Assembly: GCF_016775155.1 (NCBI RefSeq)
Contig: NZ_JAEUGD010000066.1
Span: 656,833 to 720,832 of the forward strand
Origin: Fulvivirga marina
GTDB lineage: Bacteria > Bacteroidota > Bacteroidia > Cytophagales > Cyclobacteriaceae
DNA: 64,000 bases
Direction: 5' to 3'
The stretch's first letter is position 1; each line of letters opens with the position of its first letter. Both the position numbers and the translations under genes were made by a program. Below are positions 1 through 64,000 of this stretch, in pieces. The notes below the pieces were generated by a model. The model saw only the letters and a program-made list of their open reading frames with translations, made no database searches and was not told the DNA's origin.

Positions 1-1
1 T

Positions 2-106
2 GCTGAAGAATTCGGTTTACCTTATCATTCACAGCCTAATTTCTTCGCAGCCATTGCGCTTCATGCCAGGATGCTGAGAGACCTGGGCAAATATGATGTA
101 GTTTAA
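2..106 (+). CDS. C-terminal end of a gene cut by the window edge
   Basis: An open frame runs from the left edge to a TAA at 104-106 and encodes 34 residues ending in RDLGKYDVV. Codon use looks coding. The fragment is too short to assign to a family. The neighbouring transporter, DeoR-type regulator and symporter make a sugar-related role possible, but that is only inference from context. Confidence 0.5.
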   Translation, partial: AEEFGLPYHSQPNFFAAIALHARMLRDLGKYDVV

Positions 107-144
107 GCAGTAAGGGACTTGTCTCTATACCCTGCCTATATATT

Positions 145-1290
145 TCATTTAACTCCTTTTCCAGAAAGCACAGCAACAGTGACACCGATCACTGCAAGGA
201 AAATAAAGGACACTCTCAGATCAAACGCCCCGGCAATCAGCCCAATAATAGGAGGCCCCAACAGAAAGCCAAAGAAGCCTAAGGTAGAAACGGAGGCAAG
301 CGCTACTCCAGGCGACTGAACTTTAGACTTGCCTGCTACACTAAAAACAAGTGGTATTACTGACGACACTCCTATTCCCACGAAGAAAAAGCCGATGATA
401 CCCGGAATAAAGTATGGCAGCGCTACAACCAGAAATAACCCAAAAGCTGTTAGTAAACCACTGACCATAAGCACCTTCCTCAGACCATGCCTATGCACAA
501 GGGTATCGGCTACAAAACGGGTGCCTGCCATTGATATCATAAAAGCCGTATAACCTATCCCAATCCAGTCTTTACGAACGGCTATGATCTTCTTAAAATA
601 AATACCACTCCAGTCAAACATAGCTCCCTCGCACATCATAGAGAAAAAGGCTATTACACCGAGTAGCATTAAAGAGCGATCGGGAAGTGAAAAAAGAGGT
701 TTATCAGGGTCGGTATTTACATCTTTACGCAACAGGTACCTGAAGCTGTATAGCAGCACACCAAGTATCGAAGCGGCAATAATTACATAATGCACTGACG
801 GAGAAATGGGAAGAGCGATCATTAATGCTCCTATCCCTGCCCCTGTAAAACCTGCCAGACTCCACATACCGTGAAATTTGGCCATTATATTACGATTATA
901 AGCCGATTCTACGCCCACCGCCTGGGTATTTATCGAGATATTAAGCATATTTCCGATCAGACCAAAAGCAAATAGTGAGGCTAGAAGCAGCATAACATTG
1001 GAGGACAGACCGATACATATAAGCGATAATCCATATGTAAGTGCCGCTGCCATGACTACATGCCTGCTGCCAAATTTAGCTACCAAAAAACCGGAAAGCG
1101 GTAATGATGCCAAAGATCCCGCCGGCAAGGCGAACAAGACTCCTCCAAGTTCAGCTTCAGAAAGGTTTAACAACTGCTGAATAGTAGGGATTCTTGATGC
1201 CCAACTGGCAAAACATAATCCATAGCTAAAAAAAATAAGGCTAATGGCTATACGGGAGCGTTTTATGAATGGTGTGATCATCAATATCAA
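145..1290 (-). CDS. MFS transporter, YbjJ/fucose-permease-like
   Basis: A 381-residue inner-membrane protein with about twelve hydrophobic segments, in the size range of major facilitator superfamily permeases. The start (residues 9-45) has the cytoplasmic-edge pattern ASRIPTIQQLLNLSEAELG, typical of the YbjJ-like branch of sugar/drug permeases. Conserved loop positions include the RFVADTLVHRHG stretch in the second half, the usual place of the repeated MFS loop motif. Its ATG overlaps the stop of the upstream HAD phosphatase gene by 4 nt (ATGA), so the two are probably translated together. The substrate cannot be read from sequence; the linked phosphatase and DeoR regulator suggest a sugar or nucleoside-like solute. 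Confidence 0.8.
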   Translation of the reverse strand: MILMITPFIKRSRIAISLIFFSYGLCFASWASRIPTIQQLLNLSEAELGGVLFALPAGSLASLPLSGFLVAKFGSRHVVMAAALTYGLSLICIGLSSNVMLLLASLFAFGLIGNMLNISINTQAVGVESAYNRNIMAKFHGMWSLAGFTGAGIGALMIALPISPSVHYVIIAASILGVLLYSFRYLLRKDVNTDPDKPLFSLPDRSLMLLGVIAFFSMMCEGAMFDWSGIYFKKIIAVRKDWIGIGYTAFMISMAGTRFVADTLVHRHGLRKVLMVSGLLTAFGLFLVVALPYFIPGIIGFFFVGIGVSSVIPLVFSVAGKSKVQSPGVALASVSTLGFFGFLLGPPIIGLIAGAFDLRVSFIFLAVIGVTVAVLSGKGVK

Positions 1291-1832
1291 TGGTTTGAAT
1301 AAAGGTACTGAAGTGCTTCACTCCAATCATTCACCCTCACATCATAATCTATTGCCATGTTATGACTAGCCGTGTACATGATACCACGGCCTTTGCAATA
1401 GTTCAGGTTCTTAAGGTGATCATCAACCATAAAGTCTGTATCCACGACACTTTTATCTCCGCAAAAAATAATATTCTTCCAGCCGATAAAGGGGAAGTGC
1501 TCTTTTAACCATTCGTATTTCTCATGTAATGACAGGGGAAATTCCATGGCCGCTGAGACTATATAGATATCAAAATCATTCCACAACTTTACAACGGCTT
1601 CCTGCGCGCCTGGAATAACACGGGCTTCTCTAAAAAAACCTGGCTCATAGAGCAACTGACGTACCTTTTCCCTTTCAGGAAATGCAGCACCCTCAGGAAG
1701 CCCCTTTAGTGCTTCTCTCTCCACTAATACTCCGTGCTTTTTGTGATACCAATCGATCATTTGGTATTCAATATCAGCAATCACATGATCCATGTCTATG
1801 GCTATAGATTTTCTTGATTTTGGCATATACAT
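1287..1832 (-). CDS. HAD-superfamily 5'-nucleotidase (NT5C-like)
   Basis: A 181-residue cytoplasmic protein resembling the 5'(3')-deoxyribonucleotidase (NT5C) group of HAD phosphatases. Motif I is IDMDHVIAD near residues 12-20, with the two catalytic aspartates D13 and D15. Motif II is IVSAAME near the middle, and the acidic motif IV is DFMVDDH in the C-terminal third. The glycine usual after DMD is replaced by histidine (DMDH rather than DMDG). A second methionine two codons downstream (MPKSRKS) is an equally good start. It forms a two-gene unit with the MFS permease and is divergent from the DeoR regulator. The physiological substrate, a deoxynucleotide or a sugar phosphate, is not determined. 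Confidence 0.78.
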   Translation of the reverse strand: MYMPKSRKSIAIDMDHVIADIEYQMIDWYHKKHGVLVEREALKGLPEGAAFPEREKVRQLLYEPGFFREARVIPGAQEAVVKLWNDFDIYIVSAAMEFPLSLHEKYEWLKEHFPFIGWKNIIFCGDKSVVDTDFMVDDHLKNLNYCKGRGIMYTASHNMAIDYDVRVNDWSEALQYLYSNH

Positions 1833-1873
1833 TTTCTTTTATGCAACATTTCACTTCAAAAGTATTTAATTAT

Positions 1874-1896
1874 TGCATATTATTGCAATATATGCA
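1874..1896. promoter_or_regulatory. Palindromic operator candidate between HAD and deoR-type genes
   Basis: The 23-bp segment has perfect 7-nt inverted arms (TGCATAT at 1874-1880, ATATGCA at 1890-1896) around a core that is itself close to palindromic and contains TTGCAA. It lies in the short divergent spacer between the phosphatase start at 1832 and the regulator start at 1915. That is a good position for autoregulation by the DeoR-type protein and control of the phosphatase/MFS pair. The function is inferred. Confidence 0.5.
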
Positions 1897-1914
1897 GCAC
1901 AAAATCGCAAAACA

Positions 1915-2661
1915 ATGTTAAAGGAAGAGCGTTTCAAACATATACTTAACAGACTCAGCACCGACAATAAAGTACTGTTGCACGAGCTCAGCAAGGAATT
2001 GAATGTTTCTACGGACACTATTCGGCGCGACCTTAAAGAGTTAGATGACCAGGGGTTGTTAAAAGCTGTCCGTGGTGGAGCTGTTCCTCACTCCCCGGTA
2101 CCCCATAATTTCAAAGACCGGATAGGTTATAACAGTGAGTCAAAACAGATTATAGCACAAAAGGCTCTCCCTCTACTTCAGGATGGACAGGTTGTGATCT
2201 TTGACGGTGGCACATCAACCCTGGCGGTGGCCAGCATTTTACCAGAAGACCTCCGGATCACCGTGGTAACAAACAGTTTCCCTATAGTAACGATGCTCGC
2301 TGAACACAAAAACGTAGAGGTTTTGTTTGCAGGAGGCAGATTGTTCAAGCGCTCTTTCGTAACCACCGGCCATGAAACGATGCGCTTCTTTAAAAATATC
2401 AGGGCTGATCTCTGTCTCCTTGGTATTTGCAGCATTCACTCTTCTCTGGGCACAACCACACCTGATTATGAAGAAAGTGAGGTGAAAAAAGTCATCATCA
2501 ACAATTCTCAGGAAATCATAGCACTCTCTTCCATCGAAAAACTTGAAACTGTTGAGCCGTATTACATATGTCCTACTGAGGATATCAGCACAATCATTAC
2601 AAACCAACCTAAAGAGGCGAAGTTGAAACCATATATAGAGGCAGGTATCCAGATAGTGTAG
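1915..2661 (+). CDS. DeoR/GlpR-family transcriptional regulator
   Basis: A 248-residue repressor-type protein. The N-terminal DeoR helix-turn-helix spans about residues 1-57 and contains LHELSKELNVSTDTIRRDL and the family pattern DDQGLLKAVRGGAV. The C-terminal DeoRC sensor domain covers about 75-235, with FDGGTSTLAVASIL, VVTNSF and FAGGRL, a region of the family related to sugar-phosphate isomerases. An in-frame TTG lies 42 nt upstream, but the ATG at 1915 gives MLKEERFKHIL, the usual family start, and leaves the palindromic operator outside the gene. It is divergent from the HAD/MFS pair and followed 85 nt later by the symporter. The effector is probably a phosphorylated sugar. Confidence 0.88.
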   Translation: MLKEERFKHILNRLSTDNKVLLHELSKELNVSTDTIRRDLKELDDQGLLKAVRGGAVPHSPVPHNFKDRIGYNSESKQIIAQKALPLLQDGQVVIFDGGTSTLAVASILPEDLRITVVTNSFPIVTMLAEHKNVEVLFAGGRLFKRSFVTTGHETMRFFKNIRADLCLLGICSIHSSLGTTTPDYEESEVKKVIINNSQEIIALSSIEKLETVEPYYICPTEDISTIITNQPKEAKLKPYIEAGIQIV

Positions 2662-2668
2662 GCGGCAC

Positions 2669-2690
2669 AGCCAATAGCAATTGATTGGCT
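2669..2690. terminator. Small stem-loop after the DeoR-type gene
   Basis: AGCCAAT (2669-2675) pairs with ATTGGCT (2684-2690) across an 8-nt loop, 8 nt after the regulator stop. No clear T-run follows, so it could be a weak terminator or a site controlling the symporter. Confidence 0.35.
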
Positions 2691-2746
2691 ATTCCATAGA
2701 ATATAAAAAATTAAATACTATTTTCCCGCAAATTTAAAATCAACCT

Positions 2747-4519
2747 ATGGAATTAGCTCTTCTCGATTATATCATAATTGCTTCATTTTTCCTGCTTTCA
2801 CTGACCATTGGCCTAAGGTTTAGAAAGCAGGCAGGTAAAGATATCAGCTCCTTTTTCCTGGGAGGTCGTAATCTGCCCTGGTACATTGCCGGTATTTCTA
2901 TGGTGGCCACAACGTTTGCTGCCGATACCCCCCTGGCCGTTACAGAGTTGGTAGCTCAAAATGGTATTGCTGGCAACTGGCTTTGGTGGAACATGCTAGC
3001 AGGAGGTATGCTAACGACGTTCTTCTTTGCTAAATACTGGAGAAGAGCCGAGGTTTTAACTGACATCGAATTCATTGAAATGAGATATAGTGGCAAGCCT
3101 GCCAGCTTCCTGAGAGGGTTCAGGGCTTTATACTTTGGTGTTTTCATGAATGTGCTCATCATAGGCTGGGTAAATGTAGCCTTGATGTCTCTGCTTCAGG
3201 TATTTTTTGATATCCCTGAAAACCAACTACTTTGGTATGTTGCCGGGGCTATGGTCATCGTTGTCATTTACTCTGCCATGTCAGGCCTGCTTGGTGTAGC
3301 CTTTACAGATGTTATACAGTTTGTCATTGCCATGACGGGCAGCATCATCCTTGCATTCCTGGTTTTAAACTCTGATAGAATTGGTGGCATAGATGGTTTA
3401 AAGGCTAATTTACCTTCAGGCACATTAGATTTCTTTCCCCACGTAGGCCGCGAAGGAAGCGGAAGCATGCTGGCTCTTGGCTTAGGAAGCTTCCTGGCCT
3501 TTATCGGTTTTCAATGGTGGGCCAGCTGGTATCCCGGTGCTGAACCCGGTGGTGGTGGTTATATCGCTCAACGCATGATGAGTACAAAAACTGAGAAAGA
3601 TGCAGTATACTCCACGCTCTTTTTCCAGATTGCACATTATTGCATTCGCCCCTGGCCATGGATCATCGTAGCGCTTTGTGCCATGTTGCTCTACCCCGAG
3701 CTTAATGCTGCGGACAGCAAACTGGGCTATGTGATGGCTATGAAAGAATTTTTACCTACAGGTCTTAAAGGCCTTCTTCTGGTGGCTTTTTTTGCTGCAT
3801 ACATGAGTACAATATCAACCCAATTGAACTGGGGCACCAGCTATCTGATCAACGATTTCTATAAAAGGTTTATCAACCCTGAAGCACAGCAGAAGCAATT
3901 TGTTCAAGCCTCACGTCTTGGTACGCTTTTATTAATGCTTGTTGCCTTGTTCGTTACCTCACTTATCGGCACCATCTCCGGTGTCTGGGCATTCATCATT
4001 GAATGTGGTGCTGGCTTAGGCTTGGTTATGATACTTCGCTGGTACTGGTGGCGCATCAACGCTTGGAGCGAAATTGTAGCTACCATTGCTCCCTTTATGG
4101 CCTATGGGCTGGCTAAGTTTGTTTTTGTACAATTTGATGAGGCATGGGGCAAAGGCATTGGTGAAGATCCTAGAAGTTTTTTCTTTACCATCGCTTTTAC
4201 TACAATTGCATGGATCGTTGCCACCTATTTAACAAAACCCACTGATGAAGCTCAACTCAAAAAGTTCTTCGATAAAATTCGACCAGACGGTAACTGGGCT
4301 CCTTTCCGCAAATCAGTTCATGGCGACCGTTTAATAAAACTTGGCATCTGTTGGCTGAGTGCTATTGTTATGGCTTATAGTGCACTATTTCTTACTGGAA
4401 GTTTCATTTTCAAGGCCTGGAATGAGGGCCTGATGTACACGGCTATATTTGTGATATCTCTTTTGGTGCTGAAATATACGGCCAGCAAAATACATATCTT
4501 TTCTGACCAGGAGAGTTAG
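2747..4519 (+). CDS. Sodium:solute symporter (SSS/SLC5 family)
   Basis: A 590-residue polytopic inner-membrane protein of the sodium/solute symporter family, with about 13-14 hydrophobic segments. Early landmarks are FFLGGRNLPWYIAGISM near residues 37-53 and FAADTPLAV near 57-65, both in the conserved first transmembrane region. YSAMSGLLGVAFTDVIQF near residues 170-187 is the family signature region. GLLLVAFFAAYMSTISTQLNWGTSYLINDFY later in the protein forms the region of the second sodium site. The length is slightly above the family average, with extra C-terminal segments. The substrate (sugar, amino acid or uronate) is not predictable. The start is preceded directly by AACCT, as in two other transport/secretion genes here. 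Confidence 0.88.
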   Translation: MELALLDYIIIASFFLLSLTIGLRFRKQAGKDISSFFLGGRNLPWYIAGISMVATTFAADTPLAVTELVAQNGIAGNWLWWNMLAGGMLTTFFFAKYWRRAEVLTDIEFIEMRYSGKPASFLRGFRALYFGVFMNVLIIGWVNVALMSLLQVFFDIPENQLLWYVAGAMVIVVIYSAMSGLLGVAFTDVIQFVIAMTGSIILAFLVLNSDRIGGIDGLKANLPSGTLDFFPHVGREGSGSMLALGLGSFLAFIGFQWWASWYPGAEPGGGGYIAQRMMSTKTEKDAVYSTLFFQIAHYCIRPWPWIIVALCAMLLYPELNAADSKLGYVMAMKEFLPTGLKGLLLVAFFAAYMSTISTQLNWGTSYLINDFYKRFINPEAQQKQFVQASRLGTLLLMLVALFVTSLIGTISGVWAFIIECGAGLGLVMILRWYWWRINAWSEIVATIAPFMAYGLAKFVFVQFDEAWGKGIGEDPRSFFFTIAFTTIAWIVATYLTKPTDEAQLKKFFDKIRPDGNWAPFRKSVHGDRLIKLGICWLSAIVMAYSALFLTGSFIFKAWNEGLMYTAIFVISLLVLKYTASKIHIFSDQES

Positions 4520-4536
4520 TTTACAGACAAAATACA

Positions 4537-4564
4537 AAAGGCCAGTTTTCACAAACTGGCCTTT
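4537..4564. terminator. Bidirectional hairpin terminator
   Basis: A perfect 12-bp stem (AAAGGCCAGTTT at 4537-4548, AAACTGGCCTTT at 4553-4564) with a 4-nt loop lies between the convergent symporter and katG genes. The A/T-rich flanks give a U-tract in either direction. Confidence 0.85.
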
Positions 4565-4593
4565 ACCTTGACTTCAAATCTTTCCGCTCTAGT

Positions 4594-7398
<2,805 letters not shown>

Positions 7399-8388
7399 TT
7401 ATTGTTGCTTAAGTATTTTCTTAAGCTCACGTTTTTTCAAATCCAGAAGCCCTGCATCCGGCAGGCGTGCTGTTAGTTCCCTCCAGTTCTCATCCTCCCT
7501 GAATATTCGCTTAAATATAGATAATGCTTCTTCTAGTTTATCATTGTTGGCAAGGGCTACTGCCTTCCAGTACTGCATTTCGAGGTTTTCAGGAAACATG
7601 GATTCAGCCTTACCATATTCCTGCAAAGCCAGAGACATATCGCCTACCTCTACAGCCAGATCCCCTTTATTCATATGCTCATATGCCCTGTAGATCTTGA
7701 GCAGTCTTTTCAATTCAACCAGCGGTTCAGCGCTATCATCCACTCTCAGATCAATCATGGGATCATCCCAAGAATTTTCCTCTGGTTTACCTTTTACTAC
7801 TATCAGTGCAGCTGACTGTCGTCCACGGATGTCCCCGCCTGCCTCCTCTCCCGCTTCAAGGGCTATCAATACACGTTCGGCCAGAGGTAGTTTTCTACTC
7901 TTTTCAAATGCTGCAGCCATAGCTGGCCATACATCTTTGTTCAACATCATATTGGCCTGTACAGAGTAGTTATCTCCCTGCTGATGTCCGGCATACTTAA
8001 TACAATTATCTCCGGTATGTGTTGCTACGTTACCATTGGCATCCATGATAGCAACCTGCCGCACTTCACGCCCCTCATCAGATTTTAGTAAAATTTTAAG
8101 TACCTGCTCCGCGGTCTTTCCTTTCTTCAATAGTTCGAGGCCTCTTGGTCCAAAAGATTTATTTGTAAAGGACTGCGTGGCTATAACGCCTATGCCAGCT
8201 TCCCCCCAACTTACCGCTGTACCTACTGAGAACCAGTGGCTTTGAACTCCAACAGCCATTTCACCTGTATCAGGATCACGGGCTACAATAGAATAGGTAT
8301 GAGCAAAAGGCTCCTTTTGCAAGTACAGTTGAGATGCTACAGGTCGGACCATAAACAACAACACCAATGAGGTTATAAGCTTTAACAT
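7399..8388 (-). CDS. Exported DUF1028 protein with C-terminal TPR region
   Basis: A 329-residue protein with a short signal peptide (hydrophobic residues 4-13, cleavage near VAS-Q). Residues about 27-225 match the DUF1028 family: YSIVARDPDTGEMAVGVQS at the start, GEAGIGVIATQSF, and GGDIRGRQSAALIV. The family is related to Ntn-fold hydrolases and is often described as a putative amidase/peptidase of unknown substrate. Residues about 225-320 hold helical repeats of TPR type (YEHMNKGDLAVEVGDMSLALQEY, then AVALANNDKLEEALSIFKR), seen in some members. It is probably transcribed alone. The biochemical role is unknown. Confidence 0.85.
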   Translation of the reverse strand: MLKLITSLVLLFMVRPVASQLYLQKEPFAHTYSIVARDPDTGEMAVGVQSHWFSVGTAVSWGEAGIGVIATQSFTNKSFGPRGLELLKKGKTAEQVLKILLKSDEGREVRQVAIMDANGNVATHTGDNCIKYAGHQQGDNYSVQANMMLNKDVWPAMAAAFEKSRKLPLAERVLIALEAGEEAGGDIRGRQSAALIVVKGKPEENSWDDPMIDLRVDDSAEPLVELKRLLKIYRAYEHMNKGDLAVEVGDMSLALQEYGKAESMFPENLEMQYWKAVALANNDKLEEALSIFKRIFREDENWRELTARLPDAGLLDLKKRELKKILKQQ

Positions 8389-8556
8389 GATATCAATTTT
8401 GATGTTTAATATACTTAAAAGTTATCTAATAGTCTGCCAAATATTAAATATCAAAACCTTTCACCTTCCCTCAAAAGAGTAATTTATGGGTCTTAACTAC
8501 ATTTTAAATATACTTTTCATACCTACTTTAACTGAGATTTCTTTACTTCGCAAAGT

Positions 8557-9576
8557 ATGCACATCCAAAAAAACGTATCCCTTAAACCCTTGAATACTTT
8601 CGGACTAGAAGCCAAAGCAGAGGTATTTGTTGAAGTAGAGTCAGTCGAAACACTACAGGAAGTACTGCAGTTGGAAATTGCCCACAACAACAAATTGTTT
8701 ATTCTTGGCGGTGGCAGTAATGTACTGTTATCCAAAAACTTTGATGGCCTTGTTATTAAAAATAGCATCAAAGGCAAGGAGGTAATTCAGGAGACAGATG
8801 ACTTTGTACTGGTAAAGGTTGGTGCCGGGGAAAACTGGCATAACTTTGTGCTATATGCATTGAGTAACAACTGGGGTGGAGTTGAAAACCTTTCTCTTAT
8901 TCCGGGAACTGTGGGAGCAGCTCCGATGCAAAATATCGGGGCTTATGGTGTTGAGATCAAAGAAGTTTTTGAACATCTGCAGGCTGTAAATATCAATAGC
9001 GGGAAGATTGAAAAATTTAATAAAGAAGCCTGCCGTTTCGGATACAGGGAAAGCATCTTTAAGAATATTGTAAAAGGCCAATATATTATAACGCATGTAA
9101 CGCTAAAACTGACAAAGAAAGATCATCAGTTAAATACTTCTTATGGTGCTATATCTGAAACGCTGGAAGAAATGGAGGTGCAATATCCTACTATTCAAAA
9201 TATTAGTGATGCTGTAATCAAAATCAGACAAAGTAAACTTCCCGACCCTACTCAAATTGGCAATGCAGGTAGCTTTTTCAAAAACCCCAGCATAGACCAA
9301 GTCCAGTATGAAGAATTAAAAACTGCATACCCGGGAATACCCGGATATGCCTTACCCGACAATAAAGTTAAGGTACCTGCAGGCTGGTTAATTGAGCAAT
9401 GTGGCTGGAAAGGTGTAACACGGGGAGCAATCGGTGTGCATAAGAAACAGGCTCTGGTACTGGTTAATTATGGAGGTGGTAAAGGAGATGACCTGAGGAG
9501 TCTGGCTGAAGAAATTAGAGACTCCGTTATTAAAAAATTTGGCATTAAACTCCATGCCGAGGTTAACATTATATAA
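8557..9576 (+). CDS. murB: UDP-N-acetylmuramate dehydrogenase MurB
   Basis: A 339-residue cytoplasmic FAD enzyme that reduces UDP-GlcNAc-enolpyruvate to UDP-MurNAc with NADPH, the second committed step of peptidoglycan synthesis. The FAD-binding part has ILGGGSNVLLSKNFDG and SLIPGTVGAAPMQNIGAYG. YRESIFK carries the conserved arginine. GNAGSFFKNP holds the catalytic serine that protonates the intermediate, and PAGWLIEQCGWKG lies in the substrate-binding MurB C-terminal domain. The length and NNWGGVENLS loop fit the longer E. coli-like type I form. It is an ordinary housekeeping gene, transcribed away from DUF1028 and towards the dCMP deaminase gene. Confidence 0.97.
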   Translation: MHIQKNVSLKPLNTFGLEAKAEVFVEVESVETLQEVLQLEIAHNNKLFILGGGSNVLLSKNFDGLVIKNSIKGKEVIQETDDFVLVKVGAGENWHNFVLYALSNNWGGVENLSLIPGTVGAAPMQNIGAYGVEIKEVFEHLQAVNINSGKIEKFNKEACRFGYRESIFKNIVKGQYIITHVTLKLTKKDHQLNTSYGAISETLEEMEVQYPTIQNISDAVIKIRQSKLPDPTQIGNAGSFFKNPSIDQVQYEELKTAYPGIPGYALPDNKVKVPAGWLIEQCGWKGVTRGAIGVHKKQALVLVNYGGGKGDDLRSLAEEIRDSVIKKFGIKLHAEVNII

Positions 9577-9598
9577 CCCACATTTTTATCAGTTCTGA

Positions 9599-10081
9599 TT
9601 AGGTCAGAGCGGTGGCATGCGAAATATTGCCATGGTATCGCTCCACTTCAACACCAAACTTCTGAAGGAAATCCACTCCCTCATCACTGGCAATTCCTTT
9701 ATATTCCGCATATGAGTTGAGGTAGATAACCTTGCTCACCCCCATGGTAAATATGATACGGGCGCATGCCAAACAAGGAGCAAGTGTAACATAAAGTGTA
9801 GCTCCCTTAACTTCTGTCTTATTTTTAACGGCATAAAGCAATGCATTTTGCTCCGCATGTATAGCCAGTGAACAGCCTCCCTTTGAATCTCTGGGACAAC
9901 CCTGATGGGGCCATTGTTCATCGCAATTGTGAGTACCTGCCGGAGGCCCATTATAACCAATCGATATGATACGGGTATCCTTAGCTAAAACGGCCCCTAC
10001 ATGTCGTTTTATACAATGAGATCTCTTGGCCAGATTAACAGCCAGTTCCATAAAAATATCATCAAATTCCGGGCGTTCCAT
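9599..10081 (-). CDS. dCMP deaminase (ComEB-like)
   Basis: A 160-residue zinc deaminase of the dCMP/cytidine deaminase superfamily, converting dCMP to dUMP for dTTP synthesis. The zinc and catalytic residues are H75 and E77 in IHAEQNAL, and C103 and C106 in LAPCLACA. RHVGAVLAKD and GYNGPPAGTHNCDE are the usual N-terminal family blocks. The length matches bacterial dCMP deaminases. It is convergent with murB, separated by about 20 nt, and divergent from the DUF2911 gene. Confidence 0.93.
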   Translation of the reverse strand: MERPEFDDIFMELAVNLAKRSHCIKRHVGAVLAKDTRIISIGYNGPPAGTHNCDEQWPHQGCPRDSKGGCSLAIHAEQNALLYAVKNKTEVKGATLYVTLAPCLACARIIFTMGVSKVIYLNSYAEYKGIASDEGVDFLQKFGVEVERYHGNISHATALT

Positions 10082-10164
10082 CTAAGATTGTCGTTTACTT
10101 ATGCGGTACAATATTTGTTAAGAAGTTGCGTATATTAGACGCAGATTAAAATCAACACAAAGTT

Positions 10165-10713
10165 ATGAATTCCAAATTCCGATACCTTACTTTTTCATTT
10201 ATCTTATTTTTAGCTATTCGGTTAAATGTTTTTGCTCAAGAGGCCATAACACCCCGCCCCAGCCCCGCTGCAATCATTACAATGAAGTATGATGAGACAT
10301 ACGTTAAACTGACCTATTGCCAACCTCATAAAAGAGGAAGAGCCATTTTTGGGGGATTGGTTCCTTACGGACATGTATGGAGAACCGGTGCCAATGAAGC
10401 GACTGAGATAACACTTACCGGTGATATCCTTATAAATGGAGATACACTGAATGCGGGCACCTATTCGATTTTCTCTATCCCTCAGCAAAATCAATGGACT
10501 ATCATCGTCAATGAAGAACTAGGCCAGTGGGGCTCTTATAATTATAACAAGGATGCTGATGTTATCAGATTTGACGTGCCAACTCAAAAAATACAAGGCA
10601 CGGTATGGGAGCCATTCACTATTACCTTTGAACAAAAAAATGATACTGCTAACCTTCTGATGATGTGGGACCAGACTAAAGTGACTATTCCAATCCAGTT
10701 TTTAAAACCCTAA
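10165..10713 (+). CDS. Exported DUF2911 protein
   Basis: A 182-residue protein with an N-terminal signal peptide (hydrophobic residues about 8-22, cleavage near VFA-Q). The body matches DUF2911, a family common in Bacteroidota. Markers are LTYCQPHKRGRAIFGGLVPYG, WRTGANEATEITL and GTYSIFSIPQQNQWTIIVN. It is predicted to be periplasmic or outer-membrane-associated and has no known activity. It stands alone and is followed by a strong terminator. Confidence 0.85.
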   Translation: MNSKFRYLTFSFILFLAIRLNVFAQEAITPRPSPAAIITMKYDETYVKLTYCQPHKRGRAIFGGLVPYGHVWRTGANEATEITLTGDILINGDTLNAGTYSIFSIPQQNQWTIIVNEELGQWGSYNYNKDADVIRFDVPTQKIQGTVWEPFTITFEQKNDTANLLMMWDQTKVTIPIQFLKP

Positions 10714-10770
10714 TGCATAGTGTATAAAACTGGTATTCAAAACGAAGAGAAGGGCCACTAACCCAAAACT

Positions 10771-10805
10771 AAGGGCCGATCTTTTAATTAAAAAAGACGG
10801 CCCTT
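10771..10805. terminator. Hairpin terminator between convergent genes
   Basis: AAGGGCCG (10771-10778) pairs with CGGCCCTT (10798-10805). The inner TCTTTT/AAAAGA pairing extends the stem around AATT. It sits between the DUF2911 gene and the convergent T9SS-cargo gene and can serve both. Confidence 0.8.
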
Positions 10806-10813
10806 TATGCTAA

Positions 10814-12352
10814 TTATTCAATAACTATCTTAATTGTTTTCTGGTAAGTATTGGAGCTGATATTTAACATATACACACCTCTTTCCATCCCTACAGTACT
10901 TATGTCCGGTACCTGCTCCTCAAAGGAGCCTTGAGCTACAACCAATCCATTGATGGCTTGTATTTTCCAAACTTTACTGTTCAAGTTCTCACCAAGAACT
11001 TTGAACGAGCACCCGGAACTAACAGGATTAGGGGACACTGTTAAATAATTTCCCTGACTGTGATAACCTACTGTTACCATGCCTTTATATTCAATTGTAC
11101 CATCCAAATCGGTCTGCTTAAGCCTAAAATATGTAGTACTATTTAAAGGCCTCACATCCTCCCAGTAATATTTCTTGGGAAAATCCGTGGTCCCTGATCC
11201 GGAAACTCGACCGGCATATTCGAAAAGTTCACCATCATAGGACTTTTCTATTGTAAAGTAATCGTTATTAACTTCTGAAGCAGTCATCCAACTCAATACT
11301 ACATGATCATCCACCACGTCATAATCAAATGTGACCAAGGTAACTGGCAAGACACACCCATTACCACAGCAACCATTAGAACATGGAGCTCCTATACCTC
11401 CAAAATCATCCGTAATAGTACCTCCGACAATGAGTGAACCATCAGGTATATCTATAGTGGCAGCCTGATCATTGGTCAGATCATTGGTTATGGCGAGTGT
11501 TCCTCCCCCATCAATGTTAATATCACTTCCGTAATCATTATTTAAACTACCCCCAACACTTAAATTTGAACCATCAATGTTTACATATCCTGTAGTCACT
11601 TCACCCCCAGTGCTATACCCGTTATTAAAATCACCTCCAATAGTGAACGTAGAGTTATTTTGCACATCTAACTGGGCATGAAAGTCATTGTTAAGATCTC
11701 CGGATACCGCAACCGTGCTGTTATCAACCAAAAGGTGTGATTGATCTTCTGTTACAAGATTGCCATTGGATAAATTTAGCACTCCTCCATTTTGAATGAT
11801 GGTCTCAGCCTGAAAATCATTAATAAAGTTACCTGAAGAAATGTCAAGTGACGAATTATCAATGTTGAAGCTTGTTCCGTTATCATTTTCAAAGTTTCCA
11901 CCGGTCACTGTAAATGAAGTTCCATTTAGCAGGCTTAATGTAGATGTATAGTTATTAATACTTGTGCTGGTACCTCCGTTATTTCCCACCGTTACTGCAA
12001 CATTGGAAAAAGTGAAAGAAGTTGAGGTCCTCACATCATTATAAAATCTCCCTGCAACATCGAGTGCACCTCCTCCTGACACACTAAGGGTACCTGCCAT
12101 ATATCCTGTTTGCAAATCTCCCAGCACTGTAACTGTCACTCCCGGACTAATTACTAAAGAAGCGGAATTTAGCAATGATAAGTTTCCTGTAATAGTGATA
12201 TCAGCACTAATGGTACACGCACTTGATACGGTTAGGTCGCCAGATGAATAACCTCCTGTACATTGGCTATAACCTTTAGTGCTTATTAATGTGCATACCA
12301 ATATAGATATAGCTACAAGTCTAGAGCGGCATAAATTTTCCATGTTTTTCAA
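10814..12352 (-). CDS. Beta-helix-like T9SS cargo protein
   Basis: A 512-residue secreted protein. After a signal peptide (about residues 1-30, ending GYS-Q), residues about 35-320 are a low-complexity series of roughly 20-residue repeats rich in N, S, T, D and G. They alternate phrases such as GGDFNNGYS, GGSLNNDYG and SGNFINDF, typical of a right-handed beta-helix. A short cysteine-rich linker follows (CSNGCCGNGC). Residues about 330-425 form the common Bacteroidota fibronectin-like module (LVTFDYDVVDDHVVLSW, YFRLKQTDLDG). The last 80 or so residues are a type A sorting domain (LTVSPNPVSSG; GVYMLNISS) that directs export through the T9SS. No catalytic motif is visible. It lies downstream of the pectinase genes but its role in pectin use is unproven. 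Confidence 0.8.
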   Translation of the reverse strand: MKNMENLCRSRLVAISILVCTLISTKGYSQCTGGYSSGDLTVSSACTISADITITGNLSLLNSASLVISPGVTVTVLGDLQTGYMAGTLSVSGGGALDVAGRFYNDVRTSTSFTFSNVAVTVGNNGGTSTSINNYTSTLSLLNGTSFTVTGGNFENDNGTSFNIDNSSLDISSGNFINDFQAETIIQNGGVLNLSNGNLVTEDQSHLLVDNSTVAVSGDLNNDFHAQLDVQNNSTFTIGGDFNNGYSTGGEVTTGYVNIDGSNLSVGGSLNNDYGSDINIDGGGTLAITNDLTNDQAATIDIPDGSLIVGGTITDDFGGIGAPCSNGCCGNGCVLPVTLVTFDYDVVDDHVVLSWMTASEVNNDYFTIEKSYDGELFEYAGRVSGSGTTDFPKKYYWEDVRPLNSTTYFRLKQTDLDGTIEYKGMVTVGYHSQGNYLTVSPNPVSSGCSFKVLGENLNSKVWKIQAINGLVVAQGSFEEQVPDISTVGMERGVYMLNISSNTYQKTIKIVIE

Positions 12353-12451
12353 GGTAAGTTGGTTGGTAAATATTGATAATGTATAGTTATGACGTCTGTA
12401 GAAGAAGGCAATATATGCAATTAGCAGAATACAAAAAAATCCTACGTTAAT

Positions 12452-13459
12452 TTAAAGCTTATCGTTTTTATCCAACTGACTAAGCCTGCCATCAAGGTGC
12501 TTGACAAATTCCAATTCATTCTTAATCCCAGTTTTCTCCTGACTCCAGGCCCCCAGAAAATAGTACGTAACAGGCTCTTCTGTAGAATTAAAGACAACCA
12601 GGTGGTCATGATCACCCTCCTTTACTTCCTGTGTTTCCGATTTCTTATAAAAAATGGCCATACCCAGCTGATCCTGTTCATTAACCAGAGTTTGAGCACC
12701 GTAGGTAGCAATATAGCCCCACTCCTGTCCTTCTTTTTTCATCAGCGGAATACTATCAAACTTCACAATACCTGTACATATTCCTGAAATAGCTTTGGAT
12801 GCATCAAGAGACACCTTGGTGTACCGACCTTGCGGGTAAATAGTCAGTTGCGTAGCAAGATCAACTGTATCACTACCTGACTGCCAGCCTGCATAACTGA
12901 TATCAATCGATGAAGTGCTGTCTGCATTATTTATTTTTGCCATTGTTTTTAAAACTTTCTGAAAATGAACAACAGAATCTCCCAAAAGTCTTCCGTAGGA
13001 ACCAATCCCTAAAGACTTCCCAACCTTAAGGATATCCTGCCCCCACTCGGAATTTTCATGATAAGAATCAAAACCATCCAGACCTACATGGTTTAATACT
13101 ACAGTATCTACCTTTTTTCCAAAGATGTCAATAGCATTTCTCCAGTCAAGGTATAACCTGTAACCTACCTGGCTATTTTCCCAACCCGGGCCTTCATACC
13201 TGAGGTAATAGGCATGATCTTGTAATCCTCCTGGCCATTCAAATTCTGTTATATTTTTAAAATGTCCGCCCTCATAGCGGCCGTCATTCCAATTTCCTCC
13301 TTCCTTTACAGAGAGTTCCGCATACGTCCTGGAAACCAGTATTTTCTGCACCTCAGTTTCATTTTCAGAAACATCCACATTACTTTTGGCTTTATCCGAT
13401 TTACAGGATAAGAAACAGCATGCTGCTGTTGCAGCGATCAGAAGTTTATTCATCGTCAT
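12452..13459 (-). CDS. DUF4861 lipoprotein, pectin-locus associated
   Basis: About 335 residues with a lipoprotein signal peptide (hydrophobic core then FLSC). The body resembles DUF4861, a family found mainly in Bacteroidota polysaccharide loci with pectin-active enzymes; its activity is not known to me. Visible conserved stretches are FEWPGGLQDHAYYLRYEGPGWEN, VGYRLYLDWRNAIDIFGK and the C-terminal HDHLVVFN. The chosen start, MTMNKLL at 13459, leaves 4 nt after the GH28 stop. An upstream ATG at 13477 would overlap GH28 by 14 nt. It is probably co-transcribed with GH28 and acts in the periplasm or at the outer membrane on pectin fragments. Confidence 0.78.
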   Translation of the reverse strand: MTMNKLLIAATAACCFLSCKSDKAKSNVDVSENETEVQKILVSRTYAELSVKEGGNWNDGRYEGGHFKNITEFEWPGGLQDHAYYLRYEGPGWENSQVGYRLYLDWRNAIDIFGKKVDTVVLNHVGLDGFDSYHENSEWGQDILKVGKSLGIGSYGRLLGDSVVHFQKVLKTMAKINNADSTSSIDISYAGWQSGSDTVDLATQLTIYPQGRYTKVSLDASKAISGICTGIVKFDSIPLMKKEGQEWGYIATYGAQTLVNEQDQLGMAIFYKKSETQEVKEGDHDHLVVFNSTEEPVTYYFLGAWSQEKTGIKNELEFVKHLDGRLSQLDKNDKL

Positions 13460-13463
13460 TGTA

Positions 13464-14909
13464 TTAATATTTAACACTATTTATTGTAGTATTTTTAAAC
13501 TGAACAGGGTCTGCATTTTCTACATAAACAGGTTCTTCAACCTTTTTGATATGCACATTGGTCAGCGTAATATCTTTCACCGGGCTTTCTTCCCTTCCGT
13601 TAATTAAAACACCGTATTTACCTCCATATTCTACCTCAATGTCTTCCAGATGAACGCTTTTGACAGTGGGCATAAATTCGCCCTCTTGATTAGCATATGT
13701 ACCGTAATGCGTATTAATCTTTAATACAGCTTCTTTCACCTGCCCAACCCGGATGTTTTTGAAGTATACATTTTCGACAAAGCCCCCCCTCAAAGTATTG
13801 GTTTTAATCCTGAATGCCCGGTCAAGGTTGGGGCTGTTCATATCACAATTTCTAACATAAACTTTTCTTATTCCGGCAGACATCTCACTGCCCATAACCA
13901 CGCCTCCATGTCCATCTTTCATTTTGCAGTTTTCTATCACAATATTTTCACTTGGTATTCCCACTCTTCTGCCATCCCAGTTTCTTCCTGACTTTATAGC
14001 TATGCAGTCATCTCCGGTATCAAAGGTGCAATTGATGATGTGTACATTCCTGGAATATTCAGGATCACAACCATCGTTATTTGGCCCGTGGCTAACTATA
14101 GTAACTCCATCAATGGTAATATCATTGGATTTAACAGGGTGCAATACCCAGAAAGGTGCATTGGTAAATGTCACTCCCCGCACCAGTATATTTTCACATT
14201 CAAAAGGCTCAAAAAATGACGGCCTCAGTTGATAGCCCTCGCCAAAAATCCTTTCAACCACCGGCACATTATCATCACTCATTTTCCATAACCTGGGCAG
14301 GTTATGTTCATCCTGTTGTCTGGCTGCTCCTTCTTTATAGCCATACACATCCTTACCACTCCATGACCACCAGTTAGTGTTGTCAGCCTGACCATCAAAG
14401 GTTCCCTGGCCGGTAATGGCTATATTCTTTTGCTGGTACGCATAGATAAGCGGAGAATAATTCATGAGTTCCTGCCCCTCATATGAGGTATGCACCACAG
14501 GTAAATAGTCACTTTTATCCCTGCTAAAAAGAATTGCAGCTCCTTTATCCAAGTGTAGGTTGACATTACTTTTCAGGTGAATCGGACCCGTTAGGAATTT
14601 TCCTTCAGGTACCAGCACTTTTCCTCCACCCATTTTGTGACAGTTCTCAATGGCTTTAGTGAATGCTTCGGAGTTATCATTTGTTCCATCTCCAACCGCT
14701 CCGTAGTCCATAATATTAAATGTGGTGTCTTTAAACTGAGGTATTTGGATCTTACTAATAATTTCATCAGCTACGGCAAATGGATTTGTTTCAGGCCGGT
14801 TATCGCTTTCCTGTCTGCTGCCACACCTGTCCATAAGTCCCCCACAAAAAACCAAAAATATAAGCTGTAAATAATACTTTTTTCCATCACTCCTTAGACC
14901 TATCTGCAT
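13464..14909 (-). CDS. GH28 polygalacturonase, exported
   Basis: A 481-residue glycoside hydrolase family 28 enzyme that hydrolyses alpha-1,4 bonds of homogalacturonan or trims galacturonate from its ends. The N-terminus has a hydrophobic export signal (about residues 12-25). MDYGAVGDGTNDNSEAF marks the start of the beta-helix. The active-site motifs are all present: NNDG with D279, GDDCIAIKSG with D300 and D301, GHGG with H334, and RIKT with R367 and K369. No T9SS sorting domain is present, so it is probably periplasmic, acting on oligomers imported by the SusCD pair. It precedes the DUF4861 gene and follows the PL9/PL1 gene on the same strand. Confidence 0.93.
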   Translation of the reverse strand: MQIGLRSDGKKYYLQLIFLVFCGGLMDRCGSRQESDNRPETNPFAVADEIISKIQIPQFKDTTFNIMDYGAVGDGTNDNSEAFTKAIENCHKMGGGKVLVPEGKFLTGPIHLKSNVNLHLDKGAAILFSRDKSDYLPVVHTSYEGQELMNYSPLIYAYQQKNIAITGQGTFDGQADNTNWWSWSGKDVYGYKEGAARQQDEHNLPRLWKMSDDNVPVVERIFGEGYQLRPSFFEPFECENILVRGVTFTNAPFWVLHPVKSNDITIDGVTIVSHGPNNDGCDPEYSRNVHIINCTFDTGDDCIAIKSGRNWDGRRVGIPSENIVIENCKMKDGHGGVVMGSEMSAGIRKVYVRNCDMNSPNLDRAFRIKTNTLRGGFVENVYFKNIRVGQVKEAVLKINTHYGTYANQEGEFMPTVKSVHLEDIEVEYGGKYGVLINGREESPVKDITLTNVHIKKVEEPVYVENADPVQFKNTTINSVKY

Positions 14910-14966
14910 ACTCTATCAGGTGTTTATAATTTTATCATGATTATTTCTTCTAAACTAAATGAAGCT

Positions 14967-15032
14967 GTCTCAGAAGCTCCTTCGCTATCCTGGTCGGTGA
15001 CCATAACAATGGTTAACGCAAGCCCCTGAGAC
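14967..15032. other. Weak inverted repeat in the GH28-PL9/PL1 spacer
   Basis: GTCTCAG (14967-14973) and CTGAGAC (15026-15032) are perfect inverted 7-mers flanking about 50 nt. The left arm, GAAGCTGTCTCAGAAG, resembles the outer arm of the larger inverted repeat at 40178-40301. It could be a decayed copy of the same element or a weak terminator for the upstream lyase gene. Confidence 0.25.
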
Positions 15033-15059
15033 ATGCCTCTATCATCCTCAAAACAATGT

Positions 15060-18000
15060 TTACTGCACGATCAATCGCATTTTTCTCAAACTACGTTCCT
15101 CATTTTGTATACTTAATATATACACTCCATTTTTCAATTTATCGTTTTCATAAGTAACAGTGTTCATTCCTTTGGTGTAGCGTGCATCTCCAAACTGCCC
15201 TACCATTCTTCCTCTCATATCATAAAGTTTGAATGAAAGGTTTTGATCCCTCTCAATGCCAAATGATATGGACACTGACTTGCTAAATGGATTTGGATAA
15301 GCCTCAAATCTCGTCAGAGCTTCCACCTCAGGTACAGGCTCATCACCTGTCAAGCGTGCAGCAGCAGTTGAAGAAAGTACAGAGATCTTCCCTACCCCTA
15401 CATTGGCCGGAACATTAGCAGCTACTGTATTGACATCATCTACCGAATACTGGTATGGCAATGTTGATGAGTTCCACCAGTTACAACCTGTCTGAGAGAT
15501 ATCTACATCACCCGTTGAGCCCGTAAACAAATTGTTACTCTCACAGATATATCCGTTGGGCATTCCATCCACAGGAAATTTATCCGTGCTCATTGGCAGC
15601 TTAACATTATTGTAGTGGCAACCTTCAACTAATGCATGTGCACCTATTCGGGCGGCTATGCCATAATCACCAATACCATCAAAATAATTATTGAACATAT
15701 GAATAGCACCATACCTTATACTAGGGTTACGACCATCGGTATCTTTGAAATAATTATGATGATAAGTAATCCTCATCTGGCTATCCGTAGCCTGCTGACC
15801 TGTATTATTGGTATGCCCGATCAGGGAACATTTCATATGGTCATGCAAATAGCACCATGACACAGTCACATACCTTGAACCTTTTTTGATATCCAAAAGA
15901 CCGTCATAAGTATCCACGCCAATGCCACTACCAATTTTGCTATGGAATTCACAGTGATCAACCCAAACGTGACTGCAGCCATCAATGGTAAGCGCATCGT
16001 TAGGGTAAAGCACTTCCCTGATCTTAATATTACGAACGATTACATTGTTGTAATCCCTGATATTGAGCCCAACATTCTGTAGCTCTGCGGTGCTACCCAA
16101 TCCAAGAATGGAAATATTTGCTCCTCTTTTGATGGTGACTAAAGTACTAGATGATGAGGTAATCCTACCGTTAATATAAACGATCTCAGCATTGTAGTTA
16201 TCCTCACGAGATGCCGCCCACGCTTCCAATTCAGCCAGATTACTGATAGTTATAACATTACCTCCTTCTCCACCTGTAGTGGTGGACATACCATCGCCAG
16301 GTACGGTTGCAAAACCCATCATTTCGTTATTAATTCCTGAACCTGAACTTACAGGTCTTGCTCCCGATGCATTTGAATTTACAAAATCACCGTTTTCATC
16401 TCTACCCTTAATCCAATAGTAATATTGCGTACCATTGTTGACAGTTTCATCTGTGTAATTATTAATCCCCGAACCTACAATGGCTATTCGGCTGCGACCA
16501 GATGGATCACTGTCCGTATCACGGTAAACCTGCTGAGCATATCCACTACCCAATCCATTGGAACTCCAGTTCAGTGAAACCTGTCCATCTCCAGCCAAAG
16601 TTGTAAGATTAACTGACGCTGAAGAGCCCGTGCATGATGCAGCTGAAACAGAAGAACCTGTTACTTGCAGGTAATCAATATTGCCTAAAGCACTACCCGT
16701 AGTTGATATTATGCTGATGTCACTGGTTCCACTTGACAGATTTATATTGGCCGAAACAGTTGCCCAAGTTGCCCAAGCTCCTGTAGGTGGCATACTTAAA
16801 CCGGAAACGACTATATTGCCATTAACCAGGATGTTGGCAGGTCTATCAGAACCAGAACCATTTGCATACCGGATCTCTAAGGTTGCCTGCCCGGAAGAAG
16901 CATTTACTTTATAGTGAACACCATTACCTAAAATATTTTCCGTATCAGCAAACCCTGTCCCCGTATATCCACTATGCACATTGTCTACCATACCATCGAC
17001 ATTGCAGAAACCTATTTCACTTTCCTGAAGGATTATAGTATTATTACTCTGCGGAGGGTTATTTGCGCCTCCTCCTATCTCTATCCAATCGATATCAGCA
17101 CTCTCACCGTCCGCATTAGTAATCAATGTTATGGTGTTACCTCCACTCTGTAAACCAGCCGTGAAAGTAGCCGTAGAAAACCCACTACTTGCGGTTTCAG
17201 GTAAGGACACTGTCTGACGACTACCATTTACATCCATATCCACCGATGTATTCATGGATGCTTTTCTGGTATACCTTAAGGTAATAGCATACTGCGAAGA
17301 TGATGAGGCTGTATAATTCCACACAATACGCTTATCAGGGGAATTGCTCAAGTTAATGGCCTGCCCATTATCAGCACTACTGTAAGATTTTATTGATCCT
17401 TCATACGACACCAAACGCGAATCAGTGTCTTCTATACGATCGCCTCCACCTGATGGAGGGGGGGCACTTTCTGTAAATACTGCAGTAACAGATTTATTCG
17501 AGTTCATAAGAATGGACACAGTTGTGTTGCTTCCACCAACATCACCTGTCCAGTTACTGAACGACCAGCCCTGAGCCGGTGTGGCAGTAATAGTAGCAAC
17601 AGTGCCTTCATCGTAAGTCCCCGCCCCTGAAACGGTACCGGAACCAGATACACTGGTGGTTAAAGTATAGGTATTTCCTGATGGTGGAGTCGTTCCTCCA
17701 TATTCTATTGCTCCCAAATCCGGAGCAGAACCGTTGGAACTAACGCCTGATACACTGCAGCCCTTATCAATAAGAGCACTTGAAGAAGTCAGGTTCAAAA
17801 AACCATTTGAAGTAGGGTTTGAGTTTGATGCGGGGGTTAACGTCTGAAAATCAGATGGACTCGTCGAAAGCGTCCAGTTGGTATCCGTATCATCCAGTGC
17901 GTTGCAGGTAAGGGGCGAATCCCCCACAATTCTGTCCGTATGTCCTCCATTTAGCGTAATACAGTTTCTAAATGTATGTGAAGCATTGTCCCTGGTATGG

Positions 18001-18929
18001 TAATTATAACCATCATTGTCATATGATGTCAGGTTGTAAAATTTAATATTTCCTAAGTTACCATTGTCGGTAAACCCATGTTTACCATTACTATAAGCTA
18101 TACACCTGCGCAACTCGTGATCTATATTGTGAGCTGAAGACCCCAGCTTGAAACCATTCTTATCTCCACCTCCTGAAGTAGTACCATCCGTAAGTGTTCC
18201 ATTGTTATGAGCGATACAATTTTCAAACAATATCTTACCAATAGGCCCTGTATCAGATTTGGTATACAAATCCCATCCGTCGTCAATATTATGGTGAGAT
18301 ACACAATCACGAAATATATTTCCGGTTCCGCAAGTAAGTTTTGCAGCAAAACCATCAGCATTCTCGTTGCCAGGGTCTTTGTTATCATATGCTTCACAGC
18401 CAACGATCAGGTTGTTGGAAGGCCATTGACTGATGCTAGTGGCACTTGTATTGAAGCGGCTAAGCTGAAGCCCTGTATCATTATTCCTTCTGAATATGCA
18501 GTTTTCAATGATGTTGTTATTTCCAGATAATAACATCCCATTGTCCCCTGCCCTTTCTATGGTTACGCCTTTCCAATGCCAATAATCTCCATCCATGACA
18601 ATTCCACGATTAGATGAACTAACTACATTGTTAAACTGTAGAACAGGGTTCTCACCAGAATAGGCAAATACTCTTATTCTTGCGCTGGAGTTTCCGTTTT
18701 TGGTAATCACTAAAGGAGTTGAGGATATGACATGCACACCTCCTCGCAAGTATATGTAATCTCCTGCAGAGACTACATCAACGGCCCTTTGAAGGGTTCT
18801 GAATGGACTCGAAGCTGATGTTCCAGAATTAGAATCGCTTCCATTGGTGGCCACATAATAATCGGTCCCCATGACACTGGTCCATGAGAGCGCGAATAAG
18901 AGTGCTACAATTAATGTTGTTTTTTTCAT
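15060..18929 (-). CDS. Two-lyase pectate lyase: PL9 + repeat + 2 CBM + Fn3 + PL1 + T9SS signal
   Basis: A 1289-residue secreted enzyme. Signal peptide 1-21. Residues about 22-415 are a PL9-type beta-helix lyase; ENADGFAAKLTCGTGN contains the expected catalytic lysine (about K196). Residues about 419-487 are a short Gly/Thr-rich bacterial repeat (GSGTVSGAGTYDEG; FSNWTGD). About 496-618 and 630-760 are two CBM6/35-like modules, and about 775-855 is a fibronectin type III domain. Residues about 868-1180 are a PL1 pectate lyase with VWVDHCEFHSK, DGLLDIKKGS and DGRNPSIRYG, which carries the RxPxxR catalytic arginines (about R1065 and R1070). The last 85 residues are a type A T9SS sorting domain (YPNPFSKSVSISF). 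It would cleave homogalacturonan by beta-elimination at the cell surface or outside. Confidence 0.92.
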   Translation of the reverse strand: MKKTTLIVALLFALSWTSVMGTDYYVATNGSDSNSGTSASSPFRTLQRAVDVVSAGDYIYLRGGVHVISSTPLVITKNGNSSARIRVFAYSGENPVLQFNNVVSSSNRGIVMDGDYWHWKGVTIERAGDNGMLLSGNNNIIENCIFRRNNDTGLQLSRFNTSATSISQWPSNNLIVGCEAYDNKDPGNENADGFAAKLTCGTGNIFRDCVSHHNIDDGWDLYTKSDTGPIGKILFENCIAHNNGTLTDGTTSGGGDKNGFKLGSSAHNIDHELRRCIAYSNGKHGFTDNGNLGNIKFYNLTSYDNDGYNYHTRDNASHTFRNCITLNGGHTDRIVGDSPLTCNALDDTDTNWTLSTSPSDFQTLTPASNSNPTSNGFLNLTSSSALIDKGCSVSGVSSNGSAPDLGAIEYGGTTPPSGNTYTLTTSVSGSGTVSGAGTYDEGTVATITATPAQGWSFSNWTGDVGGSNTTVSILMNSNKSVTAVFTESAPPPSGGGDRIEDTDSRLVSYEGSIKSYSSADNGQAINLSNSPDKRIVWNYTASSSSQYAITLRYTRKASMNTSVDMDVNGSRQTVSLPETASSGFSTATFTAGLQSGGNTITLITNADGESADIDWIEIGGGANNPPQSNNTIILQESEIGFCNVDGMVDNVHSGYTGTGFADTENILGNGVHYKVNASSGQATLEIRYANGSGSDRPANILVNGNIVVSGLSMPPTGAWATWATVSANINLSSGTSDISIISTTGSALGNIDYLQVTGSSVSAASCTGSSASVNLTTLAGDGQVSLNWSSNGLGSGYAQQVYRDTDSDPSGRSRIAIVGSGINNYTDETVNNGTQYYYWIKGRDENGDFVNSNASGARPVSSGSGINNEMMGFATVPGDGMSTTTGGEGGNVITISNLAELEAWAASREDNYNAEIVYINGRITSSSSTLVTIKRGANISILGLGSTAELQNVGLNIRDYNNVIVRNIKIREVLYPNDALTIDGCSHVWVDHCEFHSKIGSGIGVDTYDGLLDIKKGSRYVTVSWCYLHDHMKCSLIGHTNNTGQQATDSQMRITYHHNYFKDTDGRNPSIRYGAIHMFNNYFDGIGDYGIAARIGAHALVEGCHYNNVKLPMSTDKFPVDGMPNGYICESNNLFTGSTGDVDISQTGCNWWNSSTLPYQYSVDDVNTVAANVPANVGVGKISVLSSTAAARLTGDEPVPEVEALTRFEAYPNPFSKSVSISFGIERDQNLSFKLYDMRGRMVGQFGDARYTKGMNTVTYENDKLKNGVYILSIQNEERSLRKMRLIVQ

Positions 18930-19269
18930 AGGATATAGGTTTAGGTGAAATGTTTATTTATTGTCACATAGACATTTGGTTTGTTTTAAAGAATTCCGTG
19001 TAATTTCCCGGCACGGTGCCTCCGGTTTTAAGATGCTTTCAATGAAAAGTTCAAATTGCACGCATAATCACCGGATACATCTACAAGCCTGCTATAGGAT
19101 TTTAATGATGTATTCGGATTAACTTGACTTCTATTAAGGAGTACTCAATAATTAGTTCCTATACCATTGATCCATGAGCATGGTGGTAAAGGTGCTTGTG
19201 ATTGGTGTCCGTTTTTTCATAACATATGGGGTTTTGGTGAATTGATAATTCTACAGCCGTACAGGCAGC
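18930..19269. other. Intergenic region between PL9/PL1 and CE8 genes
   Basis: About 340 A/T-rich nt. It holds the leader of the lyase gene and a short false-start region at 19152-19220 that resembles the lyase gene start. No ATCGAT-type operator, terminator or RNA gene was seen. Confidence 0.4.
19152..19220 (-). pseudogene. Possible relic of a duplicated gene start
   Basis: On the minus strand an ATG at 19220 opens a 22-codon frame (MKKRTPITST...) ending at TAA 19152-19154. Its leader, TTCACCAAAACCCCATAT, and the first codons (ATGAAAAAA) resemble the PL9/PL1 gene start (leader TTCACCTAAACC, then ATGAAAAAA), and both have CTCATGGA about 45-50 nt downstream. It may be a remnant of a tandem duplication of that gene's 5' end. 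The similarity is short and could be chance. Confidence 0.25.
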
Positions 19270-20289
19270 TTACATAGTTTTTGGAGGCAAATACCACGGA
19301 TCTTCTGATTCCGAACCTCCGGTTCCTAGTATATTTTCAATGGTATATTTTGCTACCTCCAACGAATCTAGTTGGTGGGACCAGCCCACCCTGCTCTCTG
19401 GTTTAAAACCTGGGCCAGTACATTTATACTCTGCATAAAATGCATGATTGTCCTCTTCTCCTGACCACATACTCCATCCCTCCTCAACCACATGATCTCC
19501 GATTACCGTCTCTACAAAAACAGTCTTGGCATACTTCCTCCAGGGCCTGCCCAAATAAACTTTGCTTACATGCTCATCTGCGGTAAGGGTGCAGTGTGCA
19601 AAAGCATACCCAAAGGGCTCATGCTGAGGTGTAGAAGCTGCAGTGATATAAGAGTCTGCTTTACTATGGATGGTGCAATTGGAGAATAATGCAGTAGCAT
19701 TACCAAAAATAAAATCCGTTGTGCCCTCAATGTAACATTTATGGTAGTACTGCCTGAAACCTTCTCCCGAAGTATACAGCGTATCCTGATTCCCTTCAAT
19801 GTTACAATTCTCAATCATCACTTTATTGGCGCTAACAGAAAGTGCTATAGCTTGCCCTACATCACCTGCTGTATTTCTAATGGTGAGATTGGATGCATAA
19901 AAGCTGCATCCTTCTACCGATAATGTTGCCGTATGAAAGGTACTGTTCCTTCCTAAGTCAATTTTTTTAAAGTGGTCATCATAGGTAATGATTGTTTTCT
20001 CCTTGTCTTCACCAATTAGTGATATATTTGGGTTCCAGGCGTATACCTTTACTTTTTCTCTATAGACACCATTTTTTACTTTGATAATTACCCTTTGGTA
20101 TGGGAATGCTTTCGAACTGTTTATAGCTTCCTGGATACTGGTGTAATCACCACTACCATCCCGAGCCACCACTTTGTAGTAATCTGATACGGCTACTTCA
20201 TGGCACTCACCGCCTGACATCATTTCTGATCTGGAGGCTGCCGACAAGCAACAAAGACTCGATATCAAAAATATTCTTACTTCATTCAT
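19270..20289 (-). CDS. Pectin methylesterase (CE8), exported
   Basis: A 339-residue carbohydrate esterase family 8 protein that removes methyl esters from pectin, making it accessible to pectate lyases and polygalacturonase. Signal peptide about 1-20. Family signatures: ARDGSGDYTSIQEAIN (43-56), GQAIAL with Q146, GNQDTLY with Q168 and the catalytic D169, TDFIFGNA with the nucleophile D192, and LGRPWR with the substrate-binding R248. There is no sorting domain, unlike the other CE8 at 38113, so this copy is probably periplasmic. It lies between the lyase gene and susD on the same strand. Confidence 0.94.
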   Translation of the reverse strand: MNEVRIFLISSLCCLSAASRSEMMSGGECHEVAVSDYYKVVARDGSGDYTSIQEAINSSKAFPYQRVIIKVKNGVYREKVKVYAWNPNISLIGEDKEKTIITYDDHFKKIDLGRNSTFHTATLSVEGCSFYASNLTIRNTAGDVGQAIALSVSANKVMIENCNIEGNQDTLYTSGEGFRQYYHKCYIEGTTDFIFGNATALFSNCTIHSKADSYITAASTPQHEPFGYAFAHCTLTADEHVSKVYLGRPWRKYAKTVFVETVIGDHVVEEGWSMWSGEEDNHAFYAEYKCTGPGFKPESRVGWSHQLDSLEVAKYTIENILGTGGSESEDPWYLPPKTM

Positions 20290-20378
20290 CTGGCATTCAT
20301 TTGAGTGTTGATCCGGACAAATGGATCAATAAGTTTGAGCCACCTGCCCGGAAACCTTATCAACAATTATGAGGCGTT

Positions 20379-22004
20379 TTATTGATAGGCTGGATTCTGT
20401 GGAAAATCTCTGTTTTGATTTAGATCAAGTGCCTCCTGCGGTATTGGCCTAAGGATCTTCATCTCTCCGTTGGCTCCAACAAAATTACTTTCCTCTATCA
20501 GGTAATGATGTGCTGACGCTCTTTCTACCAGTTTTCCTGTACGCTTAAGGTCAAACCACCGATGATACTCTCCTAGCAACTCACGCCCTCTTTCATCCAG
20601 GATGTAATCGATATCAAATTCAGCCAGTGTAGCCTCTGCAACCCCTGCTCTATTTCTCACTTCATTTAACCTCAACAAGCCTGTAGCAGGATCTCCACTT
20701 TGCAGATAGGCTTCGGCAGCGATCAAATAAGTATCTGCCAATCTCGACAAAATAATATCTCTTGAACTCACCCTTCCTTCACCAAACAAAGCATTGGGGT
20801 CATCAAATTTGCGCACAGGAATTGTTTCATAATCAAAGTTTCTGCTTACAGAAGGTACATATATGCCATAAGGATGGAAGGTTGCTTCAGGGTGTGCAGC
20901 CTCATACGCCGCCTGATCTTCCAGAGTGCTGGCCCACTTTGGTCCATAGTATTCAGTGACTGTAAGAGAACCATGATCTTCTACATCATAAAAGTCATAG
21001 TATCTCTCATAAACTGTAGTCATAAATGTACCTTCCCATCGCTCATCTCCCTCATCAAATAAGCTTATGGCAAATTGCGTCGGACACAAAGTATAGGTCC
21101 TGTAAGGTGCATCTCCAGCAGACTCTGAACCTCCCTGATAAGAACTAAAATAACCGGCCTGCATATTGCCTAGGTTGTAAGGGTCAGCACTAATGGACGC
21201 CTGATCAAACTGAACTGAAAATATAACCTCACTATTCATCTCATTACCGGGTACCCATAACTCTAAAAATGGAATGGTAAGCCCCTGACCTGCTATAGCG
21301 TTATCAGCATAAGTGGCTGCTGCAGAAAAGTCATTAGAAGCTCCAAAAGGCTCATAACCTCTTGTAAGATGTACTTTTGCCAACAAATGCTCTACTGCAC
21401 GCTTAGTCACTCTTCCATCATATGTACCTGCTCCAACCCCTTTTAAGGCTTCTTCCAATTCGGAAATAATAAAGTCATAAACCTCCTCGGCACTACTACG
21501 ATCAAAAGCTAGTTTAGGGTTAGAAATATATTCCGTAACAAGGCTTACCCCTCCATAAGTTTGTACCAGCAAAAAGTAAGCATTGGCGCGGAGATACCTG
21601 ATCTCAGCTAAACGCTGATCTAGTGTACTCGTCTTCTCCGTCAACTCTCCATAATGTAAGGCCATATTGGCTACCTGTATAGCCTCATAACACGAGTTAT
21701 ATAGTTCTGCTATCCCTTCAGAAGAGGCTGTTAGCTGTGTATACTGGCTCAGGCCTGGAGGTTCTGCGTTTCTGCCTTCAGCATAAAGATCTGTACCGGA
21801 ACAAAAAATATAGGCTTCTCCCCCATAGATCTCTCTTAACTGAGAATAGTTGGCATTGACAAGCGACTCAAAGCCCTCAGCAGTTATATAAAAATCCTCA
21901 GCAGTTACGCTTGACTTATTTTCCTCCTCAAGAAAATCACTACAGGAAGTTAAAATCATAGTGAGGAGTCCAAGTATAGATATAATATTTTTCATCTCTT
22001 TCAT
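20379..22004 (-). CDS. SusD/RagB-family glycan-binding lipoprotein
   Basis: A 541-residue surface lipoprotein that binds oligosaccharide and caps the SusC channel. Lipoprotein signal: MKNIISILGLLTMILTSC, with the modified Cys in LTSC and the acidic DFLEEEN stretch after it. The helical TPR-like N-terminal half includes ANAYFLLVQTYGGVSLVTEY, a hallmark of the family. The C-terminal RagB/SusD domain ends with LNEVRNRAGV, LLDERGRELLGEYHRWFDLKRTG-like family wording and LRPIPQEALDLNQN. It starts 1 nt after the susC stop, so the two are co-translated. Probable ligand: homogalacturonan oligomers, from context. Confidence 0.94.
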   Translation of the reverse strand: MKEMKNIISILGLLTMILTSCSDFLEEENKSSVTAEDFYITAEGFESLVNANYSQLREIYGGEAYIFCSGTDLYAEGRNAEPPGLSQYTQLTASSEGIAELYNSCYEAIQVANMALHYGELTEKTSTLDQRLAEIRYLRANAYFLLVQTYGGVSLVTEYISNPKLAFDRSSAEEVYDFIISELEEALKGVGAGTYDGRVTKRAVEHLLAKVHLTRGYEPFGASNDFSAAATYADNAIAGQGLTIPFLELWVPGNEMNSEVIFSVQFDQASISADPYNLGNMQAGYFSSYQGGSESAGDAPYRTYTLCPTQFAISLFDEGDERWEGTFMTTVYERYYDFYDVEDHGSLTVTEYYGPKWASTLEDQAAYEAAHPEATFHPYGIYVPSVSRNFDYETIPVRKFDDPNALFGEGRVSSRDIILSRLADTYLIAAEAYLQSGDPATGLLRLNEVRNRAGVAEATLAEFDIDYILDERGRELLGEYHRWFDLKRTGKLVERASAHHYLIEESNFVGANGEMKILRPIPQEALDLNQNRDFPQNPAYQ

Positions 22005-22005
22005 T

Positions 22006-25000
22006 TTAAAATTTTACACTAACTCCAAACTGATAAGTAACAGAGCTTACCCGTCCGATATTAAAATCAGCCGCAGCCCATTCAGGATCATATCCATCAT
22101 AATCAGTGAATACAAAAGGGTTTAACACATTGGTGTAGACTCTGCAACTTTGTAATCCAAGCTTATCGGTTAGCTTATTCGACAAGGTGTAACCTAAAGC
22201 TATGTTCTTGACTTTCACGAAAGATGCGTCTCTATAATAGCCCACACCATCATTTCTCCAATATGAACCTTCATTTCTGGGCTGCGGATAATTATTTGAG
22301 TATTGTGCCGGCAAGCCTGCATCATTGGCAGGTATATACCAATCGATATCAAGCTTTTGTCGTCCTCTGTCTCGGGTATTGGTAAAGTTTGCATGAAAAG
22401 GGCTATACACATATACCCCTTGATTGGTAATCAGTGAAGCTGAAAGATCAAAGTTTCCAACTGTAAGTCTGGAGAATATGCTTCCCGTCCAGTCAGGGTT
22501 TGATGATCCTAATATCATGCGGTCTGCATCAGGATCATACTCGCCATTTCCATCTACATCCAGCAGTTTCTCCTGTCCCTCCTTCATGCCATATTCGGCA
22601 GCCTGAGTAGCCTCGTTGGCCTGCCATATACCAATGAATTTATAATTGTAATGAGCATCTATGGATTCACCTATAAACAGGCCGTTACCAACATCATCTA
22701 CTTCATCTTGCCCATAGATCGATCTGATCTCATTGGTGTTTTTTGTGAATGTGAAAGTAGTCTCCCATGAAACTTTTTGAGTTCTTACATTAGCCGTGGT
22801 CAGGACTATTTCTACGCCTTTGTTGCTTACAGAACCAACATTTGCTCTAATAGTCTCCCAGCCTGATTCCCTGGGCAACTGCTGTTCCAATAACAATTCG
22901 TCAGACAAACGATCGTAGATATCCACACTACCAGTTATTCTATTGTGCAATAAACCAAAATCCACTCCCACATTAAGCTCCTTAGTCTTTTCCCAGCCAA
23001 GCGCTTTGTTCGCCAGTGCAGAGGGAAGCCACCCATTGGCATTGGTACCGTTAAAATCGTAGTAAGTCTGGAGGTCAAGTCCATTTTGTGTTGAATATGG
23101 AGCTATGATATTATTTCCGGTAAATCCATAACTAACACGTAATTTTAGGTTTGTCACCATTTCCTGAGCACCCATGAAAGCTTCTTCACTAATTCGCCAG
23201 GCTACAGCTCCCGAAGGGAAGTTATCCCATCTGTTAGTCTCCGATAGCAGGGAAGAACCATCCCATCGATTAGATAGTGTAAGCAAGTACTTTTCCTTGA
23301 ATGTATAATTCAGACGAATAGCATAAGAGCTTAAAGTTTGCTTGGAAAATCCTGTACCCAAAGCATAGGTTCCCTGATCTCCAGACCCTAAATTATAGTA
23401 GCTTGTATTGAAAGGCATAAATCTGGAACTAGCAAAGGAATTCTCTGTAGTACTATAGAAGATGCTTTGCAAGCCAAGCAAACTGACATTGTGATCATCT
23501 CCAAAGTCTCGGTTGATATTAAACTGATTGTCCCAGGTATAATTAAAGTTTTCCGTTTTAGAAATCTCAGCGGAAGCAAGGTCACGGCTATTTACTCCCA
23601 TATTGGTTTCTGCTCCCCATGACTTACCTCTTCTGGAAAGGTCAGCGCCACCAGAAAGAGTCGATTTGAAGCTAAGCCACTCCATTGGGTAGTACTGTAC
23701 AAATACGCTTCCCACCCCATTCCATCTTCTGATATTGTCTACAGAGTTTGCTATTTCCAGAAGTGGGTTATAAGTACTTGTTTTATTGATCAGGTAATTG
23801 CCATCAGCATCAACAAGCTTTCCTGGCAAAGGGAACAGCTCTCCATCTAACCCATAAGGTGAAAGAAAAGGATTTAACCTGAATGCTTCCCTCATGGCCA
23901 GATCACTTCCCAAATCCTGATCGGTTAGAGCAATGGTAAAATTGGCTCCTGTTGAGAATTTTTCATTGATATTATTTACAAGACCAAACTTGAAAGTATA
24001 CTTATCCAGCGATTCGTTTTCGATATTACCAGTTTCATTTTGAAAGCCAATCCCCAAATTGTACGAAATACCATTACCCGAAGTACCCGATGCTGAAAGG
24101 TAGTGATTCTGTTGAATTCCGGTTTTAAGTACGGCATCATACCAATCAAATACTTCATTATTATTGGCTCTTTTCTCCAATAAGCTGTTATTCGTACCGA
24201 TAACCGCATCATATAATGTCTGTTCAGTAACAGTACCTGTATCAGGGTCTTTTCCTGCTGTTGCCAAGTAAGCAGACTGGTGATAGTACCACCATTTCTC
24301 TCCGCTCATCATATCAGGCAAGCGGGCGACATCCTTTATACCTACATAACTATCAAACACAAAGTTAACACCCGGCTTAGCGGTGGCCCCACTTTTGGTT
24401 GTGACTATAATAACTCCGTTTGAGCCCCTGGAACCATAAATTGCCGTTGAAGAGGCATCTTTCAAGATATCAATTCTAGCAATGTCCTGGGGATTAAGGA
24501 AGTCTATTCCATCCGTCGGTACGCCATCCACTACATATAAAGGGTCTGCATTAGAACTCATAGAGTTCTTGCCTCTAATGGTGATATCAAAACCATCGCC
24601 AATGCGACCGGTAGATGAAGAGATCTGTACACCAGCAACATTACCCTGAATAGCTTCCACCGGATTAGTAAAATTTCGCTCAGTAATGCTCTCAGCACCA
24701 ACGCTACCTACCGAGCCAGTTACGTCAGATTTCTTTTGTTCACTATATCCTATCACAACCACTTCTTCTAACGTTTCCGAGTCAGTATCCATAGATACAT
24801 CTATGGTTGATCTTCCATTTACGGCTACCTCTTTATCCGCAAAACCTATATAGGTCATTAATAAAACGGCATTATCGGTAGTAAGCCGAAGCTTATAAGT
24901 TCCGTCATAATCGGTTATGGTACCGTTAACTTCACCACTGATAGTGGACAGTTCTACAATGTTAACCCCTGGTAACGGAGCTTGAGTTTCGGTGTCAACC

Positions 25001-25122
25001 ACAGTACCTTGGACAGTGAGTCCTTTCTGAGCATACACCTGACTTCCCGAGAATAAAGTCAGAAAAATAATAAATGATATAAGCCAGCTCATGGGCTTAA
25101 TCATTAAAAGGTCGATTTTCAT
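22006..25122 (-). CDS. SusC/RagA-family TonB-dependent transporter
   Basis: A 1038-residue outer-membrane TonB-dependent receptor that imports glycan oligomers. Signal peptide about 12-31 (ending VYA-Q). Carboxypeptidase-regulatory-like domain about 35-112 (VQGTVVDTETQAPLPGVNI). The TonB-box-like stretch EEVVVIGYSEQKKSDVTGS is followed by the plug domain (IRGKNSMSSNADPLYVVDGV; DILKDASSTAIYGSRGSNGVI), then a beta-barrel ending in the aromatic VSVKF. No N-terminal sigma-regulator-interacting extension is seen, which fits control by the LacI-type protein. It is the first gene of the susC-susD unit and has a leader of several hundred nt with an operator candidate at 25514-25527. Confidence 0.95.
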   Translation of the reverse strand: MKIDLLMIKPMSWLISFIIFLTLFSGSQVYAQKGLTVQGTVVDTETQAPLPGVNIVELSTISGEVNGTITDYDGTYKLRLTTDNAVLLMTYIGFADKEVAVNGRSTIDVSMDTDSETLEEVVVIGYSEQKKSDVTGSVGSVGAESITERNFTNPVEAIQGNVAGVQISSSTGRIGDGFDITIRGKNSMSSNADPLYVVDGVPTDGIDFLNPQDIARIDILKDASSTAIYGSRGSNGVIIVTTKSGATAKPGVNFVFDSYVGIKDVARLPDMMSGEKWWYYHQSAYLATAGKDPDTGTVTEQTLYDAVIGTNNSLLEKRANNNEVFDWYDAVLKTGIQQNHYLSASGTSGNGISYNLGIGFQNETGNIENESLDKYTFKFGLVNNINEKFSTGANFTIALTDQDLGSDLAMREAFRLNPFLSPYGLDGELFPLPGKLVDADGNYLINKTSTYNPLLEIANSVDNIRRWNGVGSVFVQYYPMEWLSFKSTLSGGADLSRRGKSWGAETNMGVNSRDLASAEISKTENFNYTWDNQFNINRDFGDDHNVSLLGLQSIFYSTTENSFASSRFMPFNTSYYNLGSGDQGTYALGTGFSKQTLSSYAIRLNYTFKEKYLLTLSNRWDGSSLLSETNRWDNFPSGAVAWRISEEAFMGAQEMVTNLKLRVSYGFTGNNIIAPYSTQNGLDLQTYYDFNGTNANGWLPSALANKALGWEKTKELNVGVDFGLLHNRITGSVDIYDRLSDELLLEQQLPRESGWETIRANVGSVSNKGVEIVLTTANVRTQKVSWETTFTFTKNTNEIRSIYGQDEVDDVGNGLFIGESIDAHYNYKFIGIWQANEATQAAEYGMKEGQEKLLDVDGNGEYDPDADRMILGSSNPDWTGSIFSRLTVGNFDLSASLITNQGVYVYSPFHANFTNTRDRGRQKLDIDWYIPANDAGLPAQYSNNYPQPRNEGSYWRNDGVGYYRDASFVKVKNIALGYTLSNKLTDKLGLQSCRVYTNVLNPFVFTDYDGYDPEWAAADFNIGRVSSVTYQFGVSVKF

Positions 25123-25513
25123 AGGTTAAGCTGTTTTTAGTATTACGGTTTTCGTATTTATCTTAGATTTTGACAAATATCCTTTCACTCTGATATTACC
25201 GTAACATTGCGGGGTACTCCACAGTATTGCACGGTTAAAATGGGGCTTTAAATATTATTTCCTCTACTCCATGACCTTGCAGCATCTTCTCAGGTATTTA
25301 TTCGGTGACCTGATTATACCTTCAGACCACCAAACCAAATACCCCTATTCTAACTATTTACTTCCTGAGAGCTAAAAGTCCAAACCCAAAAAATGGACTT
25401 TCATTCAATCCCGGATTGATAACCTGTACAATTAATTCCCCTAAACTAAATACAGGCCACCCTACTGAGAAATATTCGTTAACAGGTTGAAATTAATAAG
25501 GCAATTTGATTTA

Positions 25514-25527
25514 TGCAAACGATTACA
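25514..25527. promoter_or_regulatory. LacI-type operator candidate upstream of susC
   Basis: TGCAAACGATTACA matches the palindrome TGTAATCGATTACA at 12 of 14 positions. It is the weakest of four similar sites. It lies about 390 nt before susC in the divergent region shared with the LacI-family gene. Confidence 0.5.
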
Positions 25528-25710
25528 CTAAATAATTCAAAAAGCTAAAAAAATTCAAAAAACATGTCGGAATTATTAATAAAATGAAGCAAATTAAAAA
25601 GACAGCTTCCTAAAGATAGACGAATAACAATCAAAAAAGATTGCTTAATAAAACTAATTAAATATATAATTCAATTATAACAGGAATAAAAGATGCGTAT
25701 ATATTGTTTA

Positions 25711-25724
25711 TGTAATCGATAACA
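25711..25724. promoter_or_regulatory. LacI-type operator candidate upstream of lacI-type gene
   Basis: TGTAATCGATAACA matches the 14-nt palindrome at 13 positions. It is about 60 nt before the regulator's start, a position that fits autoregulation. Confidence 0.6.
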
Positions 25725-25785
25725 CACACATAATCAACAAGTTTATCCGTAAATTCCTTAAATTGAGCCAGCTTAACTTAATCAG

Positions 25786-26826
25786 ATGAGTGAAAAGATA
25801 ACTATTTACGACATAGCCAAGAAACTGAATATCACTGCAGCAACAGTTTCAAGAGCACTTAATAACAATCCACGAATTAGCGATACTACACGCAAACTAG
25901 TTATGGAAACTGCTGCAAGTATGGGTTACACACAGAACAAGTTGGCTCTGGCCCTAAAAAGTGGCAAAAGCAATCTGGTCGGTGTAATTGTACCTTACAT
26001 AGACACTAGCTTTTTTGCTTCAATCATTAGGGGTATTGAAGAAGCATTGCACCCAGAAGGCTATAATGTAATCATTTGCCAAACTCACGAAACCGAGGCT
26101 AAGGAAATAGAAACTGTAAATACTCTTCTAAACGCCCAGGTAGATGGAATACTCATGTCGCTTTCAAAAACTTCCAAGGAAACGACTCATTTTGAGCATA
26201 TCCTCAATAAAAAAATACCTCTGGTATTCTTTGACCGTCGAAAAAACATCAAGGGTGTAAGCAGTGTAACCATAGACGACTTTGAAGGTGGATATGTAGC
26301 TACCAAACACCTTATAGAGCAGGGTTGTAAAACGATTGCACACTTGTCTGGTGATTGGTCACTTGAAATATATAAGAATCGTTCCGAAGGATATAAACAA
26401 GCCTTACTGGATCATGGGCTAAAATATGACGAAAAGTATTTGCTTCACGTAAAAAGTGATACCGAGGCAGGGAAAAGCGCTGTAGATACGCTAATGAAAC
26501 TTGACAAGAAGCCCGATGCCATCTTTTCATCAAGTGACTTTGTAGCCTTGGGAGCTATCCAGAGGTTGCAGGAATTGGGGATAAAGCTTCCCGATGATTT
26601 TTGTGTTGTAGGCTTTAGTAATGAACCTTTCACACAACTTATGGAGCTTTCCATTTCTTCTGTAGATCAGGCCCCACATGAAATGGGAAGAATGGCAGCT
26701 AAAGTTTTTCTTGATCAGGTTTCGGGTGTCGGAAAAGTTAAAATTGAACAAAAAGTAGAGCTAACCCCACACCTGATCTCTCGCAAATCGTCCGTAAAGC
26801 CGGTAGCAAAGAAAAAAGCTAAGTAG
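25786..26826 (+). CDS. LacI-family transcriptional regulator of the pectin locus
   Basis: A 346-residue regulator. The N-terminal LacI helix-turn-helix and hinge cover about residues 3-58: ITIYDIAKKLNITAATVSRALNNNP, then SMGYTQNKLALALKSG. A periplasmic-binding-protein-like effector domain follows from about 61 to 335 (LVGVIVPYIDTSFFASIIRGIEEAL; PLVFFDRR; TKHLIEQGCKTIAHLSG; AIFSSSDFVALGAI). It sits between the surface pectin genes and the uronate catabolic operon. ATCGAT-centred palindromes, typical LacI-family targets, occur upstream of susC, itself, kduI and the second CE8. It probably senses a uronate or 2-keto-3-deoxygluconate-type effector; this is inferred. It is convergent with uxaA, leaving only 6 nt between the stops. 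Confidence 0.92.
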   Translation: MSEKITIYDIAKKLNITAATVSRALNNNPRISDTTRKLVMETAASMGYTQNKLALALKSGKSNLVGVIVPYIDTSFFASIIRGIEEALHPEGYNVIICQTHETEAKEIETVNTLLNAQVDGILMSLSKTSKETTHFEHILNKKIPLVFFDRRKNIKGVSSVTIDDFEGGYVATKHLIEQGCKTIAHLSGDWSLEIYKNRSEGYKQALLDHGLKYDEKYLLHVKSDTEAGKSAVDTLMKLDKKPDAIFSSSDFVALGAIQRLQELGIKLPDDFCVVGFSNEPFTQLMELSISSVDQAPHEMGRMAAKVFLDQVSGVGKVKIEQKVELTPHLISRKSSVKPVAKKKAK

Positions 26827-26832
26827 CTCATT

Positions 26833-28449
26833 CTATAGGGACACCCCCCTTTTCCATGGTATAAAGTCATTCTGATCAAGTTGCATTGCTTTGGTTTTAA
26901 TCCGACCGCTGGCTACATCAATGATAAGATCTATTAATTGCTCAGCCATTTCTTCGATCGTTTTTTCACCACTGATGATGGCTCCCGTATCAACATCTAT
27001 GATATCAGGCATTCTTTCTGCTAATTCCCTGTTGGATGAAACTTTGATCACCGGTACAATCGGGTTTCCCGTAGGTGTACCCAACCCAGTAGTAAACAGG
27101 ATAATGTTCACTCCTGATCCGGCCATGGCTGTAGTACTTTCTACATCGTTGCCAGGAGTACAGAGTAACGTAAGCCCCGGTTCTGAAACATATTCACCAT
27201 AATCAAGCACATCAACTATAGGCGAGGTCCCTCCTTTCTTGGCTGCACCGGCAGATTTCATGGCATCAGTGATCAAACCATCTTTGATGTTGCCAGGAGA
27301 AGGGTTCATATCAAAGCCTGATCCGGCATTAATAGCCGACTTTTCAAAAGCCTGCATTAGAGCCAGGAATTTATTAGCCTTTTCATCATTAACGCATCTA
27401 TTGGTTAACTCTTGTTCCACACCACACAGCTCTGGAAACTCAGATAGCACTGCCTTACCTCCCAACGCTACCAAAAGATCTGAAGTGTGCCCTAACGTTG
27501 GGTTAGCCGAGATACCCGAAAACCCGTCAGAACCTCCACATTCCAGTCCAATAGAAAGTTTCGATAAGGGAGCCGGCTCACGTTTGATTTCGTTGGCAGC
27601 GGCTATGGCTTCATACGACTCCCTGATTACGGTGCTGAGCATTTCGTCAACCGTGCCCATTTTCTGCTGTTCATAGATCAGTAGCCTTTTTTGAAAATCT
27701 GGGTTAATAGTAGCGAGTGCATCTTTGAACACCTGTACCTGCAAGTTCTGGCACCCCAGACTCAGTACCGTTGCTCCTGCCACATTGGGGTTGTTCAGAT
27801 ACCCTGCCAATAACCTGGCTAAAGACTCTGAGTCCTGACGAATACCTCCACAGCCTCCCTGATGGGAAATGAAACGTACCTCTACGTTGTCAAATACTCT
27901 TTCCTGTTGAGGTTCCTTTACAAGTTCATCTTGCTCTCCGTCATTATGGATCAATGAGCGTAATAATAATCTGTATTTATCTTCTTTCTTATTTAAAAGT
28001 TCTTTTTCAAAGACTTCCTTTAGCAATTCAATATTTCTGTTTTCACAAAAAACCAGCGGAAAGAAAAGCCATATATTCTGCGTACCTACCTGACCGTCAG
28101 CCCTATGGTATCCCATAAATGACTTCCCTTTAAAGCGATCAACCTGCGGCGGAGTCCAATTGATAGTTCCGGTTTTCTGCGTCACCTTCGCCACATCATG
28201 CTGTACATTGGCAGTAGTGAGCACCTGTCCCTTTCCAATGGCATCCCCTGACTTCCCCACCAGCACTCCATACATAACTATGCTATCACCTTGATTAAGT
28301 GCAGATAAAGCTACTTTATGCTTTGCCAGTGTAGCATTTTGTATAGTTATCTCTTCTCCATCTACCTCTATGATCTCACCTTGCTGAAGATTTGTTAAAG
28401 CAACTGCCACATTATCCGACGGGTGAACTTTGATTAATTTTTTAAGCAT
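26833..28449 (-). CDS. uxaA: Altronate dehydratase UxaA
   Basis: A 538-residue cytoplasmic enzyme converting D-altronate to 2-keto-3-deoxy-D-gluconate (KDG). The small N-terminal SAF-type domain (about 1-95) begins LIKVHPSDNVAVALTNLQQGE. The large C-terminal altronate/galactarate dehydratase domain contains FMGYHRADGQVGTQN, SHQGGCGGIRQD, LGCQNLQ, LECGGSDGFSGISANP and LLCTPGNDVESTTAMAGSG, where conserved cysteines probably hold iron. The length is typical. It is the last gene of the ten-gene uronate operon and overlaps uxaB by 8 nt. Confidence 0.95.
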   Translation of the reverse strand: MLKKLIKVHPSDNVAVALTNLQQGEIIEVDGEEITIQNATLAKHKVALSALNQGDSIVMYGVLVGKSGDAIGKGQVLTTANVQHDVAKVTQKTGTINWTPPQVDRFKGKSFMGYHRADGQVGTQNIWLFFPLVFCENRNIELLKEVFEKELLNKKEDKYRLLLRSLIHNDGEQDELVKEPQQERVFDNVEVRFISHQGGCGGIRQDSESLARLLAGYLNNPNVAGATVLSLGCQNLQVQVFKDALATINPDFQKRLLIYEQQKMGTVDEMLSTVIRESYEAIAAANEIKREPAPLSKLSIGLECGGSDGFSGISANPTLGHTSDLLVALGGKAVLSEFPELCGVEQELTNRCVNDEKANKFLALMQAFEKSAINAGSGFDMNPSPGNIKDGLITDAMKSAGAAKKGGTSPIVDVLDYGEYVSEPGLTLLCTPGNDVESTTAMAGSGVNIILFTTGLGTPTGNPIVPVIKVSSNRELAERMPDIIDVDTGAIISGEKTIEEMAEQLIDLIIDVASGRIKTKAMQLDQNDFIPWKRGVSL

Positions 28450-29911
28450 GATTCACTTGAGCTTTATATACACTGTTCTTATAATTGAAGAAACCTTTTT
28501 CAATACCATTTGATATGATCTCCTCTAATGCAATGGTCAACATGCTCTCCAAGCCATTAACCTGAGACAGATCCTGCCCCCATAAGGCTTCGTTTCGAAG
28601 GCTGTTATGTACCACCTCCTCGATATTATCTGTCAACCATACCTTTGTAAAAAAGTCCTGTATCTCCTGATCATCCTGTACAGGAAGCTTTTTGCTCATC
28701 CATGTCCCCTGATAGAAACGTAGCAGACAAGCAAAAGAAAAAGTCAGATGGACAGGTAATTTATTATTGAGCTTTTGGTATTCTAAAATGCTGGGTAAAA
28801 CCCTCACTTTAAACTTTGATATGGAGTTGAGAGCAATACTGGATAATTGATGCTTGATAAATGGGTTACGGAAACGATCAAAAACCTCATTGGAAAAATC
28901 TTCAAGTTCCGACCTATCCATTTCAAGTGTTGGCAATACCTCCTCAAAAACCGCTTCTCTTATAAACTCACCTGTAAACTCATTCTCAACTGTCTCTTTA
29001 ACCAAAATATTACCATAGAGAATAGAAAGCGGCACCATAGCGGTATGTGCTCCATTCAAAATACGAACCTTTCGGGTTCGGTAGGGTTGCATATCATCTA
29101 CGATCTTCACATCCAGACTAGTCTGCTCAAAGGGTAGCTTTTGTTTTAGCTTATCATCGCCTTCGATTACCCATAGGAAGAAAGATTCCGCTGTTACGAT
29201 CAACTGATCTTCATAATCGAGCTGACTGCTATATAACTCGATTTCATCCTTTGGATATCCTGGTACAATTCTATCTACCAACGTATTATGAAAACTATTG
29301 TGTTCAATGACCCACGTTTTAAAATCACTTCCCAGGTTCCAGTCTGTCACATAACGGAGTATTATATTCTTTAAAGTATCTGCGTTGTAATTGATCAGTT
29401 CGCATGGGATAATGCTCAGTCCTTTGTCTTCTGCTCCTTGAAAATATTTAAAACGTTCATAAAGGAATACCGTCAACTTTCCCGGAAAAGAGGCCGGTGG
29501 ATTCATATCCGGCGTATCCGATGGCAAATAGGCGATGCCTGCTTCAGTGGTATTGGATACCACAAACTCCAATGATTCTTCTCTAGCAAGACTGATATAA
29601 TCTTCAAAACTTTGGTAGGGATCAATAGCCTTAACGACACTCCTGATCAACTCCTGCTGTTGCACTTCTTTTCCTTTTTGAAACCCCTTCAGAAAGAGCG
29701 TATATAGTCCATCCTGGTCGCTCAAAAGCTTGACCAGTCCCTTATCAAGTGGTTGTACCACAGCCACCCCTGCATTAAATCCCGCTTCATCATTTAATTT
29801 CTGAAAAGCGTAATCAACAAATGCTCTCAGAAAATTACCTTCCCCGAATTGAAGCACTTTCACAGACAATTCTTCTGTTATCCCTAGTCCCTTTCTGGTT
29901 AATTTCTTCAT
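28442..29911 (-). CDS. uxaB: Tagaturonate reductase UxaB
   Basis: A 489-residue NADH-dependent oxidoreductase of the mannitol dehydrogenase superfamily, reducing D-tagaturonate to D-altronate. The N-terminal Rossmann domain starts LQFGEGNFLRAFVDYAF. VVSNTTEAGIAY, LINYNADTL and HNSFHNTLVDRIVPGYP are conserved family blocks. The C-terminal domain contains RILNGAHTAMVPLSILYG. It acts directly before UxaA, whose gene it overlaps by 8 nt, and follows the TRAP permease gene. The length fits UxaB, and the galacturonate context favours tagaturonate over fructuronate reductase. Confidence 0.95.
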   Translation of the reverse strand: MKKLTRKGLGITEELSVKVLQFGEGNFLRAFVDYAFQKLNDEAGFNAGVAVVQPLDKGLVKLLSDQDGLYTLFLKGFQKGKEVQQQELIRSVVKAIDPYQSFEDYISLAREESLEFVVSNTTEAGIAYLPSDTPDMNPPASFPGKLTVFLYERFKYFQGAEDKGLSIIPCELINYNADTLKNIILRYVTDWNLGSDFKTWVIEHNSFHNTLVDRIVPGYPKDEIELYSSQLDYEDQLIVTAESFFLWVIEGDDKLKQKLPFEQTSLDVKIVDDMQPYRTRKVRILNGAHTAMVPLSILYGNILVKETVENEFTGEFIREAVFEEVLPTLEMDRSELEDFSNEVFDRFRNPFIKHQLSSIALNSISKFKVRVLPSILEYQKLNNKLPVHLTFSFACLLRFYQGTWMSKKLPVQDDQEIQDFFTKVWLTDNIEEVVHNSLRNEALWGQDLSQVNGLESMLTIALEEIISNGIEKGFFNYKNSVYKAQVNHA

Positions 29912-29934
29912 ATCATATCAATTGAAAAGTTTTT

Positions 29935-31236
29935 TTATAAATCAAATAATCCGGGAAGCCAAAGGCTTAGTTGCGGAAAATATGTGATCAGAAACAATGC
30001 AAGTATCATGGCCAGAAATAAAGGCATCAAAGGCTTGATGACTTTCTCTATGGTAGTTTTTGCAATACCAACCCCTACAAAAAGTACCGAACCTACTGGC
30101 GGGGTGCATAGCCCGATGCATAAATTCAATATCATGATAATTCCAAAGTGTACGGGGTGAAGCCCAAGCTTGGTCACTACGGGCAAAAATATTGGAGTAA
30201 AAATCAATACGGCCGGTGTCATATCCATAAAGACCCCAACAAAAAGCAGTAACAGGTTAATGATGATAAGGATAACTATTTTATTATCACTGATACTTAA
30301 AAGTCCTGAACTGATATCCTGCGGTATATTTTCATAAGATAAAACCCACGACATACACATAGAAGCTCCGATCAATAGCATGACAACCGCCGTGGTCGCT
30401 GCCGAACTCAATAAAATATCTGGCAAACCTGATAGTGTTAGTTCCTTATAGATAGCGCCTAATATCAAGGTATAGAGCACTGCAATTGCAGAAGCCTCTG
30501 TTGCTGTAAAAATGCCAGCTACAATACCTCCGATTACTATTATTAATAAAAAGAGGCTCGGTAATGCGTCTACGAATGTTTTGAATACCTCTTTTAGTGA
30601 GCTTCGTTTTCCTACATTGTAATTCTTTTTCTTCGCCCATATCAGGGCGACTATCATCAGGAACAAGCCTGTAAGTATTCCAGGGATGTAACCAGCTAAA
30701 AACAGGGCCGCTATAGATGCTCCACCACTGGCCAGTGAGTAAACAATAAGGATATTGCTGGGTGGAATGATCAACCCTGTAGTGGCCGAAGTAATATTTA
30801 CCGCTGCTCCAAACTCTTTAGAGTAACCCTCTTTCTCCATTTCAGGGCCCAAAATGCTACCCATAGCTGATGCGGAGGCCATAGCTGAACCCGCTATGGC
30901 CCCCATTAACATAGCGGATATAATATTGATCAATGCCAGTCCTCCTGGCAAACTGCCTACCAGTGTTTTAGCAAAAGCTATAAGCCGGTGGGCAATCCCT
31001 CCTTTATTCATTAGCTCTCCGGAAAGCACAAAAAACGGGATCGCCAGTAAAGCAAAACTATCTAACCCAGTGCCTATCCGCTGGGAAACCGTGGTAAACG
31101 CAGGTAAAGCAGGAATACTGACCAGCATGGTTAGCAGCGCTGAAATGGCTATACTCCATGCCACAGGAGTGCCTATGGCTAGCAAAGCAAGAAAACTACT
31201 AACGAGAACAAGTATTGGTAAATATTCCATGAACAT
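29935..31236 (-). CDS. TRAP transporter large permease (DctM-like)
   Basis: A 433-residue inner-membrane protein with about 12 hydrophobic segments, the large subunit of a tripartite ATP-independent periplasmic (TRAP) transporter. Family features: ALLAIPFFVLSGELMNKGGIAHRLIAFAKTLVG, GSAMASASAMGSILGPEM, ATTGLIIPPSNILIVYSLASGG, and near the end NLCIGLCTPPVGSVLFVGVGIA. It couples sodium entry to import of the substrate delivered by DctP. Its ATG shares one base with the dctQ stop (TAATG). The probable substrate is galacturonate or an unsaturated uronate, inferred from the operon. Confidence 0.95.
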   Translation of the reverse strand: MFMEYLPILVLVSSFLALLAIGTPVAWSIAISALLTMLVSIPALPAFTTVSQRIGTGLDSFALLAIPFFVLSGELMNKGGIAHRLIAFAKTLVGSLPGGLALINIISAMLMGAIAGSAMASASAMGSILGPEMEKEGYSKEFGAAVNITSATTGLIIPPSNILIVYSLASGGASIAALFLAGYIPGILTGLFLMIVALIWAKKKNYNVGKRSSLKEVFKTFVDALPSLFLLIIVIGGIVAGIFTATEASAIAVLYTLILGAIYKELTLSGLPDILLSSAATTAVVMLLIGASMCMSWVLSYENIPQDISSGLLSISDNKIVILIIINLLLLFVGVFMDMTPAVLIFTPIFLPVVTKLGLHPVHFGIIMILNLCIGLCTPPVGSVLFVGVGIAKTTIEKVIKPLMPLFLAMILALFLITYFPQLSLWLPGLFDL

Positions 31237-31694
31237 TAATGATTTATCATATCGTATAGCTTATAATAGATGATCAGGATGCCACTGATTGGGATAACCG
31301 CATACACGGCTGCCAATGGCAGTTGCATGGCCGGAGAGTACTGTTCAAGTACATAGGTGATATATACCAGCCTTCCTCCCCCTATTACAAGTGCGCACAA
31401 ACTGAACAAACTAACGAGCAGGTCAATAAATATTCTCAACCGCTTTTGTTGGGCCGCATTAAGTTTTCGAAGCAACACATCTATGGCTACATGGCCCTGT
31501 TTGCCCGAAACATAGGCCGCACCAAGTATCCCTACCCAGATCATTAAATACCTGGCCAACTCATCTGTAAAGGAACTTGGAGAGTCCATCAGGTATCGAC
31601 TAAAGACCTGCCATAGTACATTGATCACCATCAATGCCATAATCAGGATGAGTGTGTTGGCAAGTATTTTATCTATTTTAGCTCTTAACTCCAT
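31236..31694 (-). CDS. TRAP transporter small permease (DctQ-like)
   Basis: A 152-residue inner-membrane protein with four hydrophobic segments, the small membrane subunit of the TRAP system. Typical DctQ wording is seen: VLWQVFSRYLMDSPSSFTDELARYLMIWVGILGAAYVSGKQGHVAIDVL. It pairs with the DctM-like protein encoded next, with a one-base stop/start overlap, and with DctP encoded 3 nt upstream. Confidence 0.93.
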   Translation of the reverse strand: MELRAKIDKILANTLILIMALMVINVLWQVFSRYLMDSPSSFTDELARYLMIWVGILGAAYVSGKQGHVAIDVLLRKLNAAQQKRLRIFIDLLVSLFSLCALVIGGGRLVYITYVLEQYSPAMQLPLAAVYAVIPISGILIIYYKLYDMINH

Positions 31695-31697
31695 AAC

Positions 31698-32678
31698 TTA
31701 GTGTGTTGATTGGATTTCCCTGATGATTTCATAGAGCTTCTTATCCTTTTTGTAGCCTTCGTATATTCCCTCCACCTTTCCGGCAAACAGCTTCTTATCA
31801 GGTCTGATGATCTCGACACCGGCCTTCTGAACCATCTCCAGAGCTTCGGTCTCAGATATAGCCCATAGTTCTCGCTGGTATTTTACTGATTTATCTACAG
31901 CCTGTTTTAGCCATGTTCGTTCCTCTGGTGTCAGTCTGTTCCAAAGATGGGTGCCTATTACCAGTACGTCGGGCAGTAAAGTATGCTCATCAAGTGAATA
32001 ATATTTGCAAACTTCATAGTGGCGTGACAAGTAAAAGCTTGGTGGATTGTTTTCGGCACCATCAACCACTCCTTGCTGGAGCGAGGTATACAATTCTCCC
32101 CATGATATAGGTGTTGGAGAACCTCCCAGGCTCGTCACCATATCCATGGCTGTAACACTTTCCATCACTCTGATTTTTAAACCTTTGAGATCATCTGGCT
32201 GGTTAACCGGGCGCTCTTTGGTATAGAAACTTCTACAGCCGGCATCATAATATCCTAACCCTTTGAGCCAGTATTGTTCGCCCTCATTAAGTAACTCTTG
32301 TCCTATGGGGCCATCCAACACTTTAAAAGCGTGCTCTCTGTCGCGAAACAAAAAAGGTAACCCTAACACTCTCATACCTGGAGCAAAATTTTCCAATACT
32401 CCAACCGACACTTTTGTCATACCCAAACTGCCAATTTGGAGTAATTCCAGACACTCTCGCTCAGTACCCAATTGCTGATTGGGATAGATCTCAATTTTTA
32501 ATTTTCCACCTGAAAGCTCTTCCAGATCCTCTCCCATTTTGACCATGGCTTGGTGTACTGAATGACTTACATCAAGCGTATGAGCCAATTTAACGGTCCT
32601 GGTCTTTTTCTGCTGATTGCAACCGTTTGCGCCTATTAGTGCAACAAGGGTTAGCCATATGGTAAACGCACGCCTCAT
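31698..32678 (-). CDS. TRAP substrate-binding lipoprotein (DctP-like)
   Basis: A 326-residue periplasmic binding protein of the DctP family. A signal peptide ends in ANGC at about residues 17-20, so it is probably a lipoprotein. Conserved blocks: VKLAHTLDVSHSVHQAM, IEIYPNQQLGTERECLELLQIGSLGM, and LKGLKIRVMES, which carries the arginine that binds the substrate carboxylate in this family. ELYTSLQQGVVDGAENNPPSFY follows. It hands a carboxylated sugar, very likely a uronate, to the membrane subunits encoded next. It follows kdgA by 6 nt. Confidence 0.94.
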   Translation of the reverse strand: MRRAFTIWLTLVALIGANGCNQQKKTRTVKLAHTLDVSHSVHQAMVKMGEDLEELSGGKLKIEIYPNQQLGTERECLELLQIGSLGMTKVSVGVLENFAPGMRVLGLPFLFRDREHAFKVLDGPIGQELLNEGEQYWLKGLGYYDAGCRSFYTKERPVNQPDDLKGLKIRVMESVTAMDMVTSLGGSPTPISWGELYTSLQQGVVDGAENNPPSFYLSRHYEVCKYYSLDEHTLLPDVLVIGTHLWNRLTPEERTWLKQAVDKSVKYQRELWAISETEALEMVQKAGVEIIRPDKKLFAGKVEGIYEGYKKDKKLYEIIREIQSTH

Positions 32679-32684
32679 ATTATA

Positions 32685-33356
32685 TTAACTACCCTTAATT
32701 TTTTGAATAATGCCTAAAGTATCTCTTACTTTAAGTTCCAATGCTTTATAGTCACCACTGCTAACGATACTCTTCAGCACCAATTGAGATCCCATTCCTA
32801 CACAGCTTACTCCTGCTTCAAACCAGTATCTCAGGTTTTCTTCAGTAGGCGAAACACCCCCGGTAGGCATAATATTAGTCCATGGGCAAGGTCCTTTGAC
32901 GCCCTTTACAAACTCTGCTCCGTATACGTCTCCCGGAAACAGCTTAACTAACTCACACCCATACTCTTCGGCTTTGGCAATCTCAGTAAGTGTACCACAA
33001 CCCGGTGACCACAACACTTTTCTTCTATTGCATGCTATAGCTATATCCTCTCGAAATACAGGGGTAACTACAAAGTTTGCACCCATTTGCATGTAAAGTG
33101 ATGCAGCAGCAGCATCTGTAACCGAACCCACCCCAAGCATTAAATCAGGACATTCTTCTTGGCAGAATTTTGCTAGATCAGCAAAAACCTCATGGGCAAA
33201 GTCACCTCTGCTAGTAAATTCAAATAGTCGGGCACCTCCAAGGTAGCATGCTTTAACCACCTGTTTCACCACATGGGCATCCTCATGAAAAAACAGGGGC
33301 ACTAAGCCTGTTTTTTCCATTTGTGAGAATACCTCAATCCTTGAAAATCTACTCAT
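32685..33356 (-). CDS. kdgA: KDPG/KHG aldolase
   Basis: A 223-residue class I aldolase cleaving 2-keto-3-deoxy-6-phosphogluconate into pyruvate and glyceraldehyde-3-phosphate. LFEFTSRG carries the catalytic glutamate (E46). GVGSVTDAAAASLYMQMGANFVVTP is the family core, and LVKLFPGD holds the Schiff-base lysine (K138). MPTGGVSPTEENLRYW binds the phosphate. It lies directly after kdgK, so the last two steps of the pathway are adjacent. Confidence 0.95.
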   Translation of the reverse strand: MSRFSRIEVFSQMEKTGLVPLFFHEDAHVVKQVVKACYLGGARLFEFTSRGDFAHEVFADLAKFCQEECPDLMLGVGSVTDAAAASLYMQMGANFVVTPVFREDIAIACNRRKVLWSPGCGTLTEIAKAEEYGCELVKLFPGDVYGAEFVKGVKGPCPWTNIMPTGGVSPTEENLRYWFEAGVSCVGMGSQLVLKSIVSSGDYKALELKVRDTLGIIQKIKGS

Positions 33357-33363
33357 GTCGTTT

Positions 33364-34374
33364 TTATCTTTTTACGTGACCAGAATTATTGCCTGCCATT
33401 AAGCTTAGCACTTCTTCTTTTGAAACTAAATTGGTATCTCCATAAATAGTGTGTTTCAAGCAAGAAGCTGCAACGGCAAAATCAAGGGCTCTTTGCTCGT
33501 CAAAATGGCATAAGCCATAAATAAGAGCGCCCATAAAACTATCTCCGGCTCCAATTCGGTCAACAATATAGGTGATGTCATAAGGCTTTGAATTGTAAAG
33601 CTGCTTACCGCTATACAGCACCGCCGACCAAGTGTTATGTAATGCATTGATCGTACCCCGGTTGGTAACCGCTACCTTCTTTACCTTCGGAAATTTCCTA
33701 ATCAACTCCTGACAAAGTGATACCTGTCGTGTCTGTTCAGTGTTGCCCGATGGCTCTATACCAAAATATTGTTTTGAAGCGTAATCTCCCGCCAGCACAA
33801 CATCACACATAGCGACCATCTTTTCCATGATCTCGCTTGGCGATTTCCCATAATTCCAGAGATTGGCTCGGTAATTAAAGTCTGTTGATATGGTCAACCC
33901 CATTTGGTTAGCTTCTTCAATAGCCTCCATACACAGGTCGGCAGCCCCCTGAGATACCCCGGCGGTAATTCCTGACCAATGAAACCATCCAGCATCCTTA
34001 AAAACAGCCTTCCAGTCCACCATGCCCTTTCCAATAGTACAGAACGATGAAAAAGCCCGGTCATAAACTACCTTACTACCACGAAGAGAGGCTCCTTTTT
34101 CGAGGAAATAAATTCCCATACGGTCTCCTCCCCTTACAATATGATCTGTTGAAATTTTATGCTGGTGAATTTGAGCCAGAGCACAATCCCCAATATCATT
34201 GTCGGGCAACCTTGTCACAAATGCTGACTCCATCCCAAAATTGGTAAGGGTCGAAATTACATTTAACTCGCTCCCTCCGTAATCAGCATTGAAACCATGA
34301 GCCTGAGAAAACCTCAAATATTCTTTTGTGGATAACCTTAACAATACCTCGCCTATAGCAACTACTTTTTTCAA
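33364..34374 (-). CDS. kdgK: 2-keto-3-deoxygluconate kinase (PfkB family)
   Basis: A 336-residue ribokinase/PfkB-type kinase that phosphorylates KDG at the expense of ATP. N-terminal signature: AIGEVLLRLSTKEYLRFSQAHGFNADYGGSELNV. The C-terminal PfkB signature DRIGAGDSFMGALIYG contains the catalytic aspartate and the anion-hole glycines. It precedes kdgA by 7 nt and follows uxaC. The operon context makes KDG the likely substrate. Confidence 0.93.
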   Translation of the reverse strand: MKKVVAIGEVLLRLSTKEYLRFSQAHGFNADYGGSELNVISTLTNFGMESAFVTRLPDNDIGDCALAQIHQHKISTDHIVRGGDRMGIYFLEKGASLRGSKVVYDRAFSSFCTIGKGMVDWKAVFKDAGWFHWSGITAGVSQGAADLCMEAIEEANQMGLTISTDFNYRANLWNYGKSPSEIMEKMVAMCDVVLAGDYASKQYFGIEPSGNTEQTRQVSLCQELIRKFPKVKKVAVTNRGTINALHNTWSAVLYSGKQLYNSKPYDITYIVDRIGAGDSFMGALIYGLCHFDEQRALDFAVAASCLKHTIYGDTNLVSKEEVLSLMAGNNSGHVKR

Positions 34375-34406
34375 CAGTCAGCCGGTTTATAATTTATAAT
34401 CGTATG

Positions 34407-35843
34407 TTATAAGAATTCAAAATACTCTTTCGCGTTGTAGTAAGAGACATCCTGAACCATTTTACCTATCCATTCCATATCAGCTGGCAGTTCACCTCTG
34501 TTAATCTCGTCTCCTAGAATGTTGCACAATACCCTACGAAAGTATTCGTGTCTTGGAAATGACAAAAAGCTTCTGGAATCCGTGAGCATACCAATAAAGC
34601 AGCTAAGTAAGCCCATATTAGATAGTGCATTCAACTGCTTGGTAATACCATCTTTTTGATCCAGAAACCACCAACCTGAGCCGAACTGCATCTTGCCTTT
34701 TACTTTTCCATCGTTAAAGTTGCCAATCATACTGGCCATAACTTCATTATCTGCCGGGTTAAGATTATAAATGATTGTTTTAGCCAATTTATCTTTTTCA
34801 TCCAAAGCATTAAGAAACCTTGACAGTGCTGAAGCCTGAGAAAAATCCCCGATAGAATCCCAGCCCGTATCAGGCCCTAACAAATTATTCATTCTGCTGT
34901 TATTGTTCCTTAGCGCCCCTAGGTGAAATTGCTGCACCCAGCCCAAGTCATGATAGGCTTCCGCCAGGAACAATAAAATAGCAGAATGGAATTTTAATGC
35001 TTCTGAATCTGATAATGAATTTCCTGACCTTCTCTTTTTAAATATCGCATCGATCTCCTGATCGGTAGAAGGCTCAAAATACATATGGTTAAGGCCATGA
35101 TCAGACAGCCTGCAACCATTGCTATGAAAATATTGCATACGCTTGCTTAAAGCATCGCAGATATCCTTAAATGAATTTATAGAAATATCAGATACCTCTT
35201 CCAACTTATCTATGTAATCGTTGTATGCTTGATTATCAATAAGAATGGCCTTATCGGGCCTGAATGCCGTACTCATTTTTAAGACATGCCCGTTTTGTTT
35301 CATTTTTTGATGATACTCCAAAGTGTCGATAGGATCCTCTGTGGTACAAACCACCTCCACATTCATTTTACTCAGCAAGTTCTGGCAACTATACTCAGGA
35401 GTATTTAAAAGTCCAGATGTTGCCTCATACACGTCGGCAGCAGTACTCTCATTGAGCAGTTTATATTCATCAAAATATCTGGCCAGCTCCAAGTGCGTCC
35501 AATGATAAAGTGGATTACGCATGGTATAGGGCACAACTGAAGCCCATTTCCTGAATTTATCTACGTCAGCAGCACCTCCGGTAATATACTTTTCTTCGAC
35601 TCCCATAGTGCGCATTGCCCGCCATTTGTAATGATCTCCATGTATCCACGCCTCAGCTATATTGTCAAAAACTCTATCATTGGCAATATCTGCAGGAGAC
35701 AGGTGGCAATGATAATCGATAATGGGCATTTTGCTGGCAAAGTCATGATATAGCTCTTCTGCATAGCGATTTTCCAAAAGGAAACCGGAATGAATGAGTG
35801 CCTTTCTGCCATTAACTGATTGTATTGTTGTATTACTTTTCAT
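34407..35843 (-). CDS. uxaC: Uronate isomerase UxaC
   Basis: A 478-residue metal-dependent isomerase of the amidohydrolase superfamily, converting D-galacturonate to D-tagaturonate (and glucuronate to fructuronate). The N-terminal metal site is in IDYHCHLSPADIANDR. WKWRAMRTMGVEEKYITG-type wording follows, seen here as HYKWRAMRTMGVEEKYITG. ALSNMGLLSCFIGMLTDSRSFLSFPRHEYFRR near the C-terminus is also diagnostic. The length is typical. It overlaps kduD by 11 nt, so it is translationally coupled. Confidence 0.96.
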   Translation of the reverse strand: MKSNTTIQSVNGRKALIHSGFLLENRYAEELYHDFASKMPIIDYHCHLSPADIANDRVFDNIAEAWIHGDHYKWRAMRTMGVEEKYITGGAADVDKFRKWASVVPYTMRNPLYHWTHLELARYFDEYKLLNESTAADVYEATSGLLNTPEYSCQNLLSKMNVEVVCTTEDPIDTLEYHQKMKQNGHVLKMSTAFRPDKAILIDNQAYNDYIDKLEEVSDISINSFKDICDALSKRMQYFHSNGCRLSDHGLNHMYFEPSTDQEIDAIFKKRRSGNSLSDSEALKFHSAILLFLAEAYHDLGWVQQFHLGALRNNNSRMNNLLGPDTGWDSIGDFSQASALSRFLNALDEKDKLAKTIIYNLNPADNEVMASMIGNFNDGKVKGKMQFGSGWWFLDQKDGITKQLNALSNMGLLSCFIGMLTDSRSFLSFPRHEYFRRVLCNILGDEINRGELPADMEWIGKMVQDVSYYNAKEYFEFL

Positions 35844-36621
35844 TTGCCGGTTTACCTATAGTTGCTAATATTCCTCCATCTACATAAATAATCTGACCAT
35901 TAACGAAGTTACTGGCTTCAGATGCCAGAAAGACGGCCGTTCCTGCCAGGTCTGAAGGTTCTCCCCATCGTCCAGCAGGAGTCCTGTTCACAATGAATTC
36001 ATTGAACGGATGTCCATCCACACGTATAGGCTCTGTTTGCGCAGTCGCGAAATAGCCAGGCCCTATTCCATTGACCTGTATATTATATTTGGCCCACTCA
36101 GTGGCAAGGTTCCTCGTCAGCATTTTCAACCCACCCTTAGCTGCTGCATAAGCAGTTACGCTGTTTCTTCCTAACTCGCTCATCATAGAGCATATATTGA
36201 TTATTTTTCCTCCACCGCGGGCTATCATTCTGCTTCCTACAAGCTGAGACATGATAAATGCTCCAACCAGATCTACATCAATAACCCTTCTGAAGTCAGC
36301 TATGGCCATATCTACAGCCATCTCACGCTTAATAATTCCTGCGTTATTGACCAAGATGTCAATCTCTCCCACTTCCTTTTCTATATTCTCTACCTGATCA
36401 GAAGCTAGTTTTTCATCGGTAATATCAAATATGTAACCGGTCGCTTTATACCCTTTACTTTTATAATAGCCAAGGGCATTTTCCAATTTTTCAGGGGTTG
36501 TGCTACTAATCACTAGTTCTGCTCCGGCTGACGCCAGCCCCTCAGCCATAGCCATGCCCAAGCCATGAGTACCGCCTGTTACCAAGACAATTTTATTAGT
36601 AAGATCAAATAAGTTCATCAT
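35833..36621 (-). CDS. kduD: KduD: 2-deoxy-D-gluconate/DKII dehydrogenase
   Basis: A 262-residue short-chain dehydrogenase that reduces 2,5-diketo-3-deoxygluconate (DKII) to KDG. TGGTHGLGMAMAEGLA is the nucleotide-binding glycine motif, and NNAGIIKR follows the central strand. The catalytic Ser is in ICSMMSELG and the Tyr/Lys pair in YAAAKGG. GIGPGYFATAQTEPIR and RTPAGRWGEPSDLAG are typical KduD blocks. It starts 2 nt after the kduI stop and overlaps uxaC by 11 nt. With KduI it handles unsaturated uronates from the pectate lyases. Confidence 0.94.
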   Translation of the reverse strand: MMNLFDLTNKIVLVTGGTHGLGMAMAEGLASAGAELVISSTTPEKLENALGYYKSKGYKATGYIFDITDEKLASDQVENIEKEVGEIDILVNNAGIIKREMAVDMAIADFRRVIDVDLVGAFIMSQLVGSRMIARGGGKIINICSMMSELGRNSVTAYAAAKGGLKMLTRNLATEWAKYNIQVNGIGPGYFATAQTEPIRVDGHPFNEFIVNRTPAGRWGEPSDLAGTAVFLASEASNFVNGQIIYVDGGILATIGKPANEK

Positions 36622-36623
36622 TT

Positions 36624-37460
36624 CTATCTAAGTTCATGAGGTTCGCAAGTATCCATGTCACTATAGTCCAGGTTTTCACCTGCCATTCCCCATATAAAGG
36701 AATAATTGGAGGTTCCTACTCCAGAGTGTATGGACCATTCGGGAGAGAGTATCGCCTGATTGTTGTGCATAAAAATATGCCTGGTATTCTGAGGTTCACC
36801 CATAAAATGTGAGATAGTTTGCCCCTCTTTCAAATCAAAATAAAAGTAAGCTTCCATTCTCCTGCTATGCGTATGCGCAGGCATGGTGTTCCATACATTG
36901 CCCGGCAAAAGTTCGGTCAGCCCCATTTGCAACTGACAGGTTTCCACCACGCTGTTAACGATGAGTTTATTTATTATTCGTTTATTAGAATTGAGATCAT
37001 CTCCCAGGTGAACTACCTCTGCATCTTTCTTTCCAACTTTACGGGTAGGGCATTCTTTGTGCGCGGGAGCAGAGTTGAGATAGAACAACGGTTGTCCTTC
37101 CCCTACCTTAGCAAAAGACACTTCTTTACTTCCTCTCCCCACATATAGGGCTTCTTTTTTCTCCAATTCATATTCCATGCCGTCAACAATAACCAGTCCC
37201 TTATCTCCTACATTAATAACCCCCAATTCTCTTCTCTCCAGAAAATAATCAGATTTCAAATGAGAAATAGTTTCCAACTGCACCTTTTCATTGGCAGGCA
37301 TAGCACCACCAACGATATACCTGTCATACATTGAGTAGGTAAGGTTAATCTGACCTGAAACAAACAGGTCATCAATTAAAAAGTGTTCTCTTAGTTCGCT
37401 GGTACCATATCGTCTCGCATCCACCGGGTTTGTAGCGTATCTAAAATCTGAATTAGTCAT
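36624..37460 (-). CDS. kduI: 4-deoxy-L-threo-5-hexosulose-uronate isomerase KduI
   Basis: A 278-residue cupin-type zinc isomerase converting 5-keto-4-deoxyuronate to 2,5-diketo-3-deoxygluconate. The metal ligands H196, H198 and E203 in [16 protein letters not shown] and H245 in [18 protein letters not shown] fall at the same numbers as in the E. coli enzyme. N-terminal family text such as [21 protein letters not shown] is present, and the length is normal. It is the first gene of the ten-gene uronate operon, with a promoter and an operator candidate directly upstream. Confidence 0.97.
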
Positions 37461-37473
37461 AATTAAAAGTTAG

Positions 37474-37487
37474 TGTAATCGATTACT
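37474..37487. promoter_or_regulatory. LacI-type operator candidate at the kduI promoter
   Basis: TGTAATCGATTACT matches the 14-nt palindrome at 13 positions. It abuts the predicted -7 box, so a bound repressor would block transcription initiation of the uronate operon. Confidence 0.65.
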
Positions 37488-37520
37488 CAAATATATAAAA
37501 TAATTCCTAAGGTTTTCAAA
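37488..37520 (-). promoter_or_regulatory. Bacteroidota-type promoter of the kduI operon
   Basis: On the minus strand TATATTTG (37488-37495) fits the -7 consensus TAnnTTTG. TTTG at 37517-37520 fits the -33 element, with a 21-nt spacer. It lies about 30 nt before kduI. Confidence 0.6.
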
Positions 37521-38009
37521 GTTTGATAAAAAAGTGAAGCTAAAACTGTCCGTAGCCATTTTAAAACAGACAGGACAAGACATAGTTTCTATCAATAGAA
37601 AACGGAAACTCAACACTTTAATCATTTATCTATCGATTAAACATTCACTTCCCTCATAATATTTAAAGAGACTATACGCGCCTCAAATGTTAAGAGGGTT
37701 TTCTTCTCAAAGTATCCTTATTTGTCAATTAGCAAAAGAGAGCGTAACTACTGGCACAATTACGACAATCATATTATAATTAAATCGATATTAAGCATCA
37801 TTTTTTAACACATCAAGTATCATCATGCTGAATTTCACCTTTTACTCTACTAATAAAACAGGGCTAAACCAGTGCATTAAGTATCTGAAATTTTAATGAC
37901 GGTAGCGACTAACATCATGCATGTATCTGGCTTATACTCCATATTGCTATATTGTTCACAGTAAAGTACATGACTAAGCGCCTAAACATTTTTTTGCGAA
38001 ATTATTTTA

Positions 38010-38023
38010 TTTAATCGATTACA
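38010..38023. promoter_or_regulatory. LacI-type operator candidate upstream of the second CE8 gene
   Basis: TTTAATCGATTACA matches the 14-nt palindrome at 13 positions, 90 nt before the CE8 start. Confidence 0.6.
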
Positions 38024-38112
38024 ATTCTATATTCAGAAATATATTCAAGGTAAAAACTGCTTTGAGTCCCCCCTAATACAAGTCATATTTATTCAACCTA
38101 ACCCTTTAACCT

Positions 38113-40143
38113 ATGATGATTTTAAGAAAATCAGTAAAATTCATTATGGCCTTCATTTGTATAGGGCTATTTTTCTGTTCGGGGTATGCAGCCCAAGAAG
38201 ACGCAGATATTATCGTTGCTAAAGACGGATCCGGGGACTACACCTCCATTCAAGCAGCAATTAACTCAGTACCGGATAACAGTTCTACCAGAACTGTTAT
38301 TTACATCAAGTCCGGGCTGTATAACACGGAAAAACTCATCATTCCCAGCGAGAAGAAAAATGTAACAATTCAGGGCGAAGACAGGACAAGTACTATTATT
38401 AGTTATCACATCTATAACTGTAGTGAAGGAAGTGGTAAGTGTCCGGTAGACGATGCTGCCCTCTGGCCAGCAGAGGTCATCAGAACCTCTGCAACCCTCA
38501 CCATCAAAGGTGATGGTTTTAAAGCAGAGAATCTTACAATCCAAAACACAGCAGGTCCTGTTGGACAGGCTCAGGCCATTACTGTTCAGGCAGACAAAGT
38601 GGTCTTTTTGAATTGTGATCTAAAAAGTTATCAGGATACTATTTATTTCTGGAACGTAGGTAAAAGAGCTTACTTTAACGGGTGTCTGATCGTTGGCAGG
38701 ACCGACTACATTTACGGAGGTGGCGTCGCCTTTTTCGAAGCGTGTGAGATTAGAAGTTGGGGAGGTGGCTGGATAACTGCCCCATCTACTGCTGAGAGCC
38801 AGAAGTATGGATTTGTTTTCTATAAATGCAGTGTAACATATGCAGACAACAGTCCCAGAAATGGTGACGATGGCAACAAAATAGCATTTGGAAGACCATG
38901 GCATAATTACCCTAAAGTAGCATGGCTGTACTGTGATATGACTTCTATGATCAATCCGGAAGGGTGGCCTACTACATGGAATATGGATTATGCAGCCACT
39001 TCTGACAAACTGGAACTATACGAGTACAAAAATACTGGTGGTGGTGCTGATATGAGTGGCAGAGCTAATTGGGCAGGTATAAGGGCTCTTACGGATGCCG
39101 AGGCTGCTTTGTATGAAAGAGCCACAGTTCTGGCTGGTACTGACAACTGGAACCCTTCTCCTCCTGCAGCCACTCTTCAAAAGCACGGAGCAGGCTCTTC
39201 AATACAGACAGTCGACCTGGGTAGTACCATTGAAGGTTTTTATTATTCATGGACTAACGCTACTTCAGTAACTGTATCCGGTCTTCCGTCGGGTATTAGT
39301 ACTACAATCAACACGGGTGATCAAACTGTTACCTTTAGTGGCACTCCTATAGAAGCAGGGATATTCAATTATACTGTATCTACAGTCGGAGGCCTGACTA
39401 CTGCCTCCCACAGCGGTCAGATCACGGTTAATAATGTTAATTACTATCAACTAAAAAACCGTTCCACCGGCCTGTTACTAGATGGCATGGGCCGAACAAA
39501 CAATGGAGGCGCCTGCGGGCAATATGCCAATACAACACATGTAAACTCACATTGGAAACTGGTAGACGTTGGCAATGGCTATTACCAATTTGTAAACCGT
39601 GGCACGGGAATGATCCTTGATGGTTTAGGGTCAACTACCAACGGTGCTGCATGTGGGCAATGGGCCAACACTACTCATAGAAACTCGCACTGGTCATTAC
39701 AAAAATATGATGGAGACTATTACAGAATCAAAAACCGATCCTCAGGAATGTTTTTAGATGGTTATGGCCAAAGTGCCAATGGTGCTGATTGTAAGCAATA
39801 TGCCAATACCAATCACCCGAATGCTCAATGGCTTTTGATACAGGTTAATAATAATGCTTCAAGCACCAGAATGTATGATGCTGCCACCCCTAATGTAAAC
39901 ACTAGTGACTTTCTGGTGTACCCTAATCCTTTTGAAGATAAACTATTCATCAATATTGGTCAGTCAGGTACGCCGTTAAGCCTTGAACTCTACAATATGC
40001 AAGGCAAATTGATTAAGTCGATCGATAAACCAGTAGTATCTGATCAATCAGTTACCATTAACATAGCCGAGTATGGCAAACAGTTCATTTTAAAAATGGT
40101 AACTGATCAGGGCAGCTTTATCCAGACGGTAATTAAAAAATAA
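38113..40143 (+). CDS. Secreted pectin methylesterase with ricin-like repeats and T9SS signal
   Basis: A 676-residue modular enzyme. Signal peptide about 1-29. CE8 catalytic domain about 32-345: AKDGSGDYTSIQAAIN, GQAQAIT, SYQDTIYFW with the first catalytic Asp, RTDYIYGGG in place of the usual DFIFG with the second Asp, and FGRPWHNYP with the substrate arginine. An Ig-like linker covers about 357-442. Residues 444-582 are three tandem repeats of exactly 46 residues, each starting YYxxxNRxxG with LDGxG and ending in a conserved W, as in ricin-type beta-trefoil lectins. The final 75 residues are a type A T9SS sorting domain (YPNPFEDKLFINI). It is divergent from kduI, with its own operator candidate. 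Confidence 0.93.
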   Translation: MMILRKSVKFIMAFICIGLFFCSGYAAQEDADIIVAKDGSGDYTSIQAAINSVPDNSSTRTVIYIKSGLYNTEKLIIPSEKKNVTIQGEDRTSTIISYHIYNCSEGSGKCPVDDAALWPAEVIRTSATLTIKGDGFKAENLTIQNTAGPVGQAQAITVQADKVVFLNCDLKSYQDTIYFWNVGKRAYFNGCLIVGRTDYIYGGGVAFFEACEIRSWGGGWITAPSTAESQKYGFVFYKCSVTYADNSPRNGDDGNKIAFGRPWHNYPKVAWLYCDMTSMINPEGWPTTWNMDYAATSDKLELYEYKNTGGGADMSGRANWAGIRALTDAEAALYERATVLAGTDNWNPSPPAATLQKHGAGSSIQTVDLGSTIEGFYYSWTNATSVTVSGLPSGISTTINTGDQTVTFSGTPIEAGIFNYTVSTVGGLTTASHSGQITVNNVNYYQLKNRSTGLLLDGMGRTNNGGACGQYANTTHVNSHWKLVDVGNGYYQFVNRGTGMILDGLGSTTNGAACGQWANTTHRNSHWSLQKYDGDYYRIKNRSSGMFLDGYGQSANGADCKQYANTNHPNAQWLLIQVNNNASSTRMYDAATPNVNTSDFLVYPNPFEDKLFINIGQSGTPLSLELYNMQGKLIKSIDKPVVSDQSVTINIAEYGKQFILKMVTDQGSFIQTVIKK

Positions 40144-40177
40144 TCATGAGATCGAATTACAATATCATTTAGAAGAG

Positions 40178-40301
40178 GCTGGCTCAAAACCTTATTCGTC
40201 ATTTCATACTTGATTTGGAAGCTTTTGAAATGCGCAGAAAATAATAAGACGATTCTGAAGCAAGTTCGGAATGACGGTAGAAAAATGACTTTTGAGCCAG
40301 C
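40178..40301. repeat. MITE/REP-like nested inverted repeat
   Basis: The outer 12-nt arms are perfect: GCTGGCTCAAAA at 40178-40189 and TTTTGAGCCAGC at 40290-40301. Inside, CGTCATT (40197-40203) pairs with AATGACG (40270-40276), and the flanking stretches continue as an imperfect inverted repeat (CATACTTGATTTGGAA against TTCTGAAGCAAGTTCG). No coding sequence lies inside. It sits between the convergent CE8 and serine hydrolase genes and could also act as a terminator. Confidence 0.65.
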
Positions 40302-40323
40302 ACCTTTCCTCCTTGAACCGGGT

Positions 40324-41421
40324 CTACTTATTCCCTATCGCAAAAGTTGGCAAAAGCACATCCTGTACTATGGCAAAAGGTAGTTTGTCATCTGAAGAAT
40401 TGTAAGCACCCCCGGTAAATACTGCTACCATATTGAATTCAGGAAAAATAAAAATATATTGTCCTCCATTGCCAGTGGCAACTTTAGATACTGTTATGTG
40501 CTCATTGATATGAAATGGGAGGTTCCACCATAAAAAACCGTAATCAATCCCGGCAATCTTGGTTTTGGCAGTTGTAGATTCTTCTATCCATGCTTCAGAT
40601 ACAATTTGTTCCCCATCCCACCTGCCGTTGTTAATGACCAATTGGCCAATTTTGGCCATATCCCGAGAAGTCATGTATAACCTTTTAGCTGCGGAAATAA
40701 CATTTTCATCAGATGTATGCCCCCACCTTACATTTTTGATCTGTAATGGGTCAAACAAATATTCTTTAGCAAATTTATCAATAGACATTCCAGATGATCG
40801 GGATATGACTTCGACCACCATAACCTGTGCCATCGTACAGTAATTGGAAACCGTTCCAGGGGCATTGATCATAGGCAGGTTCATAAAATATTGCAACCAA
40901 TCGCTTTTCCTATAAACCTTATCCTCCCTTCCTTTCGAACTTTTATCCCAATCATTACAATCAAGCCCGGTTGACATGGTCAATAGATGCCTGATTGTTA
41001 TATCGCTTTTTCTTTCATCTCGGTTCTTTTGAGGCACCGGCTGTTTTACATACTTACTAACAGGGTCGTCGATATGATCTATAAAGCCTTCTTTGATCGC
41101 AATTCCTGTTAAAACCGACGTGATGCTTTTAGTCACCGACCTCAGATCATGAGTGGTGTTAACTTTATTATTATCAAAATATTCTTCAATAATGATTTCA
41201 TCATTTTTCACCACTACAATGCTATGAATCTCATGATTCCCTTCCCGAAGTTGATTAAACAGATTTTTAATCTTGGAAGAATCGAACTTTTGCAAAAGCA
41301 GGTCACTAATGTGCCACCCGCCATCAAGCTTTTGAGGCTGACCATATCCCCTTTGTGTATAAACAATGACATTAAGAAATGAAAAAAGAATAACTACCAA
41401 CAAGTTCTTCATAGAGCGCAT
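40324..41421 (-). CDS. Exported serine hydrolase (beta-lactamase/class C-like)
   Basis: About 365 residues of the serine beta-lactamase-like family (beta-lactamase/transpeptidase fold). The nucleophile motif SxxK is SVTKSITS in the N-terminal third. The second motif is YCT in VSNYCTMAQVM, replacing the usual YxN. A late glycine-rich TGNGGQYIFIFPE strand corresponds to the third active-site element. The start at 41421 gives MRSMKNLLVVILFSFL with a signal peptide; ATGs at 41439 and 41412 are alternatives. It acts outside the cytoplasm on an unknown ester or amide; esterase activity is more likely than antibiotic resistance. It is not clearly in an operon. Confidence 0.85.
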   Translation of the reverse strand: MRSMKNLLVVILFSFLNVIVYTQRGYGQPQKLDGGWHISDLLLQKFDSSKIKNLFNQLREGNHEIHSIVVVKNDEIIIEEYFDNNKVNTTHDLRSVTKSITSVLTGIAIKEGFIDHIDDPVSKYVKQPVPQKNRDERKSDITIRHLLTMSTGLDCNDWDKSSKGREDKVYRKSDWLQYFMNLPMINAPGTVSNYCTMAQVMVVEVISRSSGMSIDKFAKEYLFDPLQIKNVRWGHTSDENVISAAKRLYMTSRDMAKIGQLVINNGRWDGEQIVSEAWIEESTTAKTKIAGIDYGFLWWNLPFHINEHITVSKVATGNGGQYIFIFPEFNMVAVFTGGAYNSSDDKLPFAIVQDVLLPTFAIGNK

Positions 41422-41459
41422 AACGTTCTCTATGATCATAATGTTATAGGCTTAGGGGA

Positions 41460-41720
41460 TCATTGAGACCTTTTACCAGTACCCCAAGTGTTAAAATCCA
41501 GAAACTTTTCAGCCCCTACAAAAGCTGCCTCTGCAGAAGGGAAATGAGCTCTCTTATGGTTCTTTCCCATCACTCCTATTCCTCCAACTTCAATCCTGCC
41601 TTTATATATGGTTATAAAAGCTTCATATTGTTCATCAGTATGATCATTTTTCGCCTCAATCACAAAAGTGTAGCCATTCTGCTTAACTGACTTTTCCGTT
41701 TTAATATACTCCTCTTTCAT
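41460..41720 (-). CDS. Small hypothetical protein (86 aa)
   Basis: An 86-residue frame with coding-like composition and no signal peptide or membrane segment. It is rich in charged residues and predicted to form mostly beta strands (NGYTFVIEAKNDH; EAFITIYKGRIEVGG). I do not recognise a family. It starts about 40 nt upstream of the serine hydrolase, so the two could be co-transcribed. An overlapping plus-strand frame was judged less likely. Confidence 0.55.
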   Translation of the reverse strand: MKEEYIKTEKSVKQNGYTFVIEAKNDHTDEQYEAFITIYKGRIEVGGIGVMGKNHKRAHFPSAEAAFVGAEKFLDFNTWGTGKRSQ

Positions 41721-42201
41721 TGCACAATTGATCTTGATATTTACTCAAAATTAACCAGATCCCTCCTGTAAATTCAATAACAAAAGTCATTCCGCTATAT
41801 GATTAATGTCTCTATCTCAGGCTATCCTCATATGTGATAACCACTTTTCATTTTGTCTATTATTTCCTCCGTTTTTGATCCCGATCATAAATATCCACAC
41901 CAAGGAGAATAAAAATGCCAAAACCAAATCAACAAACTCATTATCAGTAACTTAATAAAAGTCCACCTTTTTGTCTATCTAAATATCCACCTTTTTGTCT
42001 GTGTTTTTCTGACTTAGTAATCATGCAGAACAGGCACCTTCGCACAAACCTAATGAAGTGCTCGTTATATGAAGCCAGACTCTAATTGTCAGATTACTAC
42101 GCCAAAGAAAAAACCTTCCGGTAAAGTAAATAAAGTGTATTGCTTTCCGGCTAGCCACACGGGTACCCTTAAGCCACAACCAGAAAACCTTGCCCGTACC
42201 A
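41721..42201. other. Region upstream of the chemotaxis operon
   Basis: About 480 nt without a convincing gene. It holds a direct repeat (41962-42000) and a tiny frame at 41915-41950 (MPKPNQQTHYQ) preceded by AAGGAG, unusual for this phylum and possibly a leader peptide or chance. The cheA promoter must lie here. Confidence 0.45.
41962..42000. repeat. 15-nt direct repeat upstream of cheA
   Basis: TCCACCTTTTTGTCT occurs at 41962-41976 and again, identical, at 41986-42000, with starts 24 nt apart. The word AAATATCCAC also occurs twice (near 41889 and at 41981). It may be a tandem regulator-binding site for the chemotaxis operon. Confidence 0.5.
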
Positions 42202-44208
42202 ATGGACGATAATCAGAAGCAGTTTATAGAAGATATACTAGACCTTCTGAACCAACTCGATGAAGGTCTGATGCAATTAGAAGCTACCCCTCAGGCTTCT
42301 GCTCCATTGGAGCAGGTCTTTCGTATCATGCATACTGTCAAAGGTGCTGCCAATATGTTTGGCTTTGAGCATATCGGAGAGCTGGCTCATCATCTTGAAA
42401 CCCTTTTTGACCTTGTCAGAGATGGTCATATGCAAGTTTCTGATGACTTGGTAAGCATTACATTAAACGCTTTTGATAAAGTTCGAGACCTACTTCAAAA
42501 AAAGAACCTTAGTAAAATAGAGGATCCAAAAGAACTTAAAAACCACCTGGATAAGGTCAAGCTCTTCCTGGAACGAAATGAAATCGCTGGTAATGCGATA
42601 GATTCGGTAAGCAGACTATCGGCACAAACAACCTTTGTCACCTATCTTGTGGAGGTCTATCCGAACATCAAAATTACAGCTGATGGAAATCATCCAATAC
42701 TATACATTGTCAAGGATATTGAGGCCCTAGGCATGTCCAAAGTAGCTGTTGAGGTTAAAAAAGGTAAAACTATAGATCACTGGAACATGATACTTGCTAC
42801 AGTATCTACGAAGGAAGAGATTGAAAGTTATTTCCTTTTTGTTGAGCAGGAATGTAAAGTTATTATTTCGCCACTGGCAGCTGGCAATCTACTGGAAACA
42901 CCGGCTTATGCGGCAAAAATTAATAATTTCCTGGATAGAAAGATCACTAAGAAACAGTTGAATTCTTTCTTTGAGCATATCAACAATCAGGCCCAAAAGC
43001 CTGACATGTCTGACAGCAAAGATGAACCTACACCTATCGGATATCAGCAAGCCATAATTAAGGTAAAAAAACACAAAATAGATGACTTACTCAACAAGAT
43101 CAGTGAACTGGTCATTTTAAAATCGCAATTGCTCAATGTAGCTCATCAAACTCATAATATAGCGCTAAATGATGTTGCAGAGCAAATAGAAAGTGTTGTC
43201 GGTCAGTTATTGGGGGTTTCTCTAGACATTAGCCTGATACAGATTGAGACATTGGTTACCCTGTTTAAACGTTTGGTTCGTGACCTTTCCAGGTCATTGG
43301 GAAAAAAGGTCAACTTTATTTCCCAGGGTGTGGATACTGAAATGGACAAAGACATTATAGAAACCATGACACAACCGCTCCTGCATATCATACGCAATGC
43401 CGTGGACCATGGGATTGAGCCCCCTGATGAACGAAAATCCCAAGGTAAGTCTGAGCATGGCACCATTAAGCTCCATGCTTTCCGCTCAAGTGCCTTTATC
43501 AACCTGGTCATCAGTGACGATGGAAAAGGGATTGACAAGGATAAAATCATCAATAAGGCCATTAAATATGGACTCATCAACGGCAAGGCCCAGTTAACTG
43601 ATGATGAAGCTTTTAATCTTATCTTCCACCCAGGTCTGACCACTGCAAACACCATTTCTGACATTTCAGGAAGAGGCGTCGGAATGGATGTGGTAAAGCA
43701 GAAGATCTCTGAACTAAGAGGCAGTATTAAAATATCCAGTTCCACCGGTTCCGGCACCCAGTTTTACATAAAATTACCACTTTCCAGATCAATTATCGAC
43801 GGTCTTCTTGTAAAAGTTGCCGATACACAATACATCATTCCGATCAATGTTATTGAGCGGATAGATCGTATTCCTACATCATTACTCAATCGGAAAAACA
43901 AGATACAAACTGAAGTCATGATTAACGAAAAGCCCGTGCCGGTACTCTCATTACGAGAGCAATATCATTCCGAAAAAGGTGGCCCAAAAACATCAGACGT
44001 TATTTCCATCAATGTCAATAGTGTGATCAAAGGCATCGCAGTGGATATGATCGAAGGCATGATGCAGGTGATTTTAAAACCGATGGGTGACATGTATAAT
44101 GATCAGGACTTTATTTCCGGGAGTGCAATACTTGGGGATGGAGCAGTAGCACTGGTCCTGGACCCGGACAGGCTTTTTTCCAGACATATAAAAAAAGATA
44201 GTATATGA
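42202..44208 (+). CDS. cheA: Chemotaxis histidine kinase CheA
   Basis: A 668-residue sensor kinase at the centre of a chemotaxis array. Hpt (P1) domain about 5-105, with the phosphorylated histidine H44 in RIMHTVKGAANMFGF. A P2-like middle region covers about 140-250 (YLVEVYPNIKITADG). The P3 dimerisation helices are about 285-345. The ATPase domain is about 350-520, with N-box HIIRNAVDHGIEPPDER, then SDDGKGID and SGRGVGMDVV. The CheW-like P5 domain covers about 530-660. An in-frame TTG lies 12 nt upstream; the ATG at 42202 (MDDNQKQF) is the better start. The gene overlaps cheW by 4 nt. It should phosphorylate the CheY and CheB encoded downstream. Confidence 0.95.
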   Translation: MDDNQKQFIEDILDLLNQLDEGLMQLEATPQASAPLEQVFRIMHTVKGAANMFGFEHIGELAHHLETLFDLVRDGHMQVSDDLVSITLNAFDKVRDLLQKKNLSKIEDPKELKNHLDKVKLFLERNEIAGNAIDSVSRLSAQTTFVTYLVEVYPNIKITADGNHPILYIVKDIEALGMSKVAVEVKKGKTIDHWNMILATVSTKEEIESYFLFVEQECKVIISPLAAGNLLETPAYAAKINNFLDRKITKKQLNSFFEHINNQAQKPDMSDSKDEPTPIGYQQAIIKVKKHKIDDLLNKISELVILKSQLLNVAHQTHNIALNDVAEQIESVVGQLLGVSLDISLIQIETLVTLFKRLVRDLSRSLGKKVNFISQGVDTEMDKDIIETMTQPLLHIIRNAVDHGIEPPDERKSQGKSEHGTIKLHAFRSSAFINLVISDDGKGIDKDKIINKAIKYGLINGKAQLTDDEAFNLIFHPGLTTANTISDISGRGVGMDVVKQKISELRGSIKISSSTGSGTQFYIKLPLSRSIIDGLLVKVADTQYIIPINVIERIDRIPTSLLNRKNKIQTEVMINEKPVPVLSLREQYHSEKGGPKTSDVISINVNSVIKGIAVDMIEGMMQVILKPMGDMYNDQDFISGSAILGDGAVALVLDPDRLFSRHIKKDSI

Positions 44209-44687
44209 ATACAGACAAAAAATCTGAAGCATACCTCACCTTTCTGCTGGGGGATGAAAAGTTTGCAGTCCTCGTCAACTATGTACACGAAGTAGTTGAA
44301 CTCAACAACTACACCCGAGTACCTGACGCCCCGGCGTATATGCTGGGAATTTTTAACCTGAGGGGAACCATCTTACCTCTGCTGGACACCCGCATTAAAC
44401 TCGGGCTTCCGCAAAAAGAAAAAACCAATAAGACTCGGATACTCATCTTAAATGTTCGCGATAAGGAAGATGCTACTACCTCTATAGGTGCCATAGTAGA
44501 TGTGGCCAGGGAAGTAGTGGAGATTGAAGACGAAAATATACAAAAACCTGACGATATAGAGGGTTTCAAAAGCACAACTCCTGTTACGGGTATTGTGAAT
44601 GACCATGGTGATATTACTATGATCATGGATATACATCGTGTATTCTCCGTCGATGAATTAAGCCACATGAACAAAACTATAAACTAG
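44205..44687 (+). CDS. cheW: Chemotaxis coupling protein CheW
   Basis: A 160-residue CheW-domain protein that links CheA to the receptor. Typical features: [24 protein letters not shown], then [26 protein letters not shown], and [18 protein letters not shown]. The length is normal. The start overlaps the cheA stop by 4 nt (ATGA), and the receptor gene follows 23 nt later. Confidence 0.95.
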
Positions 44688-44710
44688 TTCTAACTATAAC
44701 CAAAGAAAAC

Positions 44711-46861
44711 ATGATGAACAAACTTACTATTCGTAATAAGCTGATACTGACTTTAGGTGTACTTGTTCTATTTGTAGGCCTGATCTTTATCATTTCCTAT
44801 AGTAGAATAAGTGCCATTAATCAAGGTTTTAACCAGGTTTTGGATGGAACAGTGGAACAGCAAAGAAATATTGCTCAATTAAGATATGAGGTTATGAATA
44901 TGATCCGGAACCAAAGAAAACTAGCCCTATCTTCAGAAATTCAGGAAATGAATGACCTGAAACGAAGAATTGACAATAACGCTTTGACAATTAATGAGCG
45001 AATTGAAAAAGTAATTTCCCTGAGCTCAGGCGAATTACTCAACCTTGCACAGGCACTGGATATCAAGATAGATGACCTCATCAAGATCAATATGGATATT
45101 GTAGAATTGGGCATGACAAATTCTGAAAATGTAGCCAGAAACCTCTCTACAAAAGAAGGAAGCAATGAATTCACCAAAGCCAACTCTACATTGACCGAGC
45201 TGCAAACGTATCTGGCTAATAACGGCACGAAGGAGCAGGTACTTACCGTTGCAGCATTGGATGAGCAATTTCATATGCTTCGCTCATTGGAAAACGAACT
45301 CATTCTGTCCACTTCTCCCAGTGCCCGTGAAGTTGTGTTGAAGGAGGCATCAGAAATTGAAAATAGATTTGAGCTTTACCTGGGTCAGTTGAACCGAAAC
45401 CTGTCAGGGGAAGGAAAGTTAATGCTGGAAAAGTATACCAGACAATATGCGGCTTATTATGACATCCACAAAAAAGCTATGAATATGGCCAATCAGGCTA
45501 CAAATGGAAAAGCTTTAGAGTTGTCAAAGGGTCAGGCTGATGCCATAGCCGATGAGATCAATATTCTAATAAAGCAGTATTATGATCAGGTAAAACGATT
45601 GTTGGAAAATGATAAAATATCCAACAACGAGAAGTACGGTAGCACCATAAGAAGCATGATCATCATTATTGCTGTAACCATCATCTTAAGTGTATTCATG
45701 TCTATATGGTTACTTCGCGGTATTACTGGTTCTCTGAATATTGCTACCGATGCAGTAAAGAAAATCGCAGCAGGAAACTTCTCCTCAGATGTGAAAATAT
45801 CCACGGAAGATGAGATAGGGCTAATGCTCAGAGAATTGCAAGTGATGATCATTAAATTAAGGTCATCCGTAAACCTCGCCAAGCAGGTGGCACTCGGAGA
45901 TCTGGTGATTGACTTCAAATCCATTGAAAATCATGGAGGCGAGTTGGATGAAGCGTTAGAGCAGATGGTCAACAACCTTCGCAATATTGTGATCACCATC
46001 ACTAATGGTGCTGATAATGTACTAGCCGCCAGTCAGCAAGTGGCATCTGTTTCGCAACAATTATCACAAGGCTCCCAGGAACAAGCCAGCTCAGCGGAAG
46101 AAGTATCATCTTCTATGGAGCAAATGTCAGCTAACATACAGCAAAATACTGAAAACTCAAGAGAAACTGAGAAGATCGCTAATAAGGCTTCTGAAGATAT
46201 TGAAGCCACTAGTTTATCTGTTTCAGAAACAGTTCAAGCAATCAATAACATCGCAGAAAAAATTGTTATCATCGAAGAAATTGCATCAAAAACTGATCTG
46301 TTAGCTCTCAATGCCGCGGTAGAAGCCGCCCGTGCCGGTGAACATGGAAAAGGTTTTGCAGTGGTAGCTGCGGAAGTAAGAAAACTGGCGGAAAGAAGCC
46401 AGCAGGCTGCAGCTGAGATCAATGAAATATCATCGCATACCGTCAAACTAGCAGAGGACTCAAAAGGGATGTTGATACAAACCCTTCCTGACATTAATAG
46501 AACTGCTGAACTGGTTCAGGAAGTTGCTGCGGCAAGTGTAGAACAAAACTCTGGGGCCAATCAGGTCAACAGAGCCATTCAACAGCTTTCCCAGATCACT
46601 CAAAACAATGCTTCCTCATCAGAAGAAATGTCTTCCAATGCTGAAGAACTTAGCACTCAAGCCGAAGAGCTTAAAATTGCTATCAGCTATTTTAAAGTCA
46701 GCAACAGTCAATCAGATTTTAATATTTCTGATAAGAAAGGGAATGTATCTACGGTTAACAACAAAAACCATGGCAGCAAACAAGAGGTAAAAGTACAGGG
46801 AAACGGTGCCAAAATCGAGCTTGACGAAGGCCCGGCTGATAATGAATTCTCTGAGTTTTAA
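44711..46861 (+). CDS. Methyl-accepting chemotaxis protein
   Basis: A 716-residue transmembrane receptor. TM1 is at about residues 10-30 and TM2 at about 315-337. Between them lies a mostly helical sensory region of about 285 residues, like a four-helix bundle, with no recognised ligand-binding motif. HAMP domain about 335-390 ([24 protein letters not shown]). The cytoplasmic signalling hairpin is at about 440-690. Its tip is [40 protein letters not shown], the highly conserved CheA/CheW-binding region. Glu/Gln pairs for methylation flank it. No C-terminal CheR-tethering pentapeptide is seen. The ligand is unknown; adjacency to a pectin locus is only suggestive. Confidence 0.93.
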
Positions 46862-46938
46862 AAAATTATCATAGCTGTGATACAACCCCATTGGAGTTAA
46901 CTCACGGTAGAACTTTAACATTTCAAAAAACTGATTAT

Positions 46939-47316
46939 ATGAAAACCATACTTGTAGTAGATGATTTTAGTAGCATTCAAATGTTTCTATGCAAAACACT
47001 TGAAAAAAAAGGGTATAAAACTATTGGTGCTTCAGATGGAAATGAGGCTTATGAGATACTCTCAGAAAACAAGGTAGACTTGGTACTTTCAGATTATAAT
47101 ATGCCAAATTGTACAGGAATGGAGTTGTTAAATAAGATCAAATCCAATAATGAAACAGAACAAATACCAGTGATATTTCTTACCACTGAAACAAACCCGG
47201 AAAAAATGCAGGCAGCCAAACTTGCAGGGCTATTTGCATGGGTAAGGAAACCATACAATGCTGATGCATTTTTTGCTCAGATAGAAAATGCACTTGCTCA
47301 GCAACAATTAAACTAA
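46939..47316 (+). CDS. cheY: Chemotaxis response regulator CheY
   Basis: A 125-residue single REC-domain protein. The acidic pocket is D8-D9 in ILVVDDFSS and the phosphoacceptor D52 in LVLSDYNMPNCTG. T82 in VIFLTTE and K104 in VRKPY complete the active site. There is no output domain, as expected for CheY. A longer frame begins at 46891, but the ATG at 46939 (MKTILVVDD) is the family start. The motility output it controls is not in this window. Confidence 0.93.
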   Translation: MKTILVVDDFSSIQMFLCKTLEKKGYKTIGASDGNEAYEILSENKVDLVLSDYNMPNCTGMELLNKIKSNNETEQIPVIFLTTETNPEKMQAAKLAGLFAWVRKPYNADAFFAQIENALAQQQLN

Positions 47317-47344
47317 ACGGTTTACCTAAACATTCAAACCCATT

Positions 47345-47408
47345 GCATGCGCCCACTTCTTTATAAGTAGTAGTTTTGTTAGGTTCACAATAGGGCGCAT
47401 GCTTTTTT
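47345..47408 (+). terminator. Long-loop terminator or attenuator after cheY
   Basis: GCATGCGCCC (47345-47354) pairs perfectly with GGGCGCATGC (47393-47402), immediately followed by TTTTTT. The loop is about 38 nt. It would end or reduce transcription between cheY and cheR. Confidence 0.65.
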
Positions 47409-47437
47409 ATTAAACGTTTTTGTTAAAAAACTTCCAC

Positions 47438-48283
47438 ATGTATTCATCTGGTTTTATAAAAATGGATGAAGAAAGCTTTGAAAAACTTAGCACCTTTATC
47501 ACGCAACAATACGGTATTAAACTCCCTCCAGCAAAAAAAAGTATGCTGGAAAGCAGGCTTAATAAAAAAATAAGAAATTTAGGTTATAACGGCTATAAAC
47601 CATTTCTAGCCTATATATTTGGCAGAGAAGGAAAAGTAAAGGAACTACCGCATATTGTTGATCTAATTACCACCAATAAAACTGATTTTTTTAGGGAACC
47701 TGCTCATTTTGATCACCTTACCCAAGACTTTCTCCCACACTACGTAAGTAACAATAGGCACCGCCCTTTGAGGATATGGTCTGCGGCCTGTTCTTCAGGC
47801 AAGGAGCCCTACACCATTTTAATAACTCTTGAGGAGTTCAGAAAGGCTACTGGTCCTCTCGCCTATTCTATATTGGCCAGTGATATCAACACCAGGGTCT
47901 TACAATCTGCTTATCAAGGAGTTTACAACCACGAGCAAATTGACATGCTCCCTGACCATTTGAAACGAGCTTACTTTCTTAAAAGTAAGGACCCTGGCAG
48001 TTCTCTTGTCCGGATCAAACCTGAATACAGGAAAAAGATCATATATAAGAGGATTAACCTGGTACATGAATATGATATGCCCTACTCCATGAATTTTGAT
48101 GTCATATTTTGTAGAAATGTACTTATCTATTTTGATAAAGCCACCCAGGAAAAGGTAATTAATCGACTAGCAAAACATCTAAGACCAGGTGGTCTGTTAT
48201 TTCTGGGGCACAGTGAATCTACGATGGGGATGAAAGTACCTTTTGAACAAGTAAAACCGACCATTTACCGACACATACCATGA
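47438..48283 (+). CDS. cheR: Chemotaxis methyltransferase CheR
   Basis: A 281-residue S-adenosylmethionine-dependent methyltransferase that methylates receptor glutamates. The N-terminal helical domain contains LPPAKKSMLESRLNKKIR. VDLITTNKTDFFREPAHFDHL is the CheR signature. IWSAACSSGKEPYTILITL is the SAM-binding motif, followed by ILASDINTRVLQSA and FDVIFCRNVLIYFDKATQ. The ATG at 47438 is used; 47462 (MDEESF) is also possible, and a TTG lies upstream at 47420. The stop overlaps the cheD remnant's start by 4 nt. Confidence 0.94.
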   Translation: MYSSGFIKMDEESFEKLSTFITQQYGIKLPPAKKSMLESRLNKKIRNLGYNGYKPFLAYIFGREGKVKELPHIVDLITTNKTDFFREPAHFDHLTQDFLPHYVSNNRHRPLRIWSAACSSGKEPYTILITLEEFRKATGPLAYSILASDINTRVLQSAYQGVYNHEQIDMLPDHLKRAYFLKSKDPGSSLVRIKPEYRKKIIYKRINLVHEYDMPYSMNFDVIFCRNVLIYFDKATQEKVINRLAKHLRPGGLLFLGHSESTMGMKVPFEQVKPTIYRHIP

Positions 48284-48641
48284 GAATATATTACCTGGTC
48301 GATGATCAGTTTATTGTTACTTCAGAAGCTACTGAGATACAAGCCATTTTAGGTTCATGCATTTCCATCTGTCTATCCCATGTGGCAGGCATGAACCACT
48401 ACAGGCCCCTGGTACTCCTGGAATTAAAAATAAAAATCTTAATCAATGATATTTTTCTATTGACACACTACTGGTAAAATCGAAGTTAAAGGAAGGTTGT
48501 TCAACTAAAAAACTGATAACCCTTGATACTACATTATGGCATAAAGATATTGGCACTGCGTACAGGAGGTCATTTCAGAAGAAAATTAATATTCAATACA
48601 GTACAAGAAAAGTTAAAATGAAGCTACTCAACCAAGTATGA
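48280..48641 (+). pseudogene. cheD: Degraded cheD (chemoreceptor glutamine deamidase)
   Basis: The first 41 residues (MRIYYLVDDQFIVTSE..., AILGSCISICLSHVAGMNHY) match the start of CheD, including the catalytic Cys in LGSC and the His in MNHY, but a few residues are missing between them. This frame stops at 48475-48477. The homology then continues in another frame (positions divisible by 3 from 48399), interrupted by a TGA at 48447-48449, with YFSIDTLLVKSKLKEGC and DIGTAYRRSF...KINIQYSTRKVKMKLL resembling the CheD C-terminus. That frame ends at TGA 48639-48641, overlapping cheB by 4 nt. The 362-nt span is about 100 nt short of an intact gene. Both operon junctions are preserved, so decay seems recent. 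Confidence 0.8.
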
Positions 48642-49699
48642 GGTATATCAAAGTATTAGTAATTGATGATTCTGCCCTAGTAAGACAAACCCTGAGCAAC
48701 ATAATTAACTCAGACCCCCAGCTTGAAGTAATTGGTACTGCAGCCGATCCATATTTTGCAGCAAGAAAGATTCGCAATGAAGTACCAGATGTAATTACAT
48801 TGGACCTTGAGATGCCACGAATGAATGGGCTTACCTTCCTCAAAGCCATGATGGCACAGTACCCTATTCCGGTGGTTATCATTTCAAACCTTACTCAAAA
48901 GGGTAGCAGACAAGCTCTAAAAGCCCTGGAACTCGGTGCCGTTGAAATTCTCGCCAAATCAGAGATCAGAAATACCAAAGATCATCTTGAGGAGTCACAA
49001 GTACTGATAACTGATGCCATAAAAGCCGCAAATATGGCCCCTGTACGAAGACGACCTCTGACTCAGAATGAAAAAGCACCAGAAACTATAGCTCATCCGC
49101 CTTCTTCGACTATACACCATTTTTCAGCGCAGCCTATACATAAGATCATAGCAGTGGGAGCTTCTACCGGAGGTACTGAAGCCATAAGGGAGCTTTTGCA
49201 AAATGCCTCAACTGACTCTCCTCCCTATTTGATCGTACAGCATATGCCTGCAGGCTTCACTCAATCATTTGCAAAAAGTCTTGATGCCCGCTGCCCTATC
49301 ATAGTAAGAGAAGCTGTTGATGGTGAGATCATACAAATCGGTCATGCATACATTTGCCCTGGAGGATTTCATATGACACTCGAATACAACTTTACCAATT
49401 ACCGGATAAGGATCAAAAATGGCAAACTTGTAAACCGCCACCGTCCTTCTGTGGACGTGCTTTTTGAGTCCATTGCCCAAAGCGCCGGGCTAAATGCTAT
49501 TGGTATTATCCTGACGGGTATGGGAAACGATGGTGCTACGGGCCTTTTACAAATGAGAAAGCATGGAGCAATAACCATAGCTCAAAATCAATCAACCTGC
49601 GTAGTATATGGCATGCCCGGAGAAGCTGTAAAGCTTGGAGCAGCACAATATATCCTACCCTTAGGTGATATTCCAAACAAGCTGAAATCATTCCATTAA
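48638..49699 (+). CDS. cheB: Chemotaxis methylesterase CheB
   Basis: A 353-residue receptor methylesterase/deamidase. The N-terminal REC domain has D10-D11 and the phosphoacceptor D56 in VITLDLEMPRMNG. A linker of about 120-160 is rich in Pro, Ser and His. The C-terminal esterase domain has S176 in GASTGGTEAIRELL, the His in VQHMPAGFTQSFAKSLD and the Asp in LTGMGNDGATGL. It is the last gene of the chemotaxis operon. As cheD is degraded, CheB may be the only deamidase left for this receptor. Confidence 0.95.
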   Translation: MRYIKVLVIDDSALVRQTLSNIINSDPQLEVIGTAADPYFAARKIRNEVPDVITLDLEMPRMNGLTFLKAMMAQYPIPVVIISNLTQKGSRQALKALELGAVEILAKSEIRNTKDHLEESQVLITDAIKAANMAPVRRRPLTQNEKAPETIAHPPSSTIHHFSAQPIHKIIAVGASTGGTEAIRELLQNASTDSPPYLIVQHMPAGFTQSFAKSLDARCPIIVREAVDGEIIQIGHAYICPGGFHMTLEYNFTNYRIRIKNGKLVNRHRPSVDVLFESIAQSAGLNAIGIILTGMGNDGATGLLQMRKHGAITIAQNQSTCVVYGMPGEAVKLGAAQYILPLGDIPNKLKSFH

Positions 49700-49721
49700 A
49701 GCTACATGTTCCCTATTCGTC

Positions 49722-50657
49722 TTAGTTTCTCATTCCATTCCTGAATTCGGAGGGAGAATATGAAGTCAACGTCTTAAAGAAGTTCGAAAAATGCGCTATT
49801 TCTTCAAACCCAAGACTAAAGGCTATTTCGGAAATGTTCCATTGGGTTTGCCGAAGGAGGATTTTTGCTTCCTGAGCAAGCCTGCTCTTAATAATATCGG
49901 AGGTGGTCTTACCCGTTACTTCTTTCAAAACTTTATTTAGGTGATTAACATGTACATTGAGTGATGCAGCAAATTCATTGGCGGACTTAATCCGAACTCT
50001 TTGAGAGGTAGATTCTATTGGAAATTGTCGTTCAAGCAACTCTATGAACAAAGAAGAAATTCTGTTTGAAGCATTATGTGATTTGTCCGAAGGGTTAAGA
50101 GGCTGTAATTTTTGGCCGAAGTGGATAAGTTCCAAAAGGTAAGTTCGAAGTAAATCATACTTATATGCATAATCTGAGGATAGTTCTTGCTGCATTTTAT
50201 TAAAAATGTCATCAACCCTATTATACAACTCTTTATCCATATGGTATACAAAATTAGATGCAGGGTTGAAAATAGGAAGTTCATCTATAAGCGTACCTGT
50301 TTTTGACTTAGACAAAAACTCTCCGGTGAACACACAAAAGTATCCCTTTTGATCAGAATTTAACGGATAATATCTATAGGGCACTTTAGGAGTGGCAAAG
50401 ATCAATGCATAATCTTCAATATCTACCACCCTGTCAGCATACTCAACTTTATTTTGACCATTGACGAGACTAATCTTGTAATATGTGCGCCTATTATAAG
50501 GCATTTTAGGCTTAGACGGACTTTTCTTCCACATTTCAGCAATATCAAATACATTGAAGTGTCCAATATCCTGCTCATTGTTTTCTCCAAAGTATTGATC
50601 AAGATCCATATCTGGCAATAGTTCTTGATAAAAGTCTTTAATAGAAAGTACTTCCAT
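49722..50657 (-). CDS. AraC-family transcriptional regulator
   Basis: A 311-residue regulator. The C-terminal AraC DNA-binding domain (about 205-308) contains two helix-turn-helix motifs: FAASLNVHVNHLNKVLKEVTG and WNISEIAFSLGFEEIAHFSNFFKTLTSYSPSEFR. The N-terminal cupin-like region (about 1-190) is divergent, so the effector is not predictable. It is convergent with cheB (22 nt between stops) and lies downstream of the SDR gene, from which a hairpin separates it. Confidence 0.9.
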   Translation of the reverse strand: MEVLSIKDFYQELLPDMDLDQYFGENNEQDIGHFNVFDIAEMWKKSPSKPKMPYNRRTYYKISLVNGQNKVEYADRVVDIEDYALIFATPKVPYRYYPLNSDQKGYFCVFTGEFLSKSKTGTLIDELPIFNPASNFVYHMDKELYNRVDDIFNKMQQELSSDYAYKYDLLRTYLLELIHFGQKLQPLNPSDKSHNASNRISSLFIELLERQFPIESTSQRVRIKSANEFAASLNVHVNHLNKVLKEVTGKTTSDIIKSRLAQEAKILLRQTQWNISEIAFSLGFEEIAHFSNFFKTLTSYSPSEFRNGMRN

Positions 50658-50704
50658 AGTCTCTTGTAAAAATCAAAGTATAGTAAAAGTATGCTTATAA
50701 ATAC

Positions 50705-50744
50705 GGAAACTGAGACGGGAAGTCTGAAATCCTGTCTCAGTTCC
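50705..50744 (-). terminator. Hairpin between SDR and AraC genes
   Basis: AACTGAGAC (50708-50716) pairs with GTCTCAGTT (50734-50742), extended by GGGA/TCCT-type pairing inside. It lies about 27 nt after the SDR stop and probably terminates it. Confidence 0.6.
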
Positions 50745-50770
50745 TGTGGATGATCCTAAAAAATTTCCTG

Positions 50771-51496
50771 TCAGGCAGCATTCATCTTATCAAAGGTTTC
50801 TGCTATCACCTCAGGTGATGCTTTGGCCATGTCCTCACTAAAACCCCAGGTAATTTCCTGCTTACCCTCATAAAGCTGCTGGAATACAGCTTCTACAAAA
50901 TCACTTACCTGTGGATATGCAGCATGTATTCCTTTACCTCCCAAATCTGTATTTATTGCAGGAGGAATAACCTCAATGGCCTCGATATTACGATCCTTGA
51001 GCATATGCCTCAGAGATAGTGTAAATGAGTGAAAAAAAGCTTTAGTAGCGCAATAGACTGGTACCTTCGCAATTTGAACATAAGCTAATCCTGATGTAAC
51101 GTTGATGACGGTATTGAGCTCTTTAAGCTTTACAAACATGCTCGTTAAATGTAAAGGAGCCATGACGTTAGTTTCAACTTCCAGCTTTGCTTTATCATAA
51201 AAATCTGCATCATCAATATGCATCCAGTTCTGGATACCCGCGTTATTGACCAAGACGTTAAGATCAGAGTGTTCCTTGGAAACCCAATTATACAGTTCTT
51301 CTCTCCCTGACTGTGTCGATAGGTCGCAAGTGTAGGCTATTACGTTATCGTAGCGATCAGAAACTTCTTTCAACAGTTCCTCTCTCCTTCCACAAATAAT
51401 AACTGTATTGTTTTCGAGGATAAATCTTTCAGTAAGTCCTAACCCAATACCAGAGCCTCCACCGGTAATCAGTATTTTGTTGTTGGATAAATTCAT
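50771..51496 (-). CDS. Short-chain dehydrogenase (DltE-like)
   Basis: About 241 residues of the classical SDR family. ITGGGSGIGLGLTERF binds the nicotinamide cofactor, NNAGIQ follows the fourth strand, INVTSGLAYV has the catalytic Ser, and YCATKAFFHSF has the Tyr-x-x-x-Lys pair. The pattern resembles DltE-type oxidoreductases. The start at 51496 (MNLSNNKILITGG) is preferred over a TTG 33 nt upstream, which would add a lysine-rich extension. The substrate is unknown. The AraC gene lies downstream on the same strand and may regulate it. Confidence 0.88.
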   Translation of the reverse strand: MNLSNNKILITGGGSGIGLGLTERFILENNTVIICGRREELLKEVSDRYDNVIAYTCDLSTQSGREELYNWVSKEHSDLNVLVNNAGIQNWMHIDDADFYDKAKLEVETNVMAPLHLTSMFVKLKELNTVINVTSGLAYVQIAKVPVYCATKAFFHSFTLSLRHMLKDRNIEAIEVIPPAINTDLGGKGIHAAYPQVSDFVEAVFQQLYEGKQEITWGFSEDMAKASPEVIAETFDKMNAA

Positions 51497-51593
51497 AATA
51501 TTTGATTTTTGTTTTTTTTTATGATACAAAGCTCCCTCAGAAGTGGTTGAAGTGGTTTGCTTGTATCAATCCATAATTTGCAAAAATCAAATA

Positions 51594-53063
51594 TTAGAGT
51601 CCGATCTTACCTTTTATTTGCTCCAGCATCAGTTTTGGGCTGTATCCGTACCCATTTTTAAACACCACCTCCACGTTCCTGATGTTACCTGGGGCGTTAC
51701 TAAGGTTACCATCAACGATCACAAAATCAGCACGTTTTCCTTCTTCTATTGACCCAATATTCTGCTTAGATAGCACTTTAGCTCCATTATTCGTCATTAT
51801 TTGAATTGCCTGCTCAGTAGTAAAACCAGCTTCAATCAGCAACTCAAAGTTGCGCTGATCGCCAAAGCCTGGCAGCACATGTCTTCCTGCATCTACTCCA
51901 GCTGTCAAAGTGCCTCCCATCTTGAAAAACTGTCGTTCAAACTGCATAATTCTTCTAAATCTGTGCAACCTTGTGCTATCTGAATCTGACTTGTCTAACT
52001 GCTTTCTTCTTGTGTAGTACTGCGCCTTCAAATTCGGAGACATTGCTTCCTCAGTTCTATTATCGGCAAAGGCTCGTTGAGGTATGCTCGCTTCGTAAAT
52101 AGCTAATGTGGAAGTTAAAAACACACCCTTTTCTACCATCAAACGCTGCAGCGCTACCACACTTTCGCTTGAAATATTAAGATCATCCAAATAGCCTCTG
52201 GATCCGTTGCACTTGCCATAAGTCTTATTTTCCCTAAAGTCACTAGTACTATTCAACCCATGTTCTATCCCATCTATCCCCATCTCTGCCGCTTGTGCAA
52301 AGGTAACAGAGCATAAATGTCCTGTCACTTTCGCATTGTGTTTGTGTGCTTCGTTGATAACTACTTCTAAATCATGTGGGCTGATGTGCCGATATACTTT
52401 AAACCATCGAACACCTCGGTTCGTCCAGTACTTTATTGTGTCTCTGATTTCCTCATCACTATTTGGAATAATCATACCAGTACTGCCTCCGGGTCCGGTA
52501 AAATAAGGGCCACTGGTTACTACATCGGGCCCTGCGACTTCTCCAATTTGTATTTTCTCAGCAAGTTCTATATCCTTAAATGGAGAGGCTGCTCCACATG
52601 TTTGGATAGTAGTAACACCAGAAGCTAAATATAGCATTGCCCCTGAAATTCCTATAAATGGGTAATCCGGCATATGTAAATGGTTATGAACACCTACTAT
52701 ACCCGGAATAATGGTTTTCCCTTTCACGTCCAATACTGTAGCCTTATCTGGAATTTCAACTTTGGAGCTTGGCCCTATTACCTGAAAGTACCCGTCAACG
52801 ACAACTACGGTCTGACTTTCCTTGATCCGATCATGGGTTCCATCAATAATATTTGCATTTGTAAGTGCTATTATCCGATCGTCATAAGTAACGTATTGCA
52901 AAACACTTTTAGATAGCTCAGGCCTTTTGATACTATCACCCTCCTCATATGATGATAACACTGTTGACTTAACCTCTTTTTTACAACTTAAAATAGTTAG
53001 TAATATTACTCCTATCAATATGTATTTAAGAGCCTTCCTGCTTTCCCTCTTCTTGTTTATCAA
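51594..53063 (-). CDS. Amidohydrolase lipoprotein (imidazolonepropionase-like)
   Basis: A 489-residue exported metal-dependent hydrolase. The signal peptide ends in LTILSC at about residue 27, indicating a lipoprotein. The amidohydrolase fold has VHNHLHMP (first metal pair), VTGHLCSVTFAQAAEMG and IEHGLNS (further histidines), and TAGVDAGRHVLPGF with the catalytic Asp. The usual C-terminal phrase SIEEGKRADFVIVDGN is present. It is similar to imidazolonepropionase-like and Xaa-Pro/peptide-type hydrolases found outside the cytoplasm. It follows the glycosyltransferase cluster by 30 nt and may belong to that operon, but the substrate is unknown. Confidence 0.87.
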   Translation of the reverse strand: MINKKRESRKALKYILIGVILLTILSCKKEVKSTVLSSYEEGDSIKRPELSKSVLQYVTYDDRIIALTNANIIDGTHDRIKESQTVVVVDGYFQVIGPSSKVEIPDKATVLDVKGKTIIPGIVGVHNHLHMPDYPFIGISGAMLYLASGVTTIQTCGAASPFKDIELAEKIQIGEVAGPDVVTSGPYFTGPGGSTGMIIPNSDEEIRDTIKYWTNRGVRWFKVYRHISPHDLEVVINEAHKHNAKVTGHLCSVTFAQAAEMGIDGIEHGLNSTSDFRENKTYGKCNGSRGYLDDLNISSESVVALQRLMVEKGVFLTSTLAIYEASIPQRAFADNRTEEAMSPNLKAQYYTRRKQLDKSDSDSTRLHRFRRIMQFERQFFKMGGTLTAGVDAGRHVLPGFGDQRNFELLIEAGFTTEQAIQIMTNNGAKVLSKQNIGSIEEGKRADFVIVDGNLSNAPGNIRNVEVVFKNGYGYSPKLMLEQIKGKIGL

Positions 53064-53093
53064 AACTCTGATCTTTGTTTAATGTCTTATATT

Positions 53094-54311
53094 TTAAGCC
53101 TTTACTAATCCAAACCGATCAATATCTGCTTTTTCAGGACTTAGTGAAGAATCCTCTATGGTCATATGGCCACATTTAATACTCTCAAAATCATTATTCC
53201 ATTGATTTGCCAACTGAACTCTTATCTGATCATTAAGAGGATAGACCTTGCCTGATGTCAGCGAATCAGTATGTGTTTTTCTAATGTACAGAAACTCATC
53301 AACATTTATAATTTTTACAAAAAAGTAACTCCTCAATAAAAATTGAGTATCATTTGCAAATTTCCTGTTGGTAGAATAACCTCCTATTAGATTGAAATCT
53401 TCAAGAAACATTGCCGCAGTGGAGTGCAATAACGGAAAACCCGGATGCATTTTTAATGCACCTGACACATCAAGAGGATACCTTATGGCACGAAGCTTCT
53501 TATCAATAACATCAAACCTTAATTCATGAGACCCAGCCATACGTACTTCATCATTAAGGGCACCCGCAAGAACCTGCAATCTGTCGGTACAGGAAATATC
53601 ATCCGAATCCACAAAAGTGATAAGTCCTTCATTGCATTGATTAATTAGTAATTCTCTTACCACATAAGGTCCTACATTGTCTGGTTTAGCACAATAAAAA
53701 GACACTTCATGCCCCCATCGCGAAATAATCTGGCTATCCGTTTCTTTATTAAATTCATCAAATGCAACCACAATATTCTGATCGCTATATTCACCCTTAA
53801 GTTGATAATTTAAACAGGTATTTAGATCCTCCCTCTTCCCTTTATGAGGTATTACCACATTGATCAACTTACCAGCAACCCTATCAGGGGTATTATACTC
53901 TTTAAAAGGGAGTTGCTTTACCATTAATTTATCAGGGTTAACCTGACTATCATAAACCAACTCCATTAAATGATAAGCCCATGTATCAACCTCATTATCC
54001 TTAAAATGGCCATAATGAACAGCAAATATTTGTGATGAACAAATGAAGCTTCTCACCGGTCCCTGGTCCTGTCCGTTGATAATCGGAGCACTGTGTCTTT
54101 CTACGAGAAACACAACAAAATCATCATCAAAATCAAGCCATTCACTTTCCAACACCTGATCTACATAAGGAAGTAAAGGCCCTTCTAATACAATAACATA
54201 TTCAAAATTGACCAGCTCTGAGATACTTTGAATAGGTTGTGGTTCTTCAGAAGAGTCTTTTCCAATCCCAATAAGGGCAAAACCATTATCAATGATATAT
54301 TCAATACTCAT
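53094..54311 (-). CDS. Glycosyltransferase family 2-like (GT-A fold)
   Basis: A 405-residue cytoplasmic protein. Residues about 1-145 form a region I do not recognise. Residues about 150-370 are GT-A-like: NVVIPHKGKREDLNTCLNYQL starts the nucleotide-binding fold, FVDSDDIS carries the metal-binding DxDD motif, and HSTAAMFLEDFNLIGGYSTNRKFANDTQFLLR is the acceptor-side region. The sugar and acceptor are unknown. It is the last glycosyltransferase gene of the cluster, 3 nt after the rhamnosyltransferase-like gene. Confidence 0.78.
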   Translation of the reverse strand: MSIEYIIDNGFALIGIGKDSSEEPQPIQSISELVNFEYVIVLEGPLLPYVDQVLESEWLDFDDDFVVFLVERHSAPIINGQDQGPVRSFICSSQIFAVHYGHFKDNEVDTWAYHLMELVYDSQVNPDKLMVKQLPFKEYNTPDRVAGKLINVVIPHKGKREDLNTCLNYQLKGEYSDQNIVVAFDEFNKETDSQIISRWGHEVSFYCAKPDNVGPYVVRELLINQCNEGLITFVDSDDISCTDRLQVLAGALNDEVRMAGSHELRFDVIDKKLRAIRYPLDVSGALKMHPGFPLLHSTAAMFLEDFNLIGGYSTNRKFANDTQFLLRSYFFVKIINVDEFLYIRKTHTDSLTSGKVYPLNDQIRVQLANQWNNDFESIKCGHMTIEDSSLSPEKADIDRFGLVKA

Positions 54312-54314
54312 AAA

Positions 54315-55067
54315 CTAGTTACAGTCAATTTTAATGTTAAACAACTCTAGTACACCGTCTTTAAGTATAGGGTGGCCATCTATCTCATTTGAAATATTTG
54401 AATTATGTATCACTTGTAACCACATAGGCTCTCCACAAAACTGTTTCATAGTAAAATTTTCATCGGGTTTTTCTGCATAGTGCCTGTGTTCTTTATAAAA
54501 AACACTTTTCAGGGGTACATTTTCATTCAGCTGCTCAATAAGACTTACAAATGGATTGCTTTCATTGAATGCGTAATAAAAGTTATCTTCATTCAAATCC
54601 CACTGCACACCTTCAAGCAAATTGATAACCTCTAATTTTTGTCCGTTAAAGCCACTTTGAATGTTGGCTATAGCTTGCTGATGAAATGCATCATCATTAT
54701 CTATTCTTGTCGTAATGAGGTATTTAGTTCGCGGTTGTAGTAATTCTCCGATATCTTCTCTAACTGAATCTATGAAGACATCCATACCTTCAATATACTT
54801 GGGGAAAATAAATGGATTTGCAGATTGGATATGAACCATACGATTTCGTATTTCATCATTGGTATCACAATCCAAATAGATAAGCCATTTAAAACCTTGA
54901 ACTGACTGATGTTGAATTGATGGCAGACAAATAGACTCAAATAACTGCATCCTTTTGGAGGTCCACAGTCCATCTCTCACAGTTACCCCCCTTTTATCAG
55001 CTTTCCATTTGGTATTTTTCACATTAAACCGTGTGATCAAAAAGTGTTCGAAATCCAAATTCAACAA
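54315..55067 (-). CDS. Putative rhamnosyltransferase-like protein
   Basis: A 250-residue protein with the character of the putative rhamnosyltransferase family (PF11316-type). FEHFLITRFNVK at the start, WTSKRMQLFESICLPSIQHQS, FKWLIYLDCDT and LITTRIDNDDAFHQQAI (the DxDD metal motif) are typical. No membrane segment is present. It is placed between the 2-epimerase-like gene (11 nt) and the GT2-like gene (3 nt). The family name is historical, and rhamnose specificity is not established here. Confidence 0.75.
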   Translation of the reverse strand: MLNLDFEHFLITRFNVKNTKWKADKRGVTVRDGLWTSKRMQLFESICLPSIQHQSVQGFKWLIYLDCDTNDEIRNRMVHIQSANPFIFPKYIEGMDVFIDSVREDIGELLQPRTKYLITTRIDNDDAFHQQAIANIQSGFNGQKLEVINLLEGVQWDLNEDNFYYAFNESNPFVSLIEQLNENVPLKSVFYKEHRHYAEKPDENFTMKQFCGEPMWLQVIHNSNISNEIDGHPILKDGVLELFNIKIDCN

Positions 55068-55078
55068 CTATTGGGTTA

Positions 55079-56407
55079 TTAATAGCTTATAACATTTTCT
55101 AAAACAGGGTTAACCGGTGAAAACTGCTTTAGGCAAGATGCTATATTCAAGCCCACCTGCTCACCATACAGCCTTTTTTCACCTCCATAAGTCAATACTT
55201 TTTGTTCATGAAATATAAGCTGTAAACTAGTTTTAATAAAATCAGCACTCACAGGTGGTACCAGCACATTAGATGGGATAACGTTTACAGTTTCGGGTCT
55301 GTCAGTATTCCATCTGTAAGTGGCACACTTAACATTCAAAATATGACTTTCCTCCTGTAGTCCTCCACTATCGGTATAAATGCCGATACATCGATCTGAA
55401 TTAATAAACTCTATTACCTGGGCATACTCCGGCCAAAGGGGAGTCACCTGCATACCCTCTTTAATTGCCGTTGCAAAGAGACTATCAAATTCATACTGAG
55501 CCAGAGCAGCCTTAACAGCATTCGTCATCACAAAAACGATTTTGCCGCCTTCTTTCATATACATGATCAGCCCTTCCAATAGTATTTTTAACTCGGCAGG
55601 GCGCATGTTTTCTCTTCTATGAAAATCGACTCTCAGCCATTTTCCTTCGCTCAAAAAAGGGTACTCCTCAAATACCGACTTTTCCGGTTTTACTGATTTA
55701 ATCGCTTGTACCGCGTCACTACTTAGAGAACCGCTTAACTGTATGGATGACGTGCAGTACCCTTCATTCAGAAGGTTTTGCCTATTAACTTCCTCAGGAG
55801 CAAACAACAACTGACAGCCTACCGAAGCAATACGAGTGTCAAATCCTTCAGGAAAGGGAGCATCTTTGATCATTTTCCATTCACATGTACTCTGTATAGC
55901 AAGTACTTCTTCTACATCGCTACTCCAATCAACATCAGGATAGTACGAACGCAAACCTGCCTCCACATGAATACTGGTCCCTCCCTCCTGCAAATACCAG
56001 AAGACCGGAACAAGACCGGCAGTTGAGGTATCTCCTGATACCACCGGTATAGCCTGTCCATTTAACCTATGTTCTTTTTTTAGCAGATCAAACAACCAAT
56101 TTATCCTATGCGCCAAAAGTGGAGTTCTTGCGGTAAGAGTGCCCTGAACTTTTAGATAAACAGATATATGATTTGAAAATCCCAGCTCATGCTGAGCACT
56201 AATCAGGTTTTGGTCATAGTGTTGACCAACATCTATAGCCAAAAAGGGCACATTGTACTGGTTCATACCATGGATTAAACTGGCCAGCTTAATATAACAT
56301 GGTTTCGTACCTATGAATATCAAATATAGCGGTGCCTGAGTTTCATTGGCTTGCCTGATTTGTCTACTGACAATCTCTTTATTATAATACGGTTTATTTT
56401 CTGTCAT
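55079..56407 (-). CDS. Divergent UDP-GlcNAc 2-epimerase-like protein (WecB-like)
   Basis: About 442 residues related to non-hydrolysing UDP-GlcNAc 2-epimerases. It keeps HVEAGLRSYYPD, HRRENMRPAE and YTDSGGLQEES. The nucleotide-proximal motif is altered (GTKPCYIKLA instead of GTRPEAIKLAP), and the usual FPEE catalytic region is replaced by DWSSDVEEV. It may still make UDP-ManNAc, may act on another nucleotide sugar, or may be a glycosyltransferase-like relative (GT-B fold). The start at 56407 (MTENKPYY) is chosen; an ATG at 56470 would overlap the upstream gene by 77 nt. Even the chosen start overlaps it by 14 nt. Confidence 0.72.
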   Translation of the reverse strand: MTENKPYYNKEIVSRQIRQANETQAPLYLIFIGTKPCYIKLASLIHGMNQYNVPFLAIDVGQHYDQNLISAQHELGFSNHISVYLKVQGTLTARTPLLAHRINWLFDLLKKEHRLNGQAIPVVSGDTSTAGLVPVFWYLQEGGTSIHVEAGLRSYYPDVDWSSDVEEVLAIQSTCEWKMIKDAPFPEGFDTRIASVGCQLLFAPEEVNRQNLLNEGYCTSSIQLSGSLSSDAVQAIKSVKPEKSVFEEYPFLSEGKWLRVDFHRRENMRPAELKILLEGLIMYMKEGGKIVFVMTNAVKAALAQYEFDSLFATAIKEGMQVTPLWPEYAQVIEFINSDRCIGIYTDSGGLQEESHILNVKCATYRWNTDRPETVNVIPSNVLVPPVSADFIKTSLQLIFHEQKVLTYGGEKRLYGEQVGLNIASCLKQFSPVNPVLENVISY

Positions 56408-57239
56408 TAAAATGTGCTTCTTCAATGAGATCAATATATTTTTTATCTTCTTCCAGACTTCCTTCCACAATCCCTAACCTATAATTGATCAGACAAATTT
56501 GAAAGTTTCTTTGCTCATTCTGCTTTTTAAAATCAAACTCAGGTGTTATATATCGCACATCATCACTATGGGTCATATGTAAGACTGTACCTATGGCTAC
56601 TCTTTCCATCCCCTTTTTTAACTGAAGCCTTGTTATTAGATCAAGGTCCTCCCACCCCCAACCTTCCAGCTCAGAATTATACCCTTCTACATCTGTCAGT
56701 GCTTTTTTTGAGGCTATTATTATCCCTGGCCCGCTTCTGCTTTTATCCAACACCCCTTGTCTGTTCATTTCCACCAGAGCCTTATTCCCGTTGGCCCCTT
56801 TAAACTCTATGAAGTGACCTATTTCGAGCAATTCACCTGCTTCAGGAAATTCTTCCGGTTCCGGTTTTTCTTCCAGTACCTTTGCTATTGTAGCAAAGGC
56901 ATTGTTATCAATAATGGTTTTCAATTGCTCAATCTCCAGATCCTGTAAAATAACATCGGTATCGAGTACCATAATTGTAGCCTCAGTTGAATTGAGTATC
57001 CCCAAATTCAATGTTAGTGATTTATTAAAACCGGGATATTCGAAATTAATAATACGAACAGGAAAACTCGTATCAGCCTCATTTACCAAATCAAGAACTT
57101 GCTGCTTATCTCCTCCGCAATTGATGATTATAAAATTAGCCTCTACACCTTCTGTTTTTAAGAAAACACTATTCTCCTTCAGGCACCGTGAAAGCTCTTT
57201 CCTATTCTTCCATGGTATTAGTATATCCAGTTTAAACAT
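56394..57239 (-). CDS. Glycosyltransferase 2 with galactosyltransferase-type C-terminal domain
   Basis: A 281-residue GT-A enzyme. Residues about 1-110 are the donor-binding domain (DILIPWKNRKELSRCL; GFNKSLTLNLGILNS; IMVLDTDVIL with the DxD-like metal motif). The C-terminal stretch GYNSELEGWGWEDLDLITRLQL is the acceptor-side motif of the galactosyltransferase/GT7-C domain seen in chondroitin-synthase-like enzymes. It begins at the base next to the GT4 stop (no gap), so translation is coupled. It is probably a galactosyl- or N-acetylhexosaminyltransferase, with unknown acceptor. Confidence 0.8.
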   Translation of the reverse strand: MFKLDILIPWKNRKELSRCLKENSVFLKTEGVEANFIIINCGGDKQQVLDLVNEADTSFPVRIINFEYPGFNKSLTLNLGILNSTEATIMVLDTDVILQDLEIEQLKTIIDNNAFATIAKVLEEKPEPEEFPEAGELLEIGHFIEFKGANGNKALVEMNRQGVLDKSRSGPGIIIASKKALTDVEGYNSELEGWGWEDLDLITRLQLKKGMERVAIGTVLHMTHSDDVRYITPEFDFKKQNEQRNFQICLINYRLGIVEGSLEEDKKYIDLIEEAHFNDRK

Positions 57240-58700
57240 TTAATGATTCTTGGTTAAAGATAATAGACCGTGTTTAAGCCATTCGTTTATAAGCTCTATT
57301 GACACTCCCTCCTGAATAGCCTCTTCATAAACCAGGCCTTCTTTACCAATTCTCTCAAACAGGTCTTTTCCTCCATTAAGATTATAAATAGCAGGCCAGG
57401 CAGGATCATTTAATTTTATATGATTATCTGCAGTATATTGCCAAGGATAAGCGGGATTTACCTTAGTACCCGGAATAAAATCAGGGCATTCCTTACTTAC
57501 ATAATGCGAGACTACACTGTAGTACATTCCCCAATGGGTGCCACTCTCGGTAGAGGGTAATGACATACCGGATAGTTTGGGGGTTTCATCGGGGTTTGTT
57601 AGTATTCTTCTGGCTTCCGAGCCCTTATAGTGATGCATGCTCTCCTGAGCAAACTTTACCAGGATATTAGCGCATTGCTCATACGTGAATTTTTCCTCTG
57701 CATGTTGAATGCATGCCTGCCTAACGCTCTGTTTTTCTTCCGGCGATGCCTGAAGCACCTCAAGCGCCTTGCTGATACCGTATGCTTCATCCATACGAAT
57801 GCCATTAGAAGTAACCCATGTAGGCATTACAAAACCGGTAACTCCGTCCTTTATTGTATCTTTTAGACCTCCATAGGCACTTCCGATTACGGGTACGCCA
57901 CAAGCCATAGCTTCCACCGGAACGTACCCAAAGTTTTCATCCAGGGAATGAGTCGGATGAATCAACAGGTCCAACGCATTATAACAACAAAGTAATTCCT
58001 CATCACTAAGCTTAGCAGGAAGCATTATAACCTGATCCTCAATACCAAGTTCGGAGATAAGATCTTCAATATATTGCGGGTATGCATCTGTAACATAATC
58101 CAGAATTGGATAATCGACCCAGAAGTTACCTACCACCAAAGCCTTAACCTGCTTGTTATCCAGTTTTTTTGATATCGCTGCAAATAAATGTAAGAACCTG
58201 TGCAAATTTTTCTGAGGCAATAAACGGCAGATATGTCCAATCAACACCGTATCCTCCGGGATACCTAGTACATCTTTGGCCAATGATTGATCCATTGGAT
58301 TGAACAGGTCTTCATTAACCGGAAGCGGCAAATAATAAAAGTTGGGCCGAACTTCCCCACACATGCTTTCAAAAATTGCAACATCAGAATGGCAATTCAC
58401 AATGATACCATCACATTCTCTAAGGTTAGGCAGCTGCTTATATAGGAAATCCTGATTGAGTATAGCTCCACCATGTGCACAATATATTATAGGACAAGAC
58501 ACCTTTCCTGCAACTTCCCAACCAATGTTCCCTGCAAAATTTAACAAAAGATCTATTTCATTTTCGTCAAGCTGCTGTGCATTTTCGATAAAAACAAGAT
58601 CAAACTCTTGATTGAGAGCATCTATATAAAACCTACGGGTACGATCCACACTTACCCAGGCATGTTTATCTCCTCCGGTAATCCCTATCTTCTTTTTCAA
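57240..58700 (-). CDS. Glycosyltransferase family 4-like
   Basis: A 486-residue GT-B glycosyltransferase. Residues about 1-140 are the acceptor half (KIGITGGDKHAWVSVDRTRRFYIDAL). Residues about 145-345 are the nucleotide-sugar half: GHICRLLPQKNLHRFLHLF, ALDLLIHPTHSLDENFGYVPVEAMACGVPVIGSAYGGLKDTI, with the E(x7)E donor-binding pattern around NFGYVPVEAMACG. A C-terminal extension of about 120 residues (ESGTHWGMYYSVVSHYV...) is unusual and unassigned. It lies inside the glycosyltransferase operon, 13 nt after the GT2 gene. Confidence 0.85.
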   Translation of the reverse strand: MKKKIGITGGDKHAWVSVDRTRRFYIDALNQEFDLVFIENAQQLDENEIDLLLNFAGNIGWEVAGKVSCPIIYCAHGGAILNQDFLYKQLPNLRECDGIIVNCHSDVAIFESMCGEVRPNFYYLPLPVNEDLFNPMDQSLAKDVLGIPEDTVLIGHICRLLPQKNLHRFLHLFAAISKKLDNKQVKALVVGNFWVDYPILDYVTDAYPQYIEDLISELGIEDQVIMLPAKLSDEELLCCYNALDLLIHPTHSLDENFGYVPVEAMACGVPVIGSAYGGLKDTIKDGVTGFVMPTWVTSNGIRMDEAYGISKALEVLQASPEEKQSVRQACIQHAEEKFTYEQCANILVKFAQESMHHYKGSEARRILTNPDETPKLSGMSLPSTESGTHWGMYYSVVSHYVSKECPDFIPGTKVNPAYPWQYTADNHIKLNDPAWPAIYNLNGGKDLFERIGKEGLVYEEAIQEGVSIELINEWLKHGLLSLTKNH

Positions 58701-58713
58701 TAGTCAGTATTAT

Positions 58714-60003
58714 TTAATTTTTATACTCCAAAGGCAAGTTTTCTGTCTTGGTTTCACAAAAAAATGCTTCATCTTTAATCAGACAAGCACCTGAAACAGA
58801 ATCGCCATTCTTAAAATATTCTTTAATCTTTAAAGGGTCTCCATCTTCAAACAATGCAAGGAGTTCTCTATCACATATTGCATAGTTTAAAGCTACTGCT
58901 CCCCAGATGTAATCAGAGGCAATATTTTTTCCTAGAGGAACAGGCTCCTTACTGATAACCTGCCTATGAAAATCGTTATGTACACAGATAATATCATGAT
59001 CAAATAATAATACCGGACCTCCGTCACTGCTAGTTTTTTCAATTGCGTTATACCATTGCGAGTTATGGAAGAAACATCCTTTTTGTACAAACACTATATT
59101 TTTTACCTGTCCCTCTTTAACCCTATCCGATAAGTCATTCCTATTAACTTCATGCTGCTCTTCCCTGCTGTTAGTCAGGTTCAAAGCAGACATACTCGAT
59201 CCATGATTTGAATTATCTACTTCTATCACCAAGGTTTTTGTCTCTTTCAGCGGCACTTTATCAAATCTGTTTTTATCACCTTTCCATATCCCGCTATAAC
59301 AAACCCAATTGATAAGATCTTCATCCCCATAGGTATCTACCCTATTAAACACCTGTATATTAAAATCATACAAGTTATTATCGGGTTCATTCCGCTTATG
59401 CCAAAGGTGATACGCTGTAGCTGACAATTCATTCCAATCAAGCCATTTGTAAATCTTCCATGTCATAAAATTATCTTCACCACCCCACCCAAAAAACTCT
59501 TCACACCATCCTCCTATACTTTCAAAGGCTTCACGTTTCATCATCAAAACTCCTCCTGCAAAATTAATGAAGGGCCTGCCTTCTCTCTGCATGCAGTCCG
59601 GGAACTTTTCCATAGCCTGTTCGGACTCCTCTTCGGTAAGATCAACAACCTCGGAATAAGGTGAAACAGCATCGTAGTCATCAAGGAGAGAAATTCCTTT
59701 AAGGATATCGCTTTGCTTTAATAAGAGATCAGCATCTGTAAAAACAAGACGATCTGTAGTAGCTTTTTCAGCGCCTACATTAAGTGCCCAGCTCTTGTTG
59801 AAGGAATGTGGGCTATAGATAAATACTTTTTTTACCCAAGGAAATGGAAGCTGCAAACGCTCTTGGCTACCTTCTTCCACCACTATCACTTCAGCATGCA
59901 AATTTTTGATCCACTGAAGTACGGTCAGCAGGTTTTTATGGTGGCCGGAGTGATCGCGATAGGGAATGATAAATGAAAAGCTGGGCGCCACACTTCCGGT
60001 CAT
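58714..60003 (-). CDS. Glycosyltransferase 2/GT7C with C-terminal extra domain
   Basis: A 429-residue protein. The N-terminal 250 residues are a GT-A transferase: FSFIIPYRDHSGHHKNLL, FNKSWALNVGAEKATTDRLVFTDADLLL with the DxD motif, and INFAGGVLMMKREAFESIGGWCEEFFGWGGEDNFM, the galactosyltransferase-family acceptor signature. Residues about 260-429 are a separate region without a recognised family (LVIEVDNSNHGSSMSAL; DYIWGAVALNYAICDRELL). Together with the 56394 gene it forms a pair of related GT7C-type enzymes in the same operon. It is separated from the deacetylase gene by 3 nt. Confidence 0.78.
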   Translation of the reverse strand: MTGSVAPSFSFIIPYRDHSGHHKNLLTVLQWIKNLHAEVIVVEEGSQERLQLPFPWVKKVFIYSPHSFNKSWALNVGAEKATTDRLVFTDADLLLKQSDILKGISLLDDYDAVSPYSEVVDLTEEESEQAMEKFPDCMQREGRPFINFAGGVLMMKREAFESIGGWCEEFFGWGGEDNFMTWKIYKWLDWNELSATAYHLWHKRNEPDNNLYDFNIQVFNRVDTYGDEDLINWVCYSGIWKGDKNRFDKVPLKETKTLVIEVDNSNHGSSMSALNLTNSREEQHEVNRNDLSDRVKEGQVKNIVFVQKGCFFHNSQWYNAIEKTSSDGGPVLLFDHDIICVHNDFHRQVISKEPVPLGKNIASDYIWGAVALNYAICDRELLALFEDGDPLKIKEYFKNGDSVSGACLIKDEAFFCETKTENLPLEYKN

Positions 60004-60006
60004 AGA

Positions 60007-60963
60007 TTACTTATTCAGCATTTTAAAATCTGCTAAAACCTTTTCACTTGGTTCTGGTTCTTTCCTAAGCCAGTCTATCCGGTTTTCTACATTCCATCTA
60101 TGCATCCAGGAAAAACCCCATTTACCCACATAGGGGTCTTTTTGCTGATACACCGGGTCTTTCATAGCCTCTTCCATGCTTATAATGCTATACCCTCTCC
60201 TTTTAAGGAGTTCAACCAGTTGCGGCATGATATCAGCGTGCAGCTCATTGACGTGTCCCAGAAAAATATGAGGGATCTGCCTACCTTGAGTTTTAAGAGC
60301 CATATTTTCAAAAAAGTCAAATAAAGTATCCGTATGATGTAAATAAGCCTTGCTTATCTCATTCATTCCTTTCTTATCTCCCTCTTTTTTAGCCTTTTTA
60401 TACAAACTATTAAAAATATAATCAGAGCTTTCCACTGTCATGGGAGCAATGGTGTACCCCTTTTCTGTTAAGAATTTTTCAAATGAAGCCTTGGATGTTG
60501 AGTCTGATCCGGCTGAGTTGAATGGAAAACGAAAGTATTGCAACGGTTTCTCTACCTCATCTAATATCATTCGGGTTATAATCTCCCCTTTCAACACTTC
60601 AGATTTAAAATCTTCAAGTTTTGTATCATGGAATGAAGGATGGCTAAAAGTATGATTTCCTAAACTTAATTTATCTCGTCCGGCCCATGCTCTTAACACC
60701 TCTGATCTACGATCAATCTCCCCTTTCACGTAAAGGCTCTTTTCATTTACAAAACCAGTTACAGGAACATCGAGTTTATCGAGATGCCCAAGCAATTGAT
60801 TATTAACATCTTCTATTTCCTCGATAGTATACCCTGACGCACCAGCTACTAACAGATCGTCCAAAGTGATCGCAACTGCCTTACCTTGCCCAGACGCTGA
60901 GTGACTAATAATAACAATAGTGATTAATAAAATGTATAGTTTCTTTATCATTTCAAAAGTCAT
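60007..60963 (-). CDS. Exported polysaccharide deacetylase (NodB-like)
   Basis: A 318-residue protein with a signal peptide (hydrophobic residues about 8-22, cleavage near GQG). The NodB-type deacetylase domain has AITLDDLLV in place of the usual TFDDG motif, and GNHTFSHPSFHDT with the metal-binding HxxxH. LQYFRFPFNSAGSDS carries the conserved arginine of motif 3. It would remove N-acetyl groups from a periplasmic or surface glycan. The start overlaps the GT9 gene by 11 nt. As the only clearly exported protein among the transferases, it suggests the product is a surface or periplasmic glycan. Confidence 0.85.
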   Translation of the reverse strand: MTFEMIKKLYILLITIVIISHSASGQGKAVAITLDDLLVAGASGYTIEEIEDVNNQLLGHLDKLDVPVTGFVNEKSLYVKGEIDRRSEVLRAWAGRDKLSLGNHTFSHPSFHDTKLEDFKSEVLKGEIITRMILDEVEKPLQYFRFPFNSAGSDSTSKASFEKFLTEKGYTIAPMTVESSDYIFNSLYKKAKKEGDKKGMNEISKAYLHHTDTLFDFFENMALKTQGRQIPHIFLGHVNELHADIMPQLVELLKRRGYSIISMEEAMKDPVYQQKDPYVGKWGFSWMHRWNVENRIDWLRKEPEPSEKVLADFKMLNK

Positions 60964-62086
60964 ATTTTAAAGAATAATTGGGTTCCATATTTCCCTGTTT
61001 TACCGGCAGTTGCCTTTCAACTGCATCAGCTATAGACTCCGGTGTAATATATTTCATACAGCTTTCTCCATACACACATGAGGCCCCGAAATAACACTCA
61101 CAGGCTTTTTCAGGCTGTATAATTTCTCCCTGATCAAATAAGTCAAACTCATAAGGATTGAAGATGTTATTCATTAAAACCAACTTTCTATTTAAGGCCA
61201 AACATAAGTGCATGGCCATTGTAACCTGACTTACAATCAGGTCACATTGAGCAATTAAAGCAATAAACTGCTGCACTGGAAAATTTCCAGGGTACCAGGC
61301 TCCAGTCTTTTCATTAAGTCTTGTGTTGTTCTCATGTTCATCTTTCCCCCCCAATAACACACAAAAATATCCTTTGTCCTGAAGGGTTCTAATTAAAGAC
61401 TCCCAATACTCAAGTGGCCATTGCCTTGTCGGCCATCGTTGTCCGGCCCCGGTATTCAGGCCTATTACAGGTAACGATGTTTCATTTTGCAGTTTCTCTT
61501 TCCATTGACTATGGTGTACCGGGTCAATGTCCAGAATATACCTTTCATCAGAATATTCAAGATGACATATAGAGAAGATCTCCTGAATGTAAGAGGCTTT
61601 ATTTTGCTTTGACAGCTCATCAAATAAACCGGTAAGCAATTTAGCTTTGGCAGCCCGTGTAGCGGGTGCTATGCCGTTTTCCCAGGTAAACCCATACTTT
61701 TCATGAGCAGTAACCTGTTTTAAAAGTATGCAGGCCTCTGGTTCTTTGTCCAGATTTACAGCAATGTCATATTGTGTATAAGAGACCTCCATCATTTTTC
61801 TGGAGGTCATTGGAATGATATGATCAATCCATGATTTAGGAAGAACCTCTGTATAATCACTTATCCATGTAATATGGCACCCTGGATAAAGTTTTTTATA
61901 CTTCTGCAAAAGTGGTGTCGTTCTGATAACATCTCCGATAGCTCCAAGTTTAATAATAAGGATTCTTTTGGATATCTTACTATAAGCCTTACAACTGGAA
62001 CAAACGTGGCCATTCTGCTTATTAGGCAAGCATGGAATATGTCCCTTATAGTATAGACAGTCTCTTTTTACATCCTCCCAATTCAT
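60953..62086 (-). CDS. Glycosyltransferase family 9 (heptosyltransferase-like)
   Basis: A 377-residue GT-B protein of the ADP-heptose:LPS heptosyltransferase family. ILIIKLGAIGDVIRTTPLL is the family N-terminal signature. VIGLNTGAGQRWPTRQWPLEYW and CVLLGGKDEHENN lie in the donor half, followed by DLIVSQVTMAMHLCLALNRKLVLM. Two cysteine clusters are odd: C10, C19, C29 and C32 before the first strand (CSSCKAY), and CECYFGASCVYGESC near the C-terminus, both able to bind metal. It probably adds a sugar to a lipid- or protein-linked glycan. It follows the 551-residue protein by 47 nt. Confidence 0.83.
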   Translation of the reverse strand: MNWEDVKRDCLYYKGHIPCLPNKQNGHVCSSCKAYSKISKRILIIKLGAIGDVIRTTPLLQKYKKLYPGCHITWISDYTEVLPKSWIDHIIPMTSRKMMEVSYTQYDIAVNLDKEPEACILLKQVTAHEKYGFTWENGIAPATRAAKAKLLTGLFDELSKQNKASYIQEIFSICHLEYSDERYILDIDPVHHSQWKEKLQNETSLPVIGLNTGAGQRWPTRQWPLEYWESLIRTLQDKGYFCVLLGGKDEHENNTRLNEKTGAWYPGNFPVQQFIALIAQCDLIVSQVTMAMHLCLALNRKLVLMNNIFNPYEFDLFDQGEIIQPEKACECYFGASCVYGESCMKYITPESIADAVERQLPVKQGNMEPNYSLKYDF

Positions 62087-62133
62087 AGAATGTCCTCGCT
62101 CTTATTTAAACTTTATCTTTTTCGATATTTAGG

Positions 62134-63789
62134 TTATAGCACATTAACCTGTTGAAGGTGATTAAAATGCTTTTCTAGTTTCTCATGGATAAACGGATGA
62201 CTCACCTCAATAAATTTCATAAAAGCTCTGGCTGTATTATCAGCTCCCTCGTTATAGGGAAGAGCAATTTTAACGCGCCCCTTTCCATGATACCATTCGA
62301 GGTCATCAATAACTTCATATTCAGGAAAGGCCTTGGATAATAAATCGCGTAATTCTCCCAAAGAGGACTGTAAGAATTTCACCTCTTCACTTTCAAGGTG
62401 GAATTCGAGTCCTATTTCCTCTGACTTTGTATCGTAATCCAACAATTCAAAATGGACAGAACGAGGCCAACCTTCTGGTAATACGCGTCGGAAGTGAGGA
62501 AATTTGCTTCGCAGAGAAAATTGCTTGGAAGGTGTAAGACCCTCATATGCTGTAATAATCTGTTGAAGATAGTCATTGGTTTTTTCAGATGGCTCAGCCA
62601 ACTTAAAAACCTCTAATGCTACTAATTGTTCACTTTCCTTTACTTCATCATCAGTAAATGTTAGCGGCTCAATCTGGTTAAAATCAACCGTGAATTTTTT
62701 GAGCATCTCCCAGTCCATTGCCTCTCCTTTTGCTTCCCGCTGCATGATTTCCATGAGCAGTGTAACCGAACGTCGGTAATGCCCTATTCCCAAGAATGCT
62801 TCACTAAAACAAAGCGCAGGAATATACTTAGGAAATATGCTATTCAACTGATTGATCACTTTAATCATAGCATTGCGATGTGCATCAGACATTTTGAAAC
62901 CTAGCAAATGTGCAAAAGTTGCCAATTCGATGATGTGACCTGCATAGTACAGGTGGTTTTCAAAATATTCCTTCACAGCCATCACTTCTCTCAACTCGCC
63001 TGCGACACTTCCTTCCTCCATCGTATCTTCACTTCCAATAGCTTCTAATGCCTCATCCAGAATAATAGACAAGAGGAAAATCATGTTCAATTGCCCTTCA
63101 AGGAAATATGGAGCGATTTCCTGGTAAGGTTCAAAACCTTTAAACCTTGTAGATACCGCGCAAAGGCCCTCTGTAAGATGAAATTTACGACATACGCGGA
63201 AAGTACCTGTTACATGCGTGGTAGTAGCCCACTCCATAAGCTCTTCTAAGTCAGCCTGGCGATCTCTGAACGCGAACGGTTCTGGAGTAACTTTGTCTTC
63301 AAGAAATGACAGCGCAAACAATAAGTGTCCTAACTCCTCACCTTCGTTATGATTAACATATCGGCTATTCTTTGAAACCTCAGATAGTGTGAGACCTCTT
63401 TTCCCAAACTCTTCATCACCTTTTATGCCAGCCATTACAGCATAGGCAAAACTTTGCCAGGGGTGAAAATCTCCTTCAGGAAGGCATTGTAGTATGTGAG
63501 GCTTGTTGTCTTCGTTGTAATGAACAAAGTCTTCAAAATAATCTAAAAGATGGTGGTCATTTACTGCGGCATTTCCCCAGCCATTAATGATATGGCATAA
63601 ATTAGGCAAACTATCGCGCTCCAGAATTTCGTTGAGATTAGCTTTCATCAGTCTTGAAGAAAGATTACTTACCGATTTTGCACTCTCCCAATCCAGTTGT
63701 TGCTGCTCTTGTTCAAAATGTTTTCTTGTGTCTTCAAAAATGCGTTGCGCCCTCTCAGAAAGGTCTAAAGGCCACCAAAATTTGCTCAT
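62134..63789 (-). CDS. Unrecognised 551-residue protein heading the glycosyltransferase operon
   Basis: A soluble, acidic, mostly helical protein with no signal peptide, membrane segment or catalytic motif that I recognise. N-terminal KFWWPLDLSERAQRIFEDTRKHFEQEQQQLDW could be coiled. Repeated helical stretches include EELGHLLFALSFLED, FLEGQLNMIFLLSIILDEAL, YYAGHIIELATFAHLLGF and HRNAMIKVINQLNSIFPKYIPALCFSEAFLGIG. The last 100 residues turn to beta character (RSVHFELLDYDTKSEEIGLEFHLESEE; GKGRVKIALPY). It begins the operon and is followed 47 nt later by the GT9 gene. I do not assign a function. Confidence 0.8.
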   Translation of the reverse strand: MSKFWWPLDLSERAQRIFEDTRKHFEQEQQQLDWESAKSVSNLSSRLMKANLNEILERDSLPNLCHIINGWGNAAVNDHHLLDYFEDFVHYNEDNKPHILQCLPEGDFHPWQSFAYAVMAGIKGDEEFGKRGLTLSEVSKNSRYVNHNEGEELGHLLFALSFLEDKVTPEPFAFRDRQADLEELMEWATTTHVTGTFRVCRKFHLTEGLCAVSTRFKGFEPYQEIAPYFLEGQLNMIFLLSIILDEALEAIGSEDTMEEGSVAGELREVMAVKEYFENHLYYAGHIIELATFAHLLGFKMSDAHRNAMIKVINQLNSIFPKYIPALCFSEAFLGIGHYRRSVTLLMEIMQREAKGEAMDWEMLKKFTVDFNQIEPLTFTDDEVKESEQLVALEVFKLAEPSEKTNDYLQQIITAYEGLTPSKQFSLRSKFPHFRRVLPEGWPRSVHFELLDYDTKSEEIGLEFHLESEEVKFLQSSLGELRDLLSKAFPEYEVIDDLEWYHGKGRVKIALPYNEGADNTARAFMKFIEVSHPFIHEKLEKHFNHLQQVNVL

Positions 63790-63929
63790 ATATTTAGTAT
63801 AGTATTTCGGGTATAATTTAGTTTGGCAAGCAACTGCGTTTGCTTATAAAGCACGCTTGCCATTGATCTTCGCCATGAGACTTGGCATGTATGTCGATAT
63901 ATTATATAATAATATATCCATAAAATTAA

Positions 63930-63957
63930 TACAGGTGGCTTTTGCCACCTGTATTGT
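63930..63957. terminator. Strong hairpin terminator at the right edge
   Basis: AATACAGGTGGC (63930-63941) and GCCACCTGTATT (63946-63957) form a perfect 12-bp stem with a TTTT loop. It most likely terminates the minus-strand gene that enters at the right edge, upstream of the 551-residue protein gene. Confidence 0.75.
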
Positions 63958-63974
63958 CGAGACTAAATAACTAA

Positions 63975-64000
63975 TTATCTAAGTGCCTCGAATTCGCAGC
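63975..64000 (-). CDS. Probable C-terminal codons of a gene cut by the right edge
   Basis: On the minus strand the codons TGC GAA TTC GAG GCA CTT AGA TAA (CEFEALR, stop) lie 18 nt before the perfect hairpin terminator, the expected arrangement for a gene end. Other frames are also open over so few bases, so this is only a suggestion. Confidence 0.3.

Follow-up and report, generated by a model that had tools for sequence, protein, structure and literature searches.

Results

Genes of the pectin locus

The window analysed here is a 64,000-nt stretch of Fulvivirga marina DNA (contig NZ_JAEUGD010000066.1, positions 656,833 to 720,832). It contains a pectin locus with the following genes.

12452..20289, minus strand: genes for a pectinesterase, a pectate lyase with a T9SS tail, a GH28 protein and a DUF4861 protein, downstream of susCD (Pfam)
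20379..22004, minus strand: susD (Pfam SusD_RagB, 4.2e-35)
22006..25122, minus strand: susC (NCBIfam OMP_RagA_SusC, 2.5e-223)
25786..26826, plus strand: lacI, a LacI-family regulator of 346 aa (Pfam LacI, 2.1e-12; Peripla_BP_1, 8.5e-35)
26833..36621, minus strand: kduD, uxaC, a PfkB-type kinase gene, a KDPG aldolase gene, dctPQM, uxaB and uxaA, the rest of the catabolic operon (Pfam)
36624..37460, minus strand: kduI, first gene of the catabolic operon (Pfam KduI, 8.7e-28)
38113..40143, plus strand: ce8, a CE8 pectinesterase with a ricin-type lectin domain and a T9SS sorting domain (Pfam)

The kduI-uxaA operon comprises ten genes, separated by at most 32 nt or overlapping, and its dctPQM genes encode a TRAP transporter. 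It converges with lacI, with 6 nt between the ends of lacI and uxaA. On the other side, susC, susD and the downstream pectinase genes point away from lacI. The ce8 gene is located beyond kduI, at a distance of 0.65 kb.

The regulator has the domain composition of the LacI/GalR family, namely an N-terminal HTH (Pfam LacI, 47.1 bits; cut-off 27) and a periplasmic-binding-like effector domain (Peripla_BP_1, 121 bits; cut-off 22.2). Among NCBIfam models 21 matched, with RbsR, CytR and CcpA leading, all below their cut-offs. The initial annotation had remarked that glycan loci of Bacteroidota are more often controlled by hybrid two-component systems (HTCS) or ECF sigma factors. In the present locus, a Pfam scan of all 18 genes from 12452 to 40143 found neither an HTCS nor an ECF sigma/FecR pair. 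An Rfam scan of the window gave 0 matches at gathering score.

Palindromic sites in the window

Four sites resembling the 14-nt palindrome TGTAATCGATTACA had been reported in the window, with correct coordinates and match counts. They are listed below without a strand.

25514..25527: operator-like palindrome TGCAAACGATTACA, two mismatches to TGTAATCGATTACA, in the divergent susC-lacI region, beginning 392 nt from the susC start and 272 nt from the lacI start
25711..25724: operator-like palindrome TGTAATCGATAACA, one mismatch, beginning 75 nt upstream of the lacI start
37474..37487: operator-like palindrome TGTAATCGATTACT, one mismatch, 13 nt before the kduI start codon
38010..38023: operator-like palindrome TTTAATCGATTACA, one mismatch, beginning 103 nt before ce8

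All four sites are intergenic, and all four have the form of a LacI/GalR operator, an even palindrome with CG at its centre. In the available sections of PMC4052901, the central CG is described as common to 1173 LacI-family regulators, and 1251 of 1303 studied have even palindromes.

The four sites had been taken for the only copies in the window, which proved incorrect. A fifth copy is present inside a gene.

20603..20616: motif copy TGTAATCGATATCA, two mismatches, no strand assigned, inside susD

This copy is kept in a close relative (G253) with one change, which leaves the encoded FDIDYI unchanged. Its score is equalled by the best site in 113 of 400 simulated windows, while as a fifth-ranked score it is reached in 0 of 300. 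The copy inside susD is probably coincidental.

The raw number of sites in the window is not striking. With up to three mismatches to TGTAATCGATTACA there are 6 matches, and at least 6 are also obtained in 15 of 100 shuffles. A scoring matrix built from seven sites of other genera and their reverse complements is more discriminating. Specifically, the four window sites take ranks 1–4 with scores of 20.7, 20.0, 18.4 and 16.7, and at each of these ranks the observed score is reached by 0 of 300 Markov-1 windows. Taken one by one, the score of the 37474 site is matched or exceeded by the best site in 1/400 simulated windows, that of the 38010 site in 1/400, that of the 25711 site in 7/400 and that of the 25514 site in 16/400. 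The case for a regulatory switch is carried by the position and conservation of the sites, not by their raw count.

Conservation of the sites in relatives

LacI orthologs are found beside uronate genes in close relatives (89–90 % identity; G253, 89 %) and in three genomes outside the genus, from two other genera (G076, 64 %; G092, 60 %; G162, 60 %), of which G076 and G092 represent both. A scan of named genome contigs, which detects close relatives only, returned one locus, that of Fulvivirga kasyanovii JCM 16186, with a LacI ortholog of 90 % identity. In an order-level sample of 390 genomes, no further LacI ortholog was found at E 1e-112; this sample evidently lacks the close relatives, because the own genome was the sole match.

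All four window sites are kept at matching positions in G253. The 25514 site is 14/14 identical, the kduI site is the same as in the own genome, and the lacI site, TGCAATCGATAACA, lies at the same place and is 13/14 identical to the 25711 site. The spacing between the 25514 and 25711 sites is 197 nt in the own genome and 196 nt in G253. The susC-lacI region is 62 % identical overall, and 2.6 % and 6.8 % of the 14-column windows in its alignment do as well as the 25514 and 25711 sites, respectively, so that this comparison alone is modest evidence. The ce8 site of G253, TTTAATCGATTACT, is at the same place despite a kduI-ce8 distance of 8.6 kb there; the interval holds genes for an ECF sigma factor, a FecR protein, a SusC-like protein, a proline dehydrogenase and a symporter.

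The palindrome is also found outside the genus. It occurs in its exact form 14 nt (G076) and 13 nt (G092) before the kduI start, and in four genomes an operator-like site lies 13–14 nt from the kduI ATG. The gene order behind kduI is the same in both genomes, with no TRAP genes matched in G092. An exact palindrome also precedes lacI in G076 and a uxaA-like gene in G162 (only residues 227–538 aligned). Between species, conserved sites precede the regulator gene and the adjacent catabolic operons, with the exception of lacI in G162 and G092, where no site with up to three mismatches was found within 600 nt upstream.

Among 295 genomes of the family, 13 contain the exact palindrome, with 17 copies in all, against 6 copies of the control. 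Five of the 17 copies are in G076, G162 and G092. Four of these lie in the LacI locus; the other, the second copy of G162, adjoins an MFS transporter gene and not uronate genes. In genus g8, G007 has an exact palindrome where a uxaB-like gene starts, and G133 has one next to a pectinesterase-like gene. Because relatives keep the palindromes, the proposed switch is credible.

Genome G275, with 27 motif-like places, has lacI and kduI at contig edges, which leaves the sites there unjudged. At the orthologous genes of G275, neither the 25514 site nor the ce8 site was recognised. One place in this genome, C76:54, is spelled like the ce8 site of G253; it was rejected, since the gene 28 nt downstream is a MatE gene, and since the flanking DNA and the region upstream of ce8 do not align. 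This place, a second one in G275 (C496) and a place inside a gene of G253 at 2930769 were not counted.

Genome-wide places

The initial annotation had proposed a genome-wide scan with a matrix of the sites; the scan was run by mismatch counts instead. The own genome (6.78 Mb) contains 0 exact copies of TGTAATCGATTACA, 5 places with one mismatch, 3 of them window sites, and 34 places with up to two mismatches, compared with 22 for a reversed-pattern control. The bare core TAATCGATTA is not enriched in the genome (6 vs 11 in the control). With intergenic status taken from predicted ORFs of at least 90 aa or at least 100 aa, the 34 places divide into 22 within predicted genes, 11 between genes and one ambiguous case (L009). 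Of the intergenic ones, seven are at pectin or GH48 genes, namely the window four and the following three.

C16:90120: site before a remote gene for a T9SS pectinesterase of 1329 aa
C54:171020: site 25 nt before the ATG of a GH48 gene
C25:297800: perfect TGCAATCGATTGCA between a second, paralogous LacI gene and the susC of another pectin locus

The GH48 place falls within a longer reading frame, but its position 25 nt ahead of the ATG led us to include it among the intergenic ones. The other four intergenic places are near HNH/integrase, SSB-like, histidine-kinase and Band-7 genes.

Comparison of the 34 places with the 31 of G253 gave seven matching intergenic places, which are the window four, the GH48 site, the C25 site and one repeat-like match; three more matches are inside genes. 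In the repeat-like pair (L085/L146), the two genomes have a 77-nt match in common, located some 91 nt away from either site and at an equal offset. L085 itself is intergenic and precedes an HNH-type gene; its contig is small, carries an integrase and is of the mobile-element kind, and the centre of the site is TG, not CG. We treated this pair as a repeat, but it still makes up the seventh matching intergenic place. Two other strings, TGTAATGGATAACA and TGTAATAGAGTACA, occur in both genomes and were rejected, as their contexts did not match.

The sites at the GH48 gene and at the remote pectinesterase gene form conservation islands in poorly conserved DNA. At the remote pectinesterase gene, the site is identical in G275 and differs by one further change in G253. 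The G092 ortholog of this gene (52 %) is part of the LacI locus, and the DNA that separates the ortholog from susC contains three motif-like sites.

These data bear on the possibility that AT-rich intergenic DNA yields such palindromes by chance. The unremarkable number of matches in the window and the 34 places against 22 genome-wide speak for chance; the matrix test, the exact sites in other genera and the conservation islands speak against it. The conservation tests contradict this reading, and we regard it as extremely improbable.

The protein that probably binds the palindrome

The own genome has five LacI-family genes. The recognition helix ITAATVSRA occurs in 6 of 34 homologs, which are the local LacI and its five orthologs, all beside uxaA. 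Three of the other four own-genome LacI genes carry different upstream palindromes (TGCAATCGATTGCA, CGCAAACGTTTGCG and CGCAAACGTTTGCA), and the remaining one carries none alike. Because the helix is confined to the ortholog set and the palindromes at the other LacI genes differ, the local protein is favoured as the binder.

Helix and motif are not related one to one, since the best LacI match of G007 has the helix TTASTVSRA, though the exact palindrome is present in that genome. A rule that pairs A at residue 18 with TGT and S with TGC was considered and dropped. Proteins of the S type also occur with mosaic sites that have a TGTAA half, the exact palindromes of genus g8 contradict the rule as well, and for 24 of the 34 homologs the searched stretch yielded no site of this kind (L023, among these, is at a contig end with no upstream DNA).

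The C25 paralog (helix VTASTVSRA, 47 %) could share the sites. On this reading the two paralogous LacI proteins would act together on both pectin loci, and the C25 paralog would account for part or most of the binding at the mosaic sites 25514 and C16:90120. The perfect TGCAATCGATTGCA between the paralog gene and its susC is present in G253 too, and also upstream of a LacI gene in G275; places like TGCAATCGATTGCA are enriched (21 vs 6). Both mosaic sites are two mismatches from TGTAATCGATTACA and also from TGCAATCGATTGCA, a second paralog-like site lies 23 nt from C16:90120 in the own genome, and the paralog locus holds pectinesterase, GH88 and lyase-like genes. The kduI, lacI, ce8 and GH48 sites, however, are nearer to the local motif than to that of the paralog, and exact TGTAATCGATTACA at the orthologous operon in G076 and G092 argues against sharing. 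We consider joint control rather unlikely, and prefer the local LacI protein as the binder of TGTAATCGATTACA.

The half-sites, TGTAA-N4-TTACA, resemble the spacing of CRP/FNR sites, and a regulator of this type, or another palindrome-binding regulator, could in principle occupy them in place of a LacI protein. Against this, the central CG is kept in the window four and in the GH48, remote pectinesterase and paralog sites, with one weaker G092 site lacking it, and the exact sites track the lacI-uronate locus across genera. Binding by such a regulator is highly improbable, and the local LacI protein is retained below.

Promoter and proposed mechanism

Promoters of Bacteroidetes follow a consensus of the type TTTG-N21-TATATTTG. 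A promoter of this type precedes kduI.

37488..37520, minus strand: kduI promoter, Bacteroidetes-type TTTG-N21-TATATTTG, perfect match to the consensus

It is one of three perfect matches in the window on both strands, and its −7 box abuts the operator-like site on the minus strand, so that the transcription start is expected inside the operator. No match to the consensus with up to one mismatch was found at ce8, lacI or susC. An operator over the transcription start is the classical place for steric repression.

We propose that the lacI product represses a pectin-uronate regulon through the TGTAATCGATTACA palindrome, with a probability of roughly 0.8; the sequence shows the sites, their positions and conservation and the promoter match, while binding, sign and inducer are inferred. 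Specifically, the LacI-type protein (25786–26826) would bind the CG-centred palindrome and repress its own gene, the ten-gene kduI-uxaA operon including TRAP uptake, and ce8; susCD would be repressed as well, less surely. At kduI the bound dimer would block initiation, because the operator lies directly behind the −7 box, over the expected start. The inducer that frees the repressor from the DNA would be a uronate-breakdown intermediate, such as galacturonate, KDG or a related keto-deoxy sugar; both repression and induction by such an intermediate are modelled on the LacI family. The 197-nt distance between the 25514 and 25711 sites would allow looping. Control of susC is the weakest assignment, because the 25514 site is nearer to lacI than to susC; the site may serve lacI. 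The initial annotation had proposed that one regulon unites uptake, esterase and catabolic genes, and the conservation in G253 and the exact palindromes in other genera support this proposal, least clearly for susC.

Discussion

LacI-family repressors of KDG and hexuronate operons are known from Bacillus subtilis (KdgR and ExuR), which belongs to a different phylum and has no SusCD or T9SS esterases in these systems. For Bacteroidota, regulation of uronate catabolism by LacI-family proteins has already been predicted in the literature. According to the parts of PMC3878776 and PMC4052901 at hand, KdgR, UxaR and UxuR of Bacteroides have predicted LacI-family regulons of uronate catabolism; they are predicted to act on galacturonate/glucuronate catabolism, as is proposed for the present regulator, and the KdgR regulon is predicted to include some extracellular or periplasmic proteins (PMC3878776). 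The same parts of these papers attribute the pectin/rhamnogalacturonan loci in B. thetaiotaomicron to HTCS control. Unlike there, LacI-type sites are present here at the susC-lacI region, the secreted esterase gene and the catabolic operon.

Two other systems are close to the present one. UxuR2 of Algoriphagus marincola HL-49, a LacI-family regulator, is predicted to control galacturonate/glucuronate loci with a TRAP transporter, as here; the account in the sections seen of PMC5507952 mentions no secreted pectinases or SusCD. The marine bacterium Gramella flava, also of the Bacteroidota, has a pectin PUL with a comparable pectinesterase, pectate lyases, kduI, kduD, uxaC, kdgK, eda, uxaB and uxaA, as far as the text of PMC5306329 at hand goes. 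Its lacI, unlike here, is listed before the pectin part with xylan genes, and a search of the paper's main text gave no hit for the word 'operator'. Fulvivirga kasyanovii strain 48LL is reported to grow on pectin in an excerpt of PMC12565237, and the 14-mer string occurs in PMC9598941 (Staphylococcus). In the literature searched, we found no published description of the present regulon. The present analysis adds the predicted operator set of a single pectin locus, which extends to the gene of a secreted esterase, to the susC-lacI region and, probably, to a GH48 gene.

The sites outside the window suggest, tentatively, a wider arrangement in which one LacI-type uronate sensor and a diverged paralog of overlapping specificity coordinate pectin uptake, secreted esterases, catabolism and a GH48 enzyme, the latter of which would probably degrade a different structural polymer, for example cellulose. 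We consider this reading rather unlikely; PMC10113389, in the portion available, lists Fulvivirga GH48 under chitin, not cellulose, which lowers its probability slightly. If the reading is true, galacturonate would tell the cell that plant tissue is present, and the two pectin loci would be linked by mosaic operators that both LacI proteins recognise.

The predicted operator set is ready for testing control of a SusCD pectin locus by a one-component repressor, where HTCS or ECF control is the usual expectation. It would connect the sensing of uronates inside the cell with a GH48 gene and with the secreted esterases of the T9SS type. The two paralogous LacI proteins with their adjacent motifs would also provide a natural pair for studying how operator specificity splits.

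Operator-like sites at other pectin and glycan genes

Outside the window, the Fulvivirga marina genome contains a second pectin locus and a separate pectinesterase gene with LacI-like sites, as well as a GH48 gene with an operator-like site:

G000:C25:286000-305000 (L099), second pectin locus, including LacI, SusCD, pectinesterase, GH88 and lyase-like genes of its own
L098:5121-5157 (G000:C16), pair of LacI-like sites spaced 23 nt, 5' of the gene for a 1329-aa pectinesterase
G000:C54:169045-171033 (L087, L102), GH48 gene with an operator-like site

The second pectin locus carries a perfect TGCAATCGATTGCA. At the L098 pectinesterase gene, the second of the two sites does not show up in the alignment with the relatives G253 and G275. 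GH48 is present in three of the six genomes searched, and in all three the operator-like site is conserved, 25-26 nt 5' of the GH48 ATG.

Palindromes near genes of other function

The CG-centred palindromes TGTAGTCGTTTACA and TGTAAACGTTTACA, at L086:2001-2014 and L092:2001-2014, each precede an SSB-like gene by ~130 nt. In G162, from another genus, alpha-amylase, MFS sugar transporter and putative glucoamylase genes also adjoin exact palindromes (L063, L067). Further exact palindromes are found in G243 and G280 (L074, L080, L075); two of these, spaced 30 nt in G243, adjoin a MarR-family gene there (L074), where the same palindrome may be used by an unrelated regulator.

A 77-nt match ~91 nt from a motif-like place is common to L085:2001-2181, on a small contig of the own genome carrying HNH and integrase genes, and L146 of G253, and looks like a repeated element.

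Organization of the pectin locus and its surroundings

The kduI-ce8 interval spans 0.65 kb in the own genome; in G253 it contains several genes. Chemotaxis genes adjoin the locus:

G253:C1:6289700-6298300 (L128), kduI-ce8 interval with genes for an ECF sigma factor, FecR, a SusC-like protein, proline dehydrogenase and a symporter
window 42190-49699, cluster of chemotaxis genes for a CheA-like kinase, MCP, CheR and CheB
window ~53-60 kb, glycosyltransferase genes

Between the predicted operators and susC, window 25300-25450 contains blocks that are conserved in G253. These blocks have no family match in Rfam and possibly represent a susC leader.
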